Positions 1 to 64,000 of a stretch of DNA of 64,000 nucleotides are shown here, piece after piece. The DNA comes from Teredinibacter franksiae (GTDB lineage Bacteria > Pseudomonadota > Gammaproteobacteria > Pseudomonadales > Cellvibrionaceae): the NCBI RefSeq assembly GCF_014218805.1, contig NZ_JACJUV010000004.1, forward strand, positions 1-64,000, in the 5' to 3' direction. The position numbers and the translations under genes were made by a program. How positions within the stretch are numbered: position 1 is the stretch's first letter; each line of letters begins with the position of its first letter. Under the pieces are notes generated by a model. It was not told the DNA's origin, searched no databases, and worked only from the letters and a program-made list of their open reading frames with translations.

Positions 1-771
1 GGTCTGAAGGCAGAGGGTGCCTATATGACAATAGCAAAAGCCTTGAAGCAAACGGGCCGCCCGATTGTCCTCAGTATTTGTGAATGGGGTGACAACGACC
101 CGTGGGATTGGGCTCCACCACTGGGGCAGTTATGGAGAACAACCGGCGATATCTACGCTTGCTTTGATTGTGAGTATGACCACGGAACTTGGTCGTCATG
201 GGGTGTACTACAAATTTTGGATATGCAAGATGGATTGCGAAAACATGCCGGACCAGGTCGTTGGAATGATCCCGATATGATGGAAGTCGGCAATGGTATG
301 ACCACCGAAGAAGATCGTGCACATTTCTCTATGTGGGCCATGCTTGCTGCACCGCTTATCGCCGGTAACGATTTGCGCAATATGTCCGATGTTACACGAG
401 ATATATTGACGAATAAGGCCGTTATAGACGTGGACCAAGATAAGTTGGGCATTCAGGGATTTAAGTACTCAGGCAAAAAAAGTGTGAAGGGTGTAGATGT
501 TTGGTTTAAACCGTTGGCCAATGATGAGTGGGCAATGGTCGCACTAAACCGCAACAAAGAGTCAACAAAGTTCAAGTTCCGCTGGCGTCATGAGGAAGTG
601 AAAGATGAGCTTTCTAGCCGGGAAATAGATTTTAACAGCAGTATTTATAGCTGGCAGGACCTTTGGGCTAAATCCAATTCGGGTACAACGCGCGATGACT
701 TGCTCGTAACCTTAAAGCCACACGATGTTTTCATGGTTAAATTGAAGTTTGACAAAGAGTGGAAGCATTAA
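1..771 (+). CDS. GH27 alpha-galactosidase, 3' part (5' end outside window)
   Basis: This encodes the last 256 residues of a glycoside hydrolase family 27 alpha-galactosidase, which removes terminal alpha-1,6-galactose from galactomannans or raffinose-type sugars. The frame is open to the left edge (GLKAEGAY precedes the first ATG at 25), so the start and the nucleophile Asp motif lie outside. Visible family motifs are CEWGDNDPWDWAP, LWRTTGDI and GRWNDPDMMEVGN, the last carrying the expected acid/base Asp. The C-terminal ~100 residues (from about nt 430) are the antiparallel beta domain of the family. The stop is TAA at 769-771. Family assignment is firm; substrate is inferred. Confidence 0.93.
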   Translation, partial: GLKAEGAYMTIAKALKQTGRPIVLSICEWGDNDPWDWAPPLGQLWRTTGDIYACFDCEYDHGTWSSWGVLQILDMQDGLRKHAGPGRWNDPDMMEVGNGMTTEEDRAHFSMWAMLAAPLIAGNDLRNMSDVTRDILTNKAVIDVDQDKLGIQGFKYSGKKSVKGVDVWFKPLANDEWAMVALNRNKESTKFKFRWRHEEVKDELSSREIDFNSSIYSWQDLWAKSNSGTTRDDLLVTLKPHDVFMVKLKFDKEWKH

Positions 772-785
772 TATCTAACGTAGGG

Positions 786-813
786 TGGGCAGGCTTCGTC
801 TGCCCCAATTTTT
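786..813 (+). terminator. Rho-independent terminator after the GH27 gene
   Basis: The inverted repeat GGGCAG / CTGCCC (787-792 and 800-805, seven-base loop) is followed by CAATTTTT, 15 bases after the alpha-galactosidase stop. It separates this gene from the convergent menA remnant. Confidence 0.6.
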
Positions 814-951
814 GTCTAGATAACTAATCGATTTGGCGGGTAGTTTACGCTTGTGAAGCGCGTAAAATTATCGGAGCTGTTTTTTTTCGCGCGACTGCGT
901 ATGGCACATATCATCATTCGATAATAATTCATCGAGAACCCCCTTTTTGGA

Positions 952-1860
952 TTATAGATAAGGACCTATGAGGTAAGCTCCGCTGGTTGTGAGGCTGTAA
1001 ATGAGCCCAAGAAGTGCGGTGTCCGCCAGCAAACCATTTAATTCTTTCCCTCGAAAACGCAAAATATTGTTTGCTGCTTTCAGAGCAAATGGCAAAAGTA
1101 CGGCTAAGGGAATAAGTGCGCTGATCAGGTTTGTTTTTGTATTCAATGTCGTAAATGCACAAATGTGTAAAATATAAGCCAGTGTTAATAAGCCTAGGTA
1201 CAGGAATCGGCTATTGCGGTCGTTCAGTCGTACCGCGAGGGTACGTTTTCCGGCTTGCTCATCGGTGGGGATGTCACGAATATTGTTTACCAGCATGACC
1301 GCCGCCAAAATTAAGCCAAGGGAGCTTGAGAGCAAAAACAGCTGCAGGTTCAAGGTTTGTGTGTGCACATAAAAACTACCCAGTACCGCTATCCAGCCAA
1401 AAAATATTAATACGGCTATTTCCCCAAGCCCCATTGAGGCCAGCGGGGCTGGGCCCCCACTGTAGCCTAGCGCGGCCAAAATACAGAGCCCTCCAACACC
1501 CAGAAGTAAAAGGTCACTATGGGCAACCAAAATCAGCCCACAGGTAATACTTAACACCACAAAAAAGCCAATACCGGCGGCAACCATTGATGGCGAAGCC
1601 AAACCGGCTTGGGTTACCCGAATGGGGCCAAGCCGTGCGTTGTATCAACCCCATTTTTGCGTCGAAAAAATCATTCGCTAAGTTAACCGTTATTTGTAAA
1701 AACAGTGCGCAACCCAGAGCACAAAAAACCAGCAGCCAATTCAGTTGTTCTGCGGGCACGAAACTAGTGCCCAATATCACCGGGCTAAGGACGCTGGCAG
1801 GGTTTTTGGGCGAATGGCTAGCCAAAAGCTTCGTCCAAATTGCGCTGGGTTATCGGTCAT
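952..1860 (-). pseudogene. menA: menA (1,4-dihydroxy-2-naphthoate polyprenyltransferase), frameshifted
   Basis: MenA is a UbiA-type membrane prenyltransferase of menaquinone synthesis. The protein is readable only by changing frame. It begins MTDNPAQFGRSFWLAIRPKT from ATG 1860 (frame A), continues as SPVILGTSFVP and ANDFFDAKMG (frame B), then ARLGPIRVTQAGLASPSM to the stop at 952 (frame A again). Restoring one base near 1780, one in the G-run at 1649-1652 and one near 1638-1641 makes one continuous frame with the prenyl-diphosphate-binding NDFFD region intact. Total loss is three bases, so the tail returns to the original frame. Hydrophobic helices fill the C-terminal 200 residues. Either the gene is decaying or the sequence has local errors. 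Confidence 0.8.
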
Positions 1861-2328
1861 GTATTTGTCCAATTTGAATGATTCGCTCGATTTCGCCTAA
1901 CGGGCCGTCAAATTATATCGTCTATGAAAAGACAATAGCGAAAAATGCTTATTCGAATCACCAATGGCCAACAGGTACACGTTGAAATAGCCGTCCTTAA
2001 TAATGTCCCGGAGATACCGCAATGAACTGGGCTTTCAATGCTGGATTTGCTGAGCGAGAGCCGATCTTGACAAACCGTGAACCTTTTCAGCCGTTGCAGG
2101 CGTTTTGTGGGTTAGAGGTACTAGGGGTTATCTCTTGGTAATGTGGCCCGTTGTTAGTAGGCAATTTGGAGATTCACATAGGAAATTCACAATAGGCGGC
2201 CATGCTCTTTTACGGCCAGGGGGCGGTTGACAAAAATAAGTCACAAATCTAAGCATTGCTTCGTGATCGTAAGTGCCGGTAAGCCTACAATGGCGGCACT
2301 TTATAGCCCTTTATTACAAGGACCATCG
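1861..2328. other. Intergenic region without a convincing gene
   Basis: This 468-bp stretch holds only two very short overlapping frames on the plus strand, 1945-2025 (26 codons) and 2022-2141 (39 codons, joined by ATGA). Neither has a ribosome site or a recognisable product. An upstream in-frame ATG at 2227 extends the next gene but lies outside its signal peptide. A purine-rich AAGGA at about 2318 serves the start at 2329. Confidence 0.5.
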
Positions 2329-3096
2329 ATGAAAGATTTACCTAAGCTAATTGCTGCTTGCTTCTGCTTTCTAATTTGCTCAAGCGTAGTAATGGCAGAG
2401 CAGGGTGAGGATGCCGGCCATCGACTCACGATTATAGATCCCTATGCCGACGTTCACTCTGGCCCCGGTCGTGGATACCCCGTATTTTACGCCATTGAGC
2501 AGGGCGAAACGGTCGATATTCTTGCGCGCCGCCCTGATTGGTATGAAATACGTTTACAGAACGGGCGAACCGGCTGGGTAAGTGCGGCTCAAATCTCTCG
2601 TACGATGCAGGAAACCGGTGAGCCCGCCGATCTACCCAGCGTCAGTTTTGGTGATTACCTAGAAAACAGTGTTCAGGTAGGCTTTTCGTTTGGCAGCTTT
2701 GCCGAGGGTGAGCTAGAGGGCTCTGATTTTTGGAGTGCTAACGCCGGTTACCGTTTTTTAAGTTGGCTGGCCGCAGAAGGCGAGTACGGTAAAGTATACG
2801 GTGAAGATATTCGCGGAGATTTTTACGGCTTAAACGCAATGTTGGAACCATTTTCACAATGGCGGCTTTCACCATACTTACTGTTGGGTGCAGGCAGTAT
2901 GGAAATTGATTCACAGCCCAAATTGGTGCCATTGGATATTGAACAATCCGATTACACCAACTGGGGGCTCGGCGGGAACTATTATTTGGGCCGCAACTTT
3001 ATTATTCGCCTTGAATACCGTTCGTATACGGTAACCACAGACAGCAACGACGTGGAGCTTGCTACATGGAAAATTGGATTCAACAGTTTCTTTTAG
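2329..3096 (+). CDS. SH3b-domain outer-membrane beta-barrel protein
   Basis: A 255-residue exported protein. Residues 1-23 are a signal peptide ending VVMAEQ. Residues 33-93 match a bacterial SH3 fold (DVHSGPGRGYPVF, then RRPDWYEIRLQNGRTGWVS), a module that usually binds peptidoglycan or protein ligands. Residues 110-255 are alternating beta strands with a terminal FNSFF, typical of a small outer-membrane barrel. The ATG at 2329, preceded by AAGGA, was chosen over ATG 2227 because it opens directly into the signal peptide. The 3' end overlaps the next barrel gene by 31 bp, so the two are translationally coupled. Function is unknown; context suggests a barrel of the neighbouring trans-envelope machine. 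Confidence 0.75.
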   Translation: MKDLPKLIAACFCFLICSSVVMAEQGEDAGHRLTIIDPYADVHSGPGRGYPVFYAIEQGETVDILARRPDWYEIRLQNGRTGWVSAAQISRTMQETGEPADLPSVSFGDYLENSVQVGFSFGSFAEGELEGSDFWSANAGYRFLSWLAAEGEYGKVYGEDIRGDFYGLNAMLEPFSQWRLSPYLLLGAGSMEIDSQPKLVPLDIEQSDYTNWGLGGNYYLGRNFIIRLEYRSYTVTTDSNDVELATWKIGFNSFF

Positions 3097-3668
3097 GTCG
3101 ACAGTTTAAAGCCTGTTTACTGGCCTCAACGATTGTCAGTGCGTCAGTGTTTGCTGGGGGCTTGCGCTCCGTGGATAACGAGGTATTTGAGCTTGGTGTG
3201 AACGCAGGCATGATCAATATAGAAGATTTTGGCAGCGAGCTAACGTTTGGTGTGAGTGGTAGCTTTAAGGCGACGGAAGATTTTTTTCTGCAGGTGAACT
3301 ACTTTCAGGCTACCTCAGATTTGTCATCTTTTGAAAAAAGTCAGGGTCAATTATTCGGCGGGGCCGATAGAGACTTCCGCCATTTTGACTTGCTCGTTGG
3401 GTTGAATATATTTCAATCCGAATTTGCCTTTAAAGGTGGCGACGCAAACTTGGCATCGTTTTACGTTGTAGGTGGTGTGGGTGATACGGCCTTTGGCGGC
3501 GAAGAAAGCTTTACCTACACGTTGGGTGCGGGTTACCAAGTGGCATTCAATCGCCACTATATTGTTAAGCTGGACTACCGCAATTACACCTACGATTCAA
3601 ATTTGAGTGACGATGATAAGACGGTAAATAACGGTGGTTTCAGTCTCGGCGTGAACTATCTGTTTTAA
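3066..3668 (+). CDS. Outer-membrane beta-barrel domain protein (OMP_myx_plus-like)
   Basis: A 200-residue protein with a signal sequence (about residues 10-31, ending VFAGG) and a beta-barrel body ending in GVNYLF, the C-terminal aromatic expected for outer-membrane insertion. It resembles the barrel family found in myxobacteria and some gammaproteobacteria near gliding-type gene sets. The ATG lies inside the upstream gene, and no other start codon exists before the signal peptide. GGAG at about 3054 is its ribosome site, so the 31-bp overlap is probably real. Its sequence parallels the minus-strand barrel at 3879-4550 (NVEDF/NIEDF, FQATS/YTQATT, SLGVNYLF), suggesting duplication. Confidence 0.75.
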   Translation: MENWIQQFLLGRQFKACLLASTIVSASVFAGGLRSVDNEVFELGVNAGMINIEDFGSELTFGVSGSFKATEDFFLQVNYFQATSDLSSFEKSQGQLFGGADRDFRHFDLLVGLNIFQSEFAFKGGDANLASFYVVGGVGDTAFGGEESFTYTLGAGYQVAFNRHYIVKLDYRNYTYDSNLSDDDKTVNNGGFSLGVNYLF

Positions 3669-3878
3669 GGGCACCGCTAATAATTGATTTTAGCCTCTGC
3701 GCTAACCGGCAGGCCTTGGTATCAGGTGGGCCGCGTGCAGCGGAAGGCTCGCTGCCTTCTGGTCTAGCATGGCTGTTTACTAGGCCGCTCCCCTCAAGCG
3801 AGGGGCGACGCCATTACCGAATTGCGGGGGCCGCGGCCTTATTAGCCTAATTGCGCCCTCTAAAACGAGTTACCCCCA
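3669..3878. other. Convergent intergenic region with two hairpins
   Basis: Two inverted repeats stand between the convergent barrel genes: GAAGGC/GCCTTC (3743-3748, 3754-3759) and CCCCTC/GAGGGG (3790-3795, 3800-3805). Neither is followed by a T run, so they are only possible bidirectional transcript ends. Confidence 0.35.
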
Positions 3879-4550
3879 TTAAAATAGGTAGTTAACACCA
3901 AGCGAAAACTCGATATTCTGCGTTAGCTTGTCGTCGCCTATGAATTCGCGATTAAACATATGGTCGCGAATATCAACATTTACAGTGATGAAATCAGTGA
4001 AAACGGTGCGATAGCTAGCCCCGAAAACAAACGAAACTGAGTCGTTACCGGCAAAGCTTGCCTGGCCCAGTCCGCCTAACAGGTAGAGTTCCGAGTCAAT
4101 TTTAGCGCTTCGGCCAAAGAATGATCGACCATTTAGCACTCGGTATCCACCGAGCACTTCAATTGCACTGAATTTTCTATCGGAATCCGCTAAGAAATCC
4201 TGGTCTGCCAGCTCTTCGAACGTGGCTCGCTCAGTCGTAGCTTGTGTGTACCGCAGCTCAGCAAGTACCCCATCCATCAGGCGCCATGTGAAAGACAGCC
4301 CCGTGGAAAGGTTGGCATTGAAATCTTCGACGTTTAAAACCCCGAGATGCAAACCTATTTCGAACCTTTCGGTGTCAATTTCGGCTGCTTTGGCCTCTAT
4401 GGGCTTTTTCTCCGGTTCGATGATCACTTCTTTGGCGGGTTTGTTGATATCACCTATGGTTCCGCCCTGAGCAAGTACTAGAGAGGGCGTTAAAAGTAGC
4501 GCCAGTGCTGAGGCAGCCAAAGAAGGCGGTGTAATCTTAAGACTATACAT
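3879..4550 (-). CDS. Outer-membrane beta-barrel domain protein, paralogue
   Basis: A 223-residue exported barrel protein. Residues 1-28 are a signal peptide (ending LVLAQ), residues 29-60 a Lys/Glu-rich periplasmic stretch, and the rest a beta-barrel ending SLGVNYLF, the same C-terminus as the protein at 3066-3668. ATG 4550 is preferred over the ATG at 4598 because GGGGAAA stands just upstream and the signal peptide begins there. It is transcribed away from the operon beginning at 4814, so the 263-bp gap is a divergent control region. Likely role: an outer-membrane element of the same system, by family and neighbourhood only. Confidence 0.75.
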   Translation of the reverse strand: MYSLKITPPSLAASALALLLTPSLVLAQGGTIGDINKPAKEVIIEPEKKPIEAKAAEIDTERFEIGLHLGVLNVEDFNANLSTGLSFTWRLMDGVLAELRYTQATTERATFEELADQDFLADSDRKFSAIEVLGGYRVLNGRSFFGRSAKIDSELYLLGGLGQASFAGNDSVSFVFGASYRTVFTDFITVNVDIRDHMFNREFIGDDKLTQNIEFSLGVNYLF

Positions 4551-4625
4551 GAGGTTTCCCCGGTAGTTTGAAGCGCAATAATAGAAAAGTGGTCGCAAAG
4601 GTGGTGTTATCTGGTTCTCATCTCA

Positions 4626-4643
4626 CACACCCCGAGGGGTGTG
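4626..4643. promoter_or_regulatory. Perfect palindrome in the divergent control region
   Basis: CACACCCC GA GGGGTGTG is an 8-bp-arm inverted repeat midway between the divergent barrel gene (start 4550) and the machine operon (start 4814). A TTGACT hexamer follows at 4676-4681 with AT-rich TATGTTATGT downstream, but the spacing to a -10 is not canonical. An operator for a dimeric regulator is the simplest reading. Confidence 0.35.
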
Positions 4644-4813
4644 ATAGTAGGAATTTATTACTAATTCCAGTATGTTTGACTCACATACTTTATGTTATGT
4701 TGTGTTGGTCGCTGCCCTTGTAATCCGCTTAGCGACTGACCACGAGAATTGGTTAAAAAGGAATTTGGCCGGTTACATCTTACTCAAATACGAATCCCTT
4801 TAGAGTTTGTACG

Positions 4814-5443
4814 ATGTCTGGAACCTTCTATTCGCTGCTACTGGCAGCATCATTTACGGTTATGTGTTCTGTGTCGACGGTTTCCGCGCAAGACGCAACA
4901 AATACCGATAATTCGAAAGACGCCAGCTGGGCCGAGAACGTCGATGCCGCGCAGTTTAAAGAACAGCAGCCCGAAGGCGAAGCAAAGAGTTTGGATGAGT
5001 TGAAGGCCATCGCAAAAAACATCCAAGCACTTAAGGTTGATGTGATAGAGCTCAACAAAGACCTCAGGAAAATGGAAGAAAAACTACTCTTCCCCTCTAA
5101 TACGCGCTTCTCTATTTTTGTTTCGCTTACCACAGGCCAGTTTTTCACCTTTGAAAGCGTAAAGTTGAAGTTGGACGATAAGCTGGTAGCCACCCATATA
5201 TACTCAGACAAGCAGCGTCAGGCCTTGGCGCGTGGCGGTATTCACAAGCTTTACGTTACCAATCTGAATGAGGGATTGCATACCGTTACCGCGTTTTTTA
5301 CCGGTATAGGCGATGATGGCCGCCCCTACAAGCGGGCTGCAAATTTAGAGTTTGAAAAGAGTATTGGCAGTGAATTTCTGGAGCTTGCAATAATGGATGA
5401 CGGAGCAACCCAGGAACCCGTATTTGAGCTGAAGCGCTGGTAG
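4814..5443 (+). CDS. Exported protein, first gene of the trans-envelope operon
   Basis: A 209-residue protein with a signal peptide (residues 1-25, ending TVSAQ). A charged linker and a short coiled-coil (about residues 60-92, LKAIAKNIQALKVDVIEL) precede a C-terminal beta-rich domain with LYVTNLNEGLHTVTAFFTG. I do not recognise a characterised family. It opens the run of co-directional genes to 14019, with 11 bp to the next start, and is predicted to be periplasmic. The ribosome site is weak. The beta domain resembles periplasmic Ig-like folds, but that is only an impression. Confidence 0.7.
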   Translation: MSGTFYSLLLAASFTVMCSVSTVSAQDATNTDNSKDASWAENVDAAQFKEQQPEGEAKSLDELKAIAKNIQALKVDVIELNKDLRKMEEKLLFPSNTRFSIFVSLTTGQFFTFESVKLKLDDKLVATHIYSDKQRQALARGGIHKLYVTNLNEGLHTVTAFFTGIGDDGRPYKRAANLEFEKSIGSEFLELAIMDDGATQEPVFELKRW

Positions 5444-5454
5444 GAGCTATTACC

Positions 5455-7170
5455 ATGCGTTATGCCAGTAAATTAAAACTGTACGCTACCTTGCTAGGCT
5501 TAGTTTTGGCTTGGCCAGCTGCGGCACAGTTAAAATCTCATGTGGTTTCGTCCGAAGACTTGGAGTACGGGCCCGTACTGTTCGAGTTTTACCAGCAAGA
5601 CTATTTCTATGGTTTAGTTGAAGATGCTACCTTGGCTGCCAGCGGTAACCGCGTCGCGGGGTCGAATTCAGCAAGGCTGTTGGGCGGCAGCATGATGCTG
5701 CGTTATGCGCTGCCAGAGCAGGCAGAAGCCATTTTCACCCGGTTGCTATCCAATACTAAAAGCAGCGATATTCGCAACAGGGCCTGGTATCACCTGGCAC
5801 GGCTTTATTACAACCGCTCAGACCGCACCAACGCCAATCGAGCTTTAGGGCAAATTACCGGTGAACTACCGCGTGACCTGCACGTTGACTACCATTATTT
5901 GGCTTCCTTAATCAAAAACGATGGCAGCCATCTTCAGAGCGTAAGTGAAGCCGCTTTGCTTTATGCCGACGAATCACCCGAGTACTCCTACCTGTTGTTC
6001 AACCTCGCCGTCACCCAGTTACGGGGGGGCAATGTGTTTGAGGCCGTAATGAAACTGGAGCAGTTGGCCGGGTACAGTGGCACAAATCGCGAAATGTTGG
6101 CCCTTGCCGACCGGGCAAAGCATGGTTTGTCGCAAATGGCCACCCAGGCTAAGGACTTACCTAGGGCATGGCGATACCTCACCGGCATTCGCACAACAGG
6201 GCTTTATTCTAACCGTGCGCTATTATCCTACGCATGGACGGCTATCAATATGAAGTTGTTTCAGGAAGCAATTCCTGCGCTGCAAATTCTTGATCAGCGC
6301 TCAATAGCCATCCCTGAGGTGCAGGAAGGCAAAGTACTGTTAGCCCACCTATACGAGCAGGAGGGTTCTCCGCGCAAAGCGCTGAAAAGCAATGTTTTGG
6401 CGGAGAAGGCGTTTAAGCAAGGGCTAGCGGACCTTTCGGAAGCTCGCCGTATCATAGCGATGCGCGATGTGCCGCGCGAATTTATTGAAAACTTAGAATC
6501 GATCATGGACGAAACCGACTGGTACAGCGCCCATGCCAGTGTGGATTACCGGAAACTAACGCCTTTCCTCATCGATTTGATGGCAAGTCACCCCTTTAAC
6601 GAAACCCTTAAAGATTTAATCGCGCTGTACGCGCTAGAAGACAACCTAAACTACTGGCTCTCCCAAACATCAGAGCATCAATTAGTTTTGGCCAATTCAG
6701 CCGACAAAAGCGTGGAAACGGATATGGCAGAATTACTGGCGCGCAGCGAAGGAATTAACGAGCGGCTGCGTGACCAAAAAACGGAAATTCAATTGCTAAC
6801 GCTAACTCTCGAAGACGAAGAAAGAGAGCGTTTTGACGTACTGATAGAAAATGCAGAACATGACTTGGTAATACTCGAAGATAAAATTCGTCAATTGCGA
6901 AAGGATAAAAAAGCCTACGTGCAGCCAAAAGGGCACAAAAGCCTAGTAAAAGCTAATCATCAACGAATTACCAAGCAACTCTCGATAACCCAGCGTTACA
7001 TCGCCAGTTTAGAGCCTGTAGTGCGCAAATTAGTGCGCGTAGAGCTGGATAAGCATGAAGAGAGAATGCGATATTACTGGGCGCAATCGCGTTTGGCGAA
7101 AGCGCGTTTATTTGATAGTACCTTGCTGCAACTTGAAAACAACAAGGCCCCCGCGGAGAGTCAGAGGTAA
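5455..7170 (+). CDS. Periplasmic TPR / coiled-coil protein
   Basis: A 571-residue exported protein. Residues 1-24 are a signal peptide (ending WPAAAQ). Residues 50-300 contain degenerate helical TPR-like repeats (for example RNRAWYHLARLYYNRSD and SYLLFNLAVTQLRGGNVFEA). Residues about 400-560 are strongly charged coiled coil (LLTLTLEDEERERFDVL, then DLVILEDKIRQLRKDKKAY). AGGAG stands before the ATG. The gene is 11 bp after the preceding gene and 3 bp before the TPR lipoprotein gene. TPR arrays of this kind act as scaffolds, and here probably link periplasmic parts of the machine. No enzyme motif is visible. Confidence 0.75.
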   Translation: MRYASKLKLYATLLGLVLAWPAAAQLKSHVVSSEDLEYGPVLFEFYQQDYFYGLVEDATLAASGNRVAGSNSARLLGGSMMLRYALPEQAEAIFTRLLSNTKSSDIRNRAWYHLARLYYNRSDRTNANRALGQITGELPRDLHVDYHYLASLIKNDGSHLQSVSEAALLYADESPEYSYLLFNLAVTQLRGGNVFEAVMKLEQLAGYSGTNREMLALADRAKHGLSQMATQAKDLPRAWRYLTGIRTTGLYSNRALLSYAWTAINMKLFQEAIPALQILDQRSIAIPEVQEGKVLLAHLYEQEGSPRKALKSNVLAEKAFKQGLADLSEARRIIAMRDVPREFIENLESIMDETDWYSAHASVDYRKLTPFLIDLMASHPFNETLKDLIALYALEDNLNYWLSQTSEHQLVLANSADKSVETDMAELLARSEGINERLRDQKTEIQLLTLTLEDEERERFDVLIENAEHDLVILEDKIRQLRKDKKAYVQPKGHKSLVKANHQRITKQLSITQRYIASLEPVVRKLVRVELDKHEERMRYYWAQSRLAKARLFDSTLLQLENNKAPAESQR

Positions 7171-7173
7171 CCT

Positions 7174-10008
7174 ATGAGATATTCCGTATTAATGACTGTA
7201 ATTCTGCTATCGGCTTGCGGTGGTTCGAACAAGCACAAAACACTTGGACAGCTAGAGTACGAGCCCGAGCAAGAGACGGAGATTGCCGTAACTCAAATGG
7301 ATCATCAGCAGGTTCGTGAAGAATACCGCGAGCTGATGGACCTGTTTGAAGATAAGCTGCTAAGGGAGCAAATAGAGCGTCGTATCGCCGATGTTTACAT
7401 GATGGAAGGCGTGCAGGAACAAAACAGTGAACAGGGCAAACCTAAGAGTCACTACGTTGAGGCTATAAAATCGTACCGGGATATTTTGGAGAAGTACCCT
7501 AATTCTCCCGATAACGCAGAGGTTCTTTATCAGCTCGCAAAAGCCTACGACATGGAAGGTGAGCAGGATGAAGCCTTGCGAATGCTTGAGCAGTTAACCA
7601 GGCTGCATCCATACTACGGCAATATTGGCGAGGCGTGGTTTCGCATGGGGGACATCTATTTTGGCTACCAGCGCTATGCTAAAGCCGAGCATGCCTATAG
7701 CGAGGTTGCCCGATTAACAGAAGCGAAATATGCGGTTAACGCCTATTACATGCTGGGTTGGGCCCAATATAAGCAAATGAGTTATCGCAAAAGCCTAAAT
7801 GCATTCGCTTATGTAATGGATTCCCTGCTCTCTGAAACAAGCGATGTTGATAGCTTGAGCAAAGCCCACCAGTCGATGGTAGGCGATACATTACATTCAA
7901 TCAGCCTAGCTGTAGATAAAGTGGGTGGAGCAGAAACAATCAAAACGGTTTCAGCCTTTAATAACAAAGCCTACGTGTGGCGGGTATACGATGATCTTGG
8001 AGGACATTATCTCGAAAAAGAATTTTACGAGTATGCCGCCGAATCATTTCGAGAATTTGTAACGCTATACCCTCAGAGTGAGGTTGCGCCTAGGTTGCAC
8101 AAAAAGATGGTAGAAACCTATGTGACGGGTGGGTTCCCCACGCAGGCCATTGAAGAAAAAGAATCTTATGTGAAGGCCTACGGAATTAACGCTAGTTATC
8201 TGGGTAATGCTGATGGAATTCGAGCGGACATTCAGATCACGCTAAAAACTTATCTGGAAGAGCTGGCGCAACACAACCACTCCGGCGGACAAGATTTCCT
8301 CGTTAGCGCTGAAAAGAAAAAGCAAGAAAAGGTTAGCGCCAGGAAAATAGCCAATATCGAATCGAAGGCCGCGGTATTTTTGGCAAAAGCTGCCGATTAT
8401 TATCAGCAGTTTATCGATACCTTCCCTGCTGATGTGCGCGTTGATGAGATGCGCTTTATGAAGGCTGAAGTGCTATTTGAGGCGAGTAAGTTTGAAAAGG
8501 CCATTCCAGAGTACGAATTGGTTGCTTACCAGCCCTTAGGTGACAGCGCCAAAGAGCACGCTGCAAATGCCGGGTATGCTGCGATTGTGAGCTATGAAAA
8601 AGTCATTGATTTAAAAGTGGATGGCAGCAAGGAGAAAAATCATTGGCAGTCGCAAGCGATAGAAAGCATGTTGCGATTCTCTGAAAAATTTGACAGCGAT
8701 GAGCGGTCACCTTCCGTACTGACCAGCGCTGCGGATTACATGTTTAGCTTGAATCAGTATCAGCGGGCAGTAGCCATTACCAGCCAGCTGATTGCTAACA
8801 ATACTAATCTGGATGCGAGCCTAAAGAAAACCGCCTACGGGATTATGGCGCACTCATGGTTTAAGTTGGATGAATTTGTTGAGTCCGAAAATGCCTACAG
8901 CAATCAGCGCAGCTTAGTTGCCCCTGGAACGGAAGAGTACGGTGAAATATCCGAACGTCTCGCGACAGCCGTATATAAGCACTCCGAAGGTTTGGCTGAC
9001 ACGGGAGATAAGGCTGCCGCTGCTGAGAGCTTTCTCAGAATTAAACAGTTGGCGCCGGGTTCCGTTGTGCGCGCCACCGCACAATATGATGCTGTAGCGA
9101 TGTTGCTTGCCTTGGAAGAATGGTTGCGCGCTATTCCAGAATTGAAGGATTTGATCGCTAACTATTCCAATCACAAAATGGCTGTAGAGTTTCCGAGGCA
9201 GCTTGCGTTTGCTTACGAAAAAAGTGAGCAATGGCAGCTTGCTGCCGACGAATATTTGGCGCTCAGTAAAAACGACCCAGAGGCGGAAGTAAAACGTGAA
9301 GCACTATTCGTTTCGGCCTCCATGTATGAAAAAAACAAGAACCACACCACGGCAATTACGCTGTTTAAAAGATACGCTTACAACTACGAACAGCCATTTG
9401 ACACACGAATGGAAGCGCGTTTTCATCTGGCGACAAATTATGAAAAAATCGGTGAAATAGGCAAGAAACTGTACTGGTTACGTCGGATTGTTGACGGTGA
9501 CAAAAAGAGTGGGAGTCAGCAGACAGATCGCAGTCGTTGGTTAGCCGCTTGGGCCAATATGGAGTACGCCAACTACTTTGCTGAGGAGTTTGAGCAAGTG
9601 TCGTTAAGGCTGCCGTTGGTAAAAAGCTTGCCGAGGAAGAACGAGAAGCTACAAAGCGCTTTGCAGCGCTATCAAGCTGCAGCAGACTACGGGTTTCTTG
9701 AGTTTGTGACGGAGTCGAGCTTTAAAATAGGACGCCTGTACCAAACCTTCGCTAAGGCGCTTCGTGATTCCCCCATTCCGGCTGGAATGGCCGAAAATGA
9801 AGTGAGCTTGTACAGGGAAATTATTGAAGAGCAGGCGTTTCCGTTTGACTCTTTGGCAACTGAGGTACACACGGCAAATGTCAGCCGCGCATGGAATGGT
9901 GGCTTTAATGAATGGATTTCACAAAGTTTTGATGCGATGCGGGTGTTAAACCCTGCAAGATTTAACAAAGACGAATTAATTGTGAGCTATGGTGATGAAA
10001 TCCGTTAA
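7174..10008 (+). CDS. Large TPR lipoprotein (AglT-like scaffold)
   Basis: A 944-residue lipoprotein. The lipobox LLSAC puts the acylated Cys at residue 15. Tandem TPR helices run through most of the protein, recognisable at YRDILEKYPNSPDNAEVLYQ, AWFRMGDIYFGYQRYAKAE and FREFVTLYPQSEV, with further repeats to residue ~860. In the Myxococcus gliding locus, TPR lipoproteins such as AglT sit beside TolQ/TolR homologues; the present layout matches that idea, though orthology cannot be shown here. The residue after the Cys is Gly, not Asp, so outer-membrane sorting is expected. Its 3' end overlaps the next gene. Confidence 0.8.
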   Translation: MRYSVLMTVILLSACGGSNKHKTLGQLEYEPEQETEIAVTQMDHQQVREEYRELMDLFEDKLLREQIERRIADVYMMEGVQEQNSEQGKPKSHYVEAIKSYRDILEKYPNSPDNAEVLYQLAKAYDMEGEQDEALRMLEQLTRLHPYYGNIGEAWFRMGDIYFGYQRYAKAEHAYSEVARLTEAKYAVNAYYMLGWAQYKQMSYRKSLNAFAYVMDSLLSETSDVDSLSKAHQSMVGDTLHSISLAVDKVGGAETIKTVSAFNNKAYVWRVYDDLGGHYLEKEFYEYAAESFREFVTLYPQSEVAPRLHKKMVETYVTGGFPTQAIEEKESYVKAYGINASYLGNADGIRADIQITLKTYLEELAQHNHSGGQDFLVSAEKKKQEKVSARKIANIESKAAVFLAKAADYYQQFIDTFPADVRVDEMRFMKAEVLFEASKFEKAIPEYELVAYQPLGDSAKEHAANAGYAAIVSYEKVIDLKVDGSKEKNHWQSQAIESMLRFSEKFDSDERSPSVLTSAADYMFSLNQYQRAVAITSQLIANNTNLDASLKKTAYGIMAHSWFKLDEFVESENAYSNQRSLVAPGTEEYGEISERLATAVYKHSEGLADTGDKAAAAESFLRIKQLAPGSVVRATAQYDAVAMLLALEEWLRAIPELKDLIANYSNHKMAVEFPRQLAFAYEKSEQWQLAADEYLALSKNDPEAEVKREALFVSASMYEKNKNHTTAITLFKRYAYNYEQPFDTRMEARFHLATNYEKIGEIGKKLYWLRRIVDGDKKSGSQQTDRSRWLAAWANMEYANYFAEEFEQVSLRLPLVKSLPRKNEKLQSALQRYQAAADYGFLEFVTESSFKIGRLYQTFAKALRDSPIPAGMAENEVSLYREIIEEQAFPFDSLATEVHTANVSRAWNGGFNEWISQSFDAMRVLNPARFNKDELIVSYGDEIR

Positions 10009-10774
10009 ATGCAAGGTAGTTGGCCTGTTGGCAATCGTCTCGCTGCTAGCGGGCTGTGGTGCTTCCAATCTCTCCAAAAACGATGCACAGCAGGGCATTG
10101 AACGCCAGGTTGTGGATACTGCTGTATATCTGCCTACCGATAGTTTCGATAAGGACGGCAATCTGCTGCCATACCTGCCGAGGCCCAACCCCTATGCTGA
10201 AAAGGGCGGGCGCATAAAAAAGCAGTCTGTAGCGCGCTATATTGAAGCTCGCCGTGCTTTTAAAGCTAATAACTACGCTTCTGCACAAGCTAACCTTGAA
10301 TCGCTGGTGAGCGAAGATAGGAGCCTGTCAGGCCCCTGGGTAATGCTAGGTGATATTGCCTTGGCACAGGAGGACGCCGACAAGGCTGAGCTACATTTCC
10401 GTGAGGCTATCTCCGTCAACCCCAATAATATTAACGCTAAGCTCCGTTTGGCAAGGCTGTTACGGTTAAAGGGTGAGTATATCGACGCACAGAATGTTTA
10501 TGCCGAGGCGTTGGCAATCTGGCCCGATTTCCCTGAGGGCCATCTTAATTTGGCCATACTCTACGATCTATACATGAATAAACCTCTGCAAGCTCAGCAG
10601 CACATGGAAAGCTACCAGTTTTTAACCGATGGCAAGAACGAGCAGGTAAAGGCGTGGCTTTCCGAAATTCGAATGCGTACAGGTGTTGAATATTCAATTG
10701 ATGCGGGTGCAAAGAAGTCGGTACAGGCCGCTAAGAACGAACCTCAGCTCTCCGTCGCAGGAGGTGCTGAATGA
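9995..10774 (+). CDS. TPR lipoprotein
   Basis: A protein of about 259 residues with lipobox LLAGC and three or four TPR units (residues ~85-210, for example ARRAFKANNYASAQANLES and DADKAELHFREAISVNPNN). The start lies inside the end of the previous gene. ATG 9995 gives about nine bases from GTGAG; ATG 9989 is possible but too close. It overlaps the next gene through ATGA. Expected location is the outer-membrane inner leaflet. Likely a small scaffold partner of the 944-residue lipoprotein. Confidence 0.78.
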   Translation: MKSVKCKVVGLLAIVSLLAGCGASNLSKNDAQQGIERQVVDTAVYLPTDSFDKDGNLLPYLPRPNPYAEKGGRIKKQSVARYIEARRAFKANNYASAQANLESLVSEDRSLSGPWVMLGDIALAQEDADKAELHFREAISVNPNNINAKLRLARLLRLKGEYIDAQNVYAEALAIWPDFPEGHLNLAILYDLYMNKPLQAQQHMESYQFLTDGKNEQVKAWLSEIRMRTGVEYSIDAGAKKSVQAAKNEPQLSVAGGAE

Positions 10775-11127
10775 TTAAGTTGTATGGCTCCGCATACGGG
10801 GTTGTTGTGTTCGCCTCTTTGGTGACGGTTGGCGCAATGGCCGCGGACGATGAAGCAAAAAAAACCGCTACGGCCGATGATGAAGAGCCTAATGCCTATT
10901 ACAAACTTGAATCCACCTTTGTGGGTGATAAAGAGCAGCCAGCGGTCAGTTATTTTATTCCCTGGCAGGGCACGTCTACGCCAGACAAACTGCAGTGGAA
11001 CCTGGATGTGAAATACGACCAGACGTTAAATTTAATTGATCGTGAAGTTGTTGTTCGGTCTATGAATATTTACGACGAAATGAATTTGGAGACGCCACAG
11101 GCCGCTACGGTTCCTGTGAGCGAATAA
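10771..11127 (+). CDS. Small exported protein of the operon
   Basis: A 118-residue protein with a signal peptide (residues 1-24, ending GAMAAD), an acidic spacer and a compact C-terminal region (KLQWNLDVKYDQTLNL). I do not recognise it. The start overlaps the upstream stop (ATGA) and is preceded by GGAGG. A 60-bp gap then leads to the ExbB-type gene. Being placed between the lipoproteins and the inner-membrane motor, it may be a periplasmic adaptor; this is inference from position only. Confidence 0.65.
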   Translation: MIKLYGSAYGVVVFASLVTVGAMAADDEAKKTATADDEEPNAYYKLESTFVGDKEQPAVSYFIPWQGTSTPDKLQWNLDVKYDQTLNLIDREVVVRSMNIYDEMNLETPQAATVPVSE

Positions 11128-11187
11128 ACGCAAATAGTTTTAGGTAACAGTTGGCAGCTTTGCTACCGGCAAAAGAGAGACAGGGTT

Positions 11188-11976
11188 ATGACAGACGCAT
11201 ACAGTATCATTGTTAAGTTCTTCCAAGAGGGTGGGTTTTTTATTATGCCCATTGGCATAGTGCTGTTTATCGGCCTCGCCATTTCTGTTGAGAGATGGAT
11301 GTTTCTCACACGTGAAAAAATTCGCAATCAAAAAGCTTTTTCCGAATTTGTACCGCTCTTGCGCTCGACTGAAATGGAAAAAATGCACATGTATACGCGG
11401 GAAAATACAGCCGCAGTTGTGCGTATTATTGGTTGCGGGCTCGACATGATGAAGGTTACACGTCAGCGCGCCGATATTGAAAATGCGATGAATGAAGGCA
11501 TGCTAGAGTCATTGCCACGCTTGGAGCAGCGCACTGGCTACTTGGCCGTACTGGCAAATGTTGCCACGCTACTTGGTCTTCTCGGTACCATTATCGGCCT
11601 TATTGGCGCTTTTACCGCCGTTGCTAACGCCGACCCCGCCGAAAAATCTACGTTGCTATCTACATCTATTTCCGTGGCTATGAATACTACGGCATTCGGC
11701 TTGATCGCCGCTATTCCGCTGTTGGTTCTTAACGCAATAATCCAGAACAAGGCCAAATCGATCATCACGAGTATCGAAATGTCGGCTGTAAAGTTTTTAA
11801 ACATTATGACCTTGCATCGCTTTATTGAGGCCAGCATGCCTCGTGTACTGGCTCCGGCTGGCTCTCAGGCAAGTTTTGCTGAAACACCTTACCCCGCCGC
11901 ACAGGTAGAAGCGGGGGTTGCACCTAAAGAGGCCGGCCCCGATCAGGCCGATGACGGAACCATGGTTCCGGCTTGA
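11188..11976 (+). CDS. ExbB/TolQ/MotA-type proton channel subunit
   Basis: A 262-residue inner-membrane protein of the MotA/TolQ/ExbB family, the pentameric channel that couples proton flow to trans-envelope work. TM1 is near residues 13-33, a cytoplasmic domain follows, and TM2/TM3 are near 120-145 and 165-188 with the family motifs LLGLLGTIIGLIGAF and SISVAMNTTAFGLIAAIP. The C-terminal ~35 residues are an Ala/Pro-rich tail not usual in ExbB. Two ExbD genes and a TonB-like gene follow within 11, 3 and 1 bp, giving a complete motor. In Myxococcus the equivalent is AglR. Confidence 0.9.
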   Translation: MTDAYSIIVKFFQEGGFFIMPIGIVLFIGLAISVERWMFLTREKIRNQKAFSEFVPLLRSTEMEKMHMYTRENTAAVVRIIGCGLDMMKVTRQRADIENAMNEGMLESLPRLEQRTGYLAVLANVATLLGLLGTIIGLIGAFTAVANADPAEKSTLLSTSISVAMNTTAFGLIAAIPLLVLNAIIQNKAKSIITSIEMSAVKFLNIMTLHRFIEASMPRVLAPAGSQASFAETPYPAAQVEAGVAPKEAGPDQADDGTMVPA

Positions 11977-11987
11977 GTATCTAACTG

Positions 11988-12500
11988 ATGAAATTCAAAT
12001 TTTCATACAAAGGTACCGACGACGAAGAGTTGGACGTTACATCGTTCATGAATCTCATGATTGTATTGGTACCGGTGTTATTGCTGAGCATGACCTTTAC
12101 CCAAGTAACGGTGTTGGATGTAAAGCTGCCGGACCTTACCGGTGGTGCATACAACAGTGAAGACTCGCAATCGCAATTGGAAGTGGTGGTTGATCATCAA
12201 GGATTTCAGGTGGTGTACCCGGCGAATGTTGTTATTAAAGCCATCCCCTTGAAAATGGAAACTTTGGAGTCCGGTGAAGAAATCGAAAATCTGGATTATT
12301 TAATGCTGTCCAAAGTATTGCAGGAAGTAAAACGACAACTACCCGAAAAACGTGATGCGGTGGTAAAAGCTAATGCCGGTGTGAGCTATCAAAATTTAAT
12401 TTCTACCATGCAAGCCGTAAAGTCGTATCAGACAGTTATCGCAGCAAGCATGGTTGAAGTTGAACTGTTCCCGGAAATATCCCTGGGTGACGAGAGTTAA
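11988..12500 (+). CDS. ExbD/TolR-type stator, Asp replaced by Asn
   Basis: A 170-residue ExbD-family protein: short cytoplasmic N-terminus, one TM helix (about residues 20-38) and a periplasmic domain. The family signature before the helix reads VTPFID in E. coli ExbD; here it is LDVTSFMN, so the proton-carrying Asp aligns with Asn22. The neighbouring ExbD (12504-13049) keeps its Asp. The periplasmic part has the usual beta-alpha fold with LPEKRDAVVKANAGVSYQ. It is co-transcribed with the ExbB-type gene. It probably pairs with the second ExbD as a heterodimer inside the channel ring. Confidence 0.88.
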   Translation: MKFKFSYKGTDDEELDVTSFMNLMIVLVPVLLLSMTFTQVTVLDVKLPDLTGGAYNSEDSQSQLEVVVDHQGFQVVYPANVVIKAIPLKMETLESGEEIENLDYLMLSKVLQEVKRQLPEKRDAVVKANAGVSYQNLISTMQAVKSYQTVIAASMVEVELFPEISLGDES

Positions 12501-12503
12501 GCC

Positions 12504-13049
12504 ATGATTGGTCAAACTGTATTTTATAATCGCGGAAATCAAGGGCCATCGGCTAAATTAAGCTTGGTTGCTCTCATGGATATTTTTACTATTCTTGTCT
12601 TTTTCTTGCTTTTGAATTCCGGCGATAGTCAAAATGTAGAGCAGGCTCAATTTGTAAAGCTACCAGACTCCAGTTCGGGGAAAGCTCCACACGCCGATTT
12701 AATGGTAGTCGTGGGTGATGAGCAACTCTGGGTAGGAGAAGAATCGATCACAACGGTAGAGCCCATTATTGGTGATCCTGATAAGTTAATAGCACCCTTG
12801 CAGGCAGCATTAACGCTACACAAAGAAAAGATGGGAGAGCTAACACCCTTCGAAAAAGATAACGGTTTATCGCTCACTATTGTCGGCCACCGCGATGTAC
12901 CTTACAGCTTGGTGCGCAGTGTTATGGCAACGTGTCGTGAGCAAGGTTTCCGCAATATCTCGCTGGCGGTAAACCGTGTTGCAGCTGATATTCAGCTTGG
13001 TACTGCACCTGCGCTACCCGCGGTAGCTTCGAATGCAGGAGGGCAGTGA
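12504..13049 (+). CDS. ExbD/TolR-type stator with conserved Asp
   Basis: A 181-residue ExbD-family protein. The single TM helix starts at LSLVALMDIFTILVFFLL, with the proton-binding Asp at residue 26. The periplasmic domain (residues ~45-165) ends with NISLAVNRV, the typical last strand of ExbD. It starts 3 bp after the first ExbD and ends 1 bp before the TonB-like gene. Two unequal ExbD proteins next to one ExbB parallels AglQ/AglS with AglR in Myxococcus. Confidence 0.88.
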   Translation: MIGQTVFYNRGNQGPSAKLSLVALMDIFTILVFFLLLNSGDSQNVEQAQFVKLPDSSSGKAPHADLMVVVGDEQLWVGEESITTVEPIIGDPDKLIAPLQAALTLHKEKMGELTPFEKDNGLSLTIVGHRDVPYSLVRSVMATCREQGFRNISLAVNRVAADIQLGTAPALPAVASNAGGQ

Positions 13050-13050
13050 A

Positions 13051-14019
13051 ATGCAGTCTGTCGTTCATCATTCAGAACCGCTTGCGCTGGACCTGCGGTT
13101 GCCGTGGGAAGAAGACGAGGCTCAGGAGCAAAAGTTTCAAAAACTGTTAAAACGTTTTTTGCTGCCCCTGCTAATATTTTTATTTTTTGTCCCGTGGCTT
13201 CCCGTATTTGATCTAAGTTACGAAGAAAAAGAATCTACCGAGGTGGTAACCACCGTTATGCTCGCTCCACTCGAGCAAATAGCGCCTCCACCTATAGAAG
13301 AGAAACCCGTTCGCGCTGCAAAGCCCAAAGCGGTTGCCAATGTAACCCCGGACCAGCCCAAGCCAAGCCCGAAAATGGCCCAGAAAAAAACACCCAAGAT
13401 AAAACAGGATAGCAAGAACGCCTTAAAACAAAGTCAGGGTTTGAATGAACTGTCGTCACAGTTAGCGGCTTTGCGCGGTACTTTGGATGTTAAGCGTCTA
13501 CAAAATCGAAACGTTACGAGTAGTACGCAGGGCGAGGTAAAGCGTAGCTCCCGAGAGTTTCTGGGCACCGATGGTGCGGTAAAGCGAAGCGACGGCATTG
13601 AAGTTGATGAAAACATGCTTAGTAGCAACAGTGATGGGCTTGCGGCCTATCAAGCAACAGCGGTAGATGGGTTGGGTCTTGGAGACTCGCCGGTGAGTAC
13701 CTTGGCGAGTCACAGTTCATATAAAAAAGGCCAGCGTGATATGGAAAGTATTCGTAGAACGCTGGAGCGTACCAAAAGCAGTGTTCACAGCCTGTACCAG
13801 CAGGCGTTGCAGGATCATCCTGAGCTTGCGGGCAAATTCACCTTTAAATTAGTGATAGAGCCCGATGGCTCCATTTCAAAGTTGAATTTACTTGCAAGTG
13901 AGCTAGGTATTTCACAGTTGGAATCCAACATTCTTGAGCGCATTAGGGTTGTTAATTTTGGAGCGAAAGAGGTGTCACCGACGATAGTGGAATACAAGTT
14001 TGTCTTCCTTCCGAGTTAA
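13051..14019 (+). CDS. TonB-like protein with AgmX/PglI C-terminal domain
   Basis: A 322-residue inner-membrane protein. A cytoplasmic N-terminus (~40 residues) precedes one TM helix (LLPLLIFLFFVPWLPVF), a Pro/Lys-rich periplasmic spacer (residues ~75-130), a Gly/Ser linker and a C-terminal domain (~235-322) reading IRRTLERTKSSVHSLYQQAL, then HPELAGKFTFKLVIEPDGSI. That last part is the AgmX/PglI-type TonB-fold domain known from myxobacterial gliding proteins. AGGAGGG at 13037-13043 fixes the ATG at 13051, not the earlier ATG at 13033. It should transmit motor motion across the periplasm to the TPR lipoproteins or barrels. Confidence 0.85.
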   Translation: MQSVVHHSEPLALDLRLPWEEDEAQEQKFQKLLKRFLLPLLIFLFFVPWLPVFDLSYEEKESTEVVTTVMLAPLEQIAPPPIEEKPVRAAKPKAVANVTPDQPKPSPKMAQKKTPKIKQDSKNALKQSQGLNELSSQLAALRGTLDVKRLQNRNVTSSTQGEVKRSSREFLGTDGAVKRSDGIEVDENMLSSNSDGLAAYQATAVDGLGLGDSPVSTLASHSSYKKGQRDMESIRRTLERTKSSVHSLYQQALQDHPELAGKFTFKLVIEPDGSISKLNLLASELGISQLESNILERIRVVNFGAKEVSPTIVEYKFVFLPS

Positions 14020-14439
14020 CCGCTTCACAAAACAATAATTTGCCGGAGCGTATGCGTAGCGAATGGCATGGCTAATTCGTTATACTGGCCGATCTTGCCT
14101 AGAAATTCATGCTCGAGTACCAGAACTAAAAGCCCATTAGCACAAGTACTCATAAAACAGTTCACATAAAAAGTGTTTTCCAGGCCACAAATTAAGTAAA
14201 AATAGACCTTTTGATGGAAAAAACTAACACGTTTGGGGGTTTGTGCCAGCGGATTAGATCAGTAAATGCCATTCTAAGGTTGTAAGCAGCTTTGGCTGCA
14301 AGTGCGTAAGCAGGACGCTGTGAGGATTGGAGTGAAAGCCCAACGACCAAAGAGTCGAATTTCACTTGTAACCAATCGCATTGGGGTACGCTGGCTAATG
14401 GAGAACTTGTGCAGATTGAGAACATTTGGAGTAAGCAAA
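14020..14439. other. Leader region before the fibro-slime lipoprotein gene
   Basis: This 420-bp gap contains no gene. An in-frame ATG at 14302 would add 46 residues ahead of the lipoprotein signal and is not believed. TTGGAG at 14426-14431 is the ribosome site for 14440. No clear terminator follows the operon, so the downstream gene could be read through or have its own promoter here. Confidence 0.45.
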
Positions 14440-17400
14440 ATGTACCAGAATATCAGATCGCAGATAAGTCGTATCGCTCTGTTGTCAACTGTGCTGACGG
14501 TGGCCGCTTGTGGCGGCAGCGGTGACGAGCAGGCGGCAGCAACCGTTTCTGCCGTCCAGAATTCGATCACTACAGACACCCCATTTCTTTTCGTTGAGCG
14601 CAATACAGAGCAATCCGTTGCCCAAAATCAGCAAAAGCTAACGGCATCCCTCTACGATTCAGCCCAAAGTCCCTTAGATGTTTACTCTCCTTATGAGTTT
14701 AGCCCTGGTGCAAAGTTGGTTCGTCGATCAAGCCTAGATGTTAACGGCGTAAACGATGAGCTGCTAAACGACTATTTCGGCTCTTCAGACTACGATGTAA
14801 AAGACCTCAGTGTTTCCTACGATGGTGCTCTCGTACTTTTTGCCGCCCATGGGCCAGATAACCATCCCACTGACTTTAGCTGGAATATCTATGAGTACGC
14901 GTTTGAGTCAAACAGTGTTCGTCGTGTTATTGAAGACGTTGTAGTAGCTAATAGCGGTGAGGACACAAACCCAGCGTATACGCTTGAAGGCGTCATCGTC
15001 TTTTCATCAGACCGTGCGGCAGGCAACCCTAACCACCCAGCAGTAGATGACGTAGAAAAAACCTCTCCAGATGAAGACTGTTACAAAGTCGGGGCCAATG
15101 AGAAGCCTTCGCTGCTACATTCCATGTCTGAAGAAGGCGAAACTATTCTTCAGCTAACCTATGGTAATTATCACGATATTCAGCCAACCAGCCTTACCGA
15201 TGGCCGTGTTGCTTTCCTGCGCTGGTCCCGCAGCTATGAATTGCTTCCTCAATGTGGCACGACTACAGGTTTAAGTAAGCCTACCGCTGATACTTTGTTT
15301 CAAAGTGATTACCCCGACGGCATTACCGCACCCTCCGATTGGGAAAATGGTGAAATATGTGCGTTCGCACAGGCAACTCCGTTTGGTTCGGTAATCGCTA
15401 CAAACCATTACACCTTGCTTCGCATCAGTGCTGATGGTTCTGGATTGGAGCAACTGTACGAAACTGTTGACACTCACGCGTCCGACGAAAGCATGCTTCA
15501 TCTGCAGGATTTGATTCAAAGTGAAAATGGCCGACTGGTTACTTTACTTAAGCACCGCTACAACCAGTTTCTGGGGGGCAACCTGATGGAGCTGGCGGAG
15601 CCAACCCGGACTGCGAGCGGAACGATATTTTCCAATATGGCAATGAAGCCGGTGATCAGTGATGACGTAAGCCTGTTTCCCAATCAGGTTTCCGTTGCCG
15701 GATGGTACAGCGCCGTATCTCCTTACCGGGATGGTTCTTCACGTATTCTTGTAAGTTGGTCGCAATGTACGACCACAGCCAAAGGCGTAAGTGATTTTTG
15801 TGCATCAGACGATGAGTCCGCCGATCTCGATAATGCTTATGGTATATGGATGTACGACCCGGCTAATGATTCTAGGTTGCCTATTGTGCGTGCGAAGGCG
15901 GGCATGCAATACACCGAACTGGCCATAAGCCAGCCTCATCAGGGCAATGATTTTCCTTTTGAGCCTTACGACACAGCGTATCGCCCAGATACCGACGATA
16001 GCCGGATTATTTGCGACGACCCCGGTGTGGTGGTGACGCCAGAGCCTAGCTATGAGCCAACTGCAGAGCCAACATTAGAGCCTACGCTTTTACCAACGGC
16101 TGCGCCTACGGAAGGCCCAAATACTCCTCCTACGGCTCCACCCGTTGTGGTACCGACAGTTATACCAACCGTGGCACCCACTATCACGCCTACCGGAGCG
16201 CCAACAATAACGCCTACGGTTGTGCCCACGGTTACACCTACCAGTGGCCCTACAGTAATCCCTCTTCCAACGCCTACGCCTGTTCCGACCGTTACACCGA
16301 GTGTAGCGCCAAGCGTTGAACCAACCGTTGAACCAACTGTTGAACCGACTGTAGCGCCAACCGTTGAACCAACTGTTGAACCGACTGTAGCGCCAACCGT
16401 TGAACCAACTGTTGAGCCGACCGCTGAACCAACCGCTGAACCAACTGTTGAGCCGACCGCTGAACCAACCGTTGAACCAACTGTTGAACCAACCGTTGAA
16501 CCAACTGTTGAACCAAGCCCAGAAAACATAGTGCCTGTTGCCGATGCGGGCATAGATCAATCAGCTCAACCAGGCGACCAAGTAACGCTTGATGGCTCCG
16601 GTAGTAACGATGCCGACGGTGACAGCCTTACTTATATCTGGAGATTGGTTAGCGGGCCCAGTGAACCTGAGCTGATGAATGGAAACCCCGTGCAACCGCA
16701 ATTTGTTGCATTAGACGAGGGGGCCTATACCTTTGAACTAATTGTTAACGATGGTACAGACGATAGCCTGCCAGACACCGTCATTATCAACGCAGACAAC
16801 TCTGTACCGGTAGCCGATGCTGGAGAAGACCAATCTGTTAGCGCCGGTGAGTTAGCTCAGCTGGATGGCAGCGGCAGTTACGATGCCGACGGCGATGCCC
16901 TTATCTACAATTGGGTCGTGGTTAGTGTACCGGCCGGTTCAGCAGCAACATTGACTGATGCAGAGTCTATAACGCCTGAAATCAACATCGATGTAGCGGG
17001 CCGTTATGTGTTCCAGCTTATAGTGAACGATGGCTTAGTTAACAGTGAGCCAGACACCGTTGAATTGGCCACGACTAACGTTCGGCCGATTGCTGACGCT
17101 GGCGTGGATGCGTTTACCTATGCGGCTCGAGAAGTAACGCTAGACGGTTCGGGTAGTTACGATGCCGATGGCGATAGCCTTGAATACAGCTGGAGTGTAG
17201 TGAGCGAACCCACAGGCAGCACTGCAGACTTCGATATGGGCAATGCTGTTACGCCATCATTTACGGCTAGCCACAGTGGTATCTATGTATTGCAGCTAAT
17301 CGTGAGCGATGGCACGCAAGACAGCCTGCCCGACACCGTTTCAATTACGGTCGAAGAGGGTGGACAATGCAGTACATCCAGTGCAGAAAATACCCGTAGT

Positions 17401-18006
17401 TTCTCAGTTGTTATCCGCGACTTTAAGCAATCACATCCAGACTTTGAATACGAGCTGGGTAAAGACCGCGGAATCGTCTCAACTGAGCTTGGGTTGGACG
17501 GTAAGCCCGTATATGCCCATGGTGATCAGGGAACCCGAACAACCACGGGTAGTTCGAACTTTAATCAGTGGTATAACGATGTCGATGGCGTGAACTTACG
17601 TATTCCTATGAGCTTTGACATGAAGCGTTCGGGTAATACGGATGTCTGGACATTTGAAGACACCTCGTTCTTCCCCATTGACGATCAGGGCTGGGGTAAC
17701 TCTCGACGCATGCCCCACAACTATCACTTCACCCTCGAGACACACCTGATGTTTGATTATACGGGTGGCGAGGAGTTTACCTTCCGTGGCGATGATGACC
17801 TCTGGTTATATATCAATGGCGTGCGAGTTATCGATATTGGTGGTGTTCACGGAGCTGAGGAACAAACTATCCGTTTGGATGAGCTGGCTCAATCCATCGG
17901 TATCCAGGTGGGTGGACGCTACGATTTTGATTTGTTCTTTGCAGAGCGTCATACCGTAGAGTCAAACTTTATGTTCCAAACAAGCATTAAACTGGTTTGC
18001 GAATGA
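14440..18006 (+). CDS. Large surface lipoprotein: TolB-like propeller, PT linker, three PKD domains, fibro-slime domain
   Basis: A 1188-residue lipoprotein; the lipobox VAAC places the acylated Cys at residue 24. Residues ~60-525 look like a TolB-type beta-propeller (VVFSSDRAAGNPN, ILQLTYGNYHDIQPTSLTDG). Residues ~530-695 are a Pro-Thr-Glu-Val linker. Residues ~697-973 hold three PKD domains, each with LDGSGS(Y/N)DADGD. Residues ~977-1188 match the fibro-slime, PA14-like domain (FTFRGDDDLWLYINGVRVID, GGVHG, then FDLFFAERH). Fibro-slime domains are known from Fibrobacter adhesion proteins and myxobacteria. The gene lies 420 bp after the machine operon. The propeller, linker and glycan-binding-like end suggest an extracellular adhesin or slime component. 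Confidence 0.85.
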   Translation: MYQNIRSQISRIALLSTVLTVAACGGSGDEQAAATVSAVQNSITTDTPFLFVERNTEQSVAQNQQKLTASLYDSAQSPLDVYSPYEFSPGAKLVRRSSLDVNGVNDELLNDYFGSSDYDVKDLSVSYDGALVLFAAHGPDNHPTDFSWNIYEYAFESNSVRRVIEDVVVANSGEDTNPAYTLEGVIVFSSDRAAGNPNHPAVDDVEKTSPDEDCYKVGANEKPSLLHSMSEEGETILQLTYGNYHDIQPTSLTDGRVAFLRWSRSYELLPQCGTTTGLSKPTADTLFQSDYPDGITAPSDWENGEICAFAQATPFGSVIATNHYTLLRISADGSGLEQLYETVDTHASDESMLHLQDLIQSENGRLVTLLKHRYNQFLGGNLMELAEPTRTASGTIFSNMAMKPVISDDVSLFPNQVSVAGWYSAVSPYRDGSSRILVSWSQCTTTAKGVSDFCASDDESADLDNAYGIWMYDPANDSRLPIVRAKAGMQYTELAISQPHQGNDFPFEPYDTAYRPDTDDSRIICDDPGVVVTPEPSYEPTAEPTLEPTLLPTAAPTEGPNTPPTAPPVVVPTVIPTVAPTITPTGAPTITPTVVPTVTPTSGPTVIPLPTPTPVPTVTPSVAPSVEPTVEPTVEPTVAPTVEPTVEPTVAPTVEPTVEPTAEPTAEPTVEPTAEPTVEPTVEPTVEPTVEPSPENIVPVADAGIDQSAQPGDQVTLDGSGSNDADGDSLTYIWRLVSGPSEPELMNGNPVQPQFVALDEGAYTFELIVNDGTDDSLPDTVIINADNSVPVADAGEDQSVSAGELAQLDGSGSYDADGDALIYNWVVVSVPAGSAATLTDAESITPEINIDVAGRYVFQLIVNDGLVNSEPDTVELATTNVRPIADAGVDAFTYAAREVTLDGSGSYDADGDSLEYSWSVVSEPTGSTADFDMGNAVTPSFTASHSGIYVLQLIVSDGTQDSLPDTVSITVEEGGQCSTSSAENTRSFSVVIRDFKQSHPDFEYELGKDRGIVSTELGLDGKPVYAHGDQGTRTTTGSSNFNQWYNDVDGVNLRIPMSFDMKRSGNTDVWTFEDTSFFPIDDQGWGNSRRMPHNYHFTLETHLMFDYTGGEEFTFRGDDDLWLYINGVRVIDIGGVHGAEEQTIRLDELAQSIGIQVGGRYDFDLFFAERHTVESNFMFQTSIKLVCE
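16318..16512 (+). repeat. 12-bp tandem repeats coding the Pro-Thr linker
   Basis: Units close to CCAACYGTTGAA (Pro-Thr-Val-Glu) are repeated about 16 times, with GCG (Ala) and GCT variants. The less regular PT-rich coding stretch begins at about 16030. The repeats generate long open frames on the opposite strand which are not genes. Slippage here would change linker length without changing frame. Confidence 0.85.
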
Positions 18007-18096
18007 TACTCACCCATAAGAACGACATGGCAGTGATTATCGGCTAATAGCAGCAGAGGTCGTTTTGTAAATTAGCCGTTGTTAAGGCCCCGAGAT

Positions 18097-18128
18097 AAAA
18101 GCGCAGCTCTAAGAGCTGCGCTTTTTTT
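18097..18128 (+). terminator. Rho-independent terminator after the fibro-slime gene
   Basis: GCGCAGCT (18101-18108) and AGCTGCGC (18114-18121) form a strong stem with loop CTAAG, preceded by AAAA and followed by seven T residues. It closes the fibro-slime transcript before the HD-GYP gene. Confidence 0.9.
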
Positions 18129-18238
18129 ATGGGTTGTTGTTCAGCACGCCAAAAGTTCAATCCAAATTATTTCTACACACCTATACTGAATAGAGCCGTC
18201 ATAGTCGCCATTATATTTGAGGTGTCCTAAAGATAATT

Positions 18239-19486
18239 ATGAGTACCAGCCGCCGAACACGGGTTATTAGCCTCAATCAACTTACCTTGGGTATGTTCGT
18301 AGTTAAACTCGATATACCTTGGGTCGACAGTCCGTTTATGAAGCACACGCGACTGATTAAAAATGCAACGGACATCGGCAAGCTTAGAGAAGCGGGTGTC
18401 AAAAAGCTTGTCATTGATTTAGAGAAAGGCCTTTCACCCACTGATGAACCTATAGCGCCAGAGGCGAGCGGTGATGGTTGCGGCGATAGAGTGAATAACA
18501 CAGTACAAATAGAGGCCTTAAGTCATCCCAATTATCAGATTCAATTCGATAAAGAGCTGGGGCGCGCTTTTAAAATACGCGCTCAAATACACAACACTGT
18601 AAGTCGGCTTCACAAAAAGCTTGAACACGGGCACCCCGTGGATACGAAAGATTTGTCGCCGCTTGTTGATGAAGCGGTTGATAGTCTAGAGCGTAATAAT
18701 CAGGCTCTACTCAATCTCGTTCACCTAAGTCGAAAATCACAAAAGTTAGTCGGTCATTCCTTCAGTACATTTTGTTTATCACTTAACGTCGCCGTAACGC
18801 TTGGGGTACCCGAACAGGAGCGCGCAGACCTAGGTGTAGCGACGCTATTACACGATAGCGGTTGGTTACAGTTACCGTTGCATTTAATGGGCAAACGAAC
18901 ACCTTACTCTGAGACAGAGAAAAAGCTGGTGCGTGGCCATTTGAACAATGGTCTCAAGATTCTCGCTGAATCGCAGCTGTCTAAGTTAGCTACTCGAATA
19001 ATAGCGGAGCATCATGAATTGTTGGATGGTAGCGGTTATCCGAACGGTTTACACGGAAGCGCTATACATAGAGCTTCGAAAATTTTGGCAGTAGTAGATT
19101 ATTACGATGAGTCGGTTCATCAATTACAGGATAAGCCTGGCATGCTACCAACCAATGTGCTGCGTATTTTGTACAGGCGGGCACTACAGAATAAATACGA
19201 TGCAGAAGTCGTAGCAGCGTTGATAAATATCCTTGGCGTTTACCCTGTTACCAGTGCCGTTGAGCTTGATACTGGCGAAAAAGCCGTTGTAGAACAGGTT
19301 TTCACTGAAGCCCATCTTGAGCCCGTCATCAGAATTGTATACGGAGAGGATGGCAAGTTACTGCGAGCTCCTGTAGTGGTCGATATGCGCGAGGCGAAAA
19401 CGCGAAAAATCCAGCGTATGCTTGAGCCTGGAAACCCAAAAGACGATCCTGAACGTAAATTGTTCGCGGTATTCGAGCAAGGATAG
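18239..19486 (+). CDS. DUF3391 + HD-GYP domain protein (c-di-GMP phosphodiesterase family)
   Basis: A 415-residue cytoplasmic protein. Residues 1-65 are DUF3391 (LNQLTLGMFVVKLDIPW). Residues ~165-300 are an HD-GYP domain, a family that hydrolyses cyclic di-GMP. The metal-site residues are present: H173, H205-D206, H233, HHE 258-260, DGSGYP 263-268 and D287. The usual HDxGK reads HDSGW, so the family Lys is Trp. A C-terminal ~100 residues follow the catalytic domain. The histidine-kinase gene starts 5 bp later, so the two form an operon. Activity is likely but the Lys change should be tested. Confidence 0.88.
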   Translation: MSTSRRTRVISLNQLTLGMFVVKLDIPWVDSPFMKHTRLIKNATDIGKLREAGVKKLVIDLEKGLSPTDEPIAPEASGDGCGDRVNNTVQIEALSHPNYQIQFDKELGRAFKIRAQIHNTVSRLHKKLEHGHPVDTKDLSPLVDEAVDSLERNNQALLNLVHLSRKSQKLVGHSFSTFCLSLNVAVTLGVPEQERADLGVATLLHDSGWLQLPLHLMGKRTPYSETEKKLVRGHLNNGLKILAESQLSKLATRIIAEHHELLDGSGYPNGLHGSAIHRASKILAVVDYYDESVHQLQDKPGMLPTNVLRILYRRALQNKYDAEVVAALINILGVYPVTSAVELDTGEKAVVEQVFTEAHLEPVIRIVYGEDGKLLRAPVVVDMREAKTRKIQRMLEPGNPKDDPERKLFAVFEQG

Positions 19487-19491
19487 AACAG

Positions 19492-20925
19492 TTGAATGTA
19501 GAAGCTTTGGTTAACGAGTATCAATTGTGGTTAGAGCAATGGCCTGATGGCCTTGTGGCTCTTGATGTGGATGGCATAATTTTGTGGGTTTCTCCATTGG
19601 CTTGCACGATATTAGGCTGGAAGCCCAACGACCTAATTGGTTTGAGAGCCCACGAAATCTTATGTGTTGAAACCCGAGAGCTAGATCACGATTTATGCAG
19701 CTGTCCATTAACGAATACTCAGGAAATCACCGGCCGAAGCAGTAGCGGTATGCAGTCAACTTATTGGTTAGGGAATAACGGCGAGTTCATCAACGTAGAT
19801 TATCGTGTTACCGCTTTTTTGGGCGCTGAATCAACATGCTTCCTTTTGCACTTTCAAGAGACGTGTCAACAGCAACATAATTTTTCCGAGCTGGAAAAGT
19901 TTGCCAGTTTTGTTGAGCAGAACCCTGCAGCAATTGCTGAATTTGATTTTGAAGGGCAGATGTTGTTCGGAAATGCTGCCATGCAAGAGCTGCTGTTACG
20001 TTACGGTTTTGACGACGTAGGTAGAGGCATGATATTTCCGCACGATTTGAATAGAGTGTGCCGTCAGTGCTGCATAGAAGATAAAAGCGTTACCCATATA
20101 GAAGTACAAGTTGGTGAAGAATGGTATAGCTGGCATTTCTATCCGGTCGCAGACACAGCTGAAAAAACGGCTATTGGTTACGTATTTGATGCTACAGCAC
20201 TGAAGAGGGCGGAAGAAGAAGCCAAGATAACCCAGGCTGAAGCTCGGCGTGATTTTTACGCAAAAATGATGCATGAATTGCGTACGCCGCTAAATGCTAT
20301 TGTTGGGTATTCAGATCTAGTATTAGCACGTTCCGCTGACAACCTTGGGGAAAGAGATGTTCGGGCTCTAAGGGGGATAAAAATGGGCGGCATCCAATTA
20401 AATGAATTGATCTCAGACACGCTGGATATTTCTAAGATCGAAGCGGGAAGAATGACGGTGGACGAAGAAGTTTTTCATTTGTTCGAAGTTTTTGATGATA
20501 TTGAGGAGCAGCTCCGCTATCTAGCCGAAACAAAACGTCTAGAGTATGTGGTTCATTGTGACCGAACGATTGAAATCAAAAGCGATAAACAAAAAGTACG
20601 TCAAATACTGCTTAATCTTATTTCTAACGCTATTAAATATACAAAGAAGGGTTCGGTTTTCGTCGAAGCTAGAAAAAGTAGCGGGGGAGACACTGTATTG
20701 ATGGCGGTAAGGGATACCGGTGTTGGTATACCGCCGGAGCAGTTGGATAGTTTGTTTCAGGCGTACCAGAGGGTGCGTGAAAGTCAAAACAGGGGTATAC
20801 AGGGAACCGGATTAGGTCTGGCGCTGGTAAGTGAATTAACAGCAGCGTTAGGGGGGAAAGTAGATGTGCAGAGCGAGTATGGGGAGGGAAGTACCTTCAT
20901 AGTCGCTCTGCCATTGCAGTACTAG
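19492..20925 (+). CDS. Soluble PAS-domain sensor histidine kinase
   Basis: A 477-residue kinase with no TM helix. Two PAS-like domains (about residues 12-120 and 130-240) carry several Cys residues (DLCSCPL, VCRQCC) that could bind metal or sense redox. HisKA has the phospho-acceptor H261 in [18 protein letters not shown]. The HATPase has N379 (NLISNAIKY), G1 DTGVGI and G2 GTGLGLAL. No receiver domain is present. The start is TTG 19492, preceded at eight bases by AAGGA; no in-frame ATG or GTG fits. It is coupled to the HD-GYP gene. Its stop overlaps the stop of ppnP on the other strand. Confidence 0.88.
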
Positions 20926-21206
20926 CGGTCGTACTGGCACAGGTAAGCGGTATCAACGCTTACTTTCAAATCGAAGCTTAAATTGGCTGCAATTTCAAAG
21001 GTTTGTCCTGAAATAAAGGTCTGCCAGTCGTCGCGCCCAGGCAGCTTAACGATTAATTCGCCGCTAACGACAGTCATTACTTCACGACAATCTGTGCCGA
21101 AAGTGTACTCGCCAGCGGCCATTACACCAACTGTCGCAGGCAGGGAGGTCGTCTGGAAGCCAATAGACTTTACCTTTCCGTCAAAATATTCGTTTACATC
21201 TAACAT
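20922..21206 (-). CDS. ppnP: Pyrimidine/purine nucleoside phosphorylase PpnP
   Basis: A 94-residue cupin of the PpnP (YaiE, DUF1255) family, which cleaves nucleosides with phosphate in nucleotide salvage. Family features are [14 protein letters not shown] at the start, [12 protein letters not shown], and the C-terminal [13 protein letters not shown]...YLCQY. Length matches the E. coli protein. The ATG at 21206 is preceded by GGAGGA; the longer frame to 21308 has no such support. The gene ends against the kinase stop and appears to be monocistronic. Confidence 0.92.
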
Positions 21207-21234
21207 ATATTTTCCTCCGTAAATTGGCCGCGGA

Positions 21235-21519
21235 TTATAGCGGTGTTTGCTCTTTATGCCCATCATTGTTGAACTGAAGTTCGTAGGCGAAGGCGAGTAT
21301 GTGTGCAACCGCTATATACAGTTGTTCAGGAATGTTGTCTCCTAATTCGAGACTGCTTAGTAGGTCGACTAGGGGGGCGTTATCACACAGGGGTACACCG
21401 CACTCCTGGGCAATGCGAATAATCTCCTCGGCCTGAGCACCTTCACCTTTTGCCGATATCGTTGGTGCTTGCTTGCCATCATAGAAGAGGGCGACGGCCT
21501 TGGTTGCGTCTTCATTCAT
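21235..21519 (-). CDS. FlhB C-terminal-domain-like protein
   Basis: A 94-residue protein matching only the cytoplasmic C-terminal domain of FlhB/YscU ([21 protein letters not shown], then [38 protein letters not shown]). The NPTH autocleavage site and membrane helices of true FlhB are absent. It overlaps the fliK-like gene by ATGA. Such short FlhB-like proteins are known beside fliK-like genes; the pair suggests control of a flagellar or type III export substrate switch, which is inferred. Confidence 0.82.
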
Positions 21520-23183
21520 GTCCGAATGTCCACTAGGGAATGCTGAATACGTTGTTCGCGTTTTGGTGGTTTTCCGTGCTCTACGGTAATGCTTTCAATA
21601 TCGAGCCCGTCACTTACTAATCGATCTTTTAAACGATCAATTCGGTGGATTGCTCTGTTGGTGAGCCCATCGCTGTCGCACCAGATTTTGGTTTTAACCG
21701 AACTGCCCGATACTGAAATTTCCGCTGCAAGTTTATCAAGGCTATTAAGTTCAACCTCAAGGTATACAAACCACTGACTTTTAGTGTCCGAAGATTTCCG
21801 CTCAGAATGTTGTGTATCTTCTTGTTCTTCATGCTTATCGAGGGTTCTGTCTTCGAACATTAGGCTGACAGGCATAATTTGTTCTTGTACTTTTAGTGAA
21901 AAATCAAATGCAGAGTTTTGCTGTGCGGGTGCGCCATCATTCACAATGGCTAGTAGCTTCTGCAATTGCTGGGATGATATGTGTGCTATACCCAATGCTG
22001 CAGCTGCAGCAACTAATCGTGCAACCTGTTGTCGTATTTCGCCCATTTTTTGAGGGCCAGCAAGCTGTCCGCGAGCGAGGTTTGATAAAGTGCTAACCAG
22101 TGACTCGGTCATGCGAATATGCGTTGCCGCAGAGCTAAGTAACCGCTGAATAGTCGCGTTAGTCGATGATTTTTCGGAAGAAGCGCGGGCGGCATTTAGC
22201 TGAACCTCTCCTGTAGCCTTGAAAGCACTGTCTAATGTCTGTAGTAGCAGTGTTTTTTTATCTGTTGTGATGTTTGCAGGGGAGGCTTTAATGTTATTGA
22301 TACTGCTGGTGCTCGCAGTGTTTGAAAAAGACGGCGCGCCCTTTATAGAAAGATTATTCGTTGTTAAATTTTTCTGAAGTTTTGCTTCAAGAAATACACC
22401 GCTGTTGTTTATTGCCGTTTTGATATGGTTAGCATGCAAAGGTTGGTTAGCCTTTGTGGTATTTGGTGTTATTTTTGTTAACAGCGAAAGTAGATTTTGG
22501 TCGATTAAAGCATAACGTGTTTTCGCTGGTAATACCTCTAGCTTTAAAAGCAGCGTTTGTATGATAGAGTCGCTTCTAGCCGCGCTCTGTTTATACGGTA
22601 GGTATTGACGCATCCCTGATTCGATTAACTGCTTTGGCGTTTGCCGATTGTCGACAATGTTAATGTTGTTGTTGATGCCTGTTTTTGCGGTAGTGTGTTT
22701 TGTAACTGGATCAGTAGAATTTATGCCCTCTGTCGCTATCGACAAGTTACCTCCGCTCAATACACGCGCGGTAATTGTGGTATTTGGAGGGATCTGAAGC
22801 GCACTTAATAGTTGTAAAGTGGCGGGCAGCATTACCGGGGTTTTAGGCGCGGAGAGTGATAGTGCTGATGGGAGATTAGCGCCTGCGGGAAGCTTCGTAG
22901 GGGCGATAGTGGTATTCAGCAGAAACAACCGAGGCGCTTTAAGTAGCTGCGCAAGCTTTTGTTGCGCAGCATTATCGCCTCTGTTTGTTGGCTTTAATTC
23001 ACCTGCGAGTTGTTTTATAAGCGCCTGTCGTTCGGCTTCTTGAAGTAAGGTGGCTTTTTGAATCGTGGCTGTTATCTTGGTGTTAACAAGCGTTTCGCTC
23101 AGGCCCTCTAAAATCAGCGGTGCATCGCGCGTAGTCGTGGCGCGGGTTGTGTGAAAATGTGATCCAATGGGTGGTAGTTCCAT
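21516..23183 (-). CDS. FliK-like flagellar hook-length control protein
   Basis: A 555-residue protein. The N-terminal ~430 residues are low-complexity (Thr, Asn, Ala, Leu-rich). The C-terminal domain (about 440-530) matches the FliK Flg_hook fold: WFVYLEVELNSLDKLAAEIS, then KTKIWCDSDGLTNRAI. It is translationally coupled to the FlhB-like gene. It runs divergently from ccmA, with 175 bp between. No other flagellar gene is in the window, so this may be an orphan pair that modifies export or a relic of duplication. No clear ribosome site is seen. Confidence 0.8.
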   Translation of the reverse strand: MELPPIGSHFHTTRATTTRDAPLILEGLSETLVNTKITATIQKATLLQEAERQALIKQLAGELKPTNRGDNAAQQKLAQLLKAPRLFLLNTTIAPTKLPAGANLPSALSLSAPKTPVMLPATLQLLSALQIPPNTTITARVLSGGNLSIATEGINSTDPVTKHTTAKTGINNNINIVDNRQTPKQLIESGMRQYLPYKQSAARSDSIIQTLLLKLEVLPAKTRYALIDQNLLSLLTKITPNTTKANQPLHANHIKTAINNSGVFLEAKLQKNLTTNNLSIKGAPSFSNTASTSSINNIKASPANITTDKKTLLLQTLDSAFKATGEVQLNAARASSEKSSTNATIQRLLSSAATHIRMTESLVSTLSNLARGQLAGPQKMGEIRQQVARLVAAAAALGIAHISSQQLQKLLAIVNDGAPAQQNSAFDFSLKVQEQIMPVSLMFEDRTLDKHEEQEDTQHSERKSSDTKSQWFVYLEVELNSLDKLAAEISVSGSSVKTKIWCDSDGLTNRAIHRIDRLKDRLVSDGLDIESITVEHGKPPKREQRIQHSLVDIRT

Positions 23184-23358
23184 GGTAAAAAAGGCAGCTG
23201 TAAAACGAGTTCAAATTGTCTAATAATCGGCCAAAAGATCGAATCCAATACAAAACAATTCCCGTACCGTTATAATAGACCTCTTTTGTGAGAAGGCGTG
23301 GGGCAATGCTTCTTATGCCTGCATATTCACTGCACAATAAGTATTAGGAAATACGCAC

Positions 23359-24039
23359 TTGGGATTTACTCTCTCAATCATCAATATTTCATGCGAACGG
23401 GATGAACGCTTACTGTTTGAAGGGGTAAACGCCGAATTTCGTTCGGGCGATATTGTGCAGTTGGCCGGACCTAATGGTTCAGGTAAAACCACGTTAGCAA
23501 AAATAATTATAGGCATAGTGCCGCACTCTAGTGGCAGTATTGAGTGGCGTGCTTCATCCGCCACTGTGGAATGCCCAACTTTACGAGAAAGTCTGTTGTA
23601 CCTCGGGCATCAACCCGCAGTTAAATCTTCTCTGACCGCGCTGGAAAATTTGCAATGGTATTTTGGCTTGAACGGAGCCAAAGCACCAAGCGCTTCGCCA
23701 CAGGTGTTTGAACGCTCCCTTTTTGAGGGTGCACTGGAGGCCGTTGGGCTTGCTGGTTACGAAGATGTGGCCTGTTATCAAATGTCGGCGGGCCAGCAGC
23801 GGCGGGTGGCGCTTGCGAGGCTCTATCTTAGCCAAGCCCCGATATGGATACTTGACGAGCCCTTCACCGCAATCGACACCAAAGGTGTTACGGCGTTGGA
23901 GCTGTGCATTCAAACCCATGCAAAAAGAGGGGGTTTGGTTCTGTTAACAACGCATCAAACATTGTCCATCGAAGGTGTTAAGCCGCTCAATATTGCCGAT
24001 TACCTACCCACCAGTGAGCAAAGGTCGTTTTATGATTGA
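23359..24039 (+). CDS. ccmA: Heme exporter ATP-binding protein CcmA
   Basis: A 226-residue ABC ATPase of cytochrome c maturation, which powers release of holo-CcmE from CcmC. Walker A is GPNGSGKTT, the signature MSAGQQRRVALARL and Walker B IWILDEP. The start is TTG 23359, eight bases after TAGGAA; no better start exists. The 3' end overlaps ccmB by 8 bp. First gene of the ccm operon. Confidence 0.94.
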   Translation: MGFTLSIINISCERDERLLFEGVNAEFRSGDIVQLAGPNGSGKTTLAKIIIGIVPHSSGSIEWRASSATVECPTLRESLLYLGHQPAVKSSLTALENLQWYFGLNGAKAPSASPQVFERSLFEGALEAVGLAGYEDVACYQMSAGQQRRVALARLYLSQAPIWILDEPFTAIDTKGVTALELCIQTHAKRGGLVLLTTHQTLSIEGVKPLNIADYLPTSEQRSFYD

Positions 24040-24721
24040 ACTTCCGTCATTGGGCAAAATGCTTGCGGCTAGCTTAAGTAGAGAGATAACGCTCGGATTT
24101 AGAAACCATGGCGATATCGCTAACCCAGCCATTTTTTTCCTGAGTATTATTGTCTTTGTACCGCTCGGCATCAGCCCCGAAAGTAGCGTGTTGGCAGGGA
24201 TCGCACCGGGAATGATTTGGATAGTGGCGCTGCTTGCCACTCTATTGTCGTTGGACCGGTTATTTCAAAGTGATTACGAAGACGGCTGTCTTGAGCAAAT
24301 GGTATTAAGTGGTCAGTCTTTGTACTGGCTGGTTATCGCTAAAGTATTTGTTCATTGGTTAATAACCGGGTTGCCACTAACGCTACTTGCGCCGGTACTT
24401 GGTGTGCTCATGGCTTTGCCGGTTGAGGGTTATTATCCCCTTGTGATATCGCTTTTGTTGGGTACCGGCTCGTTAAGTTTAATTGGTGCTATTGGAGCAG
24501 CGCTTACGGTGGCTTTAAGACGCGGCGGGCTGCTATTATCGCTGATCATCATGCCGTTATACGTACCGGTTCTGATCTTTGGTTCGGGCGCTGTAAGAAA
24601 CGCTATAGACGGTTCTCCAATAGGGCCTCTATTGGCTATATTGGGTGCTTTTTTAGCCGTTTCATTGCTGTTGGCGCCATTGGCGGCCGCAGGCGCCCTT
24701 AAGATTGGGCTGGATCATTAA
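24032..24721 (+). CDS. ccmB: Heme exporter permease CcmB
   Basis: A 229-residue inner-membrane protein with six hydrophobic helices, the permease partner of CcmA. Family features are the N-terminal REITLGFRN and LDRLFQSDYEDGCLEQMVLSG. ATG 24032 inside the end of ccmA is chosen; AAAGG stands upstream. The longer frame from 23975 is a reading-frame extension into ccmA. Confidence 0.93.
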   Translation: MIELPSLGKMLAASLSREITLGFRNHGDIANPAIFFLSIIVFVPLGISPESSVLAGIAPGMIWIVALLATLLSLDRLFQSDYEDGCLEQMVLSGQSLYWLVIAKVFVHWLITGLPLTLLAPVLGVLMALPVEGYYPLVISLLLGTGSLSLIGAIGAALTVALRRGGLLLSLIIMPLYVPVLIFGSGAVRNAIDGSPIGPLLAILGAFLAVSLLLAPLAAAGALKIGLDH

Positions 24722-24742
24722 AGGTCGAAAAGAGGGTTATTT

Positions 24743-25486
24743 GTGAGTTGGCAGTGGTTTCATAGATTAGGATCTCCACGTTGGTTTTACGAGAAAACCA
24801 GCCCTTGGATGCCGTGGTTGGCAGCCATTGCACTCATCATGTTTGTAGTAGGCTGTACCTGGGGATTAGCGTTTGCGCCTATCCATTCGCAGCAGGGTAA
24901 CAGCTACCGCATAATCTATATTCACGTACCCTCATCGTTTCTTGCCATGGCGGGTTATTACATAATGGCCATTAGTGGTGCAGTGGGCTTAATATGGCGT
25001 ATTAAACTCTCTTATATGGTGATGAAGTGCGCGGCTCCTGTTGGTGCTGTGTTAACTTTTATATCATTGTTCTCGGGTGCCATCTGGGGCAAGCCTACCT
25101 GGGGCACTTGGTGGGAGTGGGACGCTCGATTAACCTCCATGCTAGTGCTGTTTTTTTTATACCTCGGTATGATTGCGTTACAAGGCGCCTATCGAAATCA
25201 AGATACAGCCGATAAAACCAGCGCCATTCTCGCGTTGGTTGGTATGGTAAATGTCCCCATTATCTATAAGTCGGTTGATTGGTGGTACACATTGCATCAA
25301 CCAGCCACGCTAAAACTGCTAGAAAAATCTACGATTCACCCGAGCATGGCTTACCCTCTTATATGGATGATTCTAACTTTCTATCTTACCTATGCCTTGA
25401 TATTACTACTCCATACGCGGGTAGAGATTCTTCAGCGTGAGAAGAGAACTCGCTGGGTGCAGGAATTAGTGAAGGAGGCCGATTAA
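24743..25486 (+). CDS. ccmC: Heme ABC transporter / heme handling protein CcmC
   Basis: A 247-residue six-helix membrane protein that attaches heme to CcmE. The tryptophan-rich WWD motif GKPTWGTWWEWDARLTSML is present, with heme-ligand histidines in IYIHVPSSF and ILHQ-region equivalents (WWYTLHQPATLK). The start is GTG 24743 after AGAGGG. It follows ccmB by 21 bp and precedes ccmD by 2 bp. Confidence 0.95.
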   Translation: MSWQWFHRLGSPRWFYEKTSPWMPWLAAIALIMFVVGCTWGLAFAPIHSQQGNSYRIIYIHVPSSFLAMAGYYIMAISGAVGLIWRIKLSYMVMKCAAPVGAVLTFISLFSGAIWGKPTWGTWWEWDARLTSMLVLFFLYLGMIALQGAYRNQDTADKTSAILALVGMVNVPIIYKSVDWWYTLHQPATLKLLEKSTIHPSMAYPLIWMILTFYLTYALILLLHTRVEILQREKRTRWVQELVKEAD

Positions 25487-25488
25487 AC

Positions 25489-25689
25489 ATGTCATTGTCT
25501 TTTCAGTTCGCCGACTTTCAAGCGTTTATTGCTATGGGCGGCCATGGGATTTATGTATGGCTGTGTTACGGCATTGTTATCACCGGGCTGCTAGGCCTTG
25601 TTATTGCACCGGTAATTAATCGCAAAAAATTCATTAAATCTCAACAATCAATATTGCGTCGTCAGGCTTCGCAAAATCAGGCTCATTAA
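25489..25689 (+). CDS. ccmD: Heme exporter protein CcmD
   Basis: A 66-residue single-helix protein (FQAFIAMGGHGIYVWLCYGIV) that stabilises the CcmABC-CcmE complex. The motif FxAFxxMGGHGxYVW is typical. The C-terminal tail is basic. ATG 25489 follows AGGAGG at about 25473. It is 1 bp ahead of ccmE. Confidence 0.92.
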   Translation: MSLSFQFADFQAFIAMGGHGIYVWLCYGIVITGLLGLVIAPVINRKKFIKSQQSILRRQASQNQAH

Positions 25690-25690
25690 A

Positions 25691-26161
25691 ATGATGCACC
25701 CGAAACGTAAGCAGCGCCTAATACTTGTTATTTTTGTTGTTGTTCTTAGTTCTCTAGCCATTGGTTTAACCCTTTATGCGCTACGAGAAAATTTGAACTT
25801 ATTTTACCCGCCTTCTGCAATAGTAGAGGGCAAGGCTCCTGCAGGTAAAACAATTCGCGGTGGAGGTTGTGTAGTACCGGGTTCTATAATGCGTTCTAAA
25901 GATAGTTTGCAAGTGGATTTCGATATAACAGATGGAATGGCGGAGGTTCGCGTGGTTTTTCATGGCATTCTTCCAGACTTATTTGCAGAGGGTGAGGCCG
26001 CCGTAGTTACCGGTATGCTCAATAGCGATGGTATTTTCGAAGCGGATAAAGTACTGGCAAAACATGATGAAAATTATATGCCGCCAGAAGTTTCCGAAAC
26101 AGTTAAAACAACAGGGGAAGGCCATACGGCAACCTGTGAGGCGGTAAAGTATGATTCCTGA
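25691..26161 (+). CDS. ccmE: Heme chaperone CcmE
   Basis: A 156-residue membrane-anchored periplasmic heme chaperone. A basic N-terminus and one TM helix (residues ~10-30) precede an OB-fold. The heme-binding His125 and Tyr129 are in AKHDENYMP. ATG 25694 is an equally possible start. The stop overlaps ccmF by 11 bp, in line with tight operon coupling. Confidence 0.95.
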   Translation: MMHPKRKQRLILVIFVVVLSSLAIGLTLYALRENLNLFYPPSAIVEGKAPAGKTIRGGGCVVPGSIMRSKDSLQVDFDITDGMAEVRVVFHGILPDLFAEGEAAVVTGMLNSDGIFEADKVLAKHDENYMPPEVSETVKTTGEGHTATCEAVKYDS

Positions 26162-28187
26162 GTTTGGACAAATTGCACTAATTATTGCTTTTTTACTCTC
26201 GCTTTGCCTTTCGGTTATACCTATGGCCGGCAGCTTTAATGGACGTTTGGTATGGATGACATCGGCGCGGTCATTAGCTGTGGGCTTGTTTGTATTCGTT
26301 GCGTTATCCTTTGGCATACTGTCGTGGTCATTCTACGTAGATGATTTTTCAGTAGCTTATGTTGCTAATCATTCAAACCTCGTGTTGCCCGTACAATACA
26401 AAATCAGCGCTGTTTGGGGCGGGCACGAAGGCTCTCTATTGTTATGGGTGTTAATTCTTGCAGGCTGGACGCTTGCGGTGAGCGTGTTCAGTAATCGTCT
26501 GCCAATCGATATTTTGGCTCGGGTTCTTTCCGTGATGGGCATGATTTCGGTTGGTTTTTTGTTGTTTATGATTGCAACATCTAACCCTTTTGACCGAGTA
26601 CTACCCAATATCCCCCATGATGGTGGCGATTTAAACCCACTCCTACAAGACGCTGGAATGATATTTCACCCGCCGATGCTGTACATGGGGTATGTAGGGT
26701 TTTCTGTTGTATTTGCTTTTGCGATTTCGGCTTTACTTTCAGGCCGGCTAGATGCGGCTTGGGCAAGGTGGTCACGCCCCTGGACCAACGCAGCCTGGTG
26801 TTTTTTGACAATAGGTGTTGCCCTAGGCAGTTGGTGGGCGTACTACGAACTTGGGTGGGGAGGTTGGTGGTTCTGGGACCCGGTAGAAAATGCGGCGTTT
26901 ATGCCATGGTTGGTGGGCACAGCGCTTATTCACAGTTTGGCCATGACAGAAAAACGGGGCGTGTTTAAAAACTGGACTCTTTTTCTGGCAATATTCACTT
27001 TTTCTCTGAGCTTGTTAGGTACGTTTCTAGTGCGCTCTGGCGTGCTCACTTCGGTGCACTCGTTCGCAGCAGATCCAACCCGTGGCGTGTTTATACTGGC
27101 GTTTTTAGGTGTAGTGGTCGGTGGGTCATTAACACTTTTTGCACTGCGAGCACCGGTTGTTAAAAGTGTCTCAGGTTTTGGTTTTCTCTCTCGCGAGGCC
27201 TTCTTATTAGCCAACAGTATTATCTTTATTATTGCCGCCAATTTCATTTTACTTGGCACCTTGTACCCGCTTGTAGCAGATGCATTAGGGCAGGGGAAAA
27301 TCTCGGTCGGAGAACCGTGGTTTAACACATTTTTTGTACCGCTCATGGCCGTTGTTGCGTTGACAATGGGGTTGGGCTCAATGCTTAACTGGAAAAAAAC
27401 AGACTTCCAAAAGATAAAGCGGTGGCAGGTGCCACCTCTATTAGTCGCCTTGTGGATTGGTACATTTTTGCCTGGGGTGTTCGACGGCGGGTATTCTATT
27501 TCTGCGGCCATTGCGATTACGTTGGGTTCCTGGGTCATTTTATCGTCGGTTTGGGATGTGCGCCGAAAAATCAGTAAGTCATCAATCCCCTCTGAGGGAA
27601 TGTCTAAATTGTCGCTCAGTTACTACGGTATGATCGTTGCTCATATCGGCTTTGCTCTTTCGCTTTTGGGTGCCAGCCTGAATACCATCTATAGCGACCA
27701 ACGGGATGTGCGCCTATCGATTGGTGAGCCGCTATACGCAGCGGGTTACGAGTATGAATTACTTGATGTTACTCGCACGCGAGGTGCTAATTTTACCGCG
27801 GATGTCGGTGACGTGATTGTGCGGCGCAATGGCAAAGAAATTAGCCGCTTACGACCTCAAAAACGCCGCTATTTTTCCGGCGGTAATGTAATGACAGAAG
27901 CGGATATCGATGTAGGTTTTTTTCGTGATATTTATGTAGCACTAGGTGAAGAACTGGACAATGGCGACTGGGCTATACGCATACACTTTAAGCCACTTGT
28001 ACGTTGGATATGGTTTGGTGCATTGTTTATGGCAATAGGGGGCGCTATTGCCATCAGTGATCGCCGCTATAAACTTCGCAAAAAGAAGACCAAGAAAGAG
28101 AGTGATATCCAAACGGAACACCCTGGTCCAGTAAGTGAGGCGCTTGGCGCTGCGGATAACAATGTTACAGGCACAACGCCGTCATGA
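26151..28187 (+). CDS. ccmF: Cytochrome c heme lyase CcmF
   Basis: A 678-residue membrane protein with about 15 helices that joins heme to apocytochrome c. The WWD domain reads GWGGWWFWDPVENAAFMPWL, and heme-ligand histidines lie in SAVWGGHEGSLLLW and TALIHSLAMTEKRGVFKNW. Length matches the family. The 3' end overlaps ccmG by ATGA. It should work with CcmH and CcmI, which are not in this operon. Confidence 0.96.
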   Translation: MIPEFGQIALIIAFLLSLCLSVIPMAGSFNGRLVWMTSARSLAVGLFVFVALSFGILSWSFYVDDFSVAYVANHSNLVLPVQYKISAVWGGHEGSLLLWVLILAGWTLAVSVFSNRLPIDILARVLSVMGMISVGFLLFMIATSNPFDRVLPNIPHDGGDLNPLLQDAGMIFHPPMLYMGYVGFSVVFAFAISALLSGRLDAAWARWSRPWTNAAWCFLTIGVALGSWWAYYELGWGGWWFWDPVENAAFMPWLVGTALIHSLAMTEKRGVFKNWTLFLAIFTFSLSLLGTFLVRSGVLTSVHSFAADPTRGVFILAFLGVVVGGSLTLFALRAPVVKSVSGFGFLSREAFLLANSIIFIIAANFILLGTLYPLVADALGQGKISVGEPWFNTFFVPLMAVVALTMGLGSMLNWKKTDFQKIKRWQVPPLLVALWIGTFLPGVFDGGYSISAAIAITLGSWVILSSVWDVRRKISKSSIPSEGMSKLSLSYYGMIVAHIGFALSLLGASLNTIYSDQRDVRLSIGEPLYAAGYEYELLDVTRTRGANFTADVGDVIVRRNGKEISRLRPQKRRYFSGGNVMTEADIDVGFFRDIYVALGEELDNGDWAIRIHFKPLVRWIWFGALFMAIGGAIAISDRRYKLRKKKTKKESDIQTEHPGPVSEALGAADNNVTGTTPS

Positions 28188-28702
28188 ATCGACTTAAACT
28201 CTTTATCCCTCTCTTTATATTTGCGGTACTCGCCGCTTTTCTCTGGAAAGGTTTATCTTTAGACCCGAATTATTTGCCTTCTGCGCTTATAGACAAGCCT
28301 GTGCCGGCGTTTGAACTGCCCAACTTGCGCGAGCCAGATCAATTAGTAAAAACTGAAGAATTGTTAGGTGAACCCTACTTGTTAAATGTTTGGGCCACTT
28401 GGTGTCCTAGTTGTCGAGTTGAGCACCCTTATTTACTCCAGCTTGCAGAGCAGGGTGTAAAAATAGTGGGTTTAAACTATAAAGACGAAGATGAGGCAGC
28501 GAAGGAATGGTTGAAGCATTTTAAAGACCCTTACAGCCTTATTATAGCTGACAGAGAAGGGCGCCTAGGGCTCGACTTAGGTGTTTATGGTGCGCCAGAA
28601 ACGTTTATTGTTGATGCCCAAGGCATCATTCGATACAAACACGTTGGTGTGGTGGACGAACGCGTATGGCGATCTACGCTCGCGCCAATCTACAATAAAT
28701 AA
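28184..28702 (+). CDS. ccmG: Thiol:disulfide interchange protein CcmG/DsbE
   Basis: A 172-residue membrane-anchored thioredoxin-like reductant of apocytochrome c. N-terminal TM helix (residues 5-24), active site WCPSC (Cys74, Cys77) and the GAPETFIVD cis-Pro motif are present. The next gene in most gammaproteobacterial operons, ccmH, is missing here: the following 100 bp contains only an AGGCGC/GCGCCT hairpin (28728-28744) without a T run. Confidence 0.93.
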   Translation: MNRLKLFIPLFIFAVLAAFLWKGLSLDPNYLPSALIDKPVPAFELPNLREPDQLVKTEELLGEPYLLNVWATWCPSCRVEHPYLLQLAEQGVKIVGLNYKDEDEAAKEWLKHFKDPYSLIIADREGRLGLDLGVYGAPETFIVDAQGIIRYKHVGVVDERVWRSTLAPIYNK

Positions 28703-28802
28703 CGGCACTATTATTTGGAAAAAGTGGAGGCGCACTACGCGCCTGATACAGCGTCGAGGCTCCTCAGTGGGCCTTAATTAAACACCCTAGAACAGTACAC
28801 TC

Positions 28803-29825
28803 ATGCGTTTGCTACCTGAATACTCTCCCGTTAAAAGTATCCTGCTTGCACTGCCCTATGCCGGTGGTGATTGGGATGCAAATCTGTCGGCGGCTTTAGA
28901 ATGCTATACCGATATGGTCGAGGCTTTTATCCGCAGTGATAACGCTATAAATGTATTGTTGTTGACGCAACCTCGGAGCCGGGTCGAAAATTGGGTTAGT
29001 GGTTTGGCATTAACCGAAAAACAATTACAGCAGTTACAGGTGATACGTGACATAGCCTACGATGATACCTGGGTAAGAGATTTTGGGCCGTTAAGTTTTA
29101 ACGAAAAAGGGAAGCCGCAATCGGCTACCTGTTATAAAACATTTACGTTTAATGGCTGGGGGAATAAGTATGCCTACAGTGCGGACGATAAAGTATCACA
29201 ACAATTGATTCGCTACGGTATTGGCCCCCATTTAAAGTTGAACCTAGTGGTAGAGGGGGGAGGCATTGAAATAAACAACGCGGGTCATTTATTATTGAAT
29301 AAGAATTGTATTGTCACCGATACCCGCAACCCAAATGTTGATATGGCGGCGTTAGAGGCGAGAATAAAAAGCGACTTGGGCAGTGGTGAAATTCTTTGGC
29401 TTGAAAATATACAATTAACCGGAGATGATACCGACGGCCATATTGATACGATTGCCCGCTTTCTTAATGATCACACCATCGTGGCCTGCGAAGCTAATAC
29501 AGAACATCACGATGCTGAGTCGCTCGAGCGGCTCAACCAACAACTAACCGACATTTGTGAACAGAAAGGTTGGACACTTGCGGGCTTACCGGTACCGGTC
29601 ATACATAGCCAGGTCGATAATCGCATATTACCCGCAACCTACGCTAATTTTCTCCACTGTAATAACACACTTTATGTCCCCATTTACGGTGTTGCTGAAG
29701 ACGAAAAAGCCATTGCAGTATTACAGTCCTTAGCTCCCGAAAAAACAATCGTGGCTATTCGCTGTGAGGCATTGCTAGAGCAGCATGGCAGCCTCCATTG
29801 TGCAACCATGCAAATTGCTAGGTGA
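28803..29825 (+). CDS. aguA: Agmatine deiminase AguA
   Basis: A 340-residue enzyme that converts agmatine to N-carbamoylputrescine and ammonia. Guanidino-hydrolase motifs are present: DDTWVRDFGPL, EGGGIEIN, DDTDGHIDTIARF, and the C-terminal catalytic Cys333 in GSLHCAT. It ends in a 4-bp overlap with GTGA of the aguB region and forms a two-gene putrescine module. Length is slightly below the plant and Pseudomonas enzymes (about 360). Confidence 0.92.
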   Translation: MRLLPEYSPVKSILLALPYAGGDWDANLSAALECYTDMVEAFIRSDNAINVLLLTQPRSRVENWVSGLALTEKQLQQLQVIRDIAYDDTWVRDFGPLSFNEKGKPQSATCYKTFTFNGWGNKYAYSADDKVSQQLIRYGIGPHLKLNLVVEGGGIEINNAGHLLLNKNCIVTDTRNPNVDMAALEARIKSDLGSGEILWLENIQLTGDDTDGHIDTIARFLNDHTIVACEANTEHHDAESLERLNQQLTDICEQKGWTLAGLPVPVIHSQVDNRILPATYANFLHCNNTLYVPIYGVAEDEKAIAVLQSLAPEKTIVAIRCEALLEQHGSLHCATMQIAR

Positions 29826-29833
29826 ACCCGCAA

Positions 29834-30754
29834 ATGAACAACACATTTATTGCCGCCGTTATACAACAGCCTATTTCCGGCAACGAAAAGTCGGTGAATC
29901 TCTCAGAAACAGAACAGCACATCCGTGATGCAGTCTATCAAGGGGCTGAATTAATTGTATTACAGGAGCTGCATGCAACCCGCTATGTTTGCCAAATAGA
30001 AGACACCGACGTTTTCGATCTCGCCGAACCATTGGACGGCGTTACCGCACAATTGATAGGTGCTCTTGCTGAAGAGCTGGATGTTGTCATTGTAATGTCA
30101 GGCTTTGAGCGTCGAGCCGCCGGCCTGTACCACAATACGGCTCAGGTTTTCGACGGAGACCAAGGCCGAGTGGGTCTCTATCGGAAAATGCATATACCCG
30201 ATGACCCTGGTTTTTATGAGAAATTTTATTTCACTCCAGGTGATGCTGAGTCTAGTAAATTAAATGGTTTCGAGCCCGTCCAAACACGCCTTGGTAAACT
30301 GGGCATACTGATATGTTGGGACCAATGGTACCCAGAAGCAGCACGCTTAATGGCCCTGGCTGGCGCGGAATGCTTGATTTACCCCACGGCCATAGGTTGG
30401 GATCCTAACGACGATGACGATGAGCAAAACCGGCAGCGCGATGCCTGGCTCACGATTCAGCGCGGGCATGCCATCGCCAATGGCCTCCCAGTGTTAGTGG
30501 CCAATCGAACGGGTTACGAGCCTTCGCCTACAGATGATTCAGACGGCATTGAGTTTTGGGGTTCAAGCTTCATTACGGGGCCTCAAGGGGAATATCTATT
30601 AGAGCCTTCAATAGAAGCCGAGGGGGCATTATTTGCTCAAATCGATTTAGGGCGTTCCGAACAGGTAAGGAGGGTTTGGCCTTTCCTTAGAGACAGGCGT
30701 GTTGATGCCTACCAAAACATGAACCGACGATGGCTGGATGACGATCACTCGTAG
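29834..30754 (+). CDS. aguB: N-carbamoylputrescine amidase AguB
   Basis: A 306-residue nitrilase-superfamily amidase converting N-carbamoylputrescine to putrescine, CO2 and ammonia. The Glu-Lys-Cys triad sits in LQELHATRYVCQ, YRKMHIPDDP and LICWDQWYPEAARL. ATG 29834 has AGGTGA at eight bases upstream. A GTG at 29822, overlapping the aguA stop, would add four residues. Together with aguA it completes the agmatine route to putrescine. Confidence 0.93.
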   Translation: MNNTFIAAVIQQPISGNEKSVNLSETEQHIRDAVYQGAELIVLQELHATRYVCQIEDTDVFDLAEPLDGVTAQLIGALAEELDVVIVMSGFERRAAGLYHNTAQVFDGDQGRVGLYRKMHIPDDPGFYEKFYFTPGDAESSKLNGFEPVQTRLGKLGILICWDQWYPEAARLMALAGAECLIYPTAIGWDPNDDDDEQNRQRDAWLTIQRGHAIANGLPVLVANRTGYEPSPTDDSDGIEFWGSSFITGPQGEYLLEPSIEAEGALFAQIDLGRSEQVRRVWPFLRDRRVDAYQNMNRRWLDDDHS

Positions 30755-30923
30755 TGGTTTACCTGTTCCAATTGTGCTTAGCGTGTATTTCAGGCTGGTT
30801 AAAAATCCAACAGCGCGCAATATGGTGCAGTGCAGCATTCGTGTGCTATTATTCAAAGATCAATGAGTTCAATTGTTCGTTTTTTCGAATATCAGCACAC
30901 CACACCTCTGCGGAGGAATCAGC

Positions 30924-32231
30924 ATGCTCTACCACGCCTACGAAATTAATCACGCCGCCATGGCCCCTTTACGAGAGGCCATTGAAGCGAATAAACGCTT
31001 GCTAGAATCCCCCTACAACCCTGCATCCTACACTTGGCTTGGCAAAACGGCCTCTGCTGCCTGTGACCTTTTTGAATCTGCAACCCGGCGATATGCAAAG
31101 CCAACCTGGGACTTACATACCGCAACGATTAACGGGGTTAATGTACCCATAAAGGAGCGTGTCGTCTGGGAAAAGCCATTCTGTAGAATGCTCCATTTTG
31201 AACGGCCGGCTACAGAACTGCAAAAAGCCCAAAAGAAGGCCAAGGCAGAGCCTCGTGTGCTACTGGTAGCACCGCTTTCCGGGCACTATGCGACCTTACT
31301 GCGGGGCACCGTTGAGGCATTTCTACCGGAGCATGAAGTCTATGTCAGCGATTGGGCCGACGCGCGAGAAGTCCCCTTAAGCCGGGGTCGGTTCGACCTA
31401 AATGACTACATCGATTACATTATTGAAATGCTTGAAGTGCTAGGGCCAGATGCCCATATTATAAGTATATGCCAGCCTGGCCCACCGGTATTGGCGGCAA
31501 TTTCGATTATGTCTGAACGGGAGCATGACAGCTTACCGGCGACTATGACTTTTATGGGGTCTCCAATCGATACACGGCTGTCGCCCACATTACCCAATCG
31601 TGTTGCCATGGAACATAGTTACGAGTGGTTCAAAGAAAACATGATTTATACGGTTCCTTGGCCTAATAAGGGCGTAATGCGCAAGGTGTACCCAGGCTTT
31701 TTACAACTAAGCGGCTTTATCACCATGAACCAGGGCCGGCATGCCATGGCCCACCGCAAATATTTTGAGCATCTCGTCGAAGGTGATTGTGACAGCGCAC
31801 AAAAGCACCGTAATTTTTACGATGAATACCTCGCGGTACTGGATTTAACCGAAGAATTCTATCTGCAAACGATACGGGACATTTTCCAACAACATAAATT
31901 ACCCAAAGGTGAGTTTTATCATCGTGGTAAGCGTGTGGACCCTAAAAAGATAACCCAAGTGGGTTTGATGACCATCGAGGGTGAAAAGGACGATATTTCA
32001 GGTATTGGCCAAACTCAGGTAGCCCACAGTTTGTGTCCCAACATTCCAGAAGAAAGCCAATTAGATTACATTCAGCCTGGAGTAGGTCATTACGGTGTCT
32101 TCAGCGGTTCTACCTTCCGCGCAGAAGTTAAGCCAAAAATGCAGGCGTTCATGCGTAAACATTTTGATGAAAAAAAGGAAGCGCACTTTCAAAATTCGAA
32201 TGAATATTTAGTCCGTAGCCTTGACGATTAA
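30924..32231 (+). CDS. phaZ: Intracellular polyhydroxyalkanoate depolymerase
   Basis: A 435-residue PHB depolymerase of the intracellular, Cys-type family, which degrades amorphous storage PHB. The nucleophile is in ISICQPGPPVLAA, the family Asp in EGEKDDISG and the His in GVGHYGVFSG. GGAGGAA precedes ATG 30924; the upstream ATG at 30873 lacks a site. It implies PHB storage in this organism, but no synthase gene is in the window. It ends four bases before the convergent binding-protein gene. Confidence 0.92.
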   Translation: MLYHAYEINHAAMAPLREAIEANKRLLESPYNPASYTWLGKTASAACDLFESATRRYAKPTWDLHTATINGVNVPIKERVVWEKPFCRMLHFERPATELQKAQKKAKAEPRVLLVAPLSGHYATLLRGTVEAFLPEHEVYVSDWADAREVPLSRGRFDLNDYIDYIIEMLEVLGPDAHIISICQPGPPVLAAISIMSEREHDSLPATMTFMGSPIDTRLSPTLPNRVAMEHSYEWFKENMIYTVPWPNKGVMRKVYPGFLQLSGFITMNQGRHAMAHRKYFEHLVEGDCDSAQKHRNFYDEYLAVLDLTEEFYLQTIRDIFQQHKLPKGEFYHRGKRVDPKKITQVGLMTIEGEKDDISGIGQTQVAHSLCPNIPEESQLDYIQPGVGHYGVFSGSTFRAEVKPKMQAFMRKHFDEKKEAHFQNSNEYLVRSLDD

Positions 32232-32235
32232 TATC

Positions 32236-33156
32236 TTAGCGGGTGGCAATTATTTCTGGCGAAGGAATGATTGTCCCGGCTGTTACCAAAATCGGTGAAG
32301 TGTCCGAATGTGGGGCGGCTAACAAAGAGTTTTTTAACGAAAATACCCGGAGTTTCTCTGAATTAAGCTCAACGAGTACATCTGTAAAGTAAGATTTAAA
32401 CAGCCTGTCTAGGGTGCCGTCAGTAATGGCCAATTCCAGCGCAATGGTTAAGCGTTCCGATAATTTCGGGTAGTGATCGCTGACCTGAAAAAACACCGGG
32501 AACGGATAATAAATCATAATGTCTGGGACAATAGTGAGATCATTATACTCGCTACCCAGTTCTTTCAAAGTCTGCTTTGCTTCACCGGCACTCAGCGGGA
32601 TATAGTCAAATCGACCTCGGCTTAGCATGAAGAATAGTGAGTCGAATGTTGTGCCCACCACCAACGGTAATGCATTTTCTTCGTAAATGGGCACGTCAGC
32701 CCAATAATTCACTTGCCCAGCACGAAAATTTTGTAAATCTGAATAGTTCTGAATAGACTCAAATTTTTTGACATCCGTTTTACGCACAATAAGTACTCGA
32801 TACCCAAGTAAGCCTTTCATAACTGGCAGTGGTATAACGTTGAGCTGTCGGTCGAAAGCCATTTGCTTCGAGGGTAATGGATTGGTGAAGAAATTTACTT
32901 CTTGGCCTTTGGCGACAACGCGCCTACCTCGATCATAATTGACGTCTAGGTAGTTGACACTGAAATCAAAGGGACCAAAATCAACTTGAGTGCGCTGCAG
33001 TAAAATCTCCGCTAAAACAGACTCGTAGGTAGCACGGCTGGTACTCAAACCGGTAGCCCAGAAAGCGGCTTTAAGCGCATTATCATCTGCTTTTGCAGCA
33101 TGGCAAAAGGGTAGCAGCGCTAATATGGCCAGTATGGCAAATTGCATGCTAGGCAT
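32236..33156 (-). CDS. Periplasmic solute-binding-protein-like protein
   Basis: A 306-residue exported protein with a signal peptide (residues 1-22, ending CHAAKADD) and a fold resembling amino-acid-type binding proteins (SBP_bac_3), judged from NYSDLQNFRAGQ, DSLFFMLSRGRFDYIPLSAGEA and AITDGTLDRLFKSYFTD. No ABC transporter subunits are adjacent, so it may be an orphan sensor or enzyme-like relative. The start could be M4. Ligand is not predictable. Confidence 0.75.
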   Translation of the reverse strand: MPSMQFAILAILALLPFCHAAKADDNALKAAFWATGLSTSRATYESVLAEILLQRTQVDFGPFDFSVNYLDVNYDRGRRVVAKGQEVNFFTNPLPSKQMAFDRQLNVIPLPVMKGLLGYRVLIVRKTDVKKFESIQNYSDLQNFRAGQVNYWADVPIYEENALPLVVGTTFDSLFFMLSRGRFDYIPLSAGEAKQTLKELGSEYNDLTIVPDIMIYYPFPVFFQVSDHYPKLSERLTIALELAITDGTLDRLFKSYFTDVLVELNSEKLRVFSLKNSLLAAPHSDTSPILVTAGTIIPSPEIIATR

Positions 33157-33672
33157 TATTCAGTGGCGTTCGAGGTGTCATGGCGATAAGTGAAACAAAC
33201 AGTTTATTCATTATTATTGAGTGCTTTGGCGTTTAAGTAAACCAATCGCGATAGTCATAATGTCACGACACGTTTGGAGCGTCAATCAGCCTTGTATGAA
33301 TTGTATTATGTGTTTTATCAGCCAAAAACATGAATTATTGGGCGTTTTTTGCTAATTAAGGAATAAAATGCAGAGATTAGGAAGGCGAGCATGTAAATAC
33401 TTGTAACCCGCTTAACGACAACATGTATTGCTCGGAGAACTTGAGGGTCGGCCCCAAAAGGCGGGTGTAAGGGTGTTGTGCCTAATGGCGCAATGCTTCC
33501 ACCCTTTAACGGGCTATAGTTTTTTTGTTCTGATTGCCTGTATCGAGGGCGCGTATACCGAGAGAGCGATTAAGCGTTTAACGTATACGTTCTGCGCGTT
33601 TGAGCTTGAGCTTGAGCTTGAGCTTGAGCTTGAGCTTGAGCTTGAGGTTGAGGTTGAAGATGAGGTTGAAGG
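33157..33672. other. Intergenic region with a hexanucleotide repeat
   Basis: No gene is supported in this 516-bp stretch. The plus-strand frame 33428-33715 is open only because of the Leu-Glu-coding repeat at its end and it runs into the oppositely coded gene. The simple repeat is listed separately. Confidence 0.5.
33602..33643 (+). repeat. (GAGCTT)7 microsatellite
   Basis: Seven perfect GAGCTT units are followed by degenerate GAGGTT/GAAGAT units to about 33672. The tract abuts the 3' end of the DUF6488-like gene, whose stop is at 33673. As a six-base unit it would not shift any frame when it expands. Confidence 0.95.
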
Positions 33673-34023
33673 TTATTCAAGCCCCTTGAATTCACCTGAG
33701 AAATTTGCATCGTAGACATCGCCACCGGATGACATCAGTACGTAGAGCGTCTGTTTTTCAATTTTATTACCAACGGCTATAATGTAATACCCATTACCTT
33801 TTATATGTATTGCGATATTATCGTTTGGAACGGAAGCCCAGCTTTCAGGTATTTTCCCTATCGCCAAACCAACATCCTTTTCTGACAATTGCTTTGCAAC
33901 ATCGGCGGCTAAAGATATAGCCTGTACTTCTGTAAGGTCTGGATGCGTGTGATCGCTATGGGCAAATACTTGCGTACTAACCAGTAATACTAACGATAAA
34001 AAAAACGGTATATATGCCTTCAT
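33673..34023 (-). CDS. Small exported protein, DUF6488-like
   Basis: A 116-residue protein with a signal peptide (residues 1-21, ending VFAHSDHTHP) whose mature N-terminus has four His residues that could bind metal. The body reads EVQAISLAADVAKQLSEKDVG and GNKIEKQTLYVLMSSGGDVYDANF. This type of protein is commonly found beside HupE/UreJ-like genes, as here, where it lies 23 bp after one. A periplasmic metal-related function is inferred. Confidence 0.75.
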   Translation of the reverse strand: MKAYIPFFLSLVLLVSTQVFAHSDHTHPDLTEVQAISLAADVAKQLSEKDVGLAIGKIPESWASVPNDNIAIHIKGNGYYIIAVGNKIEKQTLYVLMSSGGDVYDANFSGEFKGLE

Positions 34024-34046
34024 CAGATCACCTAATAGTTGGGTGC

Positions 34047-34901
34047 TTAGTGGGAGTGCAGGTTTTCGCCGTCGTGTGAATGCTCATCAAGGGCTTTCTC
34101 TTCATTAGCTTGCGAATGATCTGCTTTAAAATTCAACGTCCTTGGGTAGTTGGTTAGCGGCGATGCATTAACCTCCATATCTTCGTGAATATGAGAATGG
34201 TCATCGGCGTTTAGGGGGAAATCATCGGGAAATCGCGAGTGTTGGTAGCCATGCAGTTGCATAAGTAATAATAGCCCGCCTAGTAGCATCAGCCCGATAT
34301 TGGCGCCCTTACTGAAGTGAGAGAAGGATTGTGTTTGTCTCCACCCTGAAAGTACCAACAACATTACACTCAAAGCGATGATTTGGCCAACCTCTACGCC
34401 GACGTTAAAGGAAAGAATTTTTAACACTAAATCATCACTACCGAGCGGTAATTGTTGTAAACGTGTAGATAAACCAAAGCCGTGAATCAACCCAAAAGCA
34501 AATACCATCCAGGTTAAATTGGGTGATCGCACTTGAAAATACCGTTTAAAGCCATCTAAATTATCGAAAGCTTTATAGCAAACAGTCAACGCTATAACCG
34601 CATCTATTAGATAGTAATTGGCCTTTATCTCCAGCAATGTTGCGAAAACAAGCGTTATCGAATGGCCAATGGTAAAGGCGGTAATGAATTTTAGGATGTC
34701 TTTAAATTGGGTTAGGAAAAAAACCACCCCAAGCAAAAACAATAAATGATCGTATCCCGATAGCATATGGGTTGCGCCGAGCTGCATATACTCAAAGAAG
34801 CTAGCGTTAAGAATACGCGCTTGATCTTCTACAGACATGCCATGGGCAAAAGCCGTGCTACTCAGGCTGGTGATTAAAACGAGTAAAATAAGCCTAAGCA
34901 T
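34047..34901 (-). CDS. HupE/UreJ-family membrane protein with His-rich tail
   Basis: A 284-residue membrane protein with signal-like first helix and about seven TM segments. The HupE/UreJ_2 family is recognisable in LGATHMLSGYDHLLFLLGVV, FTIGHSITLV and FGLIHGFGLS; His and Asp in these helices bind nickel or cobalt in characterised members. The last ~70 residues are cytoplasmic or periplasmic and His-rich (DDHSHIHED, DEHSHDGENLHSH). Its position beside the B12 block suggests cobalt supply, but no riboswitch or operator is seen before it. Confidence 0.82.
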   Translation of the reverse strand: MLRLILLVLITSLSSTAFAHGMSVEDQARILNASFFEYMQLGATHMLSGYDHLLFLLGVVFFLTQFKDILKFITAFTIGHSITLVFATLLEIKANYYLIDAVIALTVCYKAFDNLDGFKRYFQVRSPNLTWMVFAFGLIHGFGLSTRLQQLPLGSDDLVLKILSFNVGVEVGQIIALSVMLLVLSGWRQTQSFSHFSKGANIGLMLLGGLLLLMQLHGYQHSRFPDDFPLNADDHSHIHEDMEVNASPLTNYPRTLNFKADHSQANEEKALDEHSHDGENLHSH

Positions 34902-35384
34902 ACAGAGCCTCTGAAGACGGATTTAGGTGGTTGAAGGTCTACATCTTGTTACGCGTATTATCTACACAGCGCACCGGTTAAGGGATTATAAACATTAAAG
35001 CATTTAGGGCGCCTCTATTATTTGCTTTAAGCCTCTGGATTTGTGTGCGGTTTCAAGGGGGGGGATTACAGGCATGCCGGTTGGCCGTCGAGAAATTTTA
35101 ACGTCCTACAAAATTAGCATACAAGCCACCGAAGGGCGGTGCCTGGAAAACCGGGAGTGCAACAGATCTTCGCTGTGCAGGCCGCCGTACTTAAGGAGTG
35201 CCAGGCCCCGTGCACAAACCAAAATTGATTATTAGCGGTACCCTTTTGTTGTTCACACCTTTTCGTTAATACCGTATCACCTATTGGTGGATTTACGGCT
35301 TTTTTCGCCCGCACTTATGTGCACGCTGTAAGCTTGAAAGCTTTGGTTCACTAAGTTTCTACGCAATTACCACGGTTATAGAGC
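34902..35384. other. Intergenic region between hupE-like and btuF genes
   Basis: This 483-bp stretch shows no supported gene and lacks the cobalamin riboswitch core that occurs at 45315-45333. A nine-G run lies at 35059-35067. The minus strand upstream of the hupE-like gene is AT-rich near 34990-35010 and may hold its promoter. Confidence 0.45.
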
Positions 35385-36257
35385 CTATTTTCTTGTGCGG
35401 GCCACTTCAAGGTGTTCACACATCATCTGCGCCCCTTCAAGAATTCTAACCGTGTGACGTTGAATAATATCCGGAGGAATAAAAAAAAGGTTGTTGCGTT
35501 GAACAGCGTTCAGGCTAGTCCACTTTCCCCACATGCCGAGCCAATCGGGGCGCTGCTCACCCATGCCGCTGGCAATTATGACGTCTGGATTACGCATAAT
35601 AACGGATTCGATAGAAATTTTTGGCGCTAGGGAAGGGGAGTCACCAAAAGTATTTTGGCCACCACACAAACGAATAACATCACTAATAATGTGCTTATCG
35701 TTCAGGGTTTGTATTGGGTCATTCCATACTTGGTATAGGGTCGATACCATCGGTTTCGTACTGTAAGCTCGTTTAAGGTTTTGATGACGTATTTCGTAGC
35801 GAGACGCGGATTTTTCAGCGTACGTAGACTGGCCAGTTAATGTGCCATAGTCGCGAATCGAGCGTGGAACATCTTCTAAAGTGTGTGGGTCGCTTGCGTA
35901 CACGGGTATCTCCAGTGTTTCCAGCTTGCTTAATACGCGTCCACCGTGGCCGGAATGCCAAATAAGTACTAAGTCTGGCTTTAACGCAACGATTGCCTCC
36001 AGGCTATAACGACTGATCGCACCAACGCGTTTCACGCTCTTGGCTTGCTCGGGGTAATCGCAATAATCAACGGCGCCAACCAGATACTCGCCCGCACCGG
36101 CCTCAAAAATATTTTCAACAATGTGAGGGGCAAGTGCGACGATGCGCCGTGCGGGTTTCTCTAGGCGAACGTCTCGGCCGAGGTAATCTTTTACCACAAT
36201 ACTGGCACTTGAAGGGAAAGCGGCGAGAACTAATAAAACAGCGACAATACATTTCAT
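35385..36257 (-). CDS. btuF: Cobalamin ABC transporter periplasmic binding protein BtuF
   Basis: A 290-residue helical-backbone binding protein with a signal peptide (residues 1-18). Family motifs are RIVALAPHIVENIFEAGAG, DLVLIWHSGHGG and DVIIASGMGEQRPDW. It would hand B12 to the BtuCD pair at 39272-41093. It is the last gene of the minus-strand cobalamin block, 42 bp after cobS. Specificity for B12 is drawn mainly from the neighbourhood. Confidence 0.85.
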   Translation of the reverse strand: MKCIVAVLLVLAAFPSSASIVVKDYLGRDVRLEKPARRIVALAPHIVENIFEAGAGEYLVGAVDYCDYPEQAKSVKRVGAISRYSLEAIVALKPDLVLIWHSGHGGRVLSKLETLEIPVYASDPHTLEDVPRSIRDYGTLTGQSTYAEKSASRYEIRHQNLKRAYSTKPMVSTLYQVWNDPIQTLNDKHIISDVIRLCGGQNTFGDSPSLAPKISIESVIMRNPDVIIASGMGEQRPDWLGMWGKWTSLNAVQRNNLFFIPPDIIQRHTVRILEGAQMMCEHLEVARTRK

Positions 36258-36299
36258 TATACTAAAACCAATTATTAATAATCGTTAAACGCTATAGGC

Positions 36300-37064
36300 T
36301 CACAATACCAGTACGGCAACAAGCAAGGTGACTAACTCTGCAATTTCTATCAGTGCACCCACGCAATCACCGGTGTAACCGCCTATTTTTTTTATCCATT
36401 GATGCCGCCACCACAATAGCCATAGGCCAAGGGTGGACACAAGTGCAAGCACAATGGCTAGGGTAGTGACGAATACAGTACTGACAACAAGTACTAGCCC
36501 CATAATAATTATGAAATAGCGATAGCCTTTTATTCGCAGACCCGCCGAAGCACCCGTTTCTCTGGCGTATGGGGTAACCAGTATGTATACGACGGCGAGA
36601 AAACGTGACCACATTAGAGCAATAAATAATCCGCTAATAACCAGCGTTTGTGAACCCAAAAGTGCGTGTAGTAAACAGACTTTTACAATAAGCGTGAGGC
36701 ATATAGCGACTATACCCATTGTGCCCGTATGGGGGTCTTTCAGTACGGTATCGATAACATCGGGGTTTTTGTGCCCAGCATAACTGGCGTCAACACAGTC
36801 TGATAAGCCATCAAGGTGTAAAGCGCCTGTTAATAGCACCCAAATCACCACGGTTAAAGCTGCCGTTAGTAAAGACGGAAGTTGGTTAGCTAATAGCAGC
36901 GGTATCAAGGAGATGCCGCCAGCCAATATTAGACCGACTACGGGGTACCAGAGCACTGATTTTTGTAATAGTGCGGTGTCTGTTTTCGATGGAAAATATT
37001 TTTCTGGAACGGGGATGCGCGTGAGTAACGCAAGAGCAATCAAAAGTGGTTGGAAGAAAGTCAT
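36300..37064 (-). CDS. cobS: Adenosylcobinamide-GDP ribazoletransferase CobS
   Basis: A 254-residue polytopic membrane enzyme that joins AdoCbi-GDP to alpha-ribazole in the last step of cobalamin assembly. The signature LTGALHLDGLSDCVDASYAGH carries the conserved Asp residues, with DPHTGTMG and GGYTGDCVGALIEIAEL following. It is 6 bp after cobC. Length is normal for the family. Confidence 0.95.
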   Translation of the reverse strand: MTFFQPLLIALALLTRIPVPEKYFPSKTDTALLQKSVLWYPVVGLILAGGISLIPLLLANQLPSLLTAALTVVIWVLLTGALHLDGLSDCVDASYAGHKNPDVIDTVLKDPHTGTMGIVAICLTLIVKVCLLHALLGSQTLVISGLFIALMWSRFLAVVYILVTPYARETGASAGLRIKGYRYFIIIMGLVLVVSTVFVTTLAIVLALVSTLGLWLLWWRHQWIKKIGGYTGDCVGALIEIAELVTLLVAVLVL

Positions 37065-37070
37065 TTCTGC

Positions 37071-37688
37071 TTAACCTGTTAAGTTGTGCGCTAGCAGTTT
37101 AATCACTCTATTTTTTTCATCGTCAAATACGCCTACGCGAGAAAAACAGGCGTAAGGTACATCGAAACAAGTAGCGTATTGTAGTGGCATATTCAATAAA
37201 TAACTAAGGAGCACGCGAATAACACCGCCGTGGGTAACGAGCAGAACCTGTTTACCTGCATGGTTCTCCATTAGGTCTATGAAAAATTGTTCGAGACGCA
37301 CTTTAACATCAGCTAACGGTTCGCCCCCTGGAGGTGAATGATTAGCTGGGTTTTGTTGCCATTTTAAAAATGATAGGTTCGCTGACGCAATAAGTTGATC
37401 AATTTTAACGCCTTCCCAATCACCAAACGACATTTCTTGTATACGTGGTTCAATAATTAAGGTGGTGCCTGTTTGTGCGTGTAAATGCTCTGCATATTCA
37501 CGGCAACGGACGAGTGGGGAACTTATGATGCAGTCCCAGCTTTGGTCTAATGCGGCTATACGGTCCTGCATATCTTGCAGGCCCTTTGGTAACAGGGCAA
37601 CATCGGTTTTACCGCGAAAAATATGGCCGCCTTCACATTCACTGTGTCGGAGGATATCGATGTAAGTCGCGGTCATGGTGGTGTTCAT
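37071..37688 (-). CDS. cobC: Alpha-ribazole phosphatase CobC
   Basis: A 205-residue histidine phosphatase removing phosphate from alpha-ribazole-5'-phosphate or cobalamin-5'-phosphate. The usual RHG motif is RHS (DILRHSECEGGHIF), keeping the catalytic His and changing the Gly. Other parts fit: SPLVRCREYAEHL, EMSFGDWEGVK and LLVTHGGVIRVLL with the second His. It overlaps cobT by ATGA. M5 is a possible alternative start. Confidence 0.88.
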   Translation of the reverse strand: MNTTMTATYIDILRHSECEGGHIFRGKTDVALLPKGLQDMQDRIAALDQSWDCIISSPLVRCREYAEHLHAQTGTTLIIEPRIQEMSFGDWEGVKIDQLIASANLSFLKWQQNPANHSPPGGEPLADVKVRLEQFFIDLMENHAGKQVLLVTHGGVIRVLLSYLLNMPLQYATCFDVPYACFSRVGVFDDEKNRVIKLLAHNLTG

Positions 37689-38725
37689 GCGTCACTCACA
37701 CCCGCGGCATCGAAGGTGGCCATTTGATTGTGTAAAGCTAGGGCGGATTTTATAAGCGGTACCGCCACAGCAGCACCACTGCCTTCGCCTAGCCGAAGGC
37801 CTAGATTCAAAAGGGGTTTTGCGTAGAGTGATTCCAATACCAATGCGTGTGCTGGCTCAGCGGACTGATGCGCAAAAATCAGCCAATCTGAAACGCTGGG
37901 GTTTAATCTGCAGGCTATGAGCGCAGCGGCTGTGGTTATAAAACCATCTACCAGTACAGGGATGCCTTTTTGTGCTGCGCCAATATAGGCGCCGGTTAGC
38001 GCGGCTATCTCAAATCCGCCCAAACAACGTAAGGCTTCAAGCGGATCGTCAGCGTTGATGTGGTTAACCTCAAGCGCTTTACGCACAACCGTGCACTTAT
38101 GCTGCAATGTCTTGGTGTCTACCCCTGTTCCGGGGCCTACGGTTATCTCCGGTGTAAGTGTTAATAAAGCGCTGAACAGTGCTGAAGCCGATGTGGTATT
38201 GCCAATGCCCATTTCGCCGCCTATAAACAGATCGCAATCAGTAACGCTGTCGCGCCCAGAAGCCATAGCGGTCATGCATTGCTGCTCGCTCATCGCGGCA
38301 CCTTGGGTGAAATCGTTTGTACAGGGTGCAATCGCACAGTCTTCAACGCCATCAGTGCTAATTAGCTTGTGTGCAGTGCCCATATTAAGGACTTTAAAGT
38401 CGGCCCCCATCTGTTTAGACAAAATACTGATAGCCGCACCACCGCGGATAAAATTTTCTATCATTTGCGTTGTTACAATTTGAGGGAAAGCGGAGACGCC
38501 TTGGGCGCATACCCCATGATCACCTGCAAATACACGCACATTGACCTTATTCAATTGCGGTTTTACGCGGCCCTGGTAGCCACAAAATGAAATAGCTATT
38601 GATTCAAGTTCGCCAAGTGAACCCGGCGGTTTCGTGAGCGTATTCTGATACCCTGCAGCTTGCGCTCGACTATTTTTGTCAATTATGGCAGCAGGCTGCC
38701 TGTGCCACTTAGTATTGTCATTCAT
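37685..38725 (-). CDS. cobT: Nicotinate-nucleotide:dimethylbenzimidazole phosphoribosyltransferase CobT
   Basis: A 346-residue enzyme that activates the lower ligand as alpha-ribazole phosphate. Family motifs are TKPPGSLGELE, FAGDHGVCAQGVSAFPQ, GEMGIGNTTSASAL, VGPGTGVD and the C-terminal LRLGEGSGAAVA with the catalytic Glu. ATG 38725 is chosen because it gives the family length; the frame extends to 38788 and would overlap cobU by 29 bp. Its presence means benzimidazole cobamides are expected. Confidence 0.94.
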   Translation of the reverse strand: MNDNTKWHRQPAAIIDKNSRAQAAGYQNTLTKPPGSLGELESIAISFCGYQGRVKPQLNKVNVRVFAGDHGVCAQGVSAFPQIVTTQMIENFIRGGAAISILSKQMGADFKVLNMGTAHKLISTDGVEDCAIAPCTNDFTQGAAMSEQQCMTAMASGRDSVTDCDLFIGGEMGIGNTTSASALFSALLTLTPEITVGPGTGVDTKTLQHKCTVVRKALEVNHINADDPLEALRCLGGFEIAALTGAYIGAAQKGIPVLVDGFITTAAALIACRLNPSVSDWLIFAHQSAEPAHALVLESLYAKPLLNLGLRLGEGSGAAVAVPLIKSALALHNQMATFDAAGVSDA

Positions 38726-38759
38726 AGTGCATCTACTCGATTTGTAACAGCGTAATACA

Positions 38760-39275
38760 TTAGGATTTAGAGGCGCCCTTAAGTTCAAGTGGTAGCCCGG
38801 CCACTACCAGAGTCACAGTATCGCACTGTTCAGCCAGTGCCTGGTGCAGCCAACCGCTTTCATCAACGAATGTTCGAGACAATTCTCCAAGAGGAACAAT
38901 GCCGGAACCTACTTCGTTACTAACAAAAAAAACATCAGCTTGAAGTGTGTAGATGGTGTTTAGCAGTTTTTGTTTTTCTTTTAAAAAACAGCTTTGCTCA
39001 ACACAGTTAGACAGCCATAACGTTAGGCAATCAACCACTATGGCGGTTTCTGGGCTATCGGCCACCGATAAAGCACGGGAAAGCAGGGTAGGCTCTTCAA
39101 TTAATTGCCAATCTGTTTCGCGTGATTGTTTATGTATGGCAATACGCTCCGCCATCTCATTATCTCCGGCTTGGCCGGTGGCAAGATACACTCGTTTTTT
39201 TCCCGTTGCCTTAGCGCGGGTTTCGGCGAGACGGCTTTTTCCGCTGCGCGCTCCACCTAATATAAGTTGCTTCAT
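38760..39275 (-). CDS. cobU: Bifunctional adenosylcobinamide kinase / guanylyltransferase CobU
   Basis: A 171-residue P-loop enzyme which phosphorylates adenosylcobinamide and then attaches GMP. The P-loop is GGARSGKS (residues 7-14). VDCLTLWLSN and FFVSNEVGSGIVP complete the family pattern. It overlaps the ABC ATPase gene by 4 bp. The alternative symbol is cobP. Confidence 0.94.
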   Translation of the reverse strand: MKQLILGGARSGKSRLAETRAKATGKKRVYLATGQAGDNEMAERIAIHKQSRETDWQLIEEPTLLSRALSVADSPETAIVVDCLTLWLSNCVEQSCFLKEKQKLLNTIYTLQADVFFVSNEVGSGIVPLGELSRTFVDESGWLHQALAEQCDTVTLVVAGLPLELKGASKS

Positions 39276-40045
39276 GCGATTACGTGAACCTTTCCTGTCT
39301 CGGGGTGCTTTACTAGACGCAAGTCAGCACTGAATAATTTTTTTAATAACGGCTCGGTCAGAATTTCTTGGGTATTTCCCTGGGCTATGGTGCTCCCCTG
39401 CAATAGTGCAAGTGTATGATCGGCGTAGCGGGCAGCAATATTTATATCGTGTACAACCATAAATATGGCTACACCTTCTGCAGCAAAGCGCTGGACAGCC
39501 TCCATTAATTGCTGCTGATGACCTAGGTCGAGGGCAGACGTGGGCTCATCTAGGAGTAACAGCCGTTGCGATGCATCCTCTTCACGCCAGATTTGCGTCA
39601 TAACGCGTGCTAGTTGCGTACGCTGTTTTTCGCCACCCGATAATTGTGTGTATAGCCGGCCAGACAAATGACTAATGTCCATCGCCAACATAGCTTCGCG
39701 CACGATTTGTTGATCAAGCCTGAACCCAGTACTGTGGGGTGTGCGCCCCAAAGCCACTACTTCAGCAACGGTATAAGGAAAATTCAATAGGCTTAGCTGG
39801 GGTAATACCGCTACCGATTTTGCCTGCTCAGTTATATTCCAACTGGGCCTATGGCCACAGAGAAGCAGCTCGCCGCTATACGTAGGGATATCACCAATAA
39901 TTGCGTTTAAAAGTGATGTTTTACCTGCACCATTAGGCCCAACCACAGCGTGGATTTCGCCAGCATGAATTTTAAGGTCGATGTCTCTTACGAGTACTAG
40001 CTTATCTACTGTTACGGTTAATTTTTTTGACTCGAGAATGCACAT
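39272..40045 (-). CDS. btuD: Cobalamin ABC transporter ATPase BtuD
   Basis: A 257-residue FecE-type ATPase partner of the permease that precedes it. Walker A is GPNGAGKTS, the signature LSGGEKQRTQLARV and Walker B LLLLDEPTSALD. ATG 40045 starts four bases after the permease stop; the frame to 40105 runs back into the permease gene. B12 rather than siderophore or heme specificity rests on the cobalamin genes and BtuF around it. Confidence 0.86.
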   Translation of the reverse strand: MCILESKKLTVTVDKLVLVRDIDLKIHAGEIHAVVGPNGAGKTSLLNAIIGDIPTYSGELLLCGHRPSWNITEQAKSVAVLPQLSLLNFPYTVAEVVALGRTPHSTGFRLDQQIVREAMLAMDISHLSGRLYTQLSGGEKQRTQLARVMTQIWREEDASQRLLLLDEPTSALDLGHQQQLMEAVQRFAAEGVAIFMVVHDINIAARYADHTLALLQGSTIAQGNTQEILTEPLLKKLFSADLRLVKHPETGKVHVIA

Positions 40046-40049
40046 GATT

Positions 40050-41093
40050 TTATTGCATCCCGTATTGGTAGCGTTTCCGCAGCAGCGAGATAAATACAGG
40101 TGCACCGATGAGTGCCGTAACGAGACCTACGGGCATTTCGGTAGGTGCGATAACAGTGCGTGCAAAAGTGTCGGCCACCACTAATAATAACGCACCTAAA
40201 ACAGCGCTTAGCGGAATCAAATAACGGTGATTAGGACCGATTAGCATACGTACAATGTGCGGCACAATAAGGCCAATAAATGAAATTGTGCCAGCCAGCG
40301 CAACGGAAGTGCCCACGCCAGCGGCGACAATAATGATGAGTCTTCTTTTGATTCGATTAACGTCGACACCTAAGTGCCGAGCCTCAGATTCACCTAGTAA
40401 TAATGCGTTAAGGGCAGAATACTGAAAGGGTATAACGCAAAACACAAACAGCATTACCGCGGCTACAATGCCTACGTGTGTATAGTCGGCGGCATCAAGC
40501 CCACCCATACGCCAAAGGGTAATACGTTTAAGCATTTCGTTGTCGGCAATAAACTCCAAAATGTTAGATAAGCTACCGGCGAGAAAAGTAACGGCTATAC
40601 CCGCCAGAAGCATAGTGGTCACAGAGGTTCCGCTAGAGCTGGTCGATATTCTATAAACCAGTATTACCGTGAGAATGCTGCCAATAAAAGCCCCAACCGT
40701 AACCAGAGAAAGTCCGGCAATTGACCACTGTGTTGTATTCAATAAAACAATAACAATGGCGGCGCCGGCAGATGCGCCAGCACTAACGCCGATTAGAGAT
40801 GGATCTGCAAGAGGATTGCGAAAAAGCCCCTGGGTTATCGCGCCACAGCTAGCAAGCATGGCGCCGACCGAGAGCGCTAACAAAGTACGGGGGATGCGCA
40901 ATCGTTCAATAATCAACTGCGTTTGTTGGTCGGCTTTACCCGCAAGTACGGCAAAAAGATTTTCCAGAGAAATAGGAACTGCACCGAAAGCAAGTGAAAG
41001 AAGGGCAACCGTCAGTACGAGCAGTAATGCGCAAAATAAAATTCTATACCAATGATTTTGCAAAGTTTCAACGGTAAGTAGCATTAGCTGCAC
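40050..41093 (-). CDS. btuC: Cobalamin ABC transporter permease BtuC
   Basis: A 347-residue FecCD-family permease with about ten TM helices. Typical motifs are [42 protein letters not shown] and [21 protein letters not shown]. It overlaps cobQ by 10 bp and forms a transporter with BtuD and BtuF. The insertion of transport genes between cobU and cobQ is common in operons for combined synthesis and salvage. Confidence 0.87.
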
Positions 41094-42592
41094 CTTCCCT
41101 CTGTTGCGGCTTTGGCTGTATCGGTGTCTGAGTTGAGCAGTGAGAGAATACTGTCAATATCCAGGTGCTCTTCGGCAATATCGGCAAGTCGTTCCAGTTG
41201 GCTTTCTCGCAGCTGGTCTATATCAACAACTTCGCTAGTGGTCAGTCCTGCCCAGTTTAGAATTAATGCACCCGCTTCGGGTTCGTCTAAAATGCCGTGG
41301 AGATAGGTGCCGAAAATTTGATTGTCATCACTTATATAGCCGTCGGTACTCTCGTCGTTGAAGAACACGGCTGGGCGCAAAGGGGTCTGTGCGTGACTGA
41401 TTCCATGGTGAATTTCATATCCGTTGGCGACGGCTTTTTTGTTATCCAGTTGCAACGAACCTGTTTTTTTGAGTAACGACTTAGCAGGCGCAAGCTCAGT
41501 AGATACCGGTAGTAGGCCAAGGGCTGCCGTTGTACCCGCTGGGCCCTCGATAGCGAGAGGGTCACAAATTTGGCTACCTAACATTTGAAACCCACCACAG
41601 ATGCCTATTAACTTGCCGCCATAGCGCAGGTGTTTGCGCAGTGCGGCTGGCCATGCACTGTTTAGCAATACCGTCACATCGGCTCGCACATTTTTACTGC
41701 CCGGTAAAATAATTAGGTCACACGGGGGAGGGGGTTGTGACAGCGAAACAAACTGTAAGTTAACGCGCGGATGTAAGCGTAACGGATCGAAATCAGTATG
41801 GTTACTGATGCGCGGAAAAACAGGTACCACAATGGTAAAAGGTTGTTCTGCTGTATCAGCAATCTGCTGGGTAGAAATAGCGTCTTCTGCATCGATATAA
41901 AAATCTTGAATATAGGGCAGTACACCCAACACCGGTCTTCCGGTTCGCTTGGTTAACCAAGCGAGACCCGGGTTAAGTAAATGTATGTCACCACGAAATT
42001 TATTGATCACAAAGCCTTTTACACGCGCTTGCTCCGAGGGAGACAGTAGTTCCAATGTGCCCACCAGGTGGGCAAAAACCCCTCCCTTATCGATATCCGC
42101 AATAATAATAACGGGGCAGTCGGCCTCCTCGGCGAAGCCCATATTGGCAATATCGCCTTGGCGAAGGTTTATTTCGGCGGGGCTGCCTGCGCCTTCGATG
42201 ACGATTGCATCATACTGCTTAAGTAAGCGCTGAAACGAGTCAAAAACCGCCGCTTTTACCGTCGGTTTATACGCATGGTAGGTGTCGGCATTCATGTTGC
42301 CTAACACCTTACCCTGCACGATAATTTGCGCTCCAATATCACTAGATGGCTTAATAAGCACCGGGTTCATATCGGTGTGGGCCGTTACGCGACAGGCTAA
42401 CGCCTGTAAGGCTTGAGCGCGACCCAATTCGCCACCGTCTTCACCTACGGCACTGTTAAGGGCCATATTTTGCGGTTTAAAGGGCGCCACACTTAAACCT
42501 CGGCGCACAAGTACTCGGCCAAGGGCTGCGACAAGCGTACTTTTGCCCGCATCCGATGTGGTGCCTTGTACCATGAGTGTGCCGGGGGTCAT
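41084..42592 (-). CDS. cobQ: Cobyric acid synthase CobQ
   Basis: A 502-residue glutamine-dependent enzyme that amidates four carboxyls of adenosylcobyrinic acid diamide. The N-terminal synthetase domain has [15 protein letters not shown] and [10 protein letters not shown]; the C-terminal glutaminase domain has nucleophile Cys in [10 protein letters not shown] and His in [10 protein letters not shown]. Length fits. The following pathway enzyme CbiB/CobD is not in the window. Confidence 0.95.
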
Positions 42593-42638
42593 GGAAATAT
42601 TCTCTCGATAATTGGCCCTAATGTGTGTTTAAGGCGCC

Positions 42639-43247
42639 CTAAAAATCAACGCCTTTACGGGCTTTTATCCCGGAGGTAAATGCGTGCTTAATATCTTTAA
42701 CTTCAGAAACGGTATCGACAACATCACGTAGTGCTGTACCACCACCGCGGCCGGTTACCACAACACTTTGCTCTCTAGGCCGCTGGTTGATTGTTGTTAC
42801 CACTTCGTCTTCATCGAGATATTTATAGGCTAGCATATAGGTAATTTCGTCGAGTACGACCAAATCTATACTGGGGTCTTGCAGTAAGGGTTTAGCAAAG
42901 GCCCAGGTTTTTTCGGCGGCAGCAATATCACCGCTCCGGTCTTGAGTGTTCCAAGTAAAACCCGTGCCCATTTGATAGAAGGCGACCTCAGGGCATTTCT
43001 CGCGTAAATATATTTCTTCACCGGATAATTGTTCGCCCTTTATAAATTGAATAACAGCCACTTTTTGACCATAACCTAAGGCTCGCATTACCATGCCAAA
43101 AGCTGAGCTGGATTTACCTTTGCCATTTCCGGTAAGCAGAAGGGCAACACCACGTTCCTCGTCAGCACGTTCAATATTGTTGTCCACCTTGGTTTTTTGC
43201 TTTTCCATAGCGGCTTTGTGCTTATCGTTTTTGTGCGAATCGGTCAT
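42639..43247 (-). CDS. cobO: Cob(I)yrinic acid a,c-diamide adenosyltransferase CobO
   Basis: A 202-residue CobA/BtuR-type adenosyltransferase. The P-loop reads TGNGKGKSSSAFG, with AFKPLLQDPS-like and LVVLDEITYML motifs, and TGRGGG near the end. It supplies the upper adenosyl ligand for the CobU and CobQ substrates. It lies 17 bp after btuB and 46 bp before cobQ. Confidence 0.94.
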   Translation of the reverse strand: MTDSHKNDKHKAAMEKQKTKVDNNIERADEERGVALLLTGNGKGKSSSAFGMVMRALGYGQKVAVIQFIKGEQLSGEEIYLREKCPEVAFYQMGTGFTWNTQDRSGDIAAAEKTWAFAKPLLQDPSIDLVVLDEITYMLAYKYLDEDEVVTTINQRPREQSVVVTGRGGGTALRDVVDTVSEVKDIKHAFTSGIKARKGVDF

Positions 43248-43264
43248 TAGTGTGCCCTGTTAGT

Positions 43265-45121
43265 TTAATATTCGTAACGAACGCCGGCGTAAGCCGCCAC
43301 GCCGGATGTATTGAAACCTGTTACCTCTTCGTATTGTTCATTCAAAACATTATCGACTCTACCGAACAAATTTAGGCCCTTCAAAATAGCGTAGTTAGCG
43401 CTAATGTCCAGTAGTTGATAGTCGTCTAGCTCAATCCGACCGAGCTCATATATTTCATTTACAGAGCCTTTTGAAATTCGGTAATTGGTGCGAATGTTCA
43501 AATCGTTGTCGAGCAAAGTAAAGATAAAGCCAGCGTTAACGGCCTTTTCTGGTCGACGAATTCTTTGTTGCTGGCTACTCGTTTCTGTATCGTTGAGGGT
43601 ACCGTTAAGTTTGAATTCAACCCAGTCGGCCAAAGGCATATTGAACGCTAGCTCCTTGCCACTAGAGTGGCTTGTACCATCACCTTGTAAATAACCCGAA
43701 TAGGCTACAAGATCGAAAAATATTTCATTTTCGATACTTTGATTGAAGTAGGTAAACTCCAAGCTAGAGGCGTTTGAAAAGAAATAGTCGAAGCCAATAT
43801 CGAAGCCCTGGCTCTGTTCTTCGTTAAGTTCAGTTTCTGCAGCCAAGCCAAAGGCGCTATCGCTTTGGTTGTAGGCCAGTTCAGATAAGCTTGGTGCGCG
43901 AAAACCGTTACCGAAACTTGCACGTAGTTTGTAGCTACTGTCTGCCAGCTCGCCTATATAGGCAGATGTTAACCTCAGGCTTACATGCTCACCAAAATCA
44001 TCGTGGTCATCATAACGGGCGCCTGCACTAAAATATAGGCTGTCGTTAAAGCCTAGCTGTAGTTCCGAAAATAAGCCCATTTGATCACGATTCAGGTCAT
44101 CGCCATCAACAACATCCATTGTCTCACCTTTCAAATCGGAGCCCGCTACCAGGGTCACGCTATCATTGATGTCGGAGCTGATAACAATGTCGTGCTTGCG
44201 GATTTTACCTTTTGTAGCAAAGCTGCTGTCACCGTCTGTAAAGTTAGTACGCTCAACAGCCGTATTAGATGACCCCAACGTAAGTTCTAGGTCATCGCCA
44301 GTGTAGTCTATGCTTGCACGAGCCGTGGTTTGTTCAAATTCGCCGACACAGTCATTGCTGCTGGGGTAGCCGCAATTATCGAATTCACTTTCGGCGTTTA
44401 CGTCCCTGAAAACCACTTGAAAACGCAGGTTTTCTTGCGCGTTGGAGGCTGCAAGTTTTCCGTGGAGTGTACGGTTTTCGTAGCCGTCACTCTCGTTGGA
44501 TTCATCGCTGGTACGTGCATTAAAACCATCCGTCTTTTTATCGGAGGCCGATAAAAACAGTTGGTAGCGATCTGAGCCTGCGGCAACAAAACCATCAATG
44601 TCTTGAGTGCCATAACGCCCAGCCTGTGCGCTTACTTGGCCAGCTACGCCTTCTGAAACGCTACGGCTAAAAATATTAATAACACCGCCGGCGTCTGCTC
44701 CGTAGGCAAAGCCCTGTGGGCCTCGCAGAATTTCAATTCTTTCAATGTCGCCACTGTTGGTTAGGTGTTGTACCTGCGGGCCTATTTGAGTGCCTGTGGG
44801 GTCTGAAATTTCAACGCCATCAATCATAATAAGCGTGCGGTAGCCTTCCTCACCGCGAATACGCAAGCTGGAAACCTTGCCGGGGCCGCCAGAATTGGAA
44901 GCAGAAATACCCACTTGGCTTCGTAACAAGTCTGTTATAGCAGGGTAGTTTGCGAGCGCTATTTCTTCGGCATTAATGACACTAACAGACGCACCAATTT
45001 GACGAACGGGCGTCTCGTTTCTAGAAGCGGTAATAATAACTTCTTCTAGTAGGTCTTGAGAAAAGCTTGGATGAGTGTACAGCGCGGCAACCACCGCAGA
45101 ATAGATTAAAGTTTTTTTCAC
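43265..45121 (-). CDS. btuB: TonB-dependent cobalamin receptor BtuB
   Basis: A 618-residue outer-membrane receptor. Signal peptide residues 1-22 (ending PSFSQ), a TonB-box-like EEVIITA, a plug domain (LRIRGEEGYRTLIMIDGVEI, RIEILRGPQGFAYGADAGGV) and a 22-strand barrel ending in an aromatic residue. GTG 45121 opens at MKKTLIYSAV after a GGGG; a TTG at 45133 would add four residues. The leader carries a cobalamin riboswitch, so expression should fall when B12 is abundant. Confidence 0.9.
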   Translation of the reverse strand: MKKTLIYSAVVAALYTHPSFSQDLLEEVIITASRNETPVRQIGASVSVINAEEIALANYPAITDLLRSQVGISASNSGGPGKVSSLRIRGEEGYRTLIMIDGVEISDPTGTQIGPQVQHLTNSGDIERIEILRGPQGFAYGADAGGVINIFSRSVSEGVAGQVSAQAGRYGTQDIDGFVAAGSDRYQLFLSASDKKTDGFNARTSDESNESDGYENRTLHGKLAASNAQENLRFQVVFRDVNAESEFDNCGYPSSNDCVGEFEQTTARASIDYTGDDLELTLGSSNTAVERTNFTDGDSSFATKGKIRKHDIVISSDINDSVTLVAGSDLKGETMDVVDGDDLNRDQMGLFSELQLGFNDSLYFSAGARYDDHDDFGEHVSLRLTSAYIGELADSSYKLRASFGNGFRAPSLSELAYNQSDSAFGLAAETELNEEQSQGFDIGFDYFFSNASSLEFTYFNQSIENEIFFDLVAYSGYLQGDGTSHSSGKELAFNMPLADWVEFKLNGTLNDTETSSQQQRIRRPEKAVNAGFIFTLLDNDLNIRTNYRISKGSVNEIYELGRIELDDYQLLDISANYAILKGLNLFGRVDNVLNEQYEEVTGFNTSGVAAYAGVRYEY

Positions 45122-45274
45122 TTTGAGCCCCAATAGCTATAAAGATAATAAGCAATTGAGGGAGGCATCACGAGGAAGATAAAGGCTTTGGTGGGCCCCA
45201 GGGCAGAAAAACAGAAAAGCTATAGCGCCCTGAATCAGTCCTGGATGGAAGCCCTCCGCTCCATCAACGAACGC

Positions 45275-45400
45275 ACATTTGGCTGGTGTCGGGCTCGTAG
45301 GCCTAAGGGCCCATTTACCGTTGCGGGGGCAGCGTTGGTTTTTCACCAAACTTCCCAATTAAGCGAGCCATCTAACTAGATGGCCGTTGCACCAAAATGC
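45275..45400 (-). promoter_or_regulatory. Cobalamin riboswitch before btuB
   Basis: On the minus strand the conserved core GCTGCCCCCGCAACGGTAA (45333-45315) is preceded by GGGAAGTTTGGTG (about 45357-45345) and closed by an outer stem CATTTTGG (45399-45392) with CCAAATG (45282-45276). About 75 bp nearer the gene, CAGGGC and GCCCTG (45232-45227 and 45204-45199) can form a hairpin, which is a candidate expression platform. The whole is about 125 nt, shorter than many class members. It likely controls btuB and the downstream cobalamin genes. Confidence 0.88.
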
Positions 45401-45498
45401 AGGGCGCACTCTAGGGCCAATGGCGCCCAAAGTCAATTAGGGAGTTTGATGTAGGAGTCATTGGCACAGACGGTTTGATACAGCGCAACCGATTAAGG

Positions 45499-46179
45499 CT
45501 ATAGTTTGCGTGGAAAGGGGATTTTCATTAATTGCGCAATGGCAAAGTAAGTGTAATACGTAAACCAGCCGGCAAAAAGCACATCACTTAAAAAGTGTCC
45601 GCCCTGAATAATACGAACGAAGCCCACCAGTCCACCCAGTATTATCCCATAGGCAAACCAAACGCGCCGCTGTCTTACCCAGGCTACCGCTAACAAATAG
45701 AATCCAATGGCGGCATGACCGCTTACAAAAGAGCAATTTTTTTTACATTCACCTGAATAGTGAAATACGGGCGCATAAACCATGTTACCGCCAAACTCGG
45801 CAATATGTTGCGGCCGTGGTCTGCCAACAGAATTATCTTTAAGCACTATATTCACTAGAATGCCTGGGCCCAATAGCAGTGTTATAAGTAGATAAACCCA
45901 GTTTTTTTTTGCACTAGCCCAGCCTTTCTTTGCACAGTAAGCGATACTGCCAATAAAAAGTAACAAATAAAAGAAATGGATTTTTGCGAAAACCAAATAA
46001 ACAAACCTTACAAAGCTATTGTCGGCATAAGTGAAGCTGATGCCATTAAAATAATTGGCTGCGACAATTAAGTCTAATTCGGGCCAGAGTAGAAAAAGGG
46101 CAATGGTCGCAACAAAACCTACTATATCCGGGCGCAATAGAGCGCGTACCTTAAATCCCAATGCTGTTGGTTCAGTCAT
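45499..46179 (-). CDS. PAP2-family membrane phosphatase
   Basis: A 226-residue inner-membrane protein with six helices and the three acid-phosphatase motifs: KDNSVGRPRP, SFVSGHA and RIIQGGHFLSDV. Two Cys residues (ECKKNC) lie before the second motif in a likely periplasmic loop. Family members dephosphorylate lipid A, undecaprenyl diphosphate or phosphatidyl lipids at the periplasmic face. It overlaps the next gene upstream by 8 bp, in a five-gene glycolipid block. Substrate is unknown; lipid A or a polyprenyl phosphate fits the context. Confidence 0.85.
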   Translation of the reverse strand: MTEPTALGFKVRALLRPDIVGFVATIALFLLWPELDLIVAANYFNGISFTYADNSFVRFVYLVFAKIHFFYLLLFIGSIAYCAKKGWASAKKNWVYLLITLLLGPGILVNIVLKDNSVGRPRPQHIAEFGGNMVYAPVFHYSGECKKNCSFVSGHAAIGFYLLAVAWVRQRRVWFAYGIILGGLVGFVRIIQGGHFLSDVLFAGWFTYYTYFAIAQLMKIPFPRKL

Positions 46180-48574
46180 TTTTAGCGTACCCCTTAAAGC
46201 CCGTCATACGATAAACCGATACAGAGCGGTTCTCACCTTTATAGGGGCTGTAGGAAAGGGAGGGTAATAGCGCTACTGTATTGAATTGGGCAAGAACCGT
46301 TGGTTCCAGCGGTGCTTTACTGATAAATATGAATGCTTGCGAGGCGTCTCCAGACCAGTTGCGAAAATTTACTTTAAGGTCGTAATAATCACGAATATTG
46401 GCGTCGTCGGGGTTCCAGCGTGCGAGCTTAAAACTGCCAGGCATAGCGTAGTAGCCTAGGTATGCCAGTAGGTCGCGTGAATTACTGGCAAGAATTACGT
46501 TTGTGTTTTCTTTTAGTACGGGCTGAAGTTGTTCACCTAGCTGTGGCCAGCCAACCACCCGGTGGTAGGGGTCGTTTTTAGAGCTGGGCTCAACGTCTAG
46601 CCAGTGTAATACAGAAGGCCAATGATAAAATAGTGACAGTAGTACAAGGTTCAGTACCAAGCTGCGACCGAGCAAAGTGTAAAAGCGATCTGCTTTAAAG
46701 GCATACTGCCATGTGAAGCCCAGTAGCAACGTAGCGGCTACCATCCATGGCCCTGCCCAGTTTGGGAAAGCGCGAGACAGAAATGCTTGCAAGGCGATAA
46801 CGCCAAGAATTGTCAGCATTACCCACAATAAAAGGTTAAACCGTTCACGGTTTATATCGACGGCAATCGGTGGGCGATTTACCGGTCGTTTTATATAACC
46901 TTGCATGCTTCTGATTAACAGGTAGCTGCTAATTGCGCCAAAGATGAGGAACTGCGTTGCGACGAACTCCAGCAGTGATTTAAGGTTAAACAACTGGCCG
47001 CTAGTTTGGGATATTTCCTGGGTATGATGTAACGCTACCCAATTATGGGCAAAATTCCAGTATATGTTGAGACTGAACACTAGGCCGGCGATAACCGCCG
47101 CGACCCATGGGCCGCGCGTAATGAGCAATTTACGTTTGCCTGTGCTGGTTAGCAAAAACGCAAAAATGGCGAGGGGTAGGGCACCCATGGTGTATTTACT
47201 TAACATCCCGCAGCCGGTAAAAAACCCTAACAATATCCATTGGTTTAGGCGGTTTGAGTCAATAGCTTTTAAGGCAAAATGCAGTGATAAACACCAAAAT
47301 AGAAACAACGGCGCATCGGTGGTAATAAACGCGCTGTTAAAGCCCACCATGGGGATGGTGATAAAAATAAGCGATGCGACTAGCGCTATAGTCGATGAGC
47401 TGTAGCGTTTAAGGGTATAAAAAATAACAGCGGCACTGGCGGCATACGACAGGTTAGCCATTAACTTAATGGCGATTACACTATCGCCAAATAGACTCGT
47501 ACTGAGCAAAATACTCCAAGCGACCATGGGTGGTTTAGAGTAGTAGCCTAAGTCAGGATTGAGCGACCAGTGATAATAATAAGCTTCATCGTAAAACAGG
47601 CTAAGGTGTGGCTGAAATAAAATAGCCAATCGGTATACGACTAGTACACAAAGGCAAAACCAAAAAAGTCCATGGCTATTCACCCACGCGGGTACAAATG
47701 GGAGCTTTATCTGTGTTGCTTCTAGTGGCGAACGTTGAATATTAAACTGCGGGAGAAGGTAGTGCTTAATCGTTCGATAAAGCGCCGCAATGCCGGTTAA
47801 ATAAAGCAGCGGTAATGCTAGTGTGTAGTCGTTTTTTTCTAGCAGTAAAATCAAGGCGGCTAGCGTTAACAGTACAAGCACAACACGGCTCATCAATACA
47901 TTAACGCCTTTTGGCCAATTCGTTGACACAACAATGGCCGCAATCGCAGCGAGCACACCCAAACCACCGCCCACTAACGTATCAATTGGCCAGTGTACGC
48001 CTAGCCATATGCGGCTTAGGCCTACGAGAGCGGCAGCGCCAATTACGGCGAATCGTTGCCAAAGTTTTGTTGCGTGGTAATACACCACGGTGGCCATTAA
48101 AAAGGCTGTGAGCGTGTGACCAGAAGGAAAGCTGTGGTGTTTGTACCCCTTGCCGAACAGGTTAAATGATTCGGGCGTTAGTACAGCCGGGGGCCTCGAT
48201 GCGTCGAAATACTCTTTAAGAATATTGGAAACAAGGCCGCCTATAATGGCGGTGAGAAACACAACCCAATGAAAACGCGGGTTTTTAGTGCTAAATAACA
48301 AAACCAAAGCCAATAAAAACGTGCCATCACCAAATACCGTTATATTGTGGAGCACAGCTTCGGGAATGTCGGCAGACATAGCATTAACAGGGTGAAAGCC
48401 AAAATGGTAGCCACCAATGAAATACCCAATAATTGCTACAAGGAACAAGCAGCCGCTGACACCGGTTAGCTGGTAGAGTCGCGAAATGTTAAGTGGTGTA
48501 TGAATGTTTTGCTGTGCTAAAACCAGCTGTCGCTGGCGATTATTAATGGACGAGAAATACCTTCGAATGTTCAT
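46172..48574 (-). CDS. PAP2 phosphatase - GT39 glycosyltransferase fusion
   Basis: An 800-residue membrane protein with two enzymes in one chain. Residues ~40-215 are a PAP2 domain (KEYFDASRPPA, FPSGHT, RIWLGVHWPIDTLVGG). Residues ~300-800 are a PMT/ArnT-type GT39 transferase with LFYDEAYYYHWSLNPDLGYY, holding the catalytic DE, and about 11 helices. The start ATG 48574 overlaps the stop of the next GT39 gene by ATGA, and a longer frame to 48649 is rejected. GT39 enzymes take a sugar from a polyprenyl phosphate; a fused phosphatase could clear the phosphate acceptor or recycle the carrier. Confidence 0.88.
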   Translation of the reverse strand: MNIRRYFSSINNRQRQLVLAQQNIHTPLNISRLYQLTGVSGCLFLVAIIGYFIGGYHFGFHPVNAMSADIPEAVLHNITVFGDGTFLLALVLLFSTKNPRFHWVVFLTAIIGGLVSNILKEYFDASRPPAVLTPESFNLFGKGYKHHSFPSGHTLTAFLMATVVYYHATKLWQRFAVIGAAALVGLSRIWLGVHWPIDTLVGGGLGVLAAIAAIVVSTNWPKGVNVLMSRVVLVLLTLAALILLLEKNDYTLALPLLYLTGIAALYRTIKHYLLPQFNIQRSPLEATQIKLPFVPAWVNSHGLFWFCLCVLVVYRLAILFQPHLSLFYDEAYYYHWSLNPDLGYYSKPPMVAWSILLSTSLFGDSVIAIKLMANLSYAASAAVIFYTLKRYSSSTIALVASLIFITIPMVGFNSAFITTDAPLFLFWCLSLHFALKAIDSNRLNQWILLGFFTGCGMLSKYTMGALPLAIFAFLLTSTGKRKLLITRGPWVAAVIAGLVFSLNIYWNFAHNWVALHHTQEISQTSGQLFNLKSLLEFVATQFLIFGAISSYLLIRSMQGYIKRPVNRPPIAVDINRERFNLLLWVMLTILGVIALQAFLSRAFPNWAGPWMVAATLLLGFTWQYAFKADRFYTLLGRSLVLNLVLLSLFYHWPSVLHWLDVEPSSKNDPYHRVVGWPQLGEQLQPVLKENTNVILASNSRDLLAYLGYYAMPGSFKLARWNPDDANIRDYYDLKVNFRNWSGDASQAFIFISKAPLEPTVLAQFNTVALLPSLSYSPYKGENRSVSVYRMTGFKGYAKND

Positions 48575-50202
48575 TGGCCGTCCTCGTTTTGCGGCATAGC
48601 GTAAGAGGAGGGCAGCACCTTCAATATGACTAGCCCACCAAAGGCCCATACTGGCACGGCCTGGGCCTGGGGTATTGTGTTTTCAATGTACTTGTTAAGC
48701 CCGTTAAGGCGGTCAACACGCGTCAACACCAGCTCGTTTAATTGCGGTGGCCGCAGCAGGGTAATTTTTTGTCGGTAAACACTGAAACTGGGCATATGCA
48801 TACGCCAGGCGACAATAGGTTCCTCAACACCAGAAGTTTCAGTTCGCTTTTTAAGGAAGGCGATTGCCTGATGTACGGGTGCTTGCTGAAACCCTGAAGC
48901 CACAGAAGCAAATGAGGTGTAAACAAAAACATTCAGTAATAAGCCCGATAACACCAAGCGCTGCCAAGTTCTAATGCTTGGCAGTAAGCTAACGGCTAGC
49001 ATCAGCGCAAAAATAATAACGGCCGTTATCGTATAGCCAACATTAAAAACCTCGAGATGCCGGGAGAGGCTCGCGCCGTCGTAGCCTTTGGTGCTTTCGG
49101 CCGCAAGCGCAATAATGTGCGGCAGTGCTAGAAGAATTGCCATAAACGCAAGTGGGAACACCATGTGCCAACGCGCTTTTGAAAATAACCCTTTGTTACG
49201 CGCAAACAAAATAATGAGAGGCACACAGCCATTCAAAATGTAATGTGGTAATTGGGTTTTGGAAAAAGAAAAAATGACGAAGAAAACGCCGAACCATATA
49301 AGCAGGTAGCGGCTAAAAGGGTCTAACAGCTGCTGTTTTAGTTTGCCGAAGATGCCGCCTAACTGCCCGGTAAACGGCAATACCAGTAGGGGTAGCACAG
49401 CCATATAATAAAGTAAGCTGCCGCCGTGACTTTCGCGAGTTGCGGAAAATCGTTTTAGGTTATGCTCCAGTATAAAACCCTCAAAAAATCCCCAGCCCTG
49501 TTCCAGGTATACGGCAATCAGCCAAGGCGCTACCGTGCCCACATAGACAAGCCAGCCCAGCGGGTTTAAATAGGCTAAGTACAATTTTTTGTCTGCGCGT
49601 ATAGAGACCAAATACAGAAAAGAGGTGAGTAGCGGAATAACCACGCCAACCGGGCCTTTTGTTAAGGTCGCCAAAGCCATCCACAAATAAACCCGCAGAA
49701 TTACGACGGTAGAGGGACTTTTGAAGTAACGCCAAATATCAAATATGGCCAAGCATAGAAATACGTTCAGTGTGGCATCGGCTATGGCAGAGCGGGCAAT
49801 TAACGCAATCCAGAGAGAATTGATAAGGAAAAGTGCTGCGATTAAGCCTCGGTGCTTGCCCATAAATTCACGGGAAAAGCTGAATACAGCATAGGACCAA
49901 AAACAGGCCATCATTACCGATGGGAGGCGAAAAGCCCATTCATTAAAGCCAAAAAGACTGATGCTAGTAGCTTGCAGCCAATAGAAAAAAATTGGCTTAT
50001 CGTAGCGCGGCTCGCCATCGAGATAGGTCGCTGAAAAGACACCGCTCTCTAGCATTTCCCTGGTAGCTTCCGTGAATGCGCCCTCATCTAGGTCAAACAG
50101 TGGTACTGAGCCCAGCCCAAGAAAAAAACTTAGACCGACACTGATGTAAATAGCGAGAGGCGAAGACAGTAGTCGACGAATTTGCAGGCTGAAATTTTGC
50201 AC
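48571..50202 (-). CDS. GT39 (ArnT-like) glycosyltransferase
   Basis: A 543-residue polytopic transferase with PLFDLDEGAFTEATREMLESG and GEPRYDKPIFFYWLQATS near the N-terminus, the acidic catalytic motif and conserved loop of ArnT-like enzymes that decorate lipid A or other envelope lipids from a polyprenyl-phosphate sugar. About 11 helices follow, then a periplasmic C-terminal domain. It is translationally coupled to the PAP2-GT39 gene. The sugar and acceptor are not predictable. Confidence 0.87.
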   Translation of the reverse strand: MQNFSLQIRRLLSSPLAIYISVGLSFFLGLGSVPLFDLDEGAFTEATREMLESGVFSATYLDGEPRYDKPIFFYWLQATSISLFGFNEWAFRLPSVMMACFWSYAVFSFSREFMGKHRGLIAALFLINSLWIALIARSAIADATLNVFLCLAIFDIWRYFKSPSTVVILRVYLWMALATLTKGPVGVVIPLLTSFLYLVSIRADKKLYLAYLNPLGWLVYVGTVAPWLIAVYLEQGWGFFEGFILEHNLKRFSATRESHGGSLLYYMAVLPLLVLPFTGQLGGIFGKLKQQLLDPFSRYLLIWFGVFFVIFSFSKTQLPHYILNGCVPLIILFARNKGLFSKARWHMVFPLAFMAILLALPHIIALAAESTKGYDGASLSRHLEVFNVGYTITAVIIFALMLAVSLLPSIRTWQRLVLSGLLLNVFVYTSFASVASGFQQAPVHQAIAFLKKRTETSGVEEPIVAWRMHMPSFSVYRQKITLLRPPQLNELVLTRVDRLNGLNKYIENTIPQAQAVPVWAFGGLVILKVLPSSYAMPQNEDGQ

Positions 50203-50230
50203 AGAATAAAAGTTCTATAAAAGTTAATGG

Positions 50231-51235
50231 TCAGACGTTTTCAGTTTTATTTTTTTCGGCTTGTTCCGCCAGTGAATAGCTAAGCGGCTGTCTAACCTTA
50301 TAGCTTTTTACGTTGGTAGTTTGGAAAAATATACGGCTTAGAATTTCTGACAGCACACCCGTGGTTAAAAATTGCAGCGAGGCAATAATTAAAATACTGG
50401 CGAACAACAGCATGGGCCTATCGCCAATGTTTTCACCCAGCACAAATTTAACGAACATTAGGTGGGTCATCATCAACCCGCCGGCCATGCCAACCCACAG
50501 GCCGATGGAACCAAAAAAGTGGCCAGGCCGTGCGCGAAACTTGAGGAAGAAAAAAACGGTTACCAGGTCGATGAGTACGCGAAAGGTGCGGGTAATGCCA
50601 TATTTGGATTCACCCGCAACGCGGGCGCGATGATTAACAACTGTTTGCCCAATGCGGTGTGGCGGGCAAACGGTAGCCATCCATACGGGGATAAACCGAT
50701 GCATCTCACCGTATAACCGAATTTGTTTTAACACGTCGGCGCGATACACCTTTAAGCTGCAGCCGTAATCATCTAGTTTTACACCACTCACACGCTGAAT
50801 AAGCTTGTTGGCAATACGAGAAGGCAGTTTGCGCGAAACGGCAGCATCTTGGCGGTTTTTTCGCCAGCCCTGTAATAAGTCGAGGTCTTTTTCTAATAGC
50901 TCTTCAACGAGGCGCGGTATGTCGGCAGGGTCGTTTTGCAGGTCGCCGTCCATTGTTGCGATTAGTTCGGTTTCGGCTGCATCAATACCCGCTTGCATAG
51001 CCGCGGTTTGGCCGAAATTTCGTTGCAGTTCAATGTGTTTATACCGTTCACCGAAATCGGGTAAGCAGGCATTAATTTTCTGCGCCGTAGTGTCTCGGCT
51101 ACCGTCGTTGGCAATAATCACATGCCAGTCGCCCGCATAGGTTTTTAAAGCTGAATCTAGGGCTTCGAATAGGGGGAGAACATTATCTTCTTCGTTGTAA
51201 ACCGGTACGACAACAGTCAGGCTGGGTAAATGCAT
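50231..51235 (-). CDS. GT2 polyprenyl-phosphate glycosyltransferase (ArnC/GtrB-like)
   Basis: A 334-residue transferase. The GT2 domain begins VVVPVYNEEDNVLPLFEAL with DGDLQNDPADIPRL for the nucleotide-sugar and metal site; two C-terminal TM helices follow (GSIGLWVGMAGGLMMTHL and a later one), as in GtrB or ArnC. It should make a polyprenyl-phosphate sugar used by the two GT39 enzymes beside it. A short basic tail ends the protein. Confidence 0.88.
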   Translation of the reverse strand: MHLPSLTVVVPVYNEEDNVLPLFEALDSALKTYAGDWHVIIANDGSRDTTAQKINACLPDFGERYKHIELQRNFGQTAAMQAGIDAAETELIATMDGDLQNDPADIPRLVEELLEKDLDLLQGWRKNRQDAAVSRKLPSRIANKLIQRVSGVKLDDYGCSLKVYRADVLKQIRLYGEMHRFIPVWMATVCPPHRIGQTVVNHRARVAGESKYGITRTFRVLIDLVTVFFFLKFRARPGHFFGSIGLWVGMAGGLMMTHLMFVKFVLGENIGDRPMLLFASILIIASLQFLTTGVLSEILSRIFFQTTNVKSYKVRQPLSYSLAEQAEKNKTENV

Positions 51236-51260
51236 AGTGACAGTAAAACCTTAGAGTGAA

Positions 51261-52157
51261 TTATTGGCGAACTTGTTTGGGGGTCAGCAACAGGAATCCC
51301 AAAATTCCGACACAAATATTAATAACGAATATAAACAGATGAACATTGACCGCGGTTTTAACCAGCGGTTCGCTCTCGTACCCTAAAGGAAGCAGCGGCA
51401 GAGTAAATGCGAGTTCAAACGTACCAGCATTGGCAAAGCCGGTAACGGGCGATAGGGCACTGCCATCGGCAATGATAGTGGCTATCCAAGCGTGGTCAAT
51501 GGGTAGATTACCCAGTGCTGCTGCTAACGTTGCAAGCGCAAAGAGTTTGACGCACCAAATTACCAGAGTGTAGGCGTATAAGCTGATCCATACCCGCTTT
51601 TTCCCCAGTAATGGCCCTGCAAATTTCAGTTTGCCGATACGCGAGCTAGCGCTTTTTAGCAAAAGCATGCCAATAGGCAGTGCCGCTATAAGGGCGACGG
51701 GGGCAATAATACTGTATTCACCTAGCCACAAACTACCGGCGAAAAATACCAGTAGGCAAAGCAATACATGGGCATCGAACAGACGTACCAAAAACAGCGT
51801 TGCTAAGGCGTACTTAACGTCAATACGTAATTGGTGACGACTGAGAGCCGGCAAGGCCAGTTCGCCAAGGCGCATAGGTAAAAGAAAACTTACGGTGTTG
51901 TGAACAAAGCTCACCGCTAATGTTTGTCGGAAGGCTGTGGGTTGTTGTTTATTGTAAGCGTAGTGAATACGTGCGACACGAGCAATATGGCTGATTAAAA
52001 CCATCACCATTGTCGCAAAAACGATAAAAGGTGAAACCTTAACCCAGTTTGCCAGCGTGTTTGACCAGCCGTAGGCAGAATGTACCCAGTAACCTAGGCC
52101 AAATACCATGGCAGCGGCAAAGAGAACTTTGACGTAGGTGGCGACTGTTTTTGGCAT
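51261..52157 (-). CDS. LPG_synthase_TM / YbhN-family membrane protein
   Basis: A 298-residue protein with about eight TM helices, in the lysylphosphatidylglycerol-synthase transmembrane (UPF0104) family. Recognisable parts are VSFVHNTVSFLLPMRLGELALP and DGSALSPVTGFANAGTFELAFTLP. The N-terminal helices and the family flippase-like fold are present; the soluble aminoacyl-transferase domain of MprF is absent. It lies 25 bp ahead of the GT2 gene and may move the lipid-linked sugar or its acceptor across the membrane. Confidence 0.82.
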   Translation of the reverse strand: MPKTVATYVKVLFAAAMVFGLGYWVHSAYGWSNTLANWVKVSPFIVFATMVMVLISHIARVARIHYAYNKQQPTAFRQTLAVSFVHNTVSFLLPMRLGELALPALSRHQLRIDVKYALATLFLVRLFDAHVLLCLLVFFAGSLWLGEYSIIAPVALIAALPIGMLLLKSASSRIGKLKFAGPLLGKKRVWISLYAYTLVIWCVKLFALATLAAALGNLPIDHAWIATIIADGSALSPVTGFANAGTFELAFTLPLLPLGYESEPLVKTAVNVHLFIFVINICVGILGFLLLTPKQVRQ

Positions 52158-52254
52158 TGATGGCTTGTTGCGTTAGCAGAATAGAAGGCGTACAGCTGTT
52201 GAAAGCCGCAGTTGCGGCGCTTTATAACACAGTTGGCCCACATTATCGTAGCCG

Positions 52255-53037
52255 CTAGCTGATTATTTTTTTAACCATACGCACGGAGTTTTGAATCCAC
52301 TGGGACCAAGTATCGGGGCCAGAGATTATTTGCAAAGTAATGTTGTCGCGCCCACCATTATTTAGCGCTGCTTGAATTAGCGCTGCCGTTGCGGTTTTAA
52401 CGCTGTCTGATTGTGCCAAAATCTGTGTTAATTCGGGCTCGTGGACGGCATCGGAAAGCCCGTCGCTGCACAGTACCAACCATTGATTCCGTTGCCAGCT
52501 ATGTTCCACGCTACCTACCTCAACATCCTCGAGATCAGCAGAGCCAAGGCACTGTGTTATAATATTACGTTCGGGGTGAGTGGCCATTTCCTCCTGCGCA
52601 ATAACGCCTGTGTCGACTAACAATTGCACATACGAGTGGTCGCGGGTTAATAGCTCTAACTGATCGCCATGGCCATTTGGTGCGGGTATGTAGCTATAGG
52701 CTCGGCTGTCGCCAACCCAGCACACCTTAAATGCATTTGCGTTGGATTGTACGGCCACCACCGTCGAACCCATGCCCGTGCCACCAATGCCATTTTCGGC
52801 GGCTTGTACAACGGCGTGATGGCTGTTTTGTATGGCGAGTTCGAGGCTAGCACCTCGGGAAATTTCACGTTTAATTGTATCGCAGGCAATGGCACTGGCT
52901 ACTTCACCGGCAGCGTGCCCACCCATACCGTCGGCCACAGCCCACACACCAAGAAAAGGCATACTCAGGAAGCAGTCTTCATTATTGCTTCGCTGCAGCC
53001 CAACATCGGTAGCGGCGTGGTAGTGGGTTAATTGCAT
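52255..53037 (-). CDS. PP2C-family serine/threonine phosphatase
   Basis: A 260-residue cytoplasmic phosphatase. The metal-binding motifs are DVGLQRSNNEDCF, ADGMGGHAAGE, CSDGLSDAV and GGRDNITL. ATG 53037 starts the domain; the frame to 53148 adds a basic stretch unlike the family. It is divergent from a double-FHA membrane protein, giving a phosphatase and phosphothreonine-reader pair. A Ser/Thr kinase is expected but not in the window. Confidence 0.9.
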   Translation of the reverse strand: MQLTHYHAATDVGLQRSNNEDCFLSMPFLGVWAVADGMGGHAAGEVASAIACDTIKREISRGASLELAIQNSHHAVVQAAENGIGGTGMGSTVVAVQSNANAFKVCWVGDSRAYSYIPAPNGHGDQLELLTRDHSYVQLLVDTGVIAQEEMATHPERNIITQCLGSADLEDVEVGSVEHSWQRNQWLVLCSDGLSDAVHEPELTQILAQSDSVKTATAALIQAALNNGGRDNITLQIISGPDTWSQWIQNSVRMVKKIIS

Positions 53038-53393
53038 TCGTATTTCACTCGGGTGAGCATGTCCTTCTGCGAGCACCAGACTAAACCAAATCGCATAAGC
53101 TGTCTTGAAATGGTTGTGAGTAAAGCCGTAAATTCGGCGATTAGTCACAAACTTCCCTAATTCAAACCGAAAAAACTATTTGATCTGGTTCATTTATCTT
53201 ATAAAGATTATCGTTATACTGCTGGCGAACTAATTTGCTTTGAACGATCTACACTGTTACTGAAACGTTCTAAACTTGAAGAGCCAGTGCAGAAGATCAA
53301 AGGCCTGTACTGGATAATAGGTAATCTGGCGGGTATTGTGAAACCACTTTTACAACTCTTTACCCAAATAATGGCCTCAGATACGAAGACTGC
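53038..53393. other. Divergent promoter region between PP2C and FHA genes
   Basis: This 356-bp AT-rich gap has no gene. TTGATC (53179) with TATAAA (53199) and TATACT (53215) are near-consensus hexamers but none has a standard 16-18 bp spacing. Promoters for both genes probably lie here. Confidence 0.35.
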
Positions 53394-54287
53394 ATGCTGC
53401 AATTACGATTTAAAAACAAAGCGATAAAGCCTGTTTGGCTAGTCGACCCTCGAACCAGTGTAGGGAAAGCTAGAGCCTGCAATATTTCAATTGATGATAC
53501 CCATCTTCGCGCCCACCACGCCGATATCACCGTCGAAAATGATACCGCCACCCTGGTAAACCTGGTTGGCGACGATATGGTGCGCATAAACGGTGTTCCG
53601 GTACTGGAGAGCCGTGAAATAAAACACGGCGATATCGTAAATTTGGGTTTCACCGAAGCGCGCCTAATGGATACCCGCCGTCAGCAGGAAGACCCGCTCT
53701 CGGTTACAGCCGAACAGCAGCCCATAGAGCCCTGGGTATTGACACCCTTGGGTACGGCGCTAGCAGGTAAAGATTTTGAGGTTTTAGATAGCATTGTGGT
53801 CGGGCGTTCTCAGGAGTGCGATATTCGTTTAGGTGTGGCCCACCTTTCACGTCGTCACGCGAAACTGACGGTTGGCCCAAGAGGGCTAGAAATAGAAGAC
53901 TTAAAGTCCGCCAACGGCACCTATGTTAATGGTCAGCGTATTGCTCGTGCGGTGATAAAGCCTGGCGACCAGGTACGATTCGACACCATCACCTTCACCG
54001 TTAGTGGCCCCCAGCCAGATTTAAACTCCACCACCGTGCGCCCGGTGGTAAAAGTGCCAGACCTAAAAGTTCGCCAACCCGGCGCTGTGGAATCGGGTAA
54101 GCGTAGCCTTGAAAGCGGCGTAGAGCCGGGGGCTCACGTGCGTAGCCGCCCCGAATTCAGCAGCTTGAGTGGTGGAACAGCGGCGCTCAGCGCCGAAGTG
54201 AACACCGATTCTAGGTCATGGGTACCGGTAATTTTGGTGATTTTATTGTTAACCGGTAGTGCCGCCGGTTATTACATGCTTAGGTAG
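53394..54287 (+). CDS. Membrane-anchored protein with two FHA domains
   Basis: A 297-residue protein. FHA1 (residues ~8-90) is degenerate (VGKARACNISIDD...LRAHHADI). FHA2 (about 125-205) is canonical with VVGRSQECDIRL, LSRRHAKLT and SANGTYVNG, so it can bind phosphothreonine peptides. A Pro-rich stretch and a C-terminal TM helix (VPVILVILLLTGSAAGYYML) follow, placing the FHA domains in the cytoplasm. It is paired head-to-head with a PP2C gene. Confidence 0.88.
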   Translation: MLQLRFKNKAIKPVWLVDPRTSVGKARACNISIDDTHLRAHHADITVENDTATLVNLVGDDMVRINGVPVLESREIKHGDIVNLGFTEARLMDTRRQQEDPLSVTAEQQPIEPWVLTPLGTALAGKDFEVLDSIVVGRSQECDIRLGVAHLSRRHAKLTVGPRGLEIEDLKSANGTYVNGQRIARAVIKPGDQVRFDTITFTVSGPQPDLNSTTVRPVVKVPDLKVRQPGAVESGKRSLESGVEPGAHVRSRPEFSSLSGGTAALSAEVNTDSRSWVPVILVILLLTGSAAGYYMLR

Positions 54288-54463
54288 TGCTTCATTCTAA
54301 AGTTCATGTCGCTTTATGAAAGGCAATTCGTCTGGCGGTCATTCTTCCTGCCACCCTTCTTCCGAAGACTAAGCATCCCGCGCCTAAGAACAAATAATTA
54401 TTGAAGATCTTACGTTGTTGGCCGAAAACTGGGTTAAGCGCACCCTAGGTTCGGAGTTAGGTC

Positions 54464-55912
54464 ATGGTTAATTCAGATTTAAACGGCTTGCCTGCAGCCC
54501 CAGCGAAAGCCAGCTACAGCACACGCCAGATAAGCACCAGTGCTGAATACAGCAGCACAAGCGTAAAACAAGAGGGTGGCCAGCAAACCACCGTAACGGC
54601 ACGTTTGTCTACCGCATACAGCTATACCGAAACCCGCTACACACCATCATCATCGAACCCAGTGGTTACCTATCAGGCACCACAAAATTTACCTGCGACT
54701 GAACAGCCCAATAGTCAGAGTGTTAATACGGGTGCTAACACTTCTGCGGGTTCCACCGGTGCGGTTGAAGCAAACCCCGTTGGTGAAAGCCAAAACCCCG
54801 GTGCAGCAACCATAGTAGCGTTTGTTGACCAGCGGCTCGCCACCGATGTGATTGACGGCTCAACAACAGAAGAGCTGCAATCACGCCTGCAAGCAGGGCT
54901 AGACGGCTTTATACAGGGCTATACCGAAGCCGTAGATCAACTTACCGAAATGGGCTTGTTTGAGGGGGATGTAAAAACAACCATTGAAGACATGTTCAAC
55001 CAAGTTATAGCGGGCATTGGCGAGCTTGCAGATAAATACGGGCTAGAAAACCCCGCTGCAGACATAGCGCTTTATGAAGCCCCAGCGCAAACCGCGAATC
55101 CATCGGGCGCAGCCCCAGTAGCGGAACAAGCCATTATTAGCACATCGCCCGTACAGGCCTTTGAGCCATACGTAGACGCCCTTACGGCCAATCAAGAAGC
55201 CGAAAACTTCAACACGCTCATAGCCCCCTCGCAAGATTTCTACGCACGTCTGGAAGAGGAGCAGTCTGAGAGCCGTCTGTACAGCTTAAGTTTGCGTACA
55301 CAAGATGGCGATGTTGTTACCATTCGCAGCTATTCCGACCAAGGCTCCCTGCAACGCTCTGGCGATGATGCAGGCGGCGGTGAATATGAAACCGATGCGC
55401 TACAGGATTTCCGTATTAGCGTTAACGGTGATCTCGATGCGGGCGAGATGAGCGCCATAACCGATTTACTCTCACAGCTTAACGATGTTGCCGATGAATT
55501 TTTCGAGGGTGATATTTATGAAGCCTACGAAAAAGCCCAGGACGTAGGGTTTAACGCCGAAGAAATTGCCCGTTTTTCACTGAATTTAAGCCAAGTTGAA
55601 TACAGTAGAATAGAGTCGGCTTACGGTTCTGTGGCGCAAGCGGATACCGAAAAGCTCAATCTCCGCGCAGACAACGTTAGCCAGAATCACAGTGAATCGG
55701 TATTTGATAACCCCGTTGGTCGCATGAGTGATTTCATTCAGCACCTAGACAACTTACGCAACGACTCCCACCGCAAAGGGTTCGAAGAGCGCGAACTCCC
55801 GGCAATGGCTGAATTTGTGGGAAGGCAAAAGCACGAACAGCATCCGCATTTCGACCAACTCAAACCCTTTGTTGGCGACATGATGGGCGCTTTGCGTAAC
55901 CTTCACACATAG
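54464..55912 (+). CDS. DUF5610 domain protein
   Basis: A 482-residue soluble protein. The first ~115 residues are low-complexity Ser/Thr/Gln. Residues ~115-195 match DUF5610 (LQSRLQAGLDGFIQGYTEAV, LTEMGLFEGDVKTTIEDMF). Residues ~265-345 form a beta-rich domain (YSLSLRTQDGDVVTIRSYS, DFRISVNGDLDAGEMSAI), and a charged tail ends the protein. There is no signal peptide. Function is unknown. The 176-bp gap before it may hold a promoter. Confidence 0.78.
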   Translation: MVNSDLNGLPAAPAKASYSTRQISTSAEYSSTSVKQEGGQQTTVTARLSTAYSYTETRYTPSSSNPVVTYQAPQNLPATEQPNSQSVNTGANTSAGSTGAVEANPVGESQNPGAATIVAFVDQRLATDVIDGSTTEELQSRLQAGLDGFIQGYTEAVDQLTEMGLFEGDVKTTIEDMFNQVIAGIGELADKYGLENPAADIALYEAPAQTANPSGAAPVAEQAIISTSPVQAFEPYVDALTANQEAENFNTLIAPSQDFYARLEEEQSESRLYSLSLRTQDGDVVTIRSYSDQGSLQRSGDDAGGGEYETDALQDFRISVNGDLDAGEMSAITDLLSQLNDVADEFFEGDIYEAYEKAQDVGFNAEEIARFSLNLSQVEYSRIESAYGSVAQADTEKLNLRADNVSQNHSESVFDNPVGRMSDFIQHLDNLRNDSHRKGFEERELPAMAEFVGRQKHEQHPHFDQLKPFVGDMMGALRNLHT

Positions 55913-55975
55913 CGCTAATGTACGTGTGGTGTTGTAAACTATGGCGATCTTAGCTTAAAAGTCGTTGCTTTCAGC

Positions 55976-56206
55976 ATGCCTGCACTCATTCTTTACACAA
56001 CACTTGGTTGCCATTTGTGCGAACAAGCTCAAACGATTATTGGCCGTACCCAGGCCACCTTTAAGCTAATCGATATTGCAGACGATGAAACCTTGGTTGA
56101 AACCTACGGGGTGCGCATACCCGTGGTAAAAAACAGCGCCAACGGAAAAGAAATTGGCTGGCCGTTCAACCAACTCGAATTTCAACGCTGGCTCCAAACA
56201 CCGTAA
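55976..56206 (+). CDS. Glutaredoxin-like thiol protein (DUF836)
   Basis: A 76-residue thioredoxin-fold protein of the glutaredoxin-like DUF836 type. The active site is TTLGCHLCEQA and the cis-Pro is in GVRIPVVK. Only one A is shared between its TAA stop and the ATG of the AlkB-like gene, so the two are coupled. A redox role for the neighbouring dioxygenase is possible but not known. Confidence 0.85.
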   Translation: MPALILYTTLGCHLCEQAQTIIGRTQATFKLIDIADDETLVETYGVRIPVVKNSANGKEIGWPFNQLEFQRWLQTP

Positions 56207-56871
56207 TGCAGTCAGACCTTTTCGGTACAACCCCTCCAACACCAGCATCGCAACAAAAACGTATTGCGCTCTCAGAAGGTGCTGAAGCGCTTTATATCCC
56301 CGCATGGTTAGCACCACAAAAAGCAGCTCAGCTGTTCCATGTATTAACCGAAGAGCTTCAGTGGTCGCAACCCAACATACGTATTTCGGGCAATAATCTA
56401 CCCATACCCAGGCTGCAAAGTTGGTTTGGCGATGAGGGTGCGGTTATGCGCTATTCGGGGAAAGCCTTCTGCCCACAACCATGGCACCCGGCGTTGTTAA
56501 CGATACGCGAAAGCATAGAGCTCGCATTAGCGACAAAATTTAATAGCGTACTGGTGAACTTATACCGCGATGGCCAAGACAGTGTTGGCTGGCATGCCGA
56601 TGACGAAAAAGAACTTGGCACTAACCCCGTTATTGCTTCGCTAAGCTTAGGTGAGCGCCGTCGATTTATCCTAAAGCCAAAGCAAATGTTAGTTTGCGAA
56701 CAGCCGAATTTAAGCGCAACTCGAATAACTCTTGAGCTGGGCCACGGTGACTTGCTCGCGATGCTCGGAAGCTGTCAGGCAGGGTGGCAGCATGCAGTAC
56801 CGAAAACACAAAAAAATGTAGGTGAAAGAATAAACCTTACGTTCCGTAATGTGAGGAAACTCACAAACTAA
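56206..56871 (+). CDS. AlkB-like 2-oxoglutarate/Fe(II)-dependent dioxygenase
   Basis: A 221-residue AlkB-family repair enzyme that reverses alkyl damage on nucleic-acid bases. Iron ligands are HAD in VGWHADDEKELG and His in GWQHAVPKT; the 2-oxoglutarate Arg pair is in RINLTFRNVR. It is closer to the AlkB2/ALKBH2-3 type (SLGERRRFILKPK) than to E. coli AlkB. It overlaps the glutaredoxin-like gene by one base. Confidence 0.9.
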   Translation: MQSDLFGTTPPTPASQQKRIALSEGAEALYIPAWLAPQKAAQLFHVLTEELQWSQPNIRISGNNLPIPRLQSWFGDEGAVMRYSGKAFCPQPWHPALLTIRESIELALATKFNSVLVNLYRDGQDSVGWHADDEKELGTNPVIASLSLGERRRFILKPKQMLVCEQPNLSATRITLELGHGDLLAMLGSCQAGWQHAVPKTQKNVGERINLTFRNVRKLTN

Positions 56872-57146
56872 TCAGCAATGATAATCGATCTCAGCATTTA
56901 TTATTAGTGTGTTTATTTTGGTGCCAAACTCGCGGCTCAAATAGTCGTTTTACCCGCCCAGCGGTCGCGAGAATACTGGGAAGTTAATAAAGCGTGTGGT
57001 AGATTGTCGCAACTCACAGGTTCAAACCGACCGGTTTGCAGAATTCCGGTTGTGCACACTGTTTATTTTCCGAAAGCAGTTCCTTGATACCATAATTAAC
57101 CGGGCGTTTTACACGTATTACTCGGTATAAAAGCGGGGAAAAATAG

Positions 57147-57800
57147 GTGACAAGAATATTGGTCGCAGACGACCACGATTTAGTGCGTATGGGGATTGTA
57201 CGCATGCTTCAGGATGTAGACGGATTTGAAGTGGTAGGTGAAGCTAAAACGGGCGAAGAAGCTGTAAGTTTGGCTCGTGAATTAAAGCCAGAAATAGTAT
57301 TGATGGATGTGAAAATGCCCGGTATAGGTGGCATGGAAGCAACACGTAAAATACTTGCTGCCTGCGAAGCGACAAAAGTTATTGCCGTTACTGCACTCTC
57401 CGACGAATTATTTCCCGAACGCCTTATGAAAGCAGGGGCCTCTGGTTACGTTACTAAAGGGTCTGGTTTCGACGAAATAGTCGATGCCGTACATTCTGTG
57501 CTAACCGGCAACCTCTACATGAGCAGCAGTGTTGCTCAGCAAATAGCGCTTAGAAACTTTTCAGGTAATAAAGGCGATTCCTCGCCCTTCGAAAGGTTGT
57601 CTGAACGCGAGCTGCAAACCGCCATAATGATAGCCAACGGATCAAAAGTTCAGGGAATTGCAGAATCTTTTTGTGTAAGCCCTAAAACGGTGAACAGTTA
57701 TCGTTACCGAATATTCGATAAATTAAGCATAAATAGTGACGTGGAATTGGCTCTGCTCGCGGTTAAATACAAAATTCTGGATGTAGACAGTCTTACCTGA
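57147..57800 (+). CDS. gacA: GacA/UvrY-type response regulator
   Basis: A 217-residue regulator with a receiver domain (phospho-acceptor Asp54 in VLMDVKMPG) and a LuxR-type HTH ([38 protein letters not shown]). In this family it drives transcription of CsrB/RsmY-type small RNAs. Start GTG 57147 follows GGGG. The order gacA-uvrC-pgsA is conserved in pseudomonads and relatives. The gene is 7 bp ahead of uvrC. Confidence 0.93.
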
Positions 57801-57807
57801 GAACCCC

Positions 57808-59673
57808 GTGGCCGATAACAAGCATCCTTCGGAAGAAAGCTGTGACAACACGGCTACAGCCTTCGACCACAAATCCTTCCTAAAGAACCTCACCCGAAAA
57901 CCCGGCGTTTATCAAATGTACGATAAGTCCGGCGATATTTTGTACGTGGGTAAAGCAAAAAACCTGAAAAACCGGGTAACGAGTTATTTCCGTAATGCCG
58001 GCCTAACCACAAAAACCATCGCACTGGTTAGCCGTATTAATACAATCGAAATTACCGTGGCGCCCAGCGAAGCAGAAGCGCTAGTACTTGAACATAACCT
58101 CATTAAAACGCAAAAGCCGCCGTTTAATATTCTGCTACGCGACGACAAATCATTTCCGTATATATTTTTGTCCGAGGGTGATACTCACCCGCGCCTATCG
58201 CTACACCGGGGAAGCAAAAAGAAAAAGGGCCGCTACTTTGGTCCATACCCAAATGTTAGCGCTGTCAGAGAAAGTTTGAATTTTTTACAGAAAACATTCG
58301 GTGTGCGTCAATGCGAAGACAGTGTGTACCGCAATCGAACACGGCCTTGCTTGCTTTTCCAAATAGACCGCTGCTCCGGCCCCTGCGTAGACAACATTAG
58401 CAAAGAAGATTACGCGCAGGATGTAAACCAAACAGCACTTTTTTTAGACGGCAAAAGCGACACACTACACAGCGCCTTAGCAACCGCGATGGAGCAAGCT
58501 TCCGAAAAACTGCAGTTTGAGCAGGCCGCGCTCTACCGTGATCGCATTACATCGTTACGACAGGTTCAGGCCCAACAGGTAATGGAAGCCGGTTATCGCA
58601 ATATGGACGTTATAGCCTGTGCAATTGCACCGGGCGGTATATGCGTTCATGTTCTTTTTGTTCGCCAGGGCAGGGTAGTCGGCAGCAAAAATTATTACCC
58701 AAAAGACAAACTGGAAAACACGGAACCCGGTGTGCTCAGCGCATTTGTTGGCCACTTTTACTTGGGGGGCAGCGCCATGGATGTTCCCCCCTATGTCGTG
58801 CTTAGCCACGCCATAAACGATAACGAAACCGTGTGCGACGCCATAAAATTGCATTCAGGCAAGCCCATAAAAATCACCTCCAATGTGCGCACCTACCGCG
58901 CCAAATGGCTAGCCATGGCCCTACAGGCCGCACGTTTAAATCTACAGTCGCGGCTGAATAACGCCAAAACATTACAGCAGCGTTTTGAAATGTTACAAAA
59001 CGCACTGCAAAGCGACGAAACCCCCAACCGCATTGAATGCTTTGATATTAGCCACAGCAGTGGCGAAAGTACCGTGGCGTCTTGCGTTGTTTTTGACCAA
59101 ACCGGGCCACTAAAATCCGATTATCGGCGCTTCAACATAGAAGGTATTCAAGCTGGCGACGATTATGCTGCAATGGAGCAGGCACTTAATCGGCGTTACT
59201 CAAGGCTACAAAAAGAGAGTAAACCACTGCCATCGTTGCTACTTATAGACGGCGGTAAAGGTCAGCTTTCTAAGGCAACGAGCGTACTCCACGAACTGGG
59301 TATTCAAGAAATCGATATAATTGGTGTAGCCAAGGGCACAACACGCAAAGCCGGGTTTGAAACACTCATAAAGCCCAACGGTAGTGAACTTGTGCTCGAA
59401 AGCGATAACCCTGCGCTACACCTTATTCAGCAAGTGCGCGACGAGGCTCACAGGTTTGCCATTACAGGCCATAAACAGCGCCGCGATGTAAAGCGCCGTA
59501 CATCCACACTGGAAAATATACCCGGCGTAGGGCCAAAACGCCGCAAAGAGTTACTTACCCACTTTGGTGGCCTGCAAGAGGTTATGCGCGCGAATGTGGA
59601 TGACCTTGCAAAGGTACCCGGTATCAGTAAAAAAATGGCTGAAGAGGTTTACAGCGCACTCCACAGTGAGTAA
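57808..59673 (+). CDS. uvrC: Excinuclease ABC subunit UvrC
   Basis: A 621-residue nucleotide-excision endonuclease. The GIY-YIG domain (KPGVYQMYDKSGDILYVGKA) cuts 3', the Cys cluster and UVR segment (residues ~200-240) follow, the RNase-H-like domain has ECFDISHSSGESTVAS and DGGKGQLSKA for the 5' cut, and two HhH motifs end the protein (ENIPGVGPKRRKELLTHFG). Start GTG 57808 is the only one that fits. Confidence 0.96.
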   Translation: MADNKHPSEESCDNTATAFDHKSFLKNLTRKPGVYQMYDKSGDILYVGKAKNLKNRVTSYFRNAGLTTKTIALVSRINTIEITVAPSEAEALVLEHNLIKTQKPPFNILLRDDKSFPYIFLSEGDTHPRLSLHRGSKKKKGRYFGPYPNVSAVRESLNFLQKTFGVRQCEDSVYRNRTRPCLLFQIDRCSGPCVDNISKEDYAQDVNQTALFLDGKSDTLHSALATAMEQASEKLQFEQAALYRDRITSLRQVQAQQVMEAGYRNMDVIACAIAPGGICVHVLFVRQGRVVGSKNYYPKDKLENTEPGVLSAFVGHFYLGGSAMDVPPYVVLSHAINDNETVCDAIKLHSGKPIKITSNVRTYRAKWLAMALQAARLNLQSRLNNAKTLQQRFEMLQNALQSDETPNRIECFDISHSSGESTVASCVVFDQTGPLKSDYRRFNIEGIQAGDDYAAMEQALNRRYSRLQKESKPLPSLLLIDGGKGQLSKATSVLHELGIQEIDIIGVAKGTTRKAGFETLIKPNGSELVLESDNPALHLIQQVRDEAHRFAITGHKQRRDVKRRTSTLENIPGVGPKRRKELLTHFGGLQEVMRANVDDLAKVPGISKKMAEEVYSALHSE

Positions 59674-59783
59674 CGTGCAACCCGACGCTAGCGTGAAGTT
59701 GTGCTTGCCTGTTTTGTTGCCAAACGGCCCAGCTTCTAACCTAATCGATTACTCCATAGCCGTTCGAGCCAGTTACAAACCTC

Positions 59784-60368
59784 ATGTTTAATATTGCCAA
59801 CCAGCTAACCCTTATTCGTATTGTCTTTATTCCATTGCTGGTGGTTATCTACTACACGCCCTTCGAATGGCGCTTTTTAGCCTCTGCAGCACTGTTTGGT
59901 CTAGCGGGTATAACCGACGCTCTAGACGGCTACATAGCACGCAAATACAACTTAACCACACCCTTTGGCGCCTTCCTAGACCCGGTAGCCGACAAGCTAA
60001 TGGTTGCCGTAGCGCTGGCGGTGCTAATAGAGAGCCATAGCAATATCTGGTTCACACTGCCGGCTACCGTCATTATATGTCGCGAAATCGTTATCTCCGC
60101 CCTAAGGGAGTGGATGGCCGAACTCGGTGAGCGCGCAACGGTAGCGGTTTCGGTAGTGGGTAAAATCAAAACCACCCTGCAAATTATCGCCATAGTGGTG
60201 TTGTTAATGGTTAACCCCAAGGGGTACCCCCTTATCAATACAGTGGGTTACGTCGCCATATATGCCGCCGCCATCCTTACCCTGTGGTCCATGTTTGTAT
60301 ACTTAAAAGCCGCCTGGCCCACATTGAAGGGCCATAGCGAGACAGACGAAGAAAAAGGCGACACCTAA
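59784..60368 (+). CDS. pgsA: CDP-diacylglycerol-glycerol-3-phosphate 3-phosphatidyltransferase PgsA
   Basis: A 194-residue membrane enzyme for phosphatidylglycerol phosphate. The CDP-alcohol phosphotransferase motif DALDGYIARKYNLTTPFGAF...DPVADKL is complete (DG-x2-AR-x8-G-x3-D-x3-D). About five TM helices are present. It stands 110 bp after uvrC, in the usual gacA-uvrC-pgsA-tRNA order. Confidence 0.95.
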   Translation: MFNIANQLTLIRIVFIPLLVVIYYTPFEWRFLASAALFGLAGITDALDGYIARKYNLTTPFGAFLDPVADKLMVAVALAVLIESHSNIWFTLPATVIICREIVISALREWMAELGERATVAVSVVGKIKTTLQIIAIVVLLMVNPKGYPLINTVGYVAIYAAAILTLWSMFVYLKAAWPTLKGHSETDEEKGDT

Positions 60369-60518
60369 ACAAAGCGAGCCAGCTTCAAAATTGGCACTCA
60401 AGCCACTGTATTAAAAGAAAAAAGCTCAATTCGGGCTAGGATTCCTAAAACGATTCCATTACAATTCGCAGCCCTTGAATAGCGTGCCAGTTAAGCGCAG
60501 AACGGCAAGGCAAGAAAA

Positions 60519-60534
60519 CCTTGGTAAACCAAGG
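60519..60534 (+). repeat. Perfect hairpin ahead of the tRNA-Cys array
   Basis: CCTTGGT and ACCAAGG form a 7-bp stem with a two-base loop in the divergent first unit of the array. It has no T run and is not an ordinary terminator. Confidence 0.4.
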
Positions 60535-60555
60535 CGGCAAAGATAGAAAGCGCAC

Positions 60556-61134
60556 GGGATGCAATCCAGTGCAGAACCGCTGGGTAAGTGGCACATAGCC
60601 TAAAATTACCCCGCGATAGGAAGGCACACACCTTCAGCAAGATTAAGGCGCGATGTTTTAAAGCAAAGCGCAGAGCCCGAAGGGCGACACACCTTTAGGT
60701 GTAAAAACAAAAAGCCACTGGATGCAATCCAGTGCAGAACCGCTGGGTAAGTGGCACATAGCCTAAAATTACCCCGCAACCGAAGGGGTAGAACCTTCAG
60801 CAAGATTAAGGCGCGATGTTTTAAAGCAAAGCGCAGAGCCCGAAGGGCGACACACCTTTAGGTGTAAAAACAAAAAGCCACTGGATGCAATCCAGTGCAG
60901 AACCGCTGGGTAAGTGGCACATAACCTAAAATTACCCCGCGATAGGAAGGCACACACCTTCAGCAAGATTAAGGCGCGATGTTTTAAAGCAAAGCGCAGA
61001 GCCCGAAGGGCGACACACCTATAGGTGTAAAACAAATAGCCACTGGATGCAATCCAGTGCAGAACCGCTGGGTTAGTGGCACATAGCCTAAAATTACCCC
61101 GCAACCGAAGGCATAGAACCTTCAGCAAGATTAA
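60556..61134 (+). repeat. 163-bp tandem array of tRNA-Cys-like units
   Basis: Copies start with GGCGCGAT at 60647, 60810 and 60973 (period 163), and the real tRNA-Cys starts with the same bases at 61135 (period 162). A divergent partial unit begins at about 60556. Each unit repeats the tRNA 5' end and AGCAAAGCG, then an insert, then a hairpin CACTGGAT-GCA-ATCCAGTG that imitates the GCA anticodon arm, then a shared 3' segment ending TTCAGCAAGATTAA. No T-arm or CCA end is present. Minus-strand frames here are by-products of the repeat. Confidence 0.92.
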
Positions 61135-61208
61135 GGCGCGATAGCAAAGCGGTTATGCACTGGATTGCAAATCCACGTAGGCCGGTTCGACTCCGGCTCG
61201 CGCCTCCA
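61135..61208 (+). tRNA. tRNA-Cys (GCA)
   Basis: GGCGCGA pairs with TCGCGCC in the acceptor stem, followed by T and an encoded CCA. The anticodon loop reads TTGCAAA with GCA, and the T-loop GGTTCGACTCC is standard. It ends at 61208. It stands at the 3' end of the tRNA-like array and before tRNA-Leu, as in the pseudomonad gacA-uvrC-pgsA-tRNA cluster. Confidence 0.96.
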
Positions 61209-61252
61209 ATTTTCAAAAGCAGGCTAGTTAAGTCAGTTCTTGAAGCAGTAAG

Positions 61253-61303
61253 TAGGGCACCAAACCTACTATAAAAAATATGCCTCCCTATAAGCCTAGG
61301 GTG
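61253..61303 (+). repeat. First copy of the tRNA-Leu leader duplication
   Basis: The segment beginning TAGGGCACCAAACCTACTAT is repeated 141 bp later at 61394-61445, immediately upstream of and into tRNA-Leu. The first copy runs into GCCTAGGGTGGT, a damaged version of the tRNA-Leu 5' end. This is the same arrangement as the tRNA-Cys array on a smaller scale. Confidence 0.88.
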
Positions 61304-61393
61304 GTCGACTGCATGGATGCAGGAGGTAGAGCAACGCAGGACGCAGTTGCCGAGGAATTGGTCCAGTGCGAAGCGCTGGTAAAAATGCTTCAG

Positions 61394-61445
61394 TAGGGTA
61401 CCAAACCTACTATAAAAAATATGCCTCCCTATTAAGCCCGGGTGG
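61394..61445 (+). repeat. Second copy of the tRNA-Leu leader duplication
   Basis: This copy differs from the one at 61253-61303 by a few bases and ends inside the genuine tRNA-Leu (GCCCGGGTGGT). Confidence 0.88.
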
Positions 61446-61522
61446 TGGAATTGGTAGACACAGGAGACTTAAAATCTCCCGACAGCAATGTCGTAGCGGT
61501 TCAAGTCCGCTCCCGGGCACCA
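61436..61522 (+). tRNA. tRNA-Leu (TAA)
   Basis: An 87-base class II tRNA. The acceptor GCCCGGG pairs with CCCGGGC, the anticodon loop is CTTAAAA (TAA), a long variable arm CCCGACAGCAATGTCGT is present, and CCA is encoded at 61520-61522. The D-loop and T-loop (GGTTCAAGTCC) are normal. tRNA-Leu genes are frequent integration sites; no repeat of its 3' end was seen within the window. Confidence 0.97.
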
Positions 61523-61698
61523 CTACCTACAAAGCTTTCAGGATCTAAGCTCGTTTCATTGGATGGCCTTGAAAAGCAATAGTAGACTTATAGTAGACGT
61601 TTGTTGCTAGACGAATATCCCTTTGACAACCTCTTAGTGCCCCACCTTTTGACGGCTGCTTTATATTAAATCACCACGTCAAACTAGGAGCGATCACA

Positions 61699-62001
61699 AT
61701 ATCCTTAACACCCACCACTGAATCAGCAACGTCGTCCACACCTCTGAAAAAACCAAATAAACAAGCTTTTGAGCTATCGGACGAAATAGACGAATTAATC
61801 TTTGATATAAAAGCTCAGCTTACTGTTCTTATGGACTGTGGGCACAATGCAGCGCGCGCCAAAGATGGGGGGAACGAAGGCTTTTTATCCGGTGATGCAA
61901 TAATGGGAGTGCTGGCGTTAGCCGTTAAAATGCTGGATGAAGTGAGTATAAAATCACAAAGCTTATGGAGGATTAAAACACTGCATAAAGAGCCTAATTA
62001 G
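61699..62001 (+). CDS. Small soluble protein frame without a standard start codon
   Basis: A frame of 100 codons reads through to TAG at 61999-62001. AGGAG at 61686-61690 is a good ribosome site whose downstream codon is ATA at 61699 (SLTPTTESATSSTPLKKPN follows). The next ATG (61831) would leave 56 residues. The body is amphipathic helix (DEIDELIFDIKAQLTVLMDCG; FLSGDAIMGVLALAVKMLDEV). It resembles small Pseudomonas-type DUF proteins with a Pro/Thr-rich N-terminus, but I cannot name it. The ATA may be a rare start or a mutated ATG. Confidence 0.5.
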   Translation: MSLTPTTESATSSTPLKKPNKQAFELSDEIDELIFDIKAQLTVLMDCGHNAARAKDGGNEGFLSGDAIMGVLALAVKMLDEVSIKSQSLWRIKTLHKEPN

Positions 62002-62499
62002 CTCGAGACTGAGATTTTTATCTGGAGATTAAAATTTCTAGGCCTGCATATGAGCTATGCGAGCGCTAGTTAAGGTGCTGCACGTGAGGGTTGCGGAGAT
62101 TTGAAATAAGGGGCGAAATGCCCCTTATTTAATCTAGCTAAAATGAAAAGCTTAGCTGATTCGGAAAGCTTCGGTAATGCGAGCAAACATTTTCCCATTT
62201 GCCGTAGCGAAATCGGATATACGCACTCACGAAAACCGGCTTTGATTTATCTTGCCTAAGCATGATTCAATCTCCAACCTAGAAGGGTTGGGAGACCGGT
62301 TCAAGCGCCAACAAAGCGCGCCTGGATTGAAAAGCTGCACTACAAGTGTCATACTTAACTTGCACTAACTATGCGCGGCCCACTAAAGCACGGCCTCCAC
62401 GACTCTAGCGTGGATATCGTAGGGTCATCATCCTGGGCCCCCCCACGGGGCCTAAGGAATCTGCTTACCGGTGTCTACGCCCACCAGGTTATCTTCTCA
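62002..62499. other. Intergenic region of the accessory segment
   Basis: About 500 bp without a gene. Besides the terminator at 62104-62130 there are small hairpins, for example CCACG/CGTGG near 62397-62413 and a G/C-rich GGGCCCCCCC block near 62436-62450. Nothing else is recognised. Confidence 0.45.
62104..62130. terminator. Strong bidirectional-type terminator hairpin
   Basis: AAATAAGGGGC (62104-62114) and GCCCCTTATTT (62120-62130) form an uninterrupted 11-bp stem with loop GAAAT and A/T-rich outer ends. It would end transcripts from the small frame at 61699 or, less likely, from the DUF5343 gene. Confidence 0.75.
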
Positions 62500-63207
62500 T
62501 TACTCATCCTCCAGCCCGTAGAATTCATTTAGAATGAACACTGCCATTCTTACCGCTTTTTTTGCTTCTCCTGGCTCTAATTCAGCAGGAAAATAAATTA
62601 CACCGTCTTCCATTCCTCGAAGTGGAACAGTTATACGCTCCATATTTTCGGGGATTTGATCAGTTAGCTCCGTTGTGCTGGCTGCGTCAGCCTGACCGAT
62701 TTGCTGGTCAGCCGCCTTTGTTTTTGATTTACGCTTCCCATTTCCCGCAGTTCTGACTGGCGCAGGGGCTTTGACGTACTTTGATACTTCTATCCCCGCT
62801 TCATCACAGGCTGAGATTAAGAAGGACATACACTTGGTTATAGTGCTACCACTAGCACCAGCGCCCTTAATTCGTTCGACAACTTTTTCTGTGGTTGTGT
62901 TTTTTATATCAAACTCCGGGTCTGACAAAAAATCATAGTGCGAAATAATAATTTCGTTCAGTGTCTTACTGTAATCAATGTCAGGGGTGGTTAACTTCTC
63001 AAGCATTGCGGTAGGTTCGTCGTCACCGTTAATTAAGCCTAAGGAACGCAATGATGCGGCCATAGTCGCTTTGCCTGAGTTTGAGCCAGGCAAAATAGTG
63101 CGCGTTATGTGCGTTGGCATCCCGTGCTCACGCAACTCATTGATAAAATTACTAAAACTCTTATAAGTGACATAAGGTGGAGGTGTCTTTTTGTCAGTTT
63201 TTTCCAT
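62500..63207 (-). CDS. DUF5343 domain protein
   Basis: A 235-residue protein. Residues ~8-140 match DUF5343 (PPPYVTYKSFSNFINELREHG, then SGKATMAASLRSLGLIN), a helical domain with winged-helix character found in mobile and accessory regions. Residues ~150-185 are a charged Lys/Ala linker (GKRKSKTKAADQQ). Residues ~190-235 form a short beta/alpha end reading RITVPLRGMEDGVIYFPAEL. No enzymatic motif is seen. A palindromic operator candidate lies 59-83 bp upstream. Role is unknown; DNA binding or regulation is possible. Confidence 0.8.
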   Translation of the reverse strand: MEKTDKKTPPPYVTYKSFSNFINELREHGMPTHITRTILPGSNSGKATMAASLRSLGLINGDDEPTAMLEKLTTPDIDYSKTLNEIIISHYDFLSDPEFDIKNTTTEKVVERIKGAGASGSTITKCMSFLISACDEAGIEVSKYVKAPAPVRTAGNGKRKSKTKAADQQIGQADAASTTELTDQIPENMERITVPLRGMEDGVIYFPAELEPGEAKKAVRMAVFILNEFYGLEDE

Positions 63208-63265
63208 AGTTAATAGCCTCTGAAACCATTCAACATTTTGGTCATAGGGCTATTCTAACGAAAAA

Positions 63266-63290
63266 CACAGAAAACACAAACATTTCTGTG
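63266..63290. promoter_or_regulatory. Palindromic operator candidate before DUF5343 gene
   Basis: CACAGAAA (63266-63273) and TTTCTGTG (63283-63290) are perfect inverted arms with a nine-base spacer; a third direct copy ACACAGAA follows at about 63296-63303. The set sits 59 bp upstream of ATG 63207 on the minus strand, where a promoter would be expected. Confidence 0.5.
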
Positions 63291-63594
63291 CGTAAACACA
63301 GAATATGTTTCGCGAATGTTTTCGCGCGGATTTTGATGGGGATGTTGTAAGAGTTTTATGTATTACAAATAAACCGATAAGTATGTGTGTCCTACGGAAT
63401 TCATATCCAGATTCTAACTCGGGTGTTGCCGTGTATTTTTATTTACTCTTCCCGCTTGGCACCAGCTCTATCAACCAAAGTTATAGGGCGGTGTAACCGT
63501 ACGGTAGCTACTCCGGGGGTAAATTAATTCCGCTTATTTCGGTCAGGTTTCTCGCTTGGTTCGGTTAGAATTCCCGGTCGGTAAATAAGGAGGG

Positions 63595-63757
63595 AAATAA
63601 GGAGGGACACCCACTCTTTGTGAATACCCACGGTTTGGTTGTTGCCTGGGGTGGATTTAAACAGAATGTGCCGAAGGTATCAGAAATAAGGAGGGACACC
63701 CACTCTTAGAGGATTTGCGAAAAAATAAGGCGGGACACCCACTCTTAGAGGATTTGT
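63595..63757 (+). repeat. Three REP-like copies of AAATAAGGAGGGACACCCAC
   Basis: Copies lie at 63595-63619, 63684-63719 and 63723-63757. The last two share the extension TCTTAGAGGATTTG and are 39 bp apart. The complement GTGGGTGTCCC and its flanks recall short repeats seen near IS200/REP-associated transposases in gammaproteobacteria. A partial copy (AAATAAGGAGGG) precedes the first at 63583. No transposase is in the window. Confidence 0.75.
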
Positions 63758-64000
63758 GGAAAATCCATTGGGGGAAATACGAAGGATCAAAGTTTTAAGG
63801 TAATAGTCGTAAATACTGGAAGAATGGCGCGTACGAGCACGAATCACGCTGATTAAACCATCGGCAGAGCCTGGCTAGCGTGAGCTCGCTTTAATTGCAG
63901 TGAGTTTACTAAAGGACTAAGCGACGTTTTTATCTCGCCGCCTATAATGGAATTTTTTATAGAAGATCGCTTCAAATTTCTGCGTGTTACCCACCCAGTC

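What the first reader, a model, noticed from the sequence alone, without database searches (positions are those of the whole stretch)
4814..14019. Compact operon for a proton-driven trans-envelope machine of the Agl/AgmX type
Nine genes run with gaps of at most 60 bp: exported protein, TPR/coiled-coil protein, two TPR lipoproteins, small exported protein, one ExbB/TolQ channel, two ExbD/TolR stators, and a TonB-like protein with an AgmX/PglI C-terminal domain. Barrel genes of a family seen in myxobacteria lie next to it. The content matches the Myxococcus AglR-AglQ-AglS, AglT and AgmX components more than the standard TonB or Tol-Pal systems (no TolA, TolB, Pal or receptor). It is a good candidate for an uncharacterised motor that moves or assembles a surface structure in this group.
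Basis: partly seen in the sequence, partly recalled or inferred. Interest (0 to 1): 0.82.

Follow-up and report, generated by a model that had tools for sequence, protein, structure and literature searches.

The report
Proton-driven envelope machine with surface adhesin
A block of 13 neighbouring genes in a wood-digesting marine bacterium appears to build a proton-powered machine, related to the one that lets myxobacteria glide, that spans the cell envelope and probably works on a sticky surface protein; this gives a concrete, testable guess for what these widespread machines of unknown purpose do.

Summary
In detail: nine tightly packed genes (4814-14019) encode an ExbB, two ExbDs, a GltG/AgmX-type transducer, three TPR-type proteins (two of them lipoproteins) and two small exported proteins. 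It is not an unknown kind: Luciano et al. 2011 described this 'core complex' in Gammaproteobacteria, Teredinibacter included, without a function. What is new here is its extent and possible cargo. That lipoprotein is a TolB-like beta-propeller joined by a Pro/Thr linker and PKD domains to a fibro-slime domain. The fibro-slime domain is present in 16 of 17 orthologues scanned; the 17th has a von Willebrand A domain, the domain type of the Myxococcus adhesin CglB. A paralogous propeller-lipoprotein/barrel operon often lies near the related core elsewhere in Gammaproteobacteria. One ExbD of the pair lacks the proton-binding Asp (0 of 240 nearest relatives have it). Best reading: a force-transducing machine acting on a surface adhesin, probably for attachment to polysaccharide, not gliding as such. 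The unit is well supported; the direction of force, the substrate and the surface exposure are inferred.

The parts
2227..3096 (+). SH3-domain outer-membrane barrel protein
   Evidence: SH3_3 45 bits, OMP_b-brl 34 bits, OMP_myx_plus 23 bits; in 12 of 12 non-genus A-type loci
3066..3668 (+). outer-membrane beta-barrel 1 (OMP_myx_plus)
   Evidence: TIGR04565 100.6 bits, cut-off 60; 12 of 12 loci
3879..4598 (-). outer-membrane beta-barrel 2 (OMP_myx_plus)
   Evidence: TIGR04565 115.3 bits; 18 of 18 A- and B-type members match; 12 of 12 loci
4814..5443 (+). gene 1: exported coiled coil plus beta-sandwich, 209 aa
   Evidence: AlphaFold pLDDT 81.5; no family hit; also present in B-type loci
5455..7170 (+). 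gene 2: exported TPR/coiled-coil protein, GltC-like position
   Evidence: TPR_6; profile match to the GltC-like protein of the genome's D cluster, probability 83, E 9e-6
7174..10008 (+). gene 3: large TPR lipoprotein, GltD-like position, 944 aa
   Evidence: TPR/YbgF/BamD-type repeats; lipobox by eye
9989..10774 (+). gene 4: TPR lipoprotein, GltE-like position, 261 aa
   Evidence: TPR; GltE model 30.3 bits, below its cut-off of 225 and not the best-scoring TPR model; lipobox by eye
10771..11127 (+). gene 5: small exported protein, 118 aa
   Evidence: no family; in 12 of 12 loci
11188..11976 (+). gene 6: ExbB/TolQ/AglR-type channel
   Evidence: PF01618 86.5 bits
11988..12500 (+). gene 7: ExbD1, Asn22 in place of the transmembrane Asp
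   Evidence: PF02472 48.9 bits; Asn in 19 of 19 rows, 14 Asn and 1 Ser of 15; no Asp in 240 listed relatives
12504..13049 (+). gene 8: ExbD2, transmembrane Asp26 kept
   Evidence: PF02472 47.4 bits; Asp in 19 of 19 rows and 89 of 89 relatives of the D-type ExbD2
13033..14019 (+). gene 9: GltG/AgmX-type transducer
   Evidence: NF033768 61.9 bits, cut-off 40; GltG 55.7 bits, cut-off 650
14440..18006 (+). lipoprotein: TolB-like propeller, Pro/Thr linker, PKD domains, C-terminal fibro-slime domain
   Evidence: TIGR02148 99.8 bits; propeller model pLDDT 83.6, TolB matches; Cys24 invariant in 17 of 17
14509..16026 (+). propeller domain of that lipoprotein, residues 24-529

Best explanation
The 13-gene block 2227-18006 encodes one proton-motive-force-driven, envelope-spanning machine of the Agl-Glt class. 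ExbB (gene 6) with an ExbD1/ExbD2 pair forms the inner-membrane motor. Gene 9 carries the force through the periplasm, helped by the TPR proteins (genes 2-4) and the small exported proteins (genes 1, 5). At the outer membrane it works on the three barrels and on the propeller lipoprotein, the way TolA works on the TolB propeller. The lipoprotein's linker, PKD and fibro-slime parts form the substrate-binding adhesin. Most likely job: to deploy, pull or move this adhesin, so that attachment to a polysaccharide surface is under mechanical control. Shown here: gene content, linkage, domain architecture, domain swap in one orthologue. Inferred: complex formation, surface exposure, substrate, direction of force.
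For: Conserved block with clear edges: barrels and genes 1-9 in 12 of 12 non-genus loci, propeller within the fetched 20 kb in 11 of 12; the twelfth (G013) has its propeller/fibro-slime gene on the same contig, about 12-16 kb away. Up to two ORFs on each side of the block show one cross-match between loci (27% identity, opposite sides) and one match to a window gene (HD-GYP, 31%). Fibro-slime over cut-off in 21 of 120 family genomes; all 21 are among the 23 that carry this type of propeller, and in 20 of 21 the domain lies downstream of this type of agmX on the same contig and strand. Domain swap: fibro-slime in 16 of 17 orthologues, von Willebrand A in the other. A paralogous propeller lipoprotein-SH3 barrel-barrel operon lies near the B-type core, within 30 kb in 12 of 27 genomes. 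In 24 class genomes with agmX, the barrel over its cut-off and the propeller occur in the same 17, adjacent in 17 of 17, and within 21 kb of agmX in 10 of 17. In the family, the propeller is in 97 of 108 genomes with agmX and 1 of 12 without. Literature: in Fibrobacter a TPR-TPR-ExbB-ExbD-ExbD-TonB gene run is 1.2- to 1.7-fold more abundant on cellulose together with four fibro-slime proteins (PMC6851124), and FSU_2396, FSU_2397, FSU_2078 and fibro-slime FSU_2502 were proposed to form one vesicle complex (PMC8092306).
Against: None of the passages I read reports an experiment on this operon. Surface exposure of the lipoprotein is not shown. In 7 of the 17 class genomes no listed AgmX hit is on the contig of the propeller/barrel operon, and 7 of the 24 have neither propeller nor barrel over cut-off. 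In 15 of 27 family genomes the B-type propeller is more than 30 kb from the core or on another contig; 11 of 108 agmX genomes lack a propeller match. GH6 cellulases are in 17 of 23 A-type genomes against 34 of 97 others (p 0.0009), but by genus only 9 of 14 against 5 of 18 (p 0.07), and 6 A-type carriers have none. Shipworm gill symbionts probably do not touch cellulose in the host (PMC10734418). The propeller's Z to TolB is only about 1-2 above its Z to the best LRP-type propellers. That FSU_2396-2403 is the same core is my inference from gene names and from Luciano's statement that Fibrobacter has the core; no sequences were compared.
Confidence: 0.55

Rival explanations
1. Assembly or export machine: the motor powers transfer of the propeller lipoprotein (or a polysaccharide) across the outer membrane via the barrels, like the Nfs system of Myxococcus that works on the spore-coat polymer; the adhesin is the product, not a moving part.
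For: Nfs uses the same motor class for a surface polymer (PMC3858216); barrels are linked to the propeller lipoprotein.
Against: No polysaccharide-synthesis family among the 10 neighbouring ORFs scanned; the barrel proteins are short (200-289 aa), so narrow pores are expected (inference).
Confidence: 0.25
2. Gliding or surface motility driven by the machine, as in Myxococcus.
For: Same motor and transducer class; barrels of a family named after myxobacteria; adhesin with FS or VWA domain, like the VWA adhesin CglB (CglB from a review passage).
Against: Luciano et al. [quoted passage not shown] MglA, AglZ, GltI and GltK equivalents were not searched for here.
Confidence: 0.1
3. TonB-like energiser for nutrient uptake, for example cellodextrins, as proposed for the Fibrobacter cluster.
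For: ExbB/ExbD/TonB-like parts; PMC6851124 proposes this for FSU_2400-2403.
Against: No TonB-dependent receptor among 20 ORFs scanned; T. turnerae has four other tonB genes, and tonB1b or tonB2 restores growth of the quadruple mutant on low iron and on CMC (PMC10734418); the membrane helix of gene 9 has no conserved His (24 rows; one row has a His before it and one at its end).
Confidence: 0.06
4. A second Tol-Pal-like envelope-maintenance system with its own TolB.
For: TolB-like propeller; TolQ/TolR-like motor.
Against: No Pal/OmpA domain in the 20 ORFs scanned; the propeller is a lipoprotein fused to an adhesin, and no TolB N-terminal domain was listed for it by Pfam.
Confidence: 0.04

Closest known systems
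Agl-Glt core complex of Gammaproteobacteria (Luciano et al. 2011, PMC3169522; parts 2 and 4 of 8 and passages read)
   Same: One cluster with AglR, AglQ, AglS-type motor, GltG-type transducer and GltC/D/E-type TPR proteins; T. turnerae and S. degradans are named there among duplicated cases.
   Different: The paper lists seven genes plus one extra, and says gltA, gltB and gltH were found only in Myxococcales and Bdellovibrionales. Here three barrels (two clear OMP_myx_plus, one weak) and a propeller-adhesin lipoprotein are part of the conserved block. Whether they are orthologues of gltA, B or H was not tested.
Myxococcus xanthus Agl-Glt gliding machine with adhesin CglB
   Same: Motor, transducer, TPR proteins, OM barrels and a surface adhesin; one orthologue here carries a VWA domain, the type CglB has.
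   Different: One compact locus instead of several; fibro-slime instead of VWA in the window; no FHA domain on gene 9 (no Pfam hit); ExbD1 lacks Asp, whereas a review says AglQ and AglS both are predicted to have it.
Tol-Pal (TolQRA-TolB-Pal)
   Same: TolQ/R-like motor, elongated transducer, TolB-like propeller.
   Different: No Pal among the ORFs scanned; the propeller is lipid-anchored and carries an adhesin; the transducer has the AgmX/PglI domain.
Fibrobacter succinogenes FSU_2396-2404 cluster and fibro-slime proteins (PMC6851124 section 6 part 1 and passages; PMC4619616 and PMC8092306 passages)
   Same: TPR, TPR, ExbB, ExbD, ExbD, TonB by gene number, and fibro-slime partners more abundant on cellulose.
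   Different: Fibro-slime genes have other gene numbers, so lie elsewhere; the authors of PMC6851124 read the motor as a TonB importer; no sequence comparison made here.

Membership tests
Agl-Glt core complex | one AglR-type ExbB and two AglQ/S-type ExbDs | tested here: met
   PF01618 86.5 bits, PF02472 48.9 and 47.4 bits
Agl-Glt core complex | GltG-type transducer with AgmX/PglI C-terminal domain | tested here: met
   NF033768 61.9 bits over its cut-off of 40; the full GltG equivalog model gives 55.7 bits, below 650
Agl-Glt core complex | GltC, GltD and GltE TPR proteins | tested here: inconclusive
   TPR proteins of fitting place and size; GltE model 30 bits only; no NCBIfam hit for gene 2, but a profile match to a GltC-like paralogue with probability 83
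Agl-Glt core complex | genes in one cluster outside Myxococcales | tested here: met
   12 of 12 non-genus loci
Agl-Glt core complex | groups with M. xanthus proteins in trees | not tested
   no Myxococcus sequences were reached
Myxococcus gliding machine | GltA/GltB/GltH outer-membrane barrels | tested here: inconclusive
   broad family OMP_myx_plus matched; orthology not tested
Myxococcus gliding machine | GltI, GltJ, GltK, MglA, AglZ | not tested
   no search made
Myxococcus gliding machine | VWA adhesin (CglB type) | tested here: not met
   window protein has fibro-slime, no VWA hit; one orthologue, L051, has VWA
TonB system | partner TonB-dependent receptor nearby | tested here: not met
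   none among 20 ORFs between 25 and 24721
TonB system | TonB C-terminal domain | tested here: not met
   gene 9: no Pfam family, AgmX/PglI domain instead
Tol-Pal | Pal/OmpA lipoprotein nearby | tested here: not met
   no OmpA domain among the 20 ORFs
TolB | TolB N-terminal domain plus propeller, not lipid-anchored | tested here: not met
   propeller fold matches, and PD40 and TolB models hit 5 of 17 members each, but it is a lipoprotein and no TolB N-terminal domain was listed
Fibro-slime proteins | TIGR02148 domain over cut-off | tested here: met
   99.8 bits, cut-off 45

The most novel reading that the evidence does not exclude
The orphan Agl-Glt core of Gammaproteobacteria is not stand-alone: it is the engine of a widespread machine with its own outer-membrane module (TolB-like propeller lipoprotein plus SH3 barrel and OMP_myx_plus barrel). 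In the Teredinibacter/Cellvibrio family one version of the propeller gained an exchangeable adhesin, giving a force-controlled surface-attachment device, a simpler relative of the myxobacterial focal adhesion. Its rotary motor has a two-chain axle in which only one chain (ExbD2) carries the proton-binding Asp, so that a turn would use half as many protons as in a symmetric ExbBD or MotAB motor.
Probability: 0.3. Interest if true: 0.85.

Novelty: new variant of a known kind. Interest (0 to 1): 0.64.

Why it matters
The gammaproteobacterial core complex was described in 2011 and 2013 papers without a function, outer-membrane parts or cargo. A conserved outer-membrane module and a domain-swapped adhesin next to it make the question testable in a genus where gene deletions have been made (T. 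turnerae; PMC10734418). It would also show how a gliding machine could have arisen from an attachment device, and offers a natural one-Asp axle for testing how 5:2 rotary motors step.

Tried and rejected

Myxococcus sequences were not reached, so orthology of the barrels to GltA/B/H was not tested and the Asp state of AglQ and AglS rests on papers. That E. coli ExbD Asp25 is the matching position is recalled; no E. coli ExbD was aligned. The 240 ExbD1 relatives are the best 120 of each of two capped lists (6806 and 283 hits) and include near-identical copies of the window's own species.

Literature: ten searches. I saw listings (titles and starts of abstracts, several of them capped) and passages of 12 papers; none of these describes a propeller or fibro-slime partner of the Agl-Glt core or a one-Asp ExbD pair. 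The library holds open-licence papers only, so absence from print is not shown.


Full report
WHAT IS THERE. One search confirms nine same-strand ORFs from 4814 to 14019 with a largest gap of 60 bp. By Pfam and NCBIfam they hold one ExbB/TolQ channel, two ExbD/TolR proteins, TPR proteins and a transducer with an AgmX/PglI C-terminal domain (61.9 bits, cut-off 40) that also matches the C-terminal part of GltG (55.7 bits, far below that model's full-length cut-off of 650). Upstream lie an SH3-barrel protein and two OMP_myx_plus barrels.

EDGES OF THE UNIT. Same-type ('A-type') loci were fetched from 15 genomes and 4 more later. In a tblastn matrix of these 19, 12 loci from outside the genus were counted (L046, cut by its contig, was left out): SH3 barrel, barrel 1, barrel 2 and genes 1-9 are each in 12 of 12; the propeller domain of the downstream protein is in 11 of 12 within the fetched stretch; alpha-galactosidase and menA, upstream in the window, are in 0 of 12 and HD-GYP, downstream, in 1 of 12. 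In the twelfth locus (G013) the propeller lies about 12.5 kb and the fibro-slime domain about 15.6 kb from gene 9, same contig and strand. Up to two ORFs on each side of the block were then compared between the 12 loci: one cross-match (27% identity, an upstream ORF of L044 with a downstream ORF of L067) and one match to a window gene (HD-GYP, L050). So the conserved block is 2227-18006, 13 genes.

A SWAPPED ADHESIN. Of 17 orthologues scanned (of 20; two cut by contig ends and one split were left out), 16 have fibro-slime. The other, in G012 (L051), has no fibro-slime match in its genome but a von Willebrand A domain (37.2 bits). A review passage describes the Myxococcus adhesin CglB as a von Willebrand protein recruited by the Glt complex (PMC13104615; the primary paper could not be read).

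ASSOCIATION TESTS. Fibro-slime is over its cut-off in 21 of 120 genomes of the family; three more have weak matches below it. The A-type propeller (E below 1e-200) is in 23 of 120, and all 21 are among them. Of the two without fibro-slime, one is the VWA case and the other (G028) has its gene cut by the contig end. In 20 of 21 the fibro-slime match lies downstream of A-type agmX on the same contig and strand (by hand: 19 within 6 kb, one at 15.6 kb); in G123 the pieces lie on different contigs. In a class sample of 274 genomes 5 others have fibro-slime, none on a contig with an AgmX hit.

A GENERAL OUTER-MEMBRANE MODULE. A paralogous core ('B-type') occurs in the same genome (C1:3127124) and widely. 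Eight B-type stretches, picked because a second propeller lay near, show a propeller lipoprotein of about 900-1000 aa in 8 of 8, followed by an SH3 barrel and an OMP_myx_plus-type barrel in 7 of 8 (the eighth is cut); three of the propeller proteins were scanned and carry PD40 plus HZS_alpha. In 27 family genomes where I could assign both a B-type agmX and this propeller, they lie within 30 kb in 12; in 15 they do not. From the 61 class genomes with AgmX over its cut-off I picked 24, from 22 families. The barrel over its cut-off and the propeller occur in the same 17 of 24 (three more genomes have only weak barrel matches), next to each other in 17 of 17 (2.5-3.8 kb gap), and within 21 kb of AgmX in 10 of 17; in the other 7 no AgmX hit that I took from the capped list is on that contig. 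In the family, the propeller occurs in 97 of 108 genomes with AgmX and in 1 of 12 without (Fisher p 7e-9; relatedness not corrected). I read this as the outer-membrane partner of the core.

THE MOTOR. ExbD1 (gene 7) has Asn where ordinary ExbDs have the proton-binding Asp (position matched to E. coli Asp25 from memory): 19 of 19 rows; 14 Asn and 1 Ser of 15 in a set with more systems; among relatives 106 Asn and 14 Ser of 120 and 120 Asn of 120 for the D-type. ExbD2 keeps Asp in 19 of 19 rows and 89 of 89 D-type relatives. The ExbD1 sets are the nearest 120 of larger hit lists, so they describe this class only. A review states that Myxococcus AglQ and AglS are both predicted to have the Asp (PMC9389320), and AglQ D28N abolishes proton conductance and paralyses that motor (PMC3858216). 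If ExbD1 and ExbD2 pair in the axle, only one chain would bind protons; that pairing is inferred. Gene 9's membrane helix has no conserved His in 24 rows (L042 has one before it, L054 one at its end), unlike TonB and TolA as described in PMC12204202.

PRIOR KNOWLEDGE. Luciano et al. 2011 (PMC3169522; parts 2 and 4 of 8 and passages read) found the seven-gene core in one cluster in Gammaproteobacteria and Fibrobacter, named T. turnerae and S. degradans among duplicated cases, called the function unknown and gliding by the core alone unlikely, and found gltA, B and H only in Myxococcales and Bdellovibrionales. Wartel et al. 2013 (PMC3858216, section 20) suggest a basal transport machinery. In Fibrobacter, FSU_2397, 2398 and 2400-2403 are 1.2- to 1.7-fold up in cellulose-grown envelopes together with four fibro-slime proteins (PMC6851124; peptides in PMC4619616), and FSU_2396, 2397, 2502 and 2078 were proposed as one vesicle complex (PMC8092306). 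The authors of PMC6851124 read the motor genes as a TonB importer; I think the gene order fits the core better, but compared no sequences.

MECHANISM. Proton flow turns or strokes the ExbB/ExbD motor; gene 9 carries force across the periplasm along the TPR proteins; at the outer membrane it meets the barrels and the propeller, as TolA meets TolB; the adhesin domain is presented, tensioned or moved. Steps shown: parts, linkage, domain make-up, domain swap. Inferred: contacts, surface exposure, substrate and force. Fibro-slime and PKD domains suggest polysaccharide, but GH6 carriage is only loosely linked (17 of 23 against 34 of 97; by genus 9 of 14 against 5 of 18), and gill symbionts may never meet cellulose in the host (PMC10734418).

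VERDICT. The core is known; the outer-membrane module, the exchangeable adhesin and the one-Asp ExbD pair were not seen described in the listings and passages of the searches made.

Noticed in passing
L070 (own genome C8:82001-100000): A fourth dual-ExbD cluster that looks more like Myxococcus: GltC-like (NF033756, 65 bits, cut-off 450), OMP_myx_plus barrel (65.7 bits), 823-aa GltG/GltJ-like protein (NF033768, 104 bits), weak CglF hit and a 1165-aa TPR protein. NF033768 hits of 104.7-108.2 bits in 4 of 8 genus genomes.
   Followed up: partly
L055 (own genome C1:489501-509500): A four-gene ExbB-ExbD-ExbD-AgmX set beside a type VI secretion IcmF gene and a kinase/FGE-sulfatase-domain protein; no match there to the window's genes 1-5, barrels or propeller.
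   Followed up: no
L101:9093-12107, L105:2134-4818, L107:2081-4909: B-type propeller lipoproteins carry the middle domain of hydrazine synthase alpha (PF18582, 48-61 bits in the three scanned); why is not known.
   Followed up: no
L101:13959-16424: A Laminin_G/ConA-like lectin-domain protein (822 aa) lies near the B-type propeller operon; ORFs of similar size recur at several of the other B-type stretches (homology not tested).
   Followed up: no
L047:1845-5733 (G007): The propeller and fibro-slime parts are in two ORFs (1845-4019 and 3718-5733, minus strand) rather than one; split gene or assembly error not resolved.
   Followed up: no
window 18239-20925: HD-GYP (DUF3391) phosphodiesterase and PAS histidine kinase follow the block; both also in 4 of 6 other genus loci; possible regulation.
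   Followed up: partly
window 45264-45412: Cobalamin riboswitch on the minus strand, 56.9 bits.
   Followed up: no
window 61135-61522: tRNA-Cys and tRNA-Leu genes.
   Followed up: no
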